Shown piece after piece: positions 1-33,125 of a DNA stretch of 33,125 bases. The number at the start of each line of letters is the position of its first letter. Position 1 is the stretch's first letter. The notes beneath the pieces were generated by a model that ran no database searches, was not told the origin of the DNA, and worked only from the letters and a program-made list of their open reading frames with translations. Origin of the DNA: Erysipelotrichaceae bacterium OttesenSCG-928-M19 (GTDB lineage Bacteria; Bacillota_I; Bacilli_A; JAJDGJ01); the NCBI GenBank assembly GCA_030265585.1, contig JAJDGJ010000012.1, forward strand, positions 1 to 33,125, in the 5' to 3' direction. The position numbers were made by a program, and so were the translations under genes.

Positions 1-2445
1 CTTTATCTAGAGCAAAGTTTGCTTTTCCAGTATCAATTTCTTCAGTTACTTCATCATCACCTAGAGTTACTGTATTAGCAATCGATTTAACTGTAGCAGT
101 ATCTAAATCAGCTTTTATTTCAACACTAAATGTTAGTGTTAGTTTTTCACCAACATCAATTTTTGAATATGTTAGACCAGCAATTAACTTATCTAAGCCG
201 ATAACTTCCTCTTTTTCAGTATCTAAATTACTTGTAATCGTTACTGAAATATTCGCTGGAGTATCACCGTTATTGATATATGGTAATACTGTATCTAATG
301 TATCTTGAATTGTTGCGTTATTTGCAATTACATCTCCAGTGTTTTCTGCAATTATTGTATATGTTAACGTTTCACCTGGACTAGCTTTTTCATCACCATT
401 AGCATCGACAGCTTCTTTAGTAATTGTATATGTTGGTTTTCCAGTTTCAATAGTTGTTTCATCACCATCTTTACCAACTGTTACACTATTTTCAATCGCT
501 GTAACTGCCTCAGTATTTAAATCATCTTTAACAGTTAAATTAAATGTTAAGCTAATTTCTTCACCAATAATAATATCAAATGCTTTTCCTGCTACTAATT
601 CACTTAGTTTAAATGTTGTAACATTAGCTGCATTTGTACTAGTTACAGTAACATCAACATTTGCTGGATCTTCTTTAACATTACCTAATACTGTGCTTAG
701 CGTATCTTTAATAATTGCATCAGTAGCAATTGCTTCACTAGTATTAGTTGCTGTAATTGTATATGTTAACACTTCTCCTGGTGATGCTTTCTTATCACCA
801 TTCGCATCTTCTACTTCTTTAACAACAGTGAATGATGGATCAACAACATCAACCGTTTTTTCTACATCTTCACCATCAACAACAGCAATATTTGTAATTC
901 CTGTTACTGTTTTTGTGTCTAAATCATCTTTTACTGTTACTGTAAACTCAATTGTAATAACTTCATTTACATCAACATCATATGTTAAACCAGCAATTAA
1001 ATCAGCTAATTTTTTCGTTGTATCATTTTTACTTTCATCTGTATTACTAGTAACTGTGATACCCACATCGCTAGTCTTAATATGTTTTAATACTTCACTC
1101 ATACTATCTTGAACAGCAATACCTTTAGCATCAATTGTTCCAGTATTAGAAATAGTTAATGTATATGTTAAGTCTTCACCTGAAGAAGCTTTTCCATCTC
1201 CATTAGCATCAACAACATCTTTACTAGCGTTTACGCCTGGTTTAGATGTAATAATTGTATTTGTGATTTCTTCATCACCTACAGTTACCGTATTCGCAAT
1301 TTGCGTAACTGTCTTAACATTTAAGTCATCTTTTACTGTTACAACAAATTCTAATTTAATTTCTTCTTGAGCAATAATATCATATGCTTTACCAGCAATT
1401 AAATCAGCTAAAGTAATAGTTCCACTATTATTTTCATTAGTACTTGTTACCACAACACTAACATCAGCTGGATCTTCTTTAATATTACTAAGAACATTTG
1501 TCATTTCATCTTTAATTACTGATTGAACTGAATTTGCACTTCCAGTATTAGTTGCAGTAATAATATACTTTAACTCTTCTCCTGGTGATGCAAATGTATC
1601 ATTATTTTCGTCTTCAACATCTTTAGTTACCGTGAAGTCTACTTCTCCAACAGGAATTTCTGTTTCACCTTCACCATTTTTACCAGCCGTTACAATATTC
1701 TTTAATACAGTTCCATCTTCTAATCCTAAATCATCAATTAGAGTTACTGTAAATACTAATGTAATTTCTTCTCCTGCAACAATATCATAAGTAAGTCCTG
1801 ACATTAACTCACTTAATGTTTTGTTACCATTTTTAGCAGTGTCTTTATTACTTTCCACTGTTACTGTTACATTTCCATCTTTAATATAATCTTTAATTTG
1901 TGCAAGATCATCTTTGATTATTGCATCAGTTGCTGTTGCTGTACCATTGTTTGTTGCAACAATAGTATATGTTAATTCTTCACCTGATGATGCTTTTTTA
2001 TCGTCGTTTGCATCGGCAACAGTCTTAACAATATCAAAGTCTTCTTCACCAGTCTCAACTTCAACTGTTTTTTCTTCTTGTCCGACTTTAACAGTGTTGC
2101 TAATTACTGTAACTTCGCTAACATTTAAATCATCTTTTAAAACAACATCAAACGTAATATTAATTGTTTCTTCAACTACTAAATTGAAATCTAAACCTGC
2201 AATTAATTCATCTAAAGTTGTTGTAACATTTTTAGTGCTATCTTTATCACTTGTTATTGTTACTTCAATGTTTTCTGGTGTTGTACCATTTTCAATATAT
2301 GGTAAAACGTTATCTAAAGTATCTTTAACAATTGAAACTGAAGGTGCACTACCAACGTTTTTAACAACGATTTCATAACTTAATGTTTCACCTGGAGCTG
2401 CTTTTTTATCATCATTAGCTTCAGTTACTGTTTTATCTACTGATA
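1..2445 (-). repeat. Tandem DUF11-type repeats of the RCC1 protein
   Basis: Six complete units of about 130-138 residues and the first residues of a seventh are visible. Each starts with a V/T-K-x-V/A-x-D-A/E-N-G/D-D motif and a P/S-G-E, followed by L-T-Y-T-I, and ends near an A/S-N-T/I-V segment. The units are diverged in sequence, so the array is old rather than freshly copied. The D-x-N-x-D opening looks like a metal-binding loop, by analogy with calcium-binding adhesin repeats; that part is inference. Confidence 0.8.
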
Positions 2446-5400
2446 CTTGCGCATTTCCGTATACGAAAGTAATATCTACATCATCAGTTGGTGTAAACAC
2501 TAAATTTCCATTTTCTTCTAAAGGATAAATTGTTTCAGGATCATCAGTGTAGTATCCGATAACAACTAAATCTCCCACTTCTTGTGGAGGTGTTCTTGTG
2601 ATTTCAATATCTTTCTTTACAAGTTCATTTCCACCTGGCATTTCAAAGCCATCTAAAGAAACACCTGGTTTACCATATTCTTCTCCATCATAAGTAATAT
2701 TTGCCCAGTTTTCCATATTTCTCTCATAATAGAAAGTATGTAAATATTCCATATGATCTTTTTCAGATAATGTTAATTCTACTGACTCCTCTTGTGGAGT
2801 AATGAAATTCCAATATTTATTATCTGTTGGTAATTCATCGTATTTTGAAATAGTTATCTTATCATAACCAAAAGTTGGCTCTTCAATAACATTACCATTA
2901 ACATCTAAAGGTATACCATATTCAGTTGCTGTATCTCCAGCAATCGCTTCTTTAACAATATTATCATTTGTTGCTTCATATAATTGTTCTACAACATCAT
3001 TTTCTAATTCTGCAATACCTTCATGTTTTGCATTAGATGGTGTATAGAAGTTATCTGCAACATATGCTTTAAATGTATCAGTTATTTTTCCATAAGCATT
3101 ATCTTGTGTGTATACGAAAATTCTACAGTTTTCTGTTAGTGAGATATCTGTTGTCCATGTAGCACCTGTATCGCCACCATCAACTGTTTCATCTAGTAAA
3201 TCACCTTTTGTATAAGCTTCATTCGCATATAATTCATTGAATTTTTCTAATGTAATCTCATCATCCGCAATATTAAAATCAGGATTTGTTTTATCGTAAG
3301 GAACGATTACATATTTAACATCTCTTAACTCAGAAGAGAATTTAATATTCATATCTTTATCTTCATAAGCTTCAGGTAATACCGCATCAATTGTTATTTT
3401 GTCTTCTTGTGTATTATCTTCAGTTTTATAGATTTTTGTAGTGCTCTTTGAAATGTTTAATTCAATAGGCGTTACCATTGGTACCCCTCTCATGAACATA
3501 ATTTCATGAGCATACATATTATAAAGACCTTCACCTTCTCTTAGGTTACCAGTATTACTGTCATAAATACTATTATCCCATCCCCAAGCTACAGCACCTG
3601 CTCCATCTAGAGATGTTTTATATAAGTTTCCATTTGAATCAATAAATAATGTTGATGATTGGAAAGTATGAATGTCTACCATATATGGTGTGTCTCTTAA
3701 ATCAGTTCCATCCCATGTACGATTTTCTAAATCATTTGCAAGCCCAATCCATGGCTTTTCTTTTTCTTTAATTGCTGGAAGACTAGTCTCTTCAGTTACA
3801 CCTGCTGGTAAATCAGTTTTTGTACGTTGATCAACAATCCACTTACCATCATAACTATCATCTGCAATATAGAAGTTACCACTAATTGTAGGTTGAGCAT
3901 CTGTTCCACCATCACGTCTTACAACATAAATTAATCTATTTCCTTCTTCATCTACTGGGTAAACATATGCATGCGCATCTGCTTGTGTAGCAGGTAAAAC
4001 TGTGTCTGAGTAAATCGGTATATCTTTTGGTTCACCAACAGTTTCCATGTATTTTTTATCATAAATAGTTGGATGACGACCATTTAATAAATCAGAGAAG
4101 TTACCCCATTGTGTGTAAGCTTGAATTATATAGTTATTATGTGTCAATTCAGTTCCATAGTTTGGACGATTTGAAAAGACTGGTGCTTTCACCGATTTAA
4201 TATTTGCTTGTGTATTCCCATCTCCAAGTTGTAATGGTTGCATTGTTGCTTTTGTTCTAATTTCAACATGTTTACCATAAACATCTGGATTTGGCGCCGT
4301 TGCTCCAGGAATATGTGATGGGAACATTCCACCATCTGTACCAAATGAATAGAAAGTATTTGATCCCCAACTCCAAATACGACCATGTTGGTCGATTGCA
4401 TAATTCGTATATTTACCAGATACAACTTTTGTCCACTCTGGCGTATAACCATATGGGTTACTATCTAAATCAATTTCAACTAATTTAGGAGAGTTTACAA
4501 TTTCAGATTGGTGAGAAGCTCTATAAAGACGTCCCCACTCATACATTTCTCCATCTTCAGTTAAAACTAAACTTGACTCTGATGATGCAGAAATTTGAAC
4601 AACTTTTTTGTTGTTATTAGTAAAGAACTCCATCTCTTTTGGTAAATATTGAGTTACAGCATCACCATGACCTAATCTACCATCTGTTCCCCAACCAGTA
4701 TTATATACTTTACCATCTTCACTTAAAAATAACATATGATGAAGACCAACTGAGTAATCCACAATATTTAATCCATCAAGTTCTGTTATTTTTCTAGGAC
4801 TTGTAATTGGTTGTGGATGTACTGTTCCAGTAGGTTGAGGTATTTTACCTAAATCTGACCATCCCCAAGCATAGATTTCTCCATCTTCTGTCATAATATA
4901 TGTCGTCGAACCTGCTTCAGGTCCAGTATCAACACTTTTAACTTTTTTGCCTTCTAAGCCAGGCACAACAATAGGAACAGGGTTATTTACACGTGTTGTT
5001 CCATCACCCATTTGTCCTGTTAATCCATAACCCCATGCATATAGAACACCTTTGTCATCAATCGCATAACTAGTAACATATCCACCTTCGATTGCTACTA
5101 CATTAATATTATTATCAACAAAGTATGGGATTCTTTTCATTCCACCATTAAATGATTTACCACCAGGGGCAATGTTAATTGGCTCTTTAAAGCTATCATC
5201 ACCTAGTAAACCATAATGGTTATAACCCCATGTCCAGACTTTCCCATTACTATCTAGCGTTAAACCAGAAAGATGGTTAGTTTTCGCACCTACGAATTTT
5301 ACTGCTGATACTTGCCCATAAGATGGCGCATCACCTGCAGCTGCATTAACTTGTTGGGTCGTGTTTCCAAGTCCAACAATAGCTAAAATTGCAATAACCA

Positions 5401-5449
5401 TTGCGAAAAGTCGAACGAAATTTGCCTTAAATTTAGTCAAACCATTCAT
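1..5449 (-). CDS. Giant secreted RCC1/DUF11-repeat surface protein (3' end beyond window)
   Basis: The frame is open from an ATG at 5449 to the left edge, giving 1816 codons with no stop, so the C-terminus and any anchor are not visible. Residues 1-37 form a signal peptide (basic start, hydrophobic core, then QQVNAAAGD). Residues about 45-400 hold at least six RCC1-like units spaced 50-60 residues apart, with cores such as LYAWGYGLTGQMGDG and KVYNTGWGTDGRLGHGD, which suggests a beta-propeller. Residues about 400-1000 are a non-repetitive region. From about 1003 on come six complete DUF11-type repeats and the start of a seventh, each opening with a loop like DANGDGKASSGE. A strong GGAGG lies 7 bases before the start. 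The gene follows a regulator-kinase-LRR cluster on the same strand. I infer an adhesin or surface-layer-like protein; the ligand is unknown. Confidence 0.85.
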   Translation of the reverse strand, partial: MNGLTKFKANFVRLFAMVIAILAIVGLGNTTQQVNAAAGDAPSYGQVSAVKFVGAKTNHLSGLTLDSNGKVWTWGYNHYGLLGDDSFKEPINIAPGGKSFNGGMKRIPYFVDNNINVVAIEGGYVTSYAIDDKGVLYAWGYGLTGQMGDGTTRVNNPVPIVVPGLEGKKVKSVDTGPEAGSTTYIMTEDGEIYAWGWSDLGKIPQPTGTVHPQPITSPRKITELDGLNIVDYSVGLHHMLFLSEDGKVYNTGWGTDGRLGHGDAVTQYLPKEMEFFTNNNKKVVQISASSESSLVLTEDGEMYEWGRLYRASHQSEIVNSPKLVEIDLDSNPYGYTPEWTKVVSGKYTNYAIDQHGRIWSWGSNTFYSFGTDGGMFPSHIPGATAPNPDVYGKHVEIRTKATMQPLQLGDGNTQANIKSVKAPVFSNRPNYGTELTHNNYIIQAYTQWGNFSDLLNGRHPTIYDKKYMETVGEPKDIPIYSDTVLPATQADAHAYVYPVDEEGNRLIYVVRRDGGTDAQPTISGNFYIADDSYDGKWIVDQRTKTDLPAGVTEETSLPAIKEKEKPWIGLANDLENRTWDGTDLRDTPYMVDIHTFQSSTLFIDSNGNLYKTSLDGAGAVAWGWDNSIYDSNTGNLREGEGLYNMYAHEIMFMRGVPMVTPIELNISKSTTKIYKTEDNTQEDKITIDAVLPEAYEDKDMNIKFSSELRDVKYVIVPYDKTNPDFNIADDEITLEKFNELYANEAYTKGDLLDETVDGGDTGATWTTDISLTENCRIFVYTQDNAYGKITDTFKAYVADNFYTPSNAKHEGIAELENDVVEQLYEATNDNIVKEAIAGDTATEYGIPLDVNGNVIEEPTFGYDKITISKYDELPTDNKYWNFITPQEESVELTLSEKDHMEYLHTFYYERNMENWANITYDGEEYGKPGVSLDGFEMPGGNELVKKDIEITRTPPQEVGDLVVIGYYTDDPETIYPLEENGNLVFTPTDDVDITFVYGNAQVSVDKTVTEANDDKKAAPGETLSYEIVVKNVGSAPSVSIVKDTLDNVLPYIENGTTPENIEVTITSDKDSTKNVTTTLDELIAGLDFNLVVEETINITFDVVLKDDLNVSEVTVISNTVKVGQEEKTVEVETGEEDFDIVKTVADANDDKKASSGEELTYTIVATNNGTATATDAIIKDDLAQIKDYIKDGNVTVTVESNKDTAKNGNKTLSELMSGLTYDIVAGEEITLVFTVTLIDDLGLEDGTVLKNIVTAGKNGEGETEIPVGEVDFTVTKDVEDENNDTFASPGEELKYIITATNTGSANSVQSVIKDEMTNVLSNIKEDPADVSVVVTSTNENNSGTITLADLIAGKAYDIIAQEEIKLEFVVTVKDDLNVKTVTQIANTVTVGDEEITNTIITSKPGVNASKDVVDANGDGKASSGEDLTYTLTISNTGTIDAKGIAVQDSMSEVLKHIKTSDVGITVTSNTDESKNDTTKKLADLIAGLTYDVDVNEVITIEFTVTVKDDLDTKTVTGITNIAVVDGEDVEKTVDVVDPSFTVVKEVEDANGDKKASPGEVLTYTITATNTSEAIATDAIIKDTLSTVLGNVKEDPANVDVTVTSTNAANVTTFKLSELVAGKAFDIIIGEEISLTFNLTVKDDLNTEAVTAIENSVTVGKDGDETTIETGKPTYTITKEAVDANGDEKASPGETLTYTIIAENTGDVIANNATIQDTLDTVLPYINNGDTPANISVTITSNLDTEKEEVIGLDKLIAGLTYSKIDVGEKLTLTFSVEIKADLDTATVKSIANTVTLGDDEVTEEIDTGKANFALDK
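4290..5330 (-). repeat. RCC1-like repeat region
   Basis: Degenerate units carrying the W-G/W-G-x-N core of RCC1 repeats recur about every 150-180 bases: KVWTWGYNHYGLLGDD, VLYAWGYGLTGQMGDG, EIYAWGWSDLGK, KVYNTGWGTDGRLGHG, EMYEWGRLYRAS and RIWSWGSNTFYSFG. Six are clear; a seventh, weaker one lies near 3600 (AVAWGWDNS). RCC1 repeats normally build a seven-bladed propeller. Confidence 0.75.
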
Positions 5450-5496
5450 ATTATTTCCTCCTTATTTTCTATATTACATAATCAAAATAATCTCTC

Positions 5497-5543
5497 AATA
5501 ATGTCTTTGTACATTATTAGACAATCATATTGTACTATTTCAA
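5497..5543 (-). promoter_or_regulatory. Probable promoter with overlapping 8-bp dyad, giant RCC1 gene
   Basis: On the minus strand TTGAAA (5538-5543) and TAATAA (5514-5519) are 18 bases apart. A perfect dyad, AATAATGT-N6-ACATTATT (5497-5518), covers the -10 box and likely start site. It could be an operator or a 5'-leader hairpin. A second -10 candidate, TATGAT, lies at 5524-5529. Confidence 0.4.
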
Positions 5544-5592
5544 GGAATTTGAATCAGTATTATCTCGGTGTATTCAGTAGATGTTGTGTGAC

Positions 5593-5616
5593 TTTTGTGT
5601 TTTTTTATACACAAAA
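5593..5616. promoter_or_regulatory. TTTTGTG-N10-CACAAAA dyad upstream of giant RCC1 gene
   Basis: A perfect 7-bp inverted repeat lies in the 226-base gap between the LRR gene and the giant gene. The left arm is also part of a direct repeat: TTGTG at 5584 and 5595, 11 bases apart, the spacing often used by OmpR-type regulators. It lacks a run of T on either side that would make it a clear terminator. The same arms occur at 31003-31036 in module 2. Confidence 0.35.
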
Positions 5617-5675
5617 AGACGGCCAACGACATAAACTTCACAATCAAAGGACCATCTTTTACTTTTTTCTATATA

Positions 5676-6854
5676 TTAATGATTTGACAATACTTTATCA
5701 ACATCTCGATTCATTTTGTTTAAATAGATAAATACTAAGCATAACATTGCCAATGGAACTAAAAAGACCAAACAAATTATATATGATAAAGCTTTGAAAG
5801 AGCCACTAGCAAAGTAATTATCTTCACTATTTTTTACCACTACTATTTCGGAAATTGGTGTTGCTTCTTTCTCTTTTTCTATCGTGTTTTCGACAGGAAT
5901 GAAACCATTTTCTTGTGGTGTCTGATTTTGAACTATTTGATAGTCTCCTGCATATTGATAAATTTGATTTCCCCTAGCGATAACTTTTTTATTGTTTTGT
6001 GCAATTACATCAACAGCAATTGTGAAATCGGTATTTTTTTCATTTTGGTATTTCTCAATAAATTCTTTCATAGTATATGTTTTACCAGCAACATTAAACT
6101 TTAAAACAAATGACTTAAAGCCATTAATACTTTTATTGTTAGTTGAAACTAGCAACTGGTTAGTATACTCTTGAAAATTCATAGCATAATAAATTTGTTC
6201 TTTGCTTAAATCTTTTCTTACTACAATTTTATTTTGTTGCACAACTTTATTTTTATATTGACTACAACAATCGTTATTTAAATTCAAATAGTTTGTTTCT
6301 AAGTTTAGATTACTAATTTTTTTAGGTAATTTAGGTAAATAAATCAATTGATTATTACTTAAATTTAAAGTTTTTAAACTGGTTAACTTACTAATATCAT
6401 CAAATGAAGTAAGCGCATTATACGATAAATCTACATATTTTAGTTTTGAATGCTTTGCTAGGGTCTTAATTACATAAATATTATTACCACTAACATCCAA
6501 ATGCTCAAGGTTAGTTAGCTTACTTAACGGTGCTATACTCGTTAGTTGATTATTTCTTAAAACGATAGTTTTTAATTTAGTAAGCTTACTTATATCATTA
6601 TCAAGCTTCTTAATACTAGTATTACTTAAATCTAAATATTCTAATTGTTTATTATTGTATATTTCTTTTGGAATAGTCTTTAAACTAACATTTTTTATCG
6701 TTATACTTTGATACTTAGTATTCTTTAATTGAGCTTGATCAAAGGTATCACTTGTGCCATCTATGACAAGTATTTCACTTTGTTGGGCTGCATTAAGTGG
6801 GTTTATTGACAGCACGAAAAATAATAGTATCAATACTTTAACTACTTTTTTCAT
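5676..6854 (-). CDS. Membrane-anchored leucine-rich-repeat protein of module 1
   Basis: The 392-residue protein has an N-terminal signal segment (MKKVVKVLILLFFVLS). About seven leucine-rich repeats of 22-23 residues follow over residues 45-195, of the type LTKLKTIVLRNNQLTSIAPL. A paired-cysteine site (NDCCSQ) caps the repeats. An outside domain of about 150 residues comes next, then a transmembrane helix near 360-385 (IICLVFLVPLAMLCLVFIYL) and a short basic tail inside the cell. There is no LPXTG motif. The start at 6854 is preferred over a GTG at 6863 because AAAGGTG lies at proper distance. It begins 20 bases after the kinase stop, so it is probably co-transcribed. Its position equals that of the 233-residue protein in module 2. 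I infer a co-sensor or docking protein for the kinase or the giant protein; this is untested. Confidence 0.85.
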   Translation of the reverse strand: MKKVVKVLILLFFVLSINPLNAAQQSEILVIDGTSDTFDQAQLKNTKYQSITIKNVSLKTIPKEIYNNKQLEYLDLSNTSIKKLDNDISKLTKLKTIVLRNNQLTSIAPLSKLTNLEHLDVSGNNIYVIKTLAKHSKLKYVDLSYNALTSFDDISKLTSLKTLNLSNNQLIYLPKLPKKISNLNLETNYLNLNNDCCSQYKNKVVQQNKIVVRKDLSKEQIYYAMNFQEYTNQLLVSTNNKSINGFKSFVLKFNVAGKTYTMKEFIEKYQNEKNTDFTIAVDVIAQNNKKVIARGNQIYQYAGDYQIVQNQTPQENGFIPVENTIEKEKEATPISEIVVVKNSEDNYFASGSFKALSYIICLVFLVPLAMLCLVFIYLNKMNRDVDKVLSNH

Positions 6855-6874
6855 ATGCCTCACCTTTCTTTTGT

Positions 6875-8188
6875 TTAATATGTTTTATTAAATCTTAAGA
6901 TAACACCATTTTTTACATTGCCAAATTCAATCTCGCCTTGTAAACTACTTGCAAGATATTTAATAGTAAACAACCCTGTCCCTAAACCTTCTTTACTATC
7001 TGAAATTCGATAGAATAGCTTAAACACATTATCTAATTGTTGTTGTGTTAATTGTTGAGCATCATTATAAAAACTTAGAATAAGTTTATTACCTTCTGCA
7101 TAACAAGCTATTTCAACCTCAGCATTCTCTTTTGCATAACTGACAATATTTGACATAGCATTGTGAATTAGTTGCTTATACTGTAATTTGTGATCATAAA
7201 TGAATAGTTTTTCATCAACATTAAAATCAACAAACAAATTCTTTTCTTTAAAGTTAAGTTTATAAGAATCATAAATATTAAATAATAACTCAATTAAATC
7301 AAACTTCTCTTTTTCTATTTTTACATTATCACTTTGAAAAACAACACGAGAGATGTCATTTATTTCTTCAATTGTTAAATCAACTTTATTATCTATCTCT
7401 TGTTTATTAACAACATCATCTAACAGCAAATACTTTATTGTCACCAACGGTGCTTTTAAATTATGAGTTAGTGATGCCACTAAACGATTCTGATATGATA
7501 ATCTTTCATTTTGATATTGTAACTGGCTTTCTAAGTTAGTATATTTATAACCTGTCTCTTTTATTAGTACATCAAGATCATGACTAAACTCGGCAATATT
7601 TCTGTTAAGAGCACTATATTCATCAACAGTGCCACGGGCTTGTATTTCATCTAGTTTAAATTCACTTAATTTATTAATATTATTTTTCAATTCTCTTAGT
7701 GGTTGCAGAAACTTAAATAAGAGGATTGCTAATAAAACAGTGATTAGACAGACAATTACAAAAATTGCAAATGATATTTTTTGAACATTAGCATCAAATA
7801 CTTCCTGTGGTAATACATTATACATTAACCACCAGACTTCATATTTCTCGTCCTCTACACTAAGAGTATATTTTTCCTCATATGTTATCGCACTCTTGTT
7901 AACATTCATATCTTTAATTGAGGCATATACTGTTTTACCATCACTTATTTTTCTAATATTTATTTCAATACTATACTCTTCAAGTAAATTATCTATTTTA
8001 GTATAATCACCAGCTAAAAACTCAGTTGTTATTGCATCTTTTATTTGTGCTGCCTCAACTGTTTTATTGTTTGTATAGTCCTTGGGAATATTATTTATTT
8101 CAACTGCTATTAAAATACTTGCTACTATTGTAAATAATAAGCCAACAGCTAAAATAATTCTCCAAATTTTAGTTATTTTATTATTCAT
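6875..8188 (-). CDS. Sensor histidine kinase of module 1
   Basis: The 437-residue kinase has a helix near residues 9-29, an outside sensor domain of about 105 residues (30-133), a second helix near 137-158 and a linker like a HAMP domain. The dimerisation and phosphoacceptor domain has H242 in LTHNLKAP, and a HATPase_c domain follows, with an N-box near QLIHNAMSNIVSYA, an F-box (VFKLFYR) and a G2 box (GLGTGL). The residue after the histidine is Asn, not the usual Glu or Asp. The residue at H+4 is Ala, where phosphatase-competent HisKA kinases keep Thr or Asn. The G1 box lacks its glycines (NDAQQL). The start codon lies inside the regulator's last codons (8-base overlap), so translation is coupled. 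Its partner is the regulator just upstream; the signal is unknown. Confidence 0.9.
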   Translation of the reverse strand: MNNKITKIWRIILAVGLLFTIVASILIAVEINNIPKDYTNNKTVEAAQIKDAITTEFLAGDYTKIDNLLEEYSIEINIRKISDGKTVYASIKDMNVNKSAITYEEKYTLSVEDEKYEVWWLMYNVLPQEVFDANVQKISFAIFVIVCLITVLLAILLFKFLQPLRELKNNINKLSEFKLDEIQARGTVDEYSALNRNIAEFSHDLDVLIKETGYKYTNLESQLQYQNERLSYQNRLVASLTHNLKAPLVTIKYLLLDDVVNKQEIDNKVDLTIEEINDISRVVFQSDNVKIEKEKFDLIELLFNIYDSYKLNFKEKNLFVDFNVDEKLFIYDHKLQYKQLIHNAMSNIVSYAKENAEVEIACYAEGNKLILSFYNDAQQLTQQQLDNVFKLFYRISDSKEGLGTGLFTIKYLASSLQGEIEFGNVKNGVILRFNKTY

Positions 8189-8864
8189 GCCAACGATATC
8201 CTACGCTACGTATCGAGACAATTGCTGATATATCAAGTTTCTTTCTTAAGTTCTTAATATGTGAATCAATATTTCTTAAATCAATATCAGCAGACTCTAA
8301 TGATGTATGCCAAATATTTTCATAAATATCTCTTCGCGATAAAAGAACATTTTTGTTTTCTAGAAACAACTTTAATAAATCAAATTCTAATTTTGTAAGA
8401 CTCACCATTTCACCATTCTTTGTTGTAACGCGATCTTTAACATTTAAAGTTATTTTCTCTAATTCACTTGATAACTGTGATACAAAATGTCTATGATGAT
8501 TTTCATTTATCAATCTTTTCAAACGTGCAACTAAAATCTCAAATGACGTTTCTTTTCTTATATAATCATCAGCTCCTGTTTTTAATGCTTGCAATTCATC
8601 AAACTGATCTTTTGAACAGGTGAAAAGAGCTACTTTTATAGCAGGATTATGTTTTTTAACCATTTCAACAACTTGATTCCCATTTAACTTTTCAAGATTT
8701 AAATCAGTTAACACCAAATCATAGTCCTTTTCCTTTATCATATTTAAGGCTGCAATGCTGTCATCGACAATATCTACTTCGAAATCAGCTTTTTCTAAAT
8801 ATTTTTTTATTAAATCCGCAAATTGAAAATCATCTTCTATATACAACATTCTCGCATTTTTCAT
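8181..8864 (-). CDS. OmpR/PhoB-type response regulator of module 1
   Basis: The 227-residue protein has a receiver domain (1-115) with the acidic pair E10/D11/D12, phosphoacceptor D54 in LVLTDLNL, T82 and K104. A winged-helix DNA-binding domain follows (about 130-227), ending SVGYRWHE. The cis-proline normally next to the conserved lysine is replaced by Glu (YIRKETS). An upstream ATG at 8906 would add 14 residues. I prefer 8864 because it has GGGGTG at 7 bases, while 8906 has no ribosome site and lies only about 12 bases from the predicted transcription start. It is first in the module 1 operon and likely controls that operon, the giant gene, or both. Confidence 0.92.
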   Translation of the reverse strand: MKNARMLYIEDDFQFADLIKKYLEKADFEVDIVDDSIAALNMIKEKDYDLVLTDLNLEKLNGNQVVEMVKKHNPAIKVALFTCSKDQFDELQALKTGADDYIRKETSFEILVARLKRLINENHHRHFVSQLSSELEKITLNVKDRVTTKNGEMVSLTKLEFDLLKLFLENKNVLLSRRDIYENIWHTSLESADIDLRNIDSHIKNLRKKLDISAIVSIRSVGYRWHE

Positions 8865-8924
8865 AAACAAACACCCCATTATTCTCAATTTCTTCATATT
8901 ATTCACACACAGCTCTTATTATAA

Positions 8925-8953
8925 ATAATATCAAAGTATATAAACACAGTCAA
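8925..8953 (-). promoter_or_regulatory. Strong sigma-A-type promoter of module 1 regulator operon
   Basis: On the minus strand TTGACT (8948-8953) and TATTAT (8925-8930) are separated by exactly 17 bases. The transcript would start near 8918, just before the regulator's ribosome site. The rest of the 209-base gap up to 9115 holds only A/T runs and a small dyad, CATATAA-AC-TTATATG, at 9048-9063. Confidence 0.65.
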
Positions 8954-9115
8954 CCTGTATAAAGTGGTTATTGCGTGTAGATTATGAATTTTTAAGCTTC
9001 TTATCATCATTATTGTGTAAAAATATTTTTTAAAAAAACAAAAACTACATATAAACTTATATGCATAACCAGATATTATATTAGTAAGAGTTATTACTAT
9101 TATTATAGCATATTA

Positions 9116-10600
9116 TTATTTATGGTATAATTTTTTGCTCTGATATTCAGGTTCACATGTTAGGTTAACTTTAAGTTTACGAAATACATTCTTGTCGACC
9201 TCGCTTAAAATAACACTACTATGTGCCTCACAGTGTTTTAGCTTTGATAACTGTTCCATTGCTAGGTGTGAGATTGGATTAGTCGTAGCCGATATCGATA
9301 ATGCTATTAGTACTTCATCAGTATGAAGACGAGGATTACTATTACCTAAATTATCAGTTTTAAGTTTTTGAATCGGTTCAATAATCGATGGTGAAATTAG
9401 TGGAATACCATCGTCAATTTTCCCTAAAACTTTCAAGGCATTTAGAATAGCCGCAGAAGCAGCACCTAATAATGATGTTGTCTTTCCAGTCACAATCTCT
9501 CCATTTTCTAATTCAATAGCAAAAGCTGGTGCTTGTGTTTCGGTTGCTTTATCTTTAGCAACTGCTACACATTTTCGATCAGCAACACTAACATTTGCTT
9601 GTGACATAATGATTTCTATCTTTTCTACATCACTTTCAGCAATCAAGTTTTTCTTCAAATCTTCCAACGCTAAAAAGTAGCGTCTTATGATTTCTTTATT
9701 ACTAGCCTCAATAGCTACATCATTATCAATAATGGCATAACCAGCCATATTTACTCCCATATCAGTCGGTGATTTATATGGCGATTCACCCGCTATTTTT
9801 TCAAACATCGCTTTTAAAACAGGAAAGATTTCCACATCACGATTATAATTTACAGTAGTAATACCATAAGCCTCTAAGTGAAAAGGATCGATCATATTAA
9901 TATCATTTAAATCAGCTGTTGCTGCTTCATAAGCTAAGTTAACTGGATGTTTTAAAGCTAAGTTCCAAATTGGGAAGGTTTCGTATTTAGCATACCCTGC
10001 TTTAATTCCTCTTTTATATTCATGATAAAGTTGCGATAAACAAGTTGCCATTTTACCTGAGCCAGGACCAGGTGCAGTCACAACAACAAGTGGCTTGATT
10101 GTTTCAATATAATCATTTTTACCAAAACCTTCATCGCTAACAATATGAGCAATATTACTTGGGTAACCTGTGATTGGATAATGATAGTGAACTTTAATGC
10201 CCAAATTATTTAAATGATTACAGAAATTATCAACTGATGGCTGATTGTTATAATGAGTAATAACAACACTACCAACATAAAGATCACAAGCTCTAAAAGC
10301 ATCAATTAATCTTAACGTATCATCATCATAAGTAATTCCTAGATCAGATCTTACTTTACTTTTTTCAACATCATTAGCATTTAAAGCAATAACTATTTCT
10401 ATTTGTTCCTTTAAGGTTAATAACATTCTTAATTTACTATCAGGTAAAAACCCAGGCAAGACACGTGAAGCATGATAGTCATCAAAAAGTTTCCCTCCAA
10501 ATTCAAGATATAATTTATTATCAAACTTAGAGATTCTTTCTAAAATATGTTTTGATTGTAATTCCAAATATAAATTATTATCAAATGCTAACTTTCTCAT
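9116..10600 (-). CDS. DUF1846 family protein
   Basis: The 494-residue protein is recognisable as DUF1846 (UPF0371) from its full length and conserved segments: YLEFGGKLFDDYHASRVLPGF near the start, TAPGPGSGKMATCLSQLYHE near residue 175-195, and NPRLHTDEVLIALSISATTNP near the end. The GPGSGK stretch resembles a nucleotide-binding loop. The family is widespread in Gram-positive bacteria and its biochemical role is, to my knowledge, not established. The start at 10600 is supported by GGAAGGATG upstream; a -10-like TATAAT lies at 10637-10642 on the minus strand. It is transcribed alone, divergent from the DUF6506-like gene. It shows no visible link to the surface modules. Confidence 0.85.
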   Translation of the reverse strand: MRKLAFDNNLYLELQSKHILERISKFDNKLYLEFGGKLFDDYHASRVLPGFLPDSKLRMLLTLKEQIEIVIALNANDVEKSKVRSDLGITYDDDTLRLIDAFRACDLYVGSVVITHYNNQPSVDNFCNHLNNLGIKVHYHYPITGYPSNIAHIVSDEGFGKNDYIETIKPLVVVTAPGPGSGKMATCLSQLYHEYKRGIKAGYAKYETFPIWNLALKHPVNLAYEAATADLNDINMIDPFHLEAYGITTVNYNRDVEIFPVLKAMFEKIAGESPYKSPTDMGVNMAGYAIIDNDVAIEASNKEIIRRYFLALEDLKKNLIAESDVEKIEIIMSQANVSVADRKCVAVAKDKATETQAPAFAIELENGEIVTGKTTSLLGAASAAILNALKVLGKIDDGIPLISPSIIEPIQKLKTDNLGNSNPRLHTDEVLIALSISATTNPISHLAMEQLSKLKHCEAHSSVILSEVDKNVFRKLKVNLTCEPEYQSKKLYHK

Positions 10601-10720
10601 TAATTATTCATCCTTCCACAAGTTTATTTCCAAATAATTATAACATATTTAAAGCCAAATTAATAATATACTATCTATTTTTTTCTAATATGATAAAATA
10701 TAAAAAAAGGAGGAATCAAG

Positions 10721-10984
10721 ATGAATCCCATAAAATTTGCTTTTATTTTAACTGGTGGACAAAAACATCCTTTACCAGAATACTTACAGTTTGATAATCC
10801 TAATAACACGACTAAAATATGTGGTGTTGATTCAATTGAAACAGCCTGCCAAGTTGCTAAAGAGCTCGCTGATGATGGCTATAATTTAATTGAATTATGT
10901 GGTGATTTTCAAGCAGAAGGTGCTCAAAAAGTTATTGATGCTGTTGCAGGTAAAGCTAAAGTAGGTTATATTATTTATCCATAA
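10721..10984 (+). CDS. Small DUF6506-like protein
   Basis: The 87-residue protein begins MNPIKFAFILTGG and ends VGYIIYP, with an alternating pattern suggesting a small alpha/beta fold. The segment CGVDSIETACQVAKELADDG followed by LIELCGDFQ resembles a conserved small protein family that I recall as DUF6506. It has no signal peptide or membrane segment. AAGGAGGAATCAAG gives a near-perfect ribosome site, with a -10-like TATGAT at 10689-10694. A strong terminator begins directly at its stop codon, so it is a single-gene unit. Function is unknown. Confidence 0.75.
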   Translation: MNPIKFAFILTGGQKHPLPEYLQFDNPNNTTKICGVDSIETACQVAKELADDGYNLIELCGDFQAEGAQKVIDAVAGKAKVGYIIYP

Positions 10985-11006
10985 AAAAAAGCCCGAAGGC
11001 TTTTTT
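10985..11006. terminator. Bidirectional terminator
   Basis: AAAAAAGCC-CGAA-GGCTTTTTT forms a perfect stem with a stable tetraloop and T runs in both directions. It ends the small plus-strand gene at 10984 and the minus-strand hydrolase gene whose stop is at 11008. Confidence 0.9.
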
Positions 11007-11007
11007 C

Positions 11008-11934
11008 TTATTCAAAAATTTCAGCAAGCATACATCTAACAGATCCGCCACCATAAAACTCAATTGTTTCAATAGGTGCATGTAAGATCTCAGTATCTTC
11101 TTCAATCATTCGTTTTTGTTCTTCAGTTAAAGCATTATATGCTGTATCTGACATTGCTAAAAACTCTCCATCTTTTCCTTTTAATTCTAAAGTATTACCT
11201 AAGAATAATTTAACTTGTTCTAAAGTAATTTCAATAATTTTGTTTCCTGCATCTTCTAATGATTTTCTAACCATTGCTTTTTCTGCAGCATCTTCAATTG
11301 AATCTAGACAGATAATAGCACTTTTTGAACCAATACCCATAATAACATTAGTGTGGTATACTGGCATTCCATCTTGTGATGCATGGAAAGAAACTGCTTT
11401 ATGTCCAGTGTCTTGACAATATTGTTCAAATAATTCTTTGTCAGCTCTTGGTGATAAACAGCAATAAGCAACTTTAGCTTTACGGTCAATTACCATTGCT
11501 CCTGTACCTTCAAGCATTTTGTCTGCATCACGATTGCTTGAATAGTCAAATACTCTAAATAAACCTTTTTTGCTATTTTTATTTTGTGCAATTTTTTCAA
11601 CTTCTGTTCTGAATTTAGCAATCTCTTCTTGTCTGTTTTGCGCAAACATTGGATAAACTGCCATAATTCCGCCTTCATGTGTACTAAACCAGTTATTTGG
11701 AAAGATACTATCTGGTGTACTTGGACTAGGTGTATCTTGAATTACATTTACTTTTACACCTTTTGCTTCTAGCATTTTTACCAAGTCATCAAATTCTTTG
11801 ATTGCTTTGTTTTGAATGCTATCAACACTTTCATCACTTGTGTTTTGATAAGCATTGTTTACTGCTGTTTCCTCATTACCATAGAACTTCTCTGGTCTAA
11901 TCATTACAATTTCATCTGTTGTGTGTTTGTACAT
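11008..11934 (-). CDS. ctlX: Amidinotransferase/arginine-deiminase-like hydrolase (CtlX type)
   Basis: The 308-residue protein matches the short arginine-deiminase/amidinotransferase fold family annotated as citrulline utilization hydrolase CtlX. Visible marks are IRPEKFYGNEETAVNN near the start, PDSIFPNNWFSTH at 75-86, LEGTGAMVIDR with E142, H194 in PVYHTNVIMG, and the C-terminal nucleophile C301 in GGGSVRCM. Glu, His and Cys are the expected catalytic residues of this superfamily. Cytosolic action on a guanidino- or ureido-amino acid such as citrulline or arginine is likely, but the substrate cannot be read from sequence. No other arginine-pathway gene lies nearby. GGAGG stands before the ATG, and the gene has its own promoter and flanking terminators. 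Confidence 0.85.
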   Translation of the reverse strand: MYKHTTDEIVMIRPEKFYGNEETAVNNAYQNTSDESVDSIQNKAIKEFDDLVKMLEAKGVKVNVIQDTPSPSTPDSIFPNNWFSTHEGGIMAVYPMFAQNRQEEIAKFRTEVEKIAQNKNSKKGLFRVFDYSSNRDADKMLEGTGAMVIDRKAKVAYCCLSPRADKELFEQYCQDTGHKAVSFHASQDGMPVYHTNVIMGIGSKSAIICLDSIEDAAEKAMVRKSLEDAGNKIIEITLEQVKLFLGNTLELKGKDGEFLAMSDTAYNALTEEQKRMIEEDTEILHAPIETIEFYGGGSVRCMLAEIFE

Positions 11935-11966
11935 TATAAAAATACCTCCATATTTGTTATAACCTA

Positions 11967-11994
11967 ATTATAACATTCTTTTTATTTTAAGCAA
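11967..11994 (-). promoter_or_regulatory. Promoter of the CtlX-like gene
   Basis: On the minus strand TTGCTT (11989-11994) and TATAAT (11967-11972) are 16 bases apart, ending about 32 bases before the start codon. GTTATAA is repeated with an 11-base period across the -10 box and just downstream. Confidence 0.5.
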
Positions 11995-11996
11995 CC

Positions 11997-12022
11997 AAAA
12001 AGACAATATCTTAGGTCTTTTT
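11997..12022. terminator. Terminator of the 133-residue protein gene
   Basis: AAAAAGAC-N10-GTCTTTTT forms an 8-bp stem with a T run. It lies just after the minus-strand stop at 12031 and just upstream of the next promoter, insulating the two genes. Confidence 0.75.
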
Positions 12023-12030
12023 TTATTATT

Positions 12031-12432
12031 TTAATTCAAAGTAGCAATATCTGTGACCAAAGATTGACTATCACCAATTGATATGGAAATAACTTCATCA
12101 ATAAAAATAACAATCTGTTTATATTTTGTCACGAAATCTTTACTAGCAATCACATCAACATCATACATAATAAAAGCTGTTTGATTTAGTTGCTCTAAAT
12201 ATTCACGCTCATCTGCTTGCTTTGTTAAATAGGAAGCAAATACTGTTTTAAATAATTCACTTTCAACATCTAGTTTTTCATTTTCGTCTTTTACTTTAAT
12301 ATCGGCAAGAAATTCAACCCTAGAACCAACATAGATTCCATTGGCAGTATTGATGATTATCTTATTGCCTTTTAATTGTTCAATTTTTACTAACTGGGAT
12401 ATTGCATAAATTAAATCTGTTTTTGTTTGCAT
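12031..12432 (-). CDS. Small cytosolic protein of unknown function
   Basis: The 133-residue protein has no signal peptide or membrane helix. It starts MQTKTDLIYAISQLVKIEQL, has a short GNKIIINTANGIYVGSRVEF stretch that looks like beta strands, a central charged helix, and a hydrophobic strand-rich end. I do not recognise the family. An ATG at 12456 would give eight more residues, but it lies at or upstream of the predicted transcription start and has no ribosome site, so 12432 is chosen. It is a single-gene unit divergent from the metal exporter gene, with about 105 bases between the two starts; a functional link is possible but unsupported. Confidence 0.7.
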   Translation of the reverse strand: MQTKTDLIYAISQLVKIEQLKGNKIIINTANGIYVGSRVEFLADIKVKDENEKLDVESELFKTVFASYLTKQADEREYLEQLNQTAFIMYDVDVIASKDFVTKYKQIVIFIDEVISISIGDSQSLVTDIATLN

Positions 12433-12458
12433 TATATCAACTTCTTTCTTTGCCATTT

Positions 12459-12487
12459 ATTCTAACATCAATAAGTTTTTGATACAA
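12459..12487 (-). promoter_or_regulatory. Promoter of the 133-residue protein gene
   Basis: TTGTAT (12482-12487) and TAGAAT (12459-12464) on the minus strand are 17 bases apart. The predicted start site near 12452 excludes the first ATG and supports translation from 12432. Confidence 0.55.
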
Positions 12488-12492
12488 ATAAA

Positions 12493-12520
12493 TTGTAAAT
12501 ATAAGTGACAATGTTATAAT
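12493..12520 (+). promoter_or_regulatory. Promoter of the ferritin-like/VIT gene
   Basis: TTGTAA (12493-12498) and TATAAT (12515-12520) are 16 bases apart, followed at once by the ribosome site GATGAGGTG. The two divergent promoters here lie back to back with five bases between their -35 boxes. Confidence 0.65.
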
Positions 12521-12537
12521 AAAGATGAGGTGATTTG

Positions 12538-13419
12538 ATGAAACCACAACTAACAAAAAATGATATTAAAGCTTTATTAGCTTTTCAAAAGGCAGAAATA
12601 ACTGACCATACTATTTATCTTAGACTTGCGAAAAGAGAAAAAGATTCTAAGAATAAAAAGATTTTAGAAAAGATTGCTAGTGATGAAAAAGACCACTATA
12701 ATATTTGGAAAAACTACACTAATGTTGAAGTTAAACCAAATAAACTTAAAATACTTTGGTATACCTTAACTAGTTATTTAATGGGTTATACTTTTACAAT
12801 TAAAACGATGGAGAAAAATGAATATACAGGTTCAAAAGCTATGCGTGATATTAAGATGAATATCCCAGAAATAAATGCAATTATCAAACAAGAGGATGAA
12901 CATGAAGAATTACTAATTGAAATGTTAGATGAGGAACGCTTACAATATATTGGCTCAATTGTTTTAGGCTTAAATGATGCTTTAGTAGAGTTAACAGGAA
13001 CAATTGCTGGACTTACTTTAGCTTTTGCGAATACAAGCATGATCGCTCTTTCTGGTATCATTACCGGCATTTCAGCAACCTTATCAATGGCTGCTTCTAA
13101 CTATTTAGCTGAGCGTGCTAACAATAATCCTAAAGCTTTAAAATCTAGTCTTTATACCGGAGTAGCATATTTAATCACAGTAGCACTTTTAGTTATACCT
13201 TATTTAGCCTTACCTAATCAAATGTATTTTCAGGCTTTAGCTATTATGATTACTGTTGTAATTCTTGTGATTTTCTTTTTTAATTACTATGTTTCAATCA
13301 CTAAAAATTTACCTTTTAAAAAACAATTTTTAGAGATGGCCATCATTAGTTTATCAGTAGCCGCATTATCGTTTGTCATTGGAATATGTGCCAAAATGTT
13401 TTTAGGTATTGATGTTTAA
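12538..13419 (+). CDS. Ferritin-like/VIT fusion metal exporter (MbfA type)
   Basis: The 293-residue protein joins an N-terminal ferritin-like di-metal domain (about 5-135) to a C-terminal VIT/CCC1 membrane domain. Candidate metal ligands in the first part are in the helices with AFQKAEITDH, SDEKDHYNIW and KQEDEHEELLIEML, which keep the E...ExxH pattern. The membrane part opens with GLNDALVELTGTIAGL, a hallmark of VIT proteins, and has about five helices. The same domain order is seen in MbfA, an inner-membrane iron exporter whose ferritin-like part senses or loads iron. Export of Fe2+ or Mn2+ is inferred. Start 12538 (ATG) is preferred to TTG at 12535, given AGGTG 5 bases upstream. No Fur-type box was recognised. 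Confidence 0.88.
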   Translation: MKPQLTKNDIKALLAFQKAEITDHTIYLRLAKREKDSKNKKILEKIASDEKDHYNIWKNYTNVEVKPNKLKILWYTLTSYLMGYTFTIKTMEKNEYTGSKAMRDIKMNIPEINAIIKQEDEHEELLIEMLDEERLQYIGSIVLGLNDALVELTGTIAGLTLAFANTSMIALSGIITGISATLSMAASNYLAERANNNPKALKSSLYTGVAYLITVALLVIPYLALPNQMYFQALAIMITVVILVIFFFNYYVSITKNLPFKKQFLEMAIISLSVAALSFVIGICAKMFLGIDV

Positions 13420-13477
13420 ATAACTATCTAACTAAAGTAATAATATTAACAACTAACAAATTTTAGCTAAAATTAAA

Positions 13478-13525
13478 AAGCTTTGAGTATAATATGATTT
13501 ATTCATATTAAAAAACTTAAAGCTT
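13478..13525. terminator. Bidirectional terminator with a two-part stem
   Basis: The outer stem AAGCTTTGAG (13478-13487) pairs with CTTAAAGCTT (13516-13525), with one G-U pair. The inner stem AATATGA (13491-13497) pairs with TCATATT (13503-13509). T-rich sequence follows on both strands. It ends the exporter gene and the mazF gene, which converge here. Confidence 0.7.
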
Positions 13526-13555
13526 CTTTATTAATTATAACTACAATACACCCTA

Positions 13556-13879
13556 TTATTGATCAAAAATTGCTTGTGCTAAATCTAAGATGTTTAATAA
13601 ATCTTCTTTTCTTAAGGATTCTTTATACACAAATTTTCTTGCTTTAGGATCAATAGATTTAAGATGATCTAACATTACTTTTCCAGTTATTACATAATCT
13701 GTTAACTCATAATATAAGGGATAGACTCTTTTTGTATTACTAATCGGTGCAACAATTATTAAATGTGAATGTTGATATACTAGCTCATTGCTTAGACAAA
13801 GGCATGGTCTAAAACCTTGTTGTTCATGACCCTTAGTCGGATCTAATGAAACCATTATTATATCACCTTGTTTTACCAA
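13556..13879 (-). CDS. mazF: MazF/PemK-family mRNA interferase toxin
   Basis: The 107-residue protein has the family's full-length pattern: GDIIMVSLDPTKGHEQQGFRP at the start, LIIVAPIS in the middle, and LDHLKSIDPKAR later. R24 aligns with the catalytic Arg of MazF. S47 stands where most members have Thr; the hydroxyl is kept. Members cut single-stranded mRNA at short sequences; the target here cannot be read. The gene overlaps the antitoxin gene by 7 bases and ends at a shared terminator, as expected for a translationally coupled toxin-antitoxin pair. Confidence 0.93.
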   Translation of the reverse strand: MVKQGDIIMVSLDPTKGHEQQGFRPCLCLSNELVYQHSHLIIVAPISNTKRVYPLYYELTDYVITGKVMLDHLKSIDPKARKFVYKESLRKEDLLNILDLAQAIFDQ

Positions 13880-14136
13880 ATTTCTTTACCTACAGGCTCA
13901 ATATCATCAAAATCAACTTTATCTATTATTTCATCAGCAACATAACCAGCAAATAATTCAGTGATATTTTTCCTATCTCTTTGTTTGGTTTGTTTTTGTT
14001 TTTTTTCAATAATTATTTTTTTATCAACAACCTCAATTGATACTTCATCATTAACATTTAGCTCAAGTTGCTCTAAAATAGTTTTATTAAGCCTTATTCC
14101 TTGGCTATTACCCATTTTTTTAATTGCTCCATTCAT
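13873..14136 (-). CDS. mazE: MazE-like AbrB-fold antitoxin
   Basis: The 87-residue protein begins with an AbrB/MazE swapped-hairpin DNA-binding domain (GAIKKMGNSQGIRLNKTILEQL, then DEVSIEVVDKKIIIEKK). A lysine/glutamine-rich linker and an acidic C-terminal tail (about 55-87) follow; the tail would wrap the toxin. A GTG at 14145 would add three residues, but AAGGAAGTG is correctly spaced for the ATG at 14136. It is first in the operon and, with MazF, should repress its own palindrome-bearing promoter. Confidence 0.9.
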   Translation of the reverse strand: MNGAIKKMGNSQGIRLNKTILEQLELNVNDEVSIEVVDKKIIIEKKQKQTKQRDRKNITELFAGYVADEIIDKVDFDDIEPVGKEIW

Positions 14137-14162
14137 TTTAAACACTTCCTTTACTTGTCTAA

Positions 14163-14197
14163 ATTATACCATAATGTGGATACAATGTATATACATT
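14163..14197 (-). promoter_or_regulatory. mazEF promoter with palindromic operator
   Basis: On the minus strand TATACA (14186-14191) and TATAAT (14163-14168) are 17 bases apart. A perfect 14-bp palindrome, AATGTATATACATT (14184-14197), covers the -35 box. A wider inverted repeat, CATAATGT/ACATTATG, flanks the spacer. The operator overlaps the last codon of the upstream AraC-type gene by two bases. Confidence 0.75.
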
Positions 14198-15386
14198 ATG
14201 ATTGATTATTCCGATATTCTTTAGGACTTTTATCAAACTTCTCTTTAAATAAACGACTTGCATAACTTAAATCACTAAAGCCAACATAGTAAATTATTTC
14301 CGTTATTTGATAACTCGTTGTCTTTAATAAAAGGGCCATTTTTTCAAGACGCTTATCATTAATATAATCACTTAGTGATACCTTGATTTCTTCATTAAAT
14401 TTCTTAGAAAGATAATTAGGTGAAATATGTAAAGAATCAGCCATTTTTTTAAGTGTTAACTTGCGATTTAGGTTATTATTAATATAATCAAGAGCATCTC
14501 TAATTATTAAGGAATAGTGTTGATTGTTGTTTTCCTTTATCAATTCAATATAATCAACAACCATTCTCTCTCTTAAACGATAAAGCTCTAAAACATTATG
14601 TTCGTTTTGAATTTTATACATAAAATCCCAGAAAACATAATCAAGATTAAGAATATGTTTGATTTTATCTTGCGTTGTTTTTCGTAATAGAGTATTAAAG
14701 ATAATGCTTAAATTTTTTTGATGTGTTAACGAATCACTTATAATATTTAAATTAGTTGTCTCGGTTCTTAGCCTTTCATGAAGCTTTTTAGCGGCTTGTA
14801 AATCGCCATTTTTCACTTCCATTAAAAAAGCATTTTCAAGGTCATAACGATCAATTATTTGTTTGTTATGCTCATCATTTTTTTGATTATCAAAAGGGTT
14901 TTCCTTAAACTCTTTATCTATTTCAACAACATTGATACTATTACTATTATTATATTTTTTAAGACATATTTTCATCATTTCAATTACGGTATTTAGGCTT
15001 ACCTTTTGTTGTGAGATATAAAAGCCTCGAATTAAGTTAAAATCCAAATTCTGATATTCCTTCTTTTCTAGTAGATTTAAAATTTCATTTTCGCTATACT
15101 CTCTTGTTAGAAAGGGTCCTATCACCAAAAACTTACTTATTTCTTCTAATTTAATCAGAACAAAATTTAACTCAAAAACATCTTTAATAATATAGATAGT
15201 TTCAGTTTCCATTTCATTAAAAGTAACCGAAAACTCCTTATCTAAATGGTTAATTATAAAAGCAGGTAAATGATCAAACATCTTTTGTTTCCAGGATTCG
15301 ATACTATCATCATCAATGAAAACAGTCGGTAAGCCATAGATTGTATTTAGATATTCTTTAGTAAGCATTATTAATTCATTGTTCAT
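14196..15386 (-). CDS. AraC/XylS-type transcription regulator with large sensor domain
   Basis: The 396-residue protein ends with a standard double helix-turn-helix of about 98 residues, with LTLKKMADSLHISPNYLSKKF and ITEIIYYVGFSDLSYASRLF, closing PKEYR. The N-terminal 290 residues include a possible PAS-like or related sensory fold (VLIKLEEISKFLVIGPFLT) and a helical part with NGDLQAAKKLHERL. I cannot name a ligand. AGGTGATG precedes the ATG at 15386. The gene is divergent from the glycosyltransferase gene across about 100 bases that contain two direct repeats. It is therefore a likely local activator of that gene, though this is inferred only from position. Confidence 0.88.
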   Translation of the reverse strand: MNNELIMLTKEYLNTIYGLPTVFIDDDSIESWKQKMFDHLPAFIINHLDKEFSVTFNEMETETIYIIKDVFELNFVLIKLEEISKFLVIGPFLTREYSENEILNLLEKKEYQNLDFNLIRGFYISQQKVSLNTVIEMMKICLKKYNNSNSINVVEIDKEFKENPFDNQKNDEHNKQIIDRYDLENAFLMEVKNGDLQAAKKLHERLRTETTNLNIISDSLTHQKNLSIIFNTLLRKTTQDKIKHILNLDYVFWDFMYKIQNEHNVLELYRLRERMVVDYIELIKENNNQHYSLIIRDALDYINNNLNRKLTLKKMADSLHISPNYLSKKFNEEIKVSLSDYINDKRLEKMALLLKTTSYQITEIIYYVGFSDLSYASRLFKEKFDKSPKEYRNNQS

Positions 15387-15405
15387 ATTATCATCACCTT
15401 TTACA

Positions 15406-15437
15406 ATAATATTTTACCATATATCATAATATTTTAC
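15406..15437 (+). promoter_or_regulatory. Two 12-bp direct repeats, probable AraC-type site
   Basis: ATAATATTTTAC occurs exactly at 15406-15417 and 15426-15437, a 20-base period (two helical turns). The second copy ends about 37 bases before the predicted start of the glycosyltransferase transcript. That is where class II AraC activators bind over a weak -35 region. It lies between the regulator and its divergent neighbour. Confidence 0.55.
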
Positions 15438-15461
15438 TAACAATAAATTTCACTTGTGCTA

Positions 15462-15467
15462 TATAAT
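15462..15467 (+). promoter_or_regulatory. -10 box of the glycosyltransferase gene
   Basis: A consensus TATAAT is present, but no good -35 sequence stands 16-18 bases upstream (15439-15444 reads AACAAT). This is consistent with dependence on an activator. The 5' leader would be only about 14 bases. Confidence 0.45.
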
Positions 15468-15487
15468 ATCTTGTGAGGGGTGATATT

Positions 15488-17470
15488 ATGGCTGAAATAA
15501 TCTATATATTTGGACTAATTGTCGTAGCAGCTTATATAATTGCTGGTCTTGATGATTTAATTTTAGACATCATTTATGTTTTTATTCGTAAAAATTATCC
15601 AGAAGATACTTTATCACTAGATGTCTTAAATAAAGTTCCGGCCAAGATGTTAGCAATCACAGTAGCTGCTTGGCAAGAAGCTGATGTTATTGAAGATGTT
15701 ATTGAAAATATGGTTAAATCATATCATTATCCTAAAGCAATGTATCACATCTTTATTGGTGTCTATCCAAATGATGCTGAAACGATTGCCCGTGTCACTA
15801 ATTTAGAAAATAAATATTCTAATATTCATATGATTGTTAATAAAAAAGATGGGCCGACAAGTAAAGCAAATAATTTAAATAATGTTTTAAAAGAAATTAG
15901 AAAATTTGAACAACAATCCAATTGGAATTTTGCAGCCTTAACAGTTCATGATTCAGAGGATATTGTTCATCCTTATGAATTAAAACTAACAAACTTTCTT
16001 TTAGATCGTCATGATGCTTTGCAAATGCCTGTCTTTCCTTTACAAGATACACCAACTTTAAAGAATTTTTTTAAAGATATGGTTAGATTAACATATGCAG
16101 ATGAGTTTGCTCAGAATCATTATCAAACTTTAGTTTTAAGGGATGTTTTAAATGCTGTAGTTCCCTCTGCTGGAACTGGATTTGTTTTATCAAAGAAAAT
16201 ACTTGATACATTTAGTGATGATGAAATCTTCTCCGATGGAAGTTTAACTGAAGATTATAAACTTTCACTTACTTTAGCTGAGAATGGCTTTCATATTCAT
16301 TATGCTTTAGCTAGTGTTAAACGTATCAATAAAAATGGTGATGAAGTTGATGACTACATTGCAACCAGAAGTATGTTTCCTAGTACTTTTAAAACGGCAA
16401 TTAAACAAAAAACTAGATGGGTCTATGGTATATCAATGCAATCAGCTAATACTTATGACATTATTTTTAAAGACCATGAGGGTTCTATTGTTGAGAGATT
16501 AAGTGTTCTTAAAGATATCAAAGTTAAAATCTCTAATCTTTTATCTCTACCAGCTTATTTATGTTTTATCTACTTTATTTTACACTTAATCTTTGATATT
16601 CCAGAAATGTATCCTTATCAAAGTCTCTCATTTTATCTTTGTATTGTCTTAACTTTAATGGCTATTGAAAGACAAATTGTTCGAGGTTACTCACTTTATA
16701 AAATCTATGGTTGGGCCTATGTAGTTACTGGAATTCTAACTCCACCATTCATTCCCATTAGAATTATTGTTGGAAATATTATTAATTTTTGTGCTACTTT
16801 CAACTCATGGAAACGTTATTTCCTAAGAAATAAGAAGACTAAGCATGCTCAGAAAAAACCAAAGTTGAAATGGGATAAAACTGAACATGAATTTCCTAAT
16901 AAGCATGACTTAATTGATTTTCAAAGAGATATTCTCGATATTTTAATTATTCAAAACTACCTAGATCTTGACCTTGCAAAAAAGATTTTAGAGGAAAGTA
17001 TTGCAACTAGTGTTGATGTCGCCCAAATACTCTTAGATGGTTACTATATTAGTGAGCATCAGCTCTTAAAGGCGATTGCCTTTGTTAATAATAAAATCTA
17101 TATTAGAAACCTTAGAAAAATTATTTATGAAGATTTACGTCATGAATTTGATCTTAATTTTTTAAAAGACAATATCGTCTTACCACTAAGAAAACTCGAT
17201 GACGGTTATCTCTATGCAATTTGTTTAGAAAGTGTCAATAAGGTTGGTAAAATTTTAAAACATGAAACTAATCAAAACACCTACTATGTTTTTGCAACCA
17301 AGGATGAAATTTTAAGTACCTTAGAAAAAGAGAAGCTTGAAACTGATACCTATAGTTATTTTCATGAGTTATTTATTGCTGGACAAATTAGTTGGGAACA
17401 AGAGTTACTAGCAGATTTATATCAAAGTAGAAAAGATAATATTCTTGAATATATGGGTTACAGTAGTTAA
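15488..17470 (+). CDS. NfrB-like processive family 2 glycosyltransferase with MshEN-like end
   Basis: The 660-residue protein has one N-terminal membrane segment, a family 2 glycosyltransferase domain (about 45-340), several membrane helices (about 340-445), and a cytosolic C-terminal domain (about 470-655). Catalytic marks are HDSED with D155, TED at 254-256 and Q307-R310-W311 (QxxRW), the set found in processive beta-glycan synthases. The last part (ILIIQNYLDLDLAKKI, then QILLDGYYISEHQLLKAIAF) resembles the paired MshEN repeats that bind cyclic di-GMP, but lacks the usual RLG motif. The order is that of NfrB, the c-di-GMP-activated synthase needed for phage N4 adsorption in E. coli. The product may be a secreted polysaccharide. 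ATG 15488 is preferred to GTG 15473 because GAGGGGTG falls just before it. Confidence 0.85.
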   Translation: MAEIIYIFGLIVVAAYIIAGLDDLILDIIYVFIRKNYPEDTLSLDVLNKVPAKMLAITVAAWQEADVIEDVIENMVKSYHYPKAMYHIFIGVYPNDAETIARVTNLENKYSNIHMIVNKKDGPTSKANNLNNVLKEIRKFEQQSNWNFAALTVHDSEDIVHPYELKLTNFLLDRHDALQMPVFPLQDTPTLKNFFKDMVRLTYADEFAQNHYQTLVLRDVLNAVVPSAGTGFVLSKKILDTFSDDEIFSDGSLTEDYKLSLTLAENGFHIHYALASVKRINKNGDEVDDYIATRSMFPSTFKTAIKQKTRWVYGISMQSANTYDIIFKDHEGSIVERLSVLKDIKVKISNLLSLPAYLCFIYFILHLIFDIPEMYPYQSLSFYLCIVLTLMAIERQIVRGYSLYKIYGWAYVVTGILTPPFIPIRIIVGNIINFCATFNSWKRYFLRNKKTKHAQKKPKLKWDKTEHEFPNKHDLIDFQRDILDILIIQNYLDLDLAKKILEESIATSVDVAQILLDGYYISEHQLLKAIAFVNNKIYIRNLRKIIYEDLRHEFDLNFLKDNIVLPLRKLDDGYLYAICLESVNKVGKILKHETNQNTYYVFATKDEILSTLEKEKLETDTYSYFHELFIAGQISWEQELLADLYQSRKDNILEYMGYSS

Positions 17471-17474
17471 GCAT

Positions 17475-17498
17475 AAAAGGACTTAAAAAAGTCCTTTT
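17475..17498. terminator. Strong bidirectional terminator
   Basis: AAAAGGACTT-N4-AAGTCCTTTT is a perfect 10-bp stem with T runs on both strands. It separates the plus-strand glycosyltransferase from the minus-strand sortase, which ends at 17499. Confidence 0.92.
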
Positions 17499-18074
17499 TT
17501 AATTTGTTAATTTGTCTGCATAAATAATAAATCTTCGATCAGGAAGTTCATTAGTAAAGGGATAACAAGTTATTAAAACCAATTGATTTTTCTTTAAAGC
17601 TGTCTGCCACACTTTACTAGCACTATTTTCATTAACTATAAACACTTTAGTAATTTGATATTTATTTACTTTTTTTAAGTCTTTTAAATATACTTCAATA
17701 ACCTTATCCTTTATTTGCCTTATATCTTTTTGATCAAAGAATACTAAATCCTTAAACAATGTTTCACGATGACCTGTTAAAATAGTTTGTCCTTTTTCAT
17801 TTGGTAATACTGAGTGTTCCATTAAACCAACACCAAGAGCTAGAGCATTTTTCGATGATCCTTTAACAATAGGACTCTTCTTTAAAACACCAGCTATTTT
17901 TATATAACCAAGCATGCTAACACTATCTTTCTTTATCTTTTTAGCGTCTTTTAATGTAGCTTTATTTAATTGAATAATGTTTACACTATTATTATCTAAT
18001 AATAAGATATTTACTAAAATCAAACTCATCAACAACAAGGCAAGTTTTTTGTGAATAATATTAAACTTAAACAT
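17499..18074 (-). CDS. Class D-like sortase of module 2
   Basis: The 191-residue protein has an N-terminal membrane anchor (about 10-27) and a sortase catalytic domain. The triad is visible: H102 in ILTGHRET, C170 in LVLITCYPF, and R180 or R181 in LPDRRFII. The TCYPF context is typical of class D sortases, which cut LPXTG-like signals and join proteins to the cell wall. It is the last gene of the module 2 cluster, starting 2 bases after the LPKTS protein's stop (TAA-TA-ATG), so the two are translationally coupled. Likely substrates are the VPKTG adhesin and possibly the LPKTS protein. Whether it also forms polymers cannot be judged. Confidence 0.9.
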   Translation of the reverse strand: MFKFNIIHKKLALLLMSLILVNILLLDNNSVNIIQLNKATLKDAKKIKKDSVSMLGYIKIAGVLKKSPIVKGSSKNALALGVGLMEHSVLPNEKGQTILTGHRETLFKDLVFFDQKDIRQIKDKVIEVYLKDLKKVNKYQITKVFIVNENSASKVWQTALKKNQLVLITCYPFTNELPDRRFIIYADKLTN

Positions 18075-18076
18075 TA

Positions 18077-20761
18077 TTACTTAAACTCAAAGCTGCTAAT
18101 AAAATAATCCAGACTAGTTTTTGGTAGCGCAATTGGTTTATTCTTAACAACAATTTTTTGTTTGTTTAACTTATATATTTTCTTTCCTAAATGATAACCT
18201 TGCGGTGCTTTTAGTTCCTTTAAATAAAAATTATTATCAGTAACATAAATCTTTTTGCTTTCTTGAGATGATTGCCATTCGGCAACCTGCTTATTTTCTA
18301 AGTTATCATATAAAGCAAAAACAGCTCCTGAAACAACAGTATCTTCAGCACTAGACATTTTAATTATTTCAATACATGGATTACTTACTTTAGCAATGAT
18401 TGGTTTATCAACACCTGGTATTTCAACCTTTGATTTGCCTTCTGCCTCACCACTTGCATAAGCAATATTTTCTACCTCATTAACATCAACAAGTAACTTA
18501 ACCTTAAAAGTAATTAATACATATTCTTCTTGTTTTAGATCACCAATATCAACCATTAAATGATTATTATCCCATACTACATTATCATTGTCTTGTTCAT
18601 CAGTTACTTTCATAAATGATTTTTTCGCTTCTTGAACAGCTCCAATTTTAATAGGCGTAACTAATGTTGTATTACTTTGATACTCTAAATACTCTTTTAA
18701 TTTATCATTCAATTTAACCGCTAACCATTTACCAGCATCCTTGTCATTACTGACCTTAATTGTATAATCAATAAGGTCTCCTTTTTCATATAACCTTGTT
18801 TCATTTACTTTACTAATTAATGGTTTAGGAAGTAATGGTGTCTTTACCTCATCTTCTAATGGTTGATAGTTATCACTGTTTACTAACACTTTGTTTTTAA
18901 CTAGCAATTGTTCACTATCTTGTGGTATTTTTATTACTTTTACTTTAAATTTAATGATTCTTTTCTCATTTGCATTTAATGAGGTAAATTCACTTTTTAA
19001 AATATCAATATTATTATCTTTAGACCAACTAGCCTGCTCATCACTAAGCTGTTGATTATCAATTGTCGTTGTATTAGCAACATAACTTAAATAATCAGGT
19101 AAGCGATCTTCTAATTTAATATTTCTCCATACTGCTGCCTTTTCATTATTACCTAATTCAATTGTATATTCAAAAATATCATTAACATTTAAGCCTTCTT
19201 CAGTAGTAGTTTTCTTAAGATAAGGATCCGGTAAAACTTCAGCTTCAATATTTACTTCTTGTGTTTTATTCTCCACTAAACCATTATTTGTTGTCGTAAA
19301 GGCAGTTGCTGTATTAGGAAAACGATATTTACCATATTCATTAGCTACTAGATACTTTGCTAAATCGTCAAGTTCAATATCTTCTTTTAGATAAACAGGT
19401 ATCTTAAAAATGAAATTAGTTCCATAGAAAGCACTATTTTTTAAGCTACTATCTTTAGCCATAATGGTTACTTCATTATTTTCAGCAATGTCAATATCAA
19501 AATAGTCATTAACTAACTTATTAGCACTTATTGAATAAATAGCAATTTCATCCTCTAGTATCTTAAATTCTTGATTAATTTTATCTTTTATATAATAACC
19601 CTGCCAATATTGTTCTGCATTTATCAAATATGGTGTTGTTTGAACAAGATGATAGTTGAATTTTTGTTGTTTTTCAGTTTCTGAAAGTAAAGCATTTACC
19701 TTTTTATAGTTATCCTTACTCTGATGTGAATCAATAGCTTTAGTCACCTCATTAATTTCTGTTGAAGTAATATCACCTGCAGTACTTAAATACTTCTCTA
19801 AAGCGAAGGGTTGAGGTTCTAAAGGGCTTTTTGAATCATAATTAAAGACAATTAAACTTTTAGTTGTATTTTTTGAATTTATTAAACGATTATTACGATA
19901 AGTATAAGTCAAATTAGTTGTATCGTATTCATGACCCCAGGATGATTTAGAAAAATCTGCTCGCGTGCTGCTACCCTGATAACCAATATTATCTTTTTCA
20001 TAAATATGTTGATAGGTGCTATCATTGCTATTTGATGTTGCACTATAAAGAATACTATCAGAACCCACCCACTGTTTACCAACAATATATGCTTTATTAA
20101 TCGTTATCGATTGTAAAGCATCAATATCTGAATAAGTCCAATAACCTTTAACCTTAACTGGTGTTTCACTACCCGCTTCAAAAAACGAGTAACGAATCGA
20201 CATTGAATTAGCATTTAAACCATGAACATCAAAATTTTTTGTTAACCAGATTCCATTTTGTTTAACATTTAAACTATCTAATGTTGATAAACTCCAATTA
20301 TAAATTGTCATTTTCATATCAATAATCTTCCCATTATAAAAACCAATATTATTATAACGGGCACCAATTTTTCCTTTATAACTAGCTGGACAGTTTTTTA
20401 CATTAAACTCAATACGATCAACATAATTTACTGGAGTAGCTGAATAATCCTTTAAAAAAGCACTAAAAAGTGATTTACCATCATGAGAATTACCCCCTAT
20501 TATTTTTTTAGCAACACAAGTACTATCATTACCAAAAGAACTAAACGAGAACTCACCTAGACTCTTTTTTCCACCCTTTATTGGCGTAAAAGTATATTCA
20601 GTTGTTCCTTTAGAGGCACTAGTAATCATACCCGAAATACTTTTAGCACTCTTTTGATTACTCCATGATGATGGAAAATTAGATGCTGCTAACACTTGAG
20701 CCTGCTTAGAAAACAATAACACCATCAGCATTACTATAAAGACAATTATTTTTTTACTCAT
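18077..20761 (-). CDS. Pilin-like secreted protein with DUF11 and SpaA domains, ending LPKTS
   Basis: The 894-residue protein has a signal peptide (1-25, ending QVLAA), a large N-terminal region (26-500), and two DUF11-type domains (about 510-640 and 647-780) opening YLKKTTTEEGLNVNDIFEYT and ISKVNETRLYEKGDLIDYT. A SpaA/Cna-B-type domain follows (about 792-875). In it Lys of IEIIKMS, Glu of YLKELKAPQGY and Asn of VVKNKP fit an internal isopeptide bond. A sorting-like LPKTS lies at 879-883, but only 11 residues follow (LDYFISSFEFK). There is no hydrophobic helix or basic tail. The +1 frame at that point reads WIILLAALSLSNNV before a stop, so an old frameshift is possible. AAGGAAGG precedes the ATG. 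Its sortase follows immediately. Confidence 0.85.
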   Translation of the reverse strand: MSKKIIVFIVMLMVLLFSKQAQVLAASNFPSSWSNQKSAKSISGMITSASKGTTEYTFTPIKGGKKSLGEFSFSSFGNDSTCVAKKIIGGNSHDGKSLFSAFLKDYSATPVNYVDRIEFNVKNCPASYKGKIGARYNNIGFYNGKIIDMKMTIYNWSLSTLDSLNVKQNGIWLTKNFDVHGLNANSMSIRYSFFEAGSETPVKVKGYWTYSDIDALQSITINKAYIVGKQWVGSDSILYSATSNSNDSTYQHIYEKDNIGYQGSSTRADFSKSSWGHEYDTTNLTYTYRNNRLINSKNTTKSLIVFNYDSKSPLEPQPFALEKYLSTAGDITSTEINEVTKAIDSHQSKDNYKKVNALLSETEKQQKFNYHLVQTTPYLINAEQYWQGYYIKDKINQEFKILEDEIAIYSISANKLVNDYFDIDIAENNEVTIMAKDSSLKNSAFYGTNFIFKIPVYLKEDIELDDLAKYLVANEYGKYRFPNTATAFTTTNNGLVENKTQEVNIEAEVLPDPYLKKTTTEEGLNVNDIFEYTIELGNNEKAAVWRNIKLEDRLPDYLSYVANTTTIDNQQLSDEQASWSKDNNIDILKSEFTSLNANEKRIIKFKVKVIKIPQDSEQLLVKNKVLVNSDNYQPLEDEVKTPLLPKPLISKVNETRLYEKGDLIDYTIKVSNDKDAGKWLAVKLNDKLKEYLEYQSNTTLVTPIKIGAVQEAKKSFMKVTDEQDNDNVVWDNNHLMVDIGDLKQEEYVLITFKVKLLVDVNEVENIAYASGEAEGKSKVEIPGVDKPIIAKVSNPCIEIIKMSSAEDTVVSGAVFALYDNLENKQVAEWQSSQESKKIYVTDNNFYLKELKAPQGYHLGKKIYKLNKQKIVVKNKPIALPKTSLDYFISSFEFK

Positions 20762-20790
20762 TATTCTACCTTCCTTTTCAAGACATAAAA

Positions 20791-20816
20791 AAACATTGCT
20801 TATTATTACAATGTTT
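20791..20816 (-). terminator. Hairpin with T run before the LPKTS gene
   Basis: AAACATTG-N10-CAATGTTT forms an 8-bp stem, followed on the minus strand by a run of seven T. It is the second of two hairpins between the adhesin and the LPKTS gene. Confidence 0.65.
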
Positions 20817-20860
20817 AATTATTATTTAATTAGATATCTTATTTTCCTAAACAAATCACA

Positions 20861-20883
20861 AAAGAGGCATTTAATGCCTCTTT
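20861..20883 (-). terminator. Terminator directly after the giant adhesin gene
   Basis: AAAGAGGCAT-TTA-ATGCCTCTTT is a perfect 10-bp stem four bases after the stop at 20888. On the minus strand it runs into TTTTGTG. It should reduce transcription of the LPKTS and sortase genes relative to the adhesin. Confidence 0.85.
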
Positions 20884-20887
20884 AATA

Positions 20888-23800
20888 CTATTCAAATAAT
20901 CTTTTTCTATTAACTCCAATTACCACGCTACCTAAAATCATCAGAAGGCTTGCATAAGTTAAAGCATCGTTTCCTGTTTTTGGTACAGGTGTCGTACTTA
21001 GAGCACTCATTTTATTAATTGTCGTACTCTTTGGTTTTTCGATTAGACTACGTGGTTTAGTTGGATCGTTTGGATCAATATCTGATGTTGTATAAACAAT
21101 GTCAGTATTGCTTCCCTTAGCATTAGCCTGATTAATTAAGACACCAGGTGACTTAGTATCCTTATTAATTACACTAGGCATAGTTACAGTAAAAGTAACT
21201 GTCACTAGCTCATTATTGGCAACATCACCAACGTTAAGTCCTTGTTTAATATCACCAGTATAAGTATTAGTTCCCTTAGTTGCTGTTGCTTCACCAATTA
21301 GCGCATTTTTAAACTCAGCGTCATTTAATGGGTCCTTAATAATTACATCACGAGCTGTAACCTTACCAATATTTCTAAAATGTAATGTGTAAGTTAACTT
21401 TTCGTTTGGACTAAAGACAGCATCACCATCAGTATCCACAACTATTTTTGTTCCAGTCAATAATGGATTTTCTTTCGGGTAAACAGTTGGTGTTGGCTCA
21501 TCATTTTCATCACGCAATTTAGTTGGATCATTTGGATCAATATCACTACTTGTAAAGACCGTTGGCGTATTTTCAGCTTTTGCTTGTGCTTGATTAACAA
21601 CTAAGTTTGGAGTCGCACCAGAATTAGTCATTTTAGCAGGCATTGTAACTTCAAAGACAACCGTTACAGTTTGATTAACCGCCACATCCTCAACATTAAG
21701 TCCAGTTCTAATATCACCAGAATATGTAGCACCATCTTTAGTTGCAACAGCCGTAGAAATAGTTGCTCCAACAAATTCATCATCGCTCAAGTCATCTTTA
21801 ATAATAACTTTACGAGCTGGTATTTCACCAATATTTGTATAATGAAGTGTATAAGTAATAGTTTCACCATTTTCAATATAGCCATCATCATTTGCATCTT
21901 CAAGTAACTTAGTCCCAATTAATTTAGCATTTCTAACTGGTACTTCTGTTGGCGTTGCTGGCGCAGTTGGATCATTTGGCATTGTTGGATCTTCTGGATC
22001 AACATCTGCTGTTGTTAGAACATCTTCATGATTGTTACTAATAATTGTTGCTTGATTGCTTACTATTTTATCAACAATATTAATTGGATTTTTCATTGTA
22101 ACTTTAAACTCAATACTGATTAGTCCATCAACAGCTAAATCACCCATATTATAACCAGCTACTAAATCGACATTATCAGCTAATAAAGTTTCATTTTTAG
22201 TAATCGTTGCTTTAGAAATTGTTGCTCCACTAAACTCATCATCATCTAATAAATCAATAATGTTAACACTCTCAGCTGTTAATTGACCACTATTTCTAAT
22301 ATGAATTACATAATCTAATTCTTCACCATTTTCAGCACTACCATCACCATTACAATCTGTTACTACCTTAGTAGCAGTTAAAATAGGATTACCCTTATCA
22401 ATCGTTGTTGGTGTTGGTTCATCACCTTCTTCATCTAATGATGTTGTTGGATCATCTGGATCAACATTTGATGTTGTTGGCACTTCTTCAGTATTTTCAC
22501 CCTTTGCTGTTGCTTGGTTGACAATTAAATCAGTTGCATCTTCAACATCTTTAGTAATAGTTGCTAGTTCAACAGTAAATGTTACTTCTACAACTTCATT
22601 AACAGCAATATCTCCAACATTAATTCCTGCTTGAAGATCTCCTGTAATTGTTTCACTACCTTTTATAACAGTTGCTTCTGAGATTGTTGCATCACTAAAT
22701 TCATCATCATCTAATAAGTCTTTGATAATAACATCCCTAGCTGCCAAATCACCTATATTTGTATAGTAAATTGTATATGTTAATACTTCATTACTTTCGG
22801 CAATATCATTACCATTAGCATCACTTACTATCTTTGTTCCCACTAATTTTGGATTCTTAACAGGAATTGTTGTTGGTTTTTCTAAGTCACCACCATCTTT
22901 TGGTGTGCTTTCATCATTTTCATCAACATCTGATGTAGTAACAATACTATCGTGATTACTTGCGTCTATTGTTGCTTGGTTTTCAATTATCTTATCAGCA
23001 ATTGTTATTGGATCAGCCGCTTCCATTACTATTGTAATCTTAATTGTACTAGCAGCTTCAATATCACCAATTGTATAACCATCTTTAATTGCAATATCAC
23101 TTGCTACTTCAACATCATCTTTATAAACAGTAATTGATTTAATAGTACTATCAGTTAATTCAGTATCATTTAATAAATCAGTTATAACAACATCTTTTGT
23201 AGCTACTTGGCCTATATTCTTAACATAAATATTATATGTGAACTCTTCACCATTCTCAACAATACCATCACCACTAGCATCAGCTACTACTTTAGTAGCA
23301 GTTAATGATGGATTACCTTTATCAATTGTTGTTGGTGTTGGTTCATCACCTTCTTCATCTAATGATGTTGTTGGATCTTCTGGATCAACATTTGATGTTG
23401 TTGGCACTTCTTCAGTATTTTCACCTTTAGCTGTTGCTTGGTTAACAATTAAATCAGTTGCATCTTCTACATCTTTTGTAATCGTTGCTAGTTCAACAGT
23501 AAATGTTACTTCTACTACTTCATTAACAGCAATATCGCCAACATTAATTCCTGCTTGAAGATCTCCTGTAATTGTTTCACTACCTTTTATAACAGTTGCT
23601 TCTGAAATAGTTGCATCATTAAACTCATCATCATCTAATAAGTCTTTGATAATAACATCCCTAGCTGCCAAATCACCTATATTTGTATAGTAAATTGTAT
23701 ACGTTAAAACTTCATTACTTTCTGCAATGTCATCACCACTAGCATCACTTACTATCTTTGTTCCTACTAATTTTGGATTCTGAACAGGAATTGTTGTTGG

Positions 23801-26800
23801 TTTTTCTAAGTCACCACCATCTTTTGGTGTGCTTTCATCATTTTCATCAACATCTGATGTAGTAACAATACTATCGTGATTACTTGCGTCTATTGTTGCT
23901 TGGTTTTCAATTATCTTATCAGCAATTGTTATTGGATCAGCCGCTTCCATCACTATTGTAATCTTAATTGTACTAGCAGCTGCCATATCACCAATTGTAT
24001 AACCATCTTTAATTGCAATATCACTTGCTACTTCAACATCATCTTTATAAACAGTAATTGATTTAATAGTACTATCAGTTAATTCAGTATCATTTAATAA
24101 ATCAGTTATAACAACATTTTTTGCTGTCCCTTGACCTATATTCTTAACATAAATATTATAAGTAAAGCCTTCACCATTCTCAACAATACCATCACCACTA
24201 GCATCAGCTACTACCTTTGTTGCTGTTAAGATTGGAATAATTGAGGTAATCGTAACTTCTTCACTATCATCCTCTACTGTTTCTTCAATAGGATCTTCCC
24301 CAGTTACACTAGCAATATTAACCATAGCGCCTTCTTTACCTTCATCAACCACTACCTCAAATGAAAGTTTTACAGTTTCTAATCCTTTAAGTGTTCCAAC
24401 ATTTACTGAAATATTTTGTCCACTAACATTACTATCATCCAGTTTACTTGTTGTGCCATCAGCATTAATTAATTCCAATGTTCCTGCTACATATGTAAGA
24501 CCTTCTGGAATAGTATCAGTAATAGTAACATCATCAGCAAATGAATGTTCTGCAGTATTTGATATCACTAATTTATATAAAGCAGTTTCACCTGGCTCTA
24601 TTGTTTGAGTATCAATACTTGTTGTCTCATCTTTTGTATTGAAGACATCTTTTTCAATTGTTAAAACAGCAGGTTCTATTACTCCTAAGTTAACATATGA
24701 TTGAATATGAGTTGCTGAAACCATATCAGTAATCAATGGCATTTCATATGGTGCTGCCTTAGCAGTTAGAACATCATTACCTTCCACATCGCTTTGACTT
24801 ACTTTATTAGTAAGTTCTATAGCTCCACCATCTACTTCTGTCTTAGTAAGATTATATGTATTATCATCAAGCTTATCTTTAATACCAAAACCAACTACAT
24901 ATTGATTACTTCCTTCTAAAGCAGGTAGGGCATTAAATTGATATTTACCACTAGCATCAGTTAACACAGTTGAATTACCACTACCATCAATTAATGCTTC
25001 ACCTAGTAAGTTCTCTTCTACTTTTACTAGATTACCACCACTATCTTTAATATATAGTGTTACTGGTATTCCTGCTAGTTTTGTTTCACTACTTTCAATT
25101 AAACCATTATAGTTTTTATCATACCACGCAATTCCTTCTAAAACACGATTAACAACTGCTGTTTTTTGCGTATTTGAGATAACCTTTGAATTAGCATCAC
25201 TATTACCATACGCTCTATTTATATAGAAATCTCCAGCTTTATTACCATTAGGTAAAACACTTACCTTAACTATTTCACTTTTTGCATCTTCAAGAACTGG
25301 TTTAGTAAAGAAGATAGCTTTAGCAGCTACATCTAAAGTACCACCAGTATATTCTGTCCAACCATTATTTCCAGCCTCAACATCACTAACAATAACATTT
25401 GGATCACTATCTGGATCAATAGTTTGCGTTGTATAATACAATTTAGTATCACTACTATCTGCTTCCATACCTGTTATTGTATAGCTACCATTAATATTAG
25501 AGTTCAGATATCCATTATATGGTAGTACATCAAAACCAGTTATATTAACACGATCTTCACCAGATTGATTATACATTTCTAAGCTATAAGTAAAGGCATC
25601 AGTTGTTGACATCTCTATTAATGGTGTATCTACTGATTTATAAATACCCCATTGTGATTTCTTGATAACGTTGAAATCATATGTAGCTGTTCTTAATGGT
25701 TCCACACTTAAACAACTCGGAGAAGAAATAACTACTTTATTAACTAAAGCAGCAATTCCTGCCTTATCAAAAGCAAGAGTTAATTGATTAAATGAAGTAT
25801 CATAAGTTATTTTCTGTAACTTAGCTTCACTAATACCTTCAATTTTCCAAGTTAAAGTTGTTGTTCCATCAGCATTACTAATTACATTCGGTTCCATGAC
25901 TTCACTACCATACTTAGCAGTTCCAGCTTCATACTCTACACCTTTTGGCAACGTATCAGTAATAGTAACTTCCTCATCAATTAAAGGAACATAAGCTTCA
26001 ATAACCGGAGTAATTGTCCATTTTGCAATTTCCCCACCATCATAGTTTTTCTTATCAGAAACTTTTGACACTTTAACTAAAATAGGTTGAATGTTCAGTG
26101 TCTCCCCATAACTTTTAGGTGGTGTATGATTAGCTAGAATATCACCTTTTGTGTTATATTCTGTTGGCATATAATTTTTTGTTCCATCCCATGAACCTAC
26201 CTCAGATATTATATCATTACTCTTATTCCAAGTTACTCTCATACCACTAAGTGTAATGTGTGGTGTCGTATTTGTCTGTGTTCCAAAATCTCCAACAATA
26301 ATTCTTGGGACATAAAAAGCTAAACTGTCTGGTAAAAACTGTACACTTCCCTCACATATTCCATAAACTGCTGAAATTTCTCCACTGATTTCTGCTTCTT
26401 GAGGGGTATCGTACCATTTATAGCTATCAACCGTTTTAGTATTCAAATTTTCAAGTGAATAATTCTTTTCAGCCGCTACACCATATTTTATTTGCATGAT
26501 TGGTTTCTCGCCATTCATATTCACGGGGCACACTGCAGTTACACTTCTAGATGAATCAAATTTACTTTCATTTGGGTTCCATTTTTGGATAGTTTCAACC
26601 ATATCATAAGGAGTGCCATCAACTTGGTTAAAACTTCTGACATTTACTTTCTGCCCTTTTGCTGCAACAGCATTTCCTGTTGCTATAGCAGTTTTCCCAA
26701 TATCATCTCCCAAATTTTCATATCCATCATTCGTATAATAACCACTATGAGAGCTAGCTGATCCTTTGGGATACAAAGTTTTTGACCACTTTAGATTTGT

Positions 26801-28150
26801 ATTTATAGTTTGTTCTTTATTAGCTAAGTTTTCTTGATATAAAGCATTATCCACATTCAATATGTAATCAAGTGTTTTATTTTCCTTTAATGCCTCTGAT
26901 GGTTCAACTATTGTAAAACCTGCAGAAGCAAATATTTTTTCAATTGTTTCATTATAAGTTATTGCACTTGAACTAGGGGATGATATTGGAAAGTGATTAG
27001 TAATTTTAAAATCTGAAAATTTAATAATCATTTTATCATCGGTATTAGTTGCTACAATGTTACCCGAATCAGTTATAGTTCTTACTGTTTGACCATAAGT
27101 AGATTTACTGTATGGTAAATTTGCTGTACTTACATTAATGCCTAGCTTAGATAAGTCAATATGATTATCATATTTTGTATCATGTAAATGATCAATTGTT
27201 CCTGTTCCAACTGTTGAAATATAGCCATAATCAAAAATACTCATTGCTCTAATGTCGGATCCTATAACTAAATTTTCACTAAGTCCTGTCAAATTGTCTC
27301 TTAAAGCATAAGAACTTGATAAAGTTAATTCAATATCATTAGTAGGAAAAGCTGAACCTATTAAATTATCTTTACCTTCTAAAGGTTGAATTGCTACTGT
27401 TACTCCCTTTACAGTAACGTCTGCTGGCAGATTGTCTGTTGTGTTTGTATAGCTATCAAAATTAAAATAATTTTTCTTAATTGCATTATTAATTCTTACC
27501 TTCAAATTAACCTTTGAACTAACAGTTATATCCTTAGTCTGAATAACCTCAGTTATACCCTCATCTTCAAAATTAATAACATTACTATCTTCATCTTCAG
27601 CAGAAATTAATTGAATAGTAAAAGTTGATCCAAGCGTTAAACCATTAGTTGCACCTTGGACATTTAAAGGAATATTATAGCCAATTGCTGCACCTGTTTT
27701 TACACCACTAATTTCATACTCCATTGTTGATGTCCTAGCATCCATATCATATTTACCATTAAAACTTTGATCAAAGACTGCATTTAAAATACGCCCATCA
27801 CTAGAAACACCATTAGCTACTTCACCAGTGATTTTGATTTTAATGTTGCTATATGCTTTTCCATCATTACTAGCTAGATTTATCGATAATGGATAAACCA
27901 CAGTATCAAAAGACCTAACAACATCATTATCAGCACTTGAATCATAGCCTGGATTATCATTGTCATCCATTGCTGCAGTTCCTGTCTTTATATTGTTAAT
28001 ACCAATATCTTTAAAATAAACCAATCCATCAGCGTTAGCTGCTTGTGAAGTGATTTCCTTAGCAGTTACATCATTTTGTGGATTTGCATTTATAATCGCA
28101 AATAACACAAAAAATAATGTTACTACTAGAAGCATTAGTCTTTTTTTCAT
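20888..28150 (-). CDS. Giant sortase-anchored DUF11-repeat adhesin of module 2
   Basis: The 2420-residue protein starts MKKRLMLLVVTLFFVLFA (signal peptide) and ends with VPKTG near residue 2390, a hydrophobic helix and NRKRLFE, a complete sorting signal. Residues 30-1000 are a long non-repetitive region with a DUF11-like part near 730. A SdrD-B/Cna-B-type domain follows at about 1010-1130 (EGIAWYDKNYNGLIESSETK, later TDASGKYQFNALPA). Then come eight DUF11-type domains of about 154 residues (1150-2380), most opening D-x-x-G/D-D-G with an E two to four residues later. The 308-residue pair of domains 2-3 is repeated nearly unchanged as domains 4-5. ATG 28150 is chosen because GGAG lies 10 bases upstream; ATG 28159 would have it only one base away. 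The gene follows the kinase/accessory cluster. Confidence 0.9.
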   Translation of the reverse strand: MKKRLMLLVVTLFFVLFAIINANPQNDVTAKEITSQAANADGLVYFKDIGINNIKTGTAAMDDNDNPGYDSSADNDVVRSFDTVVYPLSINLASNDGKAYSNIKIKITGEVANGVSSDGRILNAVFDQSFNGKYDMDARTSTMEYEISGVKTGAAIGYNIPLNVQGATNGLTLGSTFTIQLISAEDEDSNVINFEDEGITEVIQTKDITVSSKVNLKVRINNAIKKNYFNFDSYTNTTDNLPADVTVKGVTVAIQPLEGKDNLIGSAFPTNDIELTLSSSYALRDNLTGLSENLVIGSDIRAMSIFDYGYISTVGTGTIDHLHDTKYDNHIDLSKLGINVSTANLPYSKSTYGQTVRTITDSGNIVATNTDDKMIIKFSDFKITNHFPISSPSSSAITYNETIEKIFASAGFTIVEPSEALKENKTLDYILNVDNALYQENLANKEQTINTNLKWSKTLYPKGSASSHSGYYTNDGYENLGDDIGKTAIATGNAVAAKGQKVNVRSFNQVDGTPYDMVETIQKWNPNESKFDSSRSVTAVCPVNMNGEKPIMQIKYGVAAEKNYSLENLNTKTVDSYKWYDTPQEAEISGEISAVYGICEGSVQFLPDSLAFYVPRIIVGDFGTQTNTTPHITLSGMRVTWNKSNDIISEVGSWDGTKNYMPTEYNTKGDILANHTPPKSYGETLNIQPILVKVSKVSDKKNYDGGEIAKWTITPVIEAYVPLIDEEVTITDTLPKGVEYEAGTAKYGSEVMEPNVISNADGTTTLTWKIEGISEAKLQKITYDTSFNQLTLAFDKAGIAALVNKVVISSPSCLSVEPLRTATYDFNVIKKSQWGIYKSVDTPLIEMSTTDAFTYSLEMYNQSGEDRVNITGFDVLPYNGYLNSNINGSYTITGMEADSSDTKLYYTTQTIDPDSDPNVIVSDVEAGNNGWTEYTGGTLDVAAKAIFFTKPVLEDAKSEIVKVSVLPNGNKAGDFYINRAYGNSDANSKVISNTQKTAVVNRVLEGIAWYDKNYNGLIESSETKLAGIPVTLYIKDSGGNLVKVEENLLGEALIDGSGNSTVLTDASGKYQFNALPALEGSNQYVVGFGIKDKLDDNTYNLTKTEVDGGAIELTNKVSQSDVEGNDVLTAKAAPYEMPLITDMVSATHIQSYVNLGVIEPAVLTIEKDVFNTKDETTSIDTQTIEPGETALYKLVISNTAEHSFADDVTITDTIPEGLTYVAGTLELINADGTTSKLDDSNVSGQNISVNVGTLKGLETVKLSFEVVVDEGKEGAMVNIASVTGEDPIEETVEDDSEEVTITSIIPILTATKVVADASGDGIVENGEGFTYNIYVKNIGQGTAKNVVITDLLNDTELTDSTIKSITVYKDDVEVASDIAIKDGYTIGDMAAASTIKITIVMEAADPITIADKIIENQATIDASNHDSIVTTSDVDENDESTPKDGGDLEKPTTIPVQNPKLVGTKIVSDASGDDIAESNEVLTYTIYYTNIGDLAARDVIIKDLLDDDEFNDATISEATVIKGSETITGDLQAGINVGDIAVNEVVEVTFTVELATITKDVEDATDLIVNQATAKGENTEEVPTTSNVDPEDPTTSLDEEGDEPTPTTIDKGNPSLTATKVVADASGDGIVENGEEFTYNIYVKNIGQVATKDVVITDLLNDTELTDSTIKSITVYKDDVEVASDIAIKDGYTIGDIEAASTIKITIVMEAADPITIADKIIENQATIDASNHDSIVTTSDVDENDESTPKDGGDLEKPTTIPVKNPKLVGTKIVSDANGNDIAESNEVLTYTIYYTNIGDLAARDVIIKDLLDDDEFSDATISEATVIKGSETITGDLQAGINVGDIAVNEVVEVTFTVELATITKDVEDATDLIVNQATAKGENTEEVPTTSNVDPDDPTTSLDEEGDEPTPTTIDKGNPILTATKVVTDCNGDGSAENGEELDYVIHIRNSGQLTAESVNIIDLLDDDEFSGATISKATITKNETLLADNVDLVAGYNMGDLAVDGLISIEFKVTMKNPINIVDKIVSNQATIISNNHEDVLTTADVDPEDPTMPNDPTAPATPTEVPVRNAKLIGTKLLEDANDDGYIENGETITYTLHYTNIGEIPARKVIIKDDLSDDEFVGATISTAVATKDGATYSGDIRTGLNVEDVAVNQTVTVVFEVTMPAKMTNSGATPNLVVNQAQAKAENTPTVFTSSDIDPNDPTKLRDENDEPTPTVYPKENPLLTGTKIVVDTDGDAVFSPNEKLTYTLHFRNIGKVTARDVIIKDPLNDAEFKNALIGEATATKGTNTYTGDIKQGLNVGDVANNELVTVTFTVTMPSVINKDTKSPGVLINQANAKGSNTDIVYTTSDIDPNDPTKPRSLIEKPKSTTINKMSALSTTPVPKTGNDALTYASLLMILGSVVIGVNRKRLFE
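22389..24236 (-). repeat. Tandem 924-bp duplication in the module 2 adhesin
   Basis: Two copies of a 924-bp unit (308 residues, two DUF11-type domains) lie head to tail at about 22389-23312 and 23313-24236. For example, GTGTTGGTTCATCACC starts at 22411 and 23335. They differ by scattered, mostly silent changes, so the duplication is recent but not brand new. Whole-unit copying in frame would allow length changes by recombination. Confidence 0.9.
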
Positions 28151-28259
28151 AGTTAACATACTCCTTCTTTATTTATATCATAAATAGATTATCACATCAG
28201 ATTGTTAAGTTCATTGTCTTATTAATGGTATTTAATGAAGTATTGTGTCTTTTATGATT

Positions 28260-28961
28260 TTATGAATTAAAAAACAAATAAATTATCTTTTTAACAGCAT
28301 CTTGTAGCTTTTTATACTTAAAAAGCCAATAAGTTAATGGAAGTAGTCCGACAACTGTAACAACTAAAATAATCAAGAAATTAGTTTCTAAGTTATTCTT
28401 AACTTCATAACTATTATCTTGCTCTTGCCATTTTACATCTTTAAGAGTTACTTCTTTTAATTTATCTTTAATAACTTGTTCATCTATATTGGCATTATTA
28501 CTATTATTACCATTAACAAGATTATTAATTATCTTCACATTTACATTTTTCCCTGTGTTAACTTTAACAATCGTTGTATCAGGAATATTAGAATATGAAG
28601 TAATGGTTACGCTAGTATCTTTAACAGTTAATAAATAATTGTTTAATTGTTCATTACAATCGACGACACATTTTGAAGCATAAGGTACTATCTTAATTGC
28701 TAAGGGTTTACTAGTCTCTTTATCAATTGCTTTAGCTTGAGCTAACTCAATTACTTCACGATCACTTACTTGTCTATTATTAGGCATAATAAAATCAGTA
28801 GCTTCAATTACAATACCGTTGTTTTCAACTACTTCTTTTTCTAAAAAGATTATTTCTTTAGTTTTGTCATACTCATATAAGCCATAGTCAATTACTTCTT
28901 GGCCATTAACGCCAATACTAAAACTAAGACCAATAATAAGACAACTAATTACTCTTTTCAT
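28260..28961 (-). CDS. Single-pass membrane accessory protein of module 2
   Basis: The 233-residue protein has a signal peptide (1-20, MKRVISCLIIGLSFSIGVNG), an outside domain (21-190), one transmembrane helix near 194-214 (FLIILVVTVVGLLPLTYWLF) and a basic tail of about 18 residues inside. The outside domain contains a close cysteine pair (SKCVVDCNE) and an Asn-rich stretch (NLVNGNNSNNAN). I know no family for it. Its ATG lies inside the kinase's last codons (17-base overlap), so it is translated with the kinase. In module 1 the LRR protein holds the same place and topology, and also carries an outside cysteine pair. I infer a co-sensor or kinase-modulating protein. Confidence 0.85.
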   Translation of the reverse strand: MKRVISCLIIGLSFSIGVNGQEVIDYGLYEYDKTKEIIFLEKEVVENNGIVIEATDFIMPNNRQVSDREVIELAQAKAIDKETSKPLAIKIVPYASKCVVDCNEQLNNYLLTVKDTSVTITSYSNIPDTTIVKVNTGKNVNVKIINNLVNGNNSNNANIDEQVIKDKLKEVTLKDVKWQEQDNSYEVKNNLETNFLIILVVTVVGLLPLTYWLFKYKKLQDAVKKIIYLFFNS

Positions 28962-30312
28962 GACTATAGTCCCCTTTATTAAACCTTATCTCAGTTGTAA
29001 CACCTTTAGTACTCGGATAGAATAAACACTCCGCATTATTCTTTTCACTAAACCTCTTAACAATATATAAACCAAAACCACTACTATTTTTTTTACTATG
29101 ATTTTTATTTAAAAGCTTAAATGCTCCCTCATAATCTACTACACTATTATCTTTAACTGCATTACTAATTTTAAAGCTGTAGGCAGAGTCTTCTTCTTTT
29201 AAACTAACATCAATCTCACTATTATTTAAAGCATAAGTGTAAGCATTACTAAAAATATTATGCAAAATAGTTTCTATTTCCATTCTTAGTCCCTTTATCT
29301 TAATATCGCTGGCTATTTCATTATTAAAAGTTAAACCCTTTTCTTGAAACAACTTATTAAAACTCTGCACCGTTCTTTTAACTTCTCTACTTAAATCAAT
29401 ATCCTCAATTTGGTAAGAAATTTCTTTTTGATAAGATATCTTTAAAATATTATCAACATCTCTGACAATATCATCAGCACTTTCATTAATATTTTCTAAA
29501 GTTAGTAAATCTAAACTAGTTGTTTTCTCTAATTTAAGAGTTGAAAACTTGATAACATTAATTGGTGTTTTTAAATTATGCACCAAAGAAGCAATCACAT
29601 TAGTTTTATATTCTGCATTTTTATTTTGTAACATTAATTCCTTTTCTAAACTTGTATAAACAACCTCAAAGTCTTTTACTTTTGCTTGAATATCTTGAGC
29701 GAAATCTCTAAGTTCTTGTGCAAATAAATCAGCTTTTTGATCAGCAGTTAAAATACCATCAAATTTATACTCCTTTAATTTTTGTAAATTTGTATATAAA
29801 TTATCTAATGGTCTCATTAAAGAATTAAATGAGATTCTTAAAATCGCAATAATCGCAATGCTCATAAAAAGTAAAATAATTAAAATAAGAGCAATGCTAA
29901 TACTCATTAAATCTTGAACTGGTTTATTATAAATAAGTAACCAGATATCATAATTATTAATTGTATATTCACCTTTATAAAAAACATGTTCATCAGCAGC
30001 TAACTCATTTAAAAGATTATAATCATTAACTGGAGTATTTGAATAAATAATTTTCTGTTCTTCTTTGACAATTAATTGAATTTCCTCTTCTTTAACTAAA
30101 TCAGCAAAGTCTGCACTTGTAACACTATTTTTTTGTAGAAGATTATTAATATCCTTTTTAACAGTTACTACCTTATTACTCATTGTTTTATTATTAAGAT
30201 TAGGCAAATTAGTAATAACCAACCCGACAACAATAAAAAAAACAATATATATAACTACGACAATAAAAAGTTGCTTTCTAAACAACTTTCTTTGTTTATT
30301 CAAACCACTCAT
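28945..30312 (-). CDS. Sensor histidine kinase of module 2
   Basis: The 455-residue kinase has a helix near 15-37 (IVVVIYIVFFIVVGLVI), an outside domain of about 105 residues, a second helix near 145-168 and a linker. The phosphoacceptor site is H245 in LVHNLKTP. The HATPase_c domain has an N-box (HNIFSNAYTYALNN), an F-box-like AFKLL and a G2 box (SSGFGL). As in the module 1 kinase, Asn follows the histidine and the G1 glycines are missing, but H+4 is Thr here. Both kinases also share a Y-x-x-W-x-L-x-Y-N motif just before the second helix, so they are paralogs. Start 30312 lies 17 bases inside the regulator gene with AGAGGTG at 6 bases; an upstream ATG at 30384 is less likely. Confidence 0.9.
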   Translation of the reverse strand: MSGLNKQRKLFRKQLFIVVVIYIVFFIVVGLVITNLPNLNNKTMSNKVVTVKKDINNLLQKNSVTSADFADLVKEEEIQLIVKEEQKIIYSNTPVNDYNLLNELAADEHVFYKGEYTINNYDIWLLIYNKPVQDLMSISIALILIILLFMSIAIIAILRISFNSLMRPLDNLYTNLQKLKEYKFDGILTADQKADLFAQELRDFAQDIQAKVKDFEVVYTSLEKELMLQNKNAEYKTNVIASLVHNLKTPINVIKFSTLKLEKTTSLDLLTLENINESADDIVRDVDNILKISYQKEISYQIEDIDLSREVKRTVQSFNKLFQEKGLTFNNEIASDIKIKGLRMEIETILHNIFSNAYTYALNNSEIDVSLKEEDSAYSFKISNAVKDNSVVDYEGAFKLLNKNHSKKNSSGFGLYIVKRFSEKNNAECLFYPSTKGVTTEIRFNKGDYSHEKSN

Positions 30313-30967
30313 AACCAACACCTCTAATAGAGTTAATTGAGTTAATAGCCATCTTGCCACGAATTTTCTTAATATGGGTATCAATAGTTCTTACATCGAC
30401 AATATCCTTATTAGTACGCCAAACACTCTCTAAAATTTCTTCACGAGTAAATATCGTATTCTTATTAGATAAAAAGAAAGAAAGCAATTCAAATTCCTTT
30501 ACAGTTAAATTAATTCTCTTACCATTTTGATAAACCTTACGTTCTTTTAAAACAACTCTAATATCATCACTTGCACTATTAAGTTCTTCAAATTTATTAT
30601 TAACCTTACGTGCTTTTAAGCGACGATCAATTCTCTTTAATAAAACTTCCATTGAGACTGGTTTATAAATATAGTCGTCAACTTCCAAATCGAAGCCTTC
30701 AACTTCTTTTTGGGTATCCTCATATCCAGTTAAAATAATAATTGGTATTTCTTTATTCAATCTTTTAATAATTGACACTAATTGTAAGCCATCAATAGTA
30801 TCCATTAATAAATCAGTAATAATGAGATCATATGTGTTACTTTTAAACATATCAATCCCGATAACAGGATCAGAAACACAGTCAACCTCATAGCCTTCTA
30901 AATTTAAAAGTTCTTTAATAATTTGTTGATATTTTACATCATCATCAATTAAAAGTAGTTTACACAT
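30296..30967 (-). CDS. OmpR/PhoB-type response regulator of module 2
   Basis: The 223-residue protein has a complete receiver domain with D8-D10, phosphoacceptor D52 in LIITDLLM, T80, and K102-P103 in DDYIYKP. A winged-helix DNA-binding domain follows (about 130-223) and ends GVGYEWFE. All key receiver residues are present, unlike the module 1 regulator, which lacks the proline. AGGTGAT gives the ribosome site. It is the first gene of the module 2 cluster, with its own promoter overlapping a TTTTGTG/CACAAAA dyad. Its likely targets are its own operon, the adhesin promoter, or both; this is inferred. Confidence 0.93.
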   Translation of the reverse strand: MCKLLLIDDDVKYQQIIKELLNLEGYEVDCVSDPVIGIDMFKSNTYDLIITDLLMDTIDGLQLVSIIKRLNKEIPIIILTGYEDTQKEVEGFDLEVDDYIYKPVSMEVLLKRIDRRLKARKVNNKFEELNSASDDIRVVLKERKVYQNGKRINLTVKEFELLSFFLSNKNTIFTREEILESVWRTNKDIVDVRTIDTHIKKIRGKMAINSINSIRGVGYEWFE

Positions 30968-30984
30968 ATAATCACCTCACGTTA

Positions 30985-31012
30985 ATTATATCATAATTAT
31001 ATTTTTGTGAAA
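30985..31012 (-). promoter_or_regulatory. Promoter of the module 2 regulator operon
   Basis: On the minus strand TATAAT (30985-30990) lies 16 bases after TTTCAC (31007-31012), a weak -35 box. The weak box overlaps one arm of an inverted repeat, which fits activation or autoregulation. Confidence 0.5.
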
Positions 31013-31036
31013 GATTTATGAAATAAATACACAAAA
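31003..31036. promoter_or_regulatory. TTTTGTG-N20-CACAAAA dyad at the module 2 promoter
   Basis: The arms TTTTGTG (31003-31009) and CACAAAA (31030-31036) are 20 bases apart and overlap the -35 box. They match the arms upstream of the module 1 giant gene, where the spacer is 10 bases. AT-rich sequence makes chance matches possible. Confidence 0.35.
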
Positions 31037-31341
31037 TTCATTAATCAAACATTTAAGCCATGTTCATGAATTTAGTGAATAACTACATTATTTGTTATAT
31101 AAGCTGTCTTTTTTATCACTTTTTTTAAAAAAACCTTTAATTCGTAATTATTCTTGATAAGACTAGCATTGTGAAATATCACTCGTTAATCATAATAGAC
31201 TTGATTTATATATTTATCTAGATATAACCTCTTATTTCCTTCACTATCACAATAGATAAAGACCACTTTATATTTTTTTATAAGTAGCATAAAAAATAAA
31301 GTTGTTATATAATATAACTATATATTCGTGAGGTGATTAAA

Positions 31342-31848
31342 ATGCTTTTTGAAACAGAAAAACTAATAATTGATGAAGCAGTAGAAAGTGATATTGAAAC
31401 AGTAATCGCTATTGAATCACATAAAGATAATCGTGACTATTTATGGATTGGTAGTCATGAAGATCATTTAAGTGAGATTAATGATCCTAATCAAATTCTA
31501 GCATTAATTAAAAACAAAACTGATTTAAACCCTGTCGGTTATTGTTTAATTAGGCTTGATCGTAAATCAGACGTTTTTGAATTACGTAGAGTAGCAATTA
31601 CTCATAAAGGACAAGGCTATGGTAAAGAAGTCATGCATGGCTTACTTGATTATGCTTTTAAAACATTGAACTCTAATCGTTTTTGGCTTGATGTTTATCC
31701 AGATAATGTTGCTGGAATTAGATTGTATAAAGGCTTAGGTATGAAACGTGATGGCGTTTTAAGACAAAGTGATAAAACAGATCGTGGTTATCTCGATCAA
31801 GTTATTTATTCAATTCTTAAAAGTGAATATGATGAATTATACTCATAA
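31342..31848 (+). CDS. GNAT-family N-acetyltransferase
   Basis: The 168-residue protein has the GNAT acetyl-CoA-binding motif RRVAITHKGQGYGKEV (R/Q-x-x-G-x-G) and the later LDVYPDNVAGIRLYKGLGM, typical of the RimI/RimJ-like group. An N-terminal TEKLIIDEAVESDIE strand-helix completes the fold. The acceptor (protein N-terminus, antibiotic, polyamine or other) cannot be told. GTG at 31333 is possible, but ATG 31342 has AGGTG six bases before it. It is a single gene with its own terminator and has no visible tie to module 2. Confidence 0.87.
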   Translation: MLFETEKLIIDEAVESDIETVIAIESHKDNRDYLWIGSHEDHLSEINDPNQILALIKNKTDLNPVGYCLIRLDRKSDVFELRRVAITHKGQGYGKEVMHGLLDYAFKTLNSNRFWLDVYPDNVAGIRLYKGLGMKRDGVLRQSDKTDRGYLDQVIYSILKSEYDELYS

Positions 31849-31881
31849 AAAGTATGATTCTATTTCTAAAATCATACTTTT
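31848..31881. terminator. Terminator of the acetyltransferase gene
   Basis: AAAAGTATGATT (31848-31859) pairs perfectly with AATCATACTTTT (31870-31881), with a T run after it. It starts within the stop codon. Confidence 0.88.
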
Positions 31882-31895
31882 TTAATATTCAATTT

Positions 31896-31921
31896 AAAGT
31901 TCTTAATTATTTAAGAACTTT
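31896..31921. terminator. Terminator of the lipoprotein gene
   Basis: AAAGTTCTTAA (31896-31906) pairs with TTAAGAACTTT (31911-31921) around a four-base loop. It touches the lipoprotein stop at 31922. With the neighbouring hairpin it makes a tandem terminator pair between convergent genes. Confidence 0.8.
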
Positions 31922-33064
31922 TTATTTATCCCCTAAATTAATACCTTCTTGTTCTAAATACGATGCTATATCATTGAATTCGTATTGCATTTCATAAGTT
32001 TCATTATTCAAGATAAGCTCAAAAAAGAACATCGTATTTGGACTAATCTGCATATAAGCATCAGTAAATCCTAAGTAAGCTAACTGCGTTGTATTCGAAT
32101 TAGTATAATTATCTCCTTCTTTTACTGTCTCAACTAAACAATAAAAAGTTTCATCTTGATAATCATAGACACCAAACATATTTTGATATTGAAGATACGC
32201 TCGTTCATTAGTAAAATATGAGAGTTGATTAACAATATAAGCTTTATTATTTAATTTATCAATCATATAGACTCTTAATACTGGTTCCATTTGGTGAATT
32301 ATAATATAACTATATCTTGAATTATTATTGTTATATAATTCTGCATGCGAGTATTTATCCTCAAACTTAATTATCTCTTCACCTTCAGCTGATGTGATTT
32401 TAAGATTTCCTTTTAGCAAATCGCCATATTTCTCAACTTTATAATCAGCACCAGATTTATTCATATCATATCCATCATACTCATTATAGTAATTTTTTGA
32501 ATTATCGACTAAAGAAAAATTTTTATTTGCAACACCTTTTACATATACTAATGGCTGTTCTTTAGTAGCACTATCATCACCTAATAATTTTTTAAAGTAA
32601 TCTTTAGAATCATTATAGTTTTTAATTTCTTCAAAACTAGTTAAATCCTCAGCATCTTTTAGTAGCATTAAATGATCTTTTGTTAGCGTATACTTAGTTT
32701 TGTTTTGAGCATCAGTTACTTTTTTATTGACGTAATTAGTAATTTTATCTTCATTAATTTCCTCTTTACTATCAATGACAATATTAGTTTCAATTTCCTT
32801 ATCTTCAATAACATTCAAAATAAACTTTTCTTCTTTTGGTTTATCAAGAGTATAAATATCAAGCTCATTATTTTCTGCAAGCTTAGTAACAACTTTTTGA
32901 GTTTCTTCTGCCTCTTGATTAGCAACCACAACCACACCATATTCAGTTTTCTTTACTTTTTCTTGTAATTCCTCAACTGTAATATTATCAGCTAACTTAA
33001 TAATATTATTAGATGAACAAGAGTACATAAAGACTAACATTAAAACTAAAATAATCTTCTTCAT
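31922..33064 (-). CDS. Large lipoprotein of unknown function
   Basis: The 380-residue protein has a type II signal peptide with lipobox MYSC (cysteine at 16), so it should be lipid-anchored on the outer face of the membrane. Residues 28-130 contain alternating strands and helices (VVVVANQEAEETQKVV, later EKFILNVIEDKEI) that could be a thioredoxin-like or similar fold; this is only a guess, as no CxxC is present. The second half is rich in Tyr, Asn and Asp and looks like a beta-rich domain. I recognise no family. GGAAAGGAAAG precedes the start. It is a single gene, convergent with the acetyltransferase gene and outside module 2. Confidence 0.8.
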   Translation of the reverse strand: MKKIILVLMLVFMYSCSSNNIIKLADNITVEELQEKVKKTEYGVVVVANQEAEETQKVVTKLAENNELDIYTLDKPKEEKFILNVIEDKEIETNIVIDSKEEINEDKITNYVNKKVTDAQNKTKYTLTKDHLMLLKDAEDLTSFEEIKNYNDSKDYFKKLLGDDSATKEQPLVYVKGVANKNFSLVDNSKNYYNEYDGYDMNKSGADYKVEKYGDLLKGNLKITSAEGEEIIKFEDKYSHAELYNNNNSRYSYIIIHQMEPVLRVYMIDKLNNKAYIVNQLSYFTNERAYLQYQNMFGVYDYQDETFYCLVETVKEGDNYTNSNTTQLAYLGFTDAYMQISPNTMFFFELILNNETYEMQYEFNDIASYLEQEGINLGDK

Positions 33065-33100
33065 AGTATCTTTCCTTTCTCCAAGCTCTTTTATAATGTT

Positions 33101-33106
33101 ATTATA
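33101..33106 (-). promoter_or_regulatory. Probable -10 box of the lipoprotein gene
   Basis: TATAAT on the minus strand lies 36 bases before the start codon. The matching -35 box would fall at or beyond the right edge. Confidence 0.35.
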
Positions 33107-33125
33107 GCAATACTATCTTCTTATT

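Follow-up and report, generated by a model that had tools for sequence, protein, structure and literature searches.

Glycans made by NfrB-type enzymes are phage receptors, as in Escherichia coli for phage N4, and that c-di-GMP controls them has become known only recently, through work on the same species. In the available text of the two reports on the E. coli system, NfrB is argued to use UDP-ManNAc made by WecB (PMC8669469, PMC8669472), and DxD, TED and QxxRW are given as its catalytic signatures (PMC8669469). The c-di-GMP sensor is of the MshEN type, whose consensus, as quoted in the accessible part of its description, consists of two half-motifs RLGxx(L/V/I)(L/V/I)xxG(L/V/I)(L/V/I)xxxxLxxxLxxQ (PMC5013675). 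In the portion of the mutational work that is available, the E. coli substitution G491L abolished N4 killing and G519S did so partly, while most other single MshEN substitutions were without effect on N4 infection (PMC8669472). A conserved MshEN domain is reported for 1,705 of 1,841 NfrB homologues, the other 136 not being so counted, and rare Gram-positive homologues, Eggerthella lenta among them, are mentioned in the same partly available source (PMC8669469). Neither a Gram-positive NfrB nor an NfrB without a conserved MshEN domain is new by itself, both being already published there.

We analysed a stretch of 33,125 nucleotides from Erysipelotrichaceae bacterium OttesenSCG-928-M19, referred to below as the window. 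An earlier note, made from the letters alone, had described one of its genes as encoding an NfrB-like glycan synthase in a Gram-positive-type genome, with an MshEN part lacking RLG. These points stood, and no GGDEF protein was found in the genomes of the family. The further idea of the note, a wall or capsule glycan under AraC control, is at this stage a conjecture. The enzyme resembles E. coli NfrB (NF008411; PMC8669469, PMC8669472) in its GT2 domain with DxD, TED and QxxRW, its membrane helices, its C-terminal MshEN-type domain and the presence of WecB in the genome. It differs in that G491 is replaced by Leu and G519 by Ala and the binding residues are lost, in that no nfrA lies beside the gene and no GGDEF protein was found in the family, and in that its GT domain is only ~34% identical and its C-terminal domain 77 residues shorter (190 versus 267). 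With the E. lenta homologue and those not credited with a conserved MshEN domain it shares, by their description in the accessible text only, the lack of an outer membrane or of a conserved sensor (PMC8669469).

The reading that we favour, with modest confidence, is synthesis of a ManNAc-type glycan that no longer depends on c-di-GMP. The enzyme, an NfrB-like GT2 synthase that would be embedded in the membrane and work processively, would take UDP-ManNAc, presumably supplied by the WecB encoded elsewhere in the genome. It would extrude its product, a putative ManNAc-type surface polymer, through the one membrane that surrounds a Gram-positive-type cell, for which reason an NfrA pore would be unneeded. 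The MshEN domain would keep its fold and have lost c-di-GMP binding, so that the enzyme would no longer be gated by this messenger; its output would then probably be set by transcription, perhaps through a divergent AraC-type gene.

The synthase gene and its surroundings

The gene and the elements next to it are as follows.

15488–17470, + strand: NfrB-like membrane glycosyltransferase of 660 amino acids, comprising a GT2 domain, transmembrane segments and an apparently decayed MshEN domain
14196–15386, − strand: divergent AraC-type regulator, akin to YSIRK-adjacent surface-antigen regulators (PF12833, 1.5e-18; TIGR04094, 1.2e-28, below cut-off)
17499–18074, − strand: class-D-like sortase, which marks a Gram-positive surface (PF04203, 8.9e-20; NF058671, 7.1e-26, below cut-off)
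15406–15417 and 15426–15437, no strand assigned: exact 12-bp direct repeat ATAATATTTTAC in the intergenic region, a candidate AraC-type operator
17475–17498, + strand: terminator-like hairpin 3′ of the synthase gene (terminator scan)

The synthase frame is open from the ATG at 15488 to the stop at 17470, and by eye GAGGGG is found 7 bases upstream of this ATG. An alternative start, GTG at 15473, overlaps this ribosome-binding site, which makes the start of the earlier note, 15488, preferable. The hairpin at 17475–17498, together with the opposite orientation of the gene downstream, suggests that the synthase mRNA is probably a single-gene transcript; four terminator-like sites were counted in 12400–21000, and shuffled sequence gave a mean of 2.6 (sd 1.4). 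As had been claimed, neither an NfrA-like export gene nor a cyclase lies nearby, the immediate neighbours being the AraC-type and sortase genes. The sortase (by Pfam) and, by eye, a surface protein with an LPxTG-like end bear out the Gram-positive type of the genome.

Several other features of the region were recorded. A MazE/MazF-type toxin-antitoxin pair (13556–14145, − strand; PF02452, 1.4e-20; PF04014, 3.4e-8) adjoins the AraC-type gene, and at 12535–13419 on the + strand a rubrerythrin-like stretch (6.7e-5) precedes a VIT1-type membrane domain (3.5e-13) in what is probably a fused metal transporter. The surface protein at 20888–28159 (− strand) has 2423 residues, eight DUF11 stretches, some of them near-identical by eye, and the LPxTG-like end PKTGN; its neighbour at 18077–20761 carries DUF11 and SpaA domains. 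Two response regulator/histidine kinase pairs are found by eye near the surface-protein genes (6875–8906 and 28945–30967, − strand), one of the kinases also by Pfam. Scans with Rfam at gathering thresholds, for tRNA genes, and with PADLOC on four proteins gave no matches.

Control of the synthase by the AraC-type regulator is possible but unproven. The two genes are separated by a divergent space of 101 bp in which the copies of the repeat lie 20 bp apart, and only 3 of 2000 dinucleotide-shuffled versions of this space contain an exact direct repeat of 12 bases. With up to one mismatch allowed, the repeat word itself occurs in the window no more often than chance would give (3 times versus 2.2 expected), so that its close pairing alone is unusual, and because the DNA is AT-rich the evidence for an operator is weak. 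By eye, a TATAAT lies beyond the second copy, at 15462–15467, and its −35 is poor, a pattern typical of activated promoters; a promoter scan did not show this pair. It is quite possible that the regulator acts on the sortase and surface-protein genes and not on the synthase, an arrangement that is compatible with the favoured reading of the enzyme. Its best NCBIfam match, TIGR04094, describes a regulator beside surface antigens, and surface-protein genes occupy much of the window; the divergent placement 101 bp from the synthase and the exact direct repeat speak against this assignment.

Catalytic part, relatives and probable donor sugar

The catalytic features of the synthase were located by Pfam and by an alignment of the window synthase with 11 other rows.

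15650–16429, + strand: GT2 catalytic domain, residues 55–314 (Pfam PF13641, 6.3e-45)
15947–15961, + strand: HDSED, the DxD site, residues 154–158 (HD.ED in 12 of 12 aligned rows)
16247–16255, + strand: TED motif, residues 254–256 (identical in 12 of 12 rows)
16406–16420, + strand: QxxRW motif, here QKTRW, residues 307–311 (pattern in 12 of 12 rows)

Among Pfam models only those of GT2 score above cut-off. NCBIfam models of the NfrB type together span residues 2–617: NF011305 (E=7.4e-114) and NF012033 (residues 12–617, E=1.4e-99) match below their curated cut-offs, as does the NfrB model NF008411 (residues 10–612, E=1.8e-87; 294.5 bits against a cut-off of 1170). These matches and the intact motifs uphold the identification as an NfrB-like glycosyltransferase. 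Hydropathy places one membrane segment at the N-terminus (residues 1–33) and three between the GT domain and the C-terminal domain (350–372, 380–398 and 410–428). The sole PDB matches of the whole protein by phmmer were to ion channels, over the membrane part only, and this likeness was rejected; a full-length single-sequence structure prediction reached pLDDT 36 and was set aside.

Relatives of the synthase are few. Of 395 genomes sampled from the class, 11 have a match at E ≤ 0.001, and in all but the window's own genome it is confined to the GT domain. At E ≤ 1e-15 the phylum sample yields two of 392 genomes (its own and G525, a class relative) and the family of G525 two of 145 (G525 and a second class relative, G573), these samples overlapping. 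No synthase match was obtained in G003, a 98%-complete genome of the same genus. Phage records contained no relatives, nor did viral contigs with either the protein or the alignment as query, and a scan of genome contigs returned one, a Campylobacteraceae protein without an MshEN domain. In an unrooted tree of NfrB-type rows only, built without outgroups and thus silent on other families, the window synthase, G525 and G573 cluster together, apart from nine rows of proteobacterial and campylobacterial origin (support 100/100). Their GT domains are 47–48% identical to each other and 31–35% identical to those of five other homologues compared, and the three have in common an insert of ~6 and one of 7 residues, both absent in the nine other rows. 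On these grounds the gene looks like a rare, patchy Gram-positive branch and not a recent import from the sampled proteobacteria.

As assembled, the G573 synthase is frameshifted, split into two overlapping frames (locus L023, 4325–6324), which points to decay of the gene or else to a mistake in the assembly. By eye, no NfrA-like gene was recognised beside the synthase in G525 or G573 either. A similar small protein is encoded within a few kb of both synthases (G525, locus L024, 11844–12359; G573, L023, 8865–9443), and the window showed no counterpart, again by eye. An empty-site comparison with G003 proved impossible: its DUF1846 gene (84% identical) has other neighbours, save a distantly similar regulator (29%) and kinase (23%), and its matches to the AraC and sortase genes are distant (34% or less). 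Both response regulators of the window match one G003 regulator at ~29–30%.

The donor sugar is suggested by the company that the synthase keeps. Non-hydrolysing WecB (TIGR00236) is present in all three genomes with the synthase, its own, G525 and G573; among the three family genomes without it, PF02350 was not found in G001 or G002, and G003 has a NeuC-type match only. This pattern covers six genomes, four of them from one family. The WecB of the window's genome (contig C34; TIGR00236, 2.7e-148) sits, by eye, between D-Ala-D-Ala-ligase-like and GAPDH-like genes; in G003 an acyltransferase gene occupies this position. The contig with WecB also carries teichoic-acid-type genes, for two PF04464 proteins and an ABC ATPase, and WecB could for that reason serve them instead. 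TagA/WecG is another user of UDP-ManNAc. It was found in none of the six genomes, an absence that for the window's genome, like that of GGDEF, rests partly on relatives, one alone of the same genus. Among plasmid loci, for which 8 of 27 records were taken for diversity and the unannotated Caballeronia locus was left out of the neighbour counts, wecB lies within the shown stretch in six of seven, and six of seven have a named NfrA-type gene.

A glycosyltransferase with another donor or acceptor, making a different homopolymer or decorating a lipid or wall polymer, is in our view unlikely. The limited GT-domain identity to the characterised E. coli NfrB, the failure to pass any NfrB-group cut-off and the two inserts peculiar to the clade would fit such an enzyme; against it, the enzyme retains QxxRW, a signature of processivity, as well as the WDKT-H-F stretch that E. 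coli NfrB also has, and WecB co-occurs. The earlier note had also raised an unrelated lipid-glycosylation family, and here the profile scores place the enzyme with NfrB while leaving room for another product chemistry. Polymerisation of a ManNAc-type glycan is the more probable assignment.

The C-terminal domain and its c-di-GMP site

Three features define the C-terminal part of the synthase.

16883–17467, + strand: MshEN-type domain, residues 466–660 (profile match, fold match)
16928–16936, + strand: Asp-Ile-Leu, residues 481–483, at the RLG position of half-motif 1 (alignment; Pro-Leu-Gly 489–491 in E. coli NfrB)
17015–17023, + strand: Asp-Val-Ala, residues 510–512, in half-motif 2 (alignment; Arg-Leu-Gly 517–519 in E. 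coli NfrB)

Pfam finds no MshEN match in the synthase, and the earlier note had allowed that the fold might prove absent. Its presence is indicated by both sequence profiles and structure comparison. A profile of 10 homologues' C-termini (8 proteobacterial NfrB proteins and the class relatives G525 and G573) scores the domain at 42.8 bits, where the best of 200 shuffled sequences reaches 6.0; with a profile of the 8 proteobacterial C-termini alone the values are 19.8 and 5.5 bits. Used as a query by itself, the domain is recognised by the equivalent region of NF012033 (E=4.4e-5) and by the region of TIGR02538 that covers the PilB N-terminus (E=0.0012). A single-sequence AlphaFold2 model of residues 466–660 has a mean pLDDT of 57.7, rising to 77–89 over the helical bundle at model residues 11–60. 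The top nine structural rows for this model are the N-domains of PilB, PilF (GSPIIB) and MshE (Z 8.2–9.1), unrelated fumarase/aspartase bundles ranking next at Z 7.4 and lower; Foldseek likewise ranks PilB N-termini first, with no match at E ≤ 0.001. Because Z values of 8–9 are modest for a helical bundle, the fold match counts only jointly with the sequence profile. Most likely, the domain has a real but decayed MshEN fold. The likeness to MshE, PilF and PilB lies in the predicted fold of the helical MshEN_N portion, residues ~477–535; in contrast to these proteins, RLG is absent in both half-motifs and the domain is fused to a glycosyltransferase, theirs being fused to an ATPase.

We scored 12 key positions, the R, L, G, L, L and Q of each half-motif, in the window synthase and in the 10 homologues with an MshEN domain, leaving out the Campylobacteraceae protein that is without one. 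The window synthase keeps 2 of 12, its letters at the six positions being DIL/ALS in half-motif 1 and DVA/LIV in half-motif 2. Ten residues are kept in the E. coli, Variovorax and B. pyrrocinia proteins, nine in four other homologues, seven in G525 and G573 and six in Caballeronia. Both RLG glycines are kept in 10 of 10 homologues with the domain, the class relatives included; the window synthase has Leu 483 and Ala 512, which align with E. coli G491 and G519, the two glycines whose substitution impaired N4 killing. Since most single E. coli substitutions at the other conserved residues were neutral, the count of lost residues overstates the meaning of each loss. NF053729, a c-di-GMP-motif model with a cut-off of 38 bits, scores E. 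coli NfrB at 66.4, G573 at 42.4 and G525 at 35.2, and is not listed for the window synthase, whether as the whole protein or as the domain alone. As judged from its sequence, the domain keeps the fold and is without the c-di-GMP-binding residues, and by the tested motif the enzyme is NfrB-like as a synthase and not a c-di-GMP-activated NfrB.

It is also doubtful, a shade more so than a change of donor or acceptor, that a rewired MshEN domain still gates the synthase, through another ligand such as c-di-AMP or through a protein partner. The domain has been retained, with its helical bundle and a predicted beta part, despite the lost c-di-GMP residues, and its best structural match is a Xanthomonas PilB N-terminus in complex with PilZ. 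On the other side, the adjacent genes offered no recognisable partner, c-di-AMP is not a ligand of MshE according to the accessible text of PMC5013675, and a decaying domain can persist without a role. The bolder evolutionary form of this idea, that the lineage lost the messenger, kept the gate and turned MshEN to another nucleotide or a protein partner, we regard as unlikely; if true, the clade would span, in natural steps, the way from control by c-di-GMP, in G525, to a new input, in the window.

Cyclases in the lineage and the role of the MshEN gate

Loss of c-di-GMP gating, as in the favoured reading, agrees with what the genomes hold. GGDEF was not found in the window's own assembly, estimated at 62% complete, nor in the three other family genomes (96–98% complete), and these same four genomes are the whole of the order as sampled. 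GGDEF occurs in 73 of the 145 genomes that represent the family of G525; G525, with two matches, is the sole positive among seven genomes checked. G573 (66% complete) is not among the 73, yet its half-motif 2 still has RLG. In this sample, accordingly, the loss of residues and that of the messenger do not go closely together, and a loss of RLG tracking the loss of GGDEF is only suggested. That the synthase still responds to c-di-GMP, made by cyclases encoded in the estimated 38% of the genome that is missing, is very improbable: GGDEF is common enough in the family of G525, of the same class, but only 2 of 12 key residues are left, both RLG glycines are gone and the three relatives of 96–98% completeness have no GGDEF match.

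As far as the literature was accessible, we met no description of an NfrB whose c-di-GMP site has decayed and whose lineage has no detected cyclases. The clade unites a member that keeps much of the sensor and bears GGDEF proteins with a member that has lost the sensor residues and in whose family GGDEF was not found, and so offers a natural test of the role of the MshEN gate. The same clade tests whether NfrB-type synthases can work without it.
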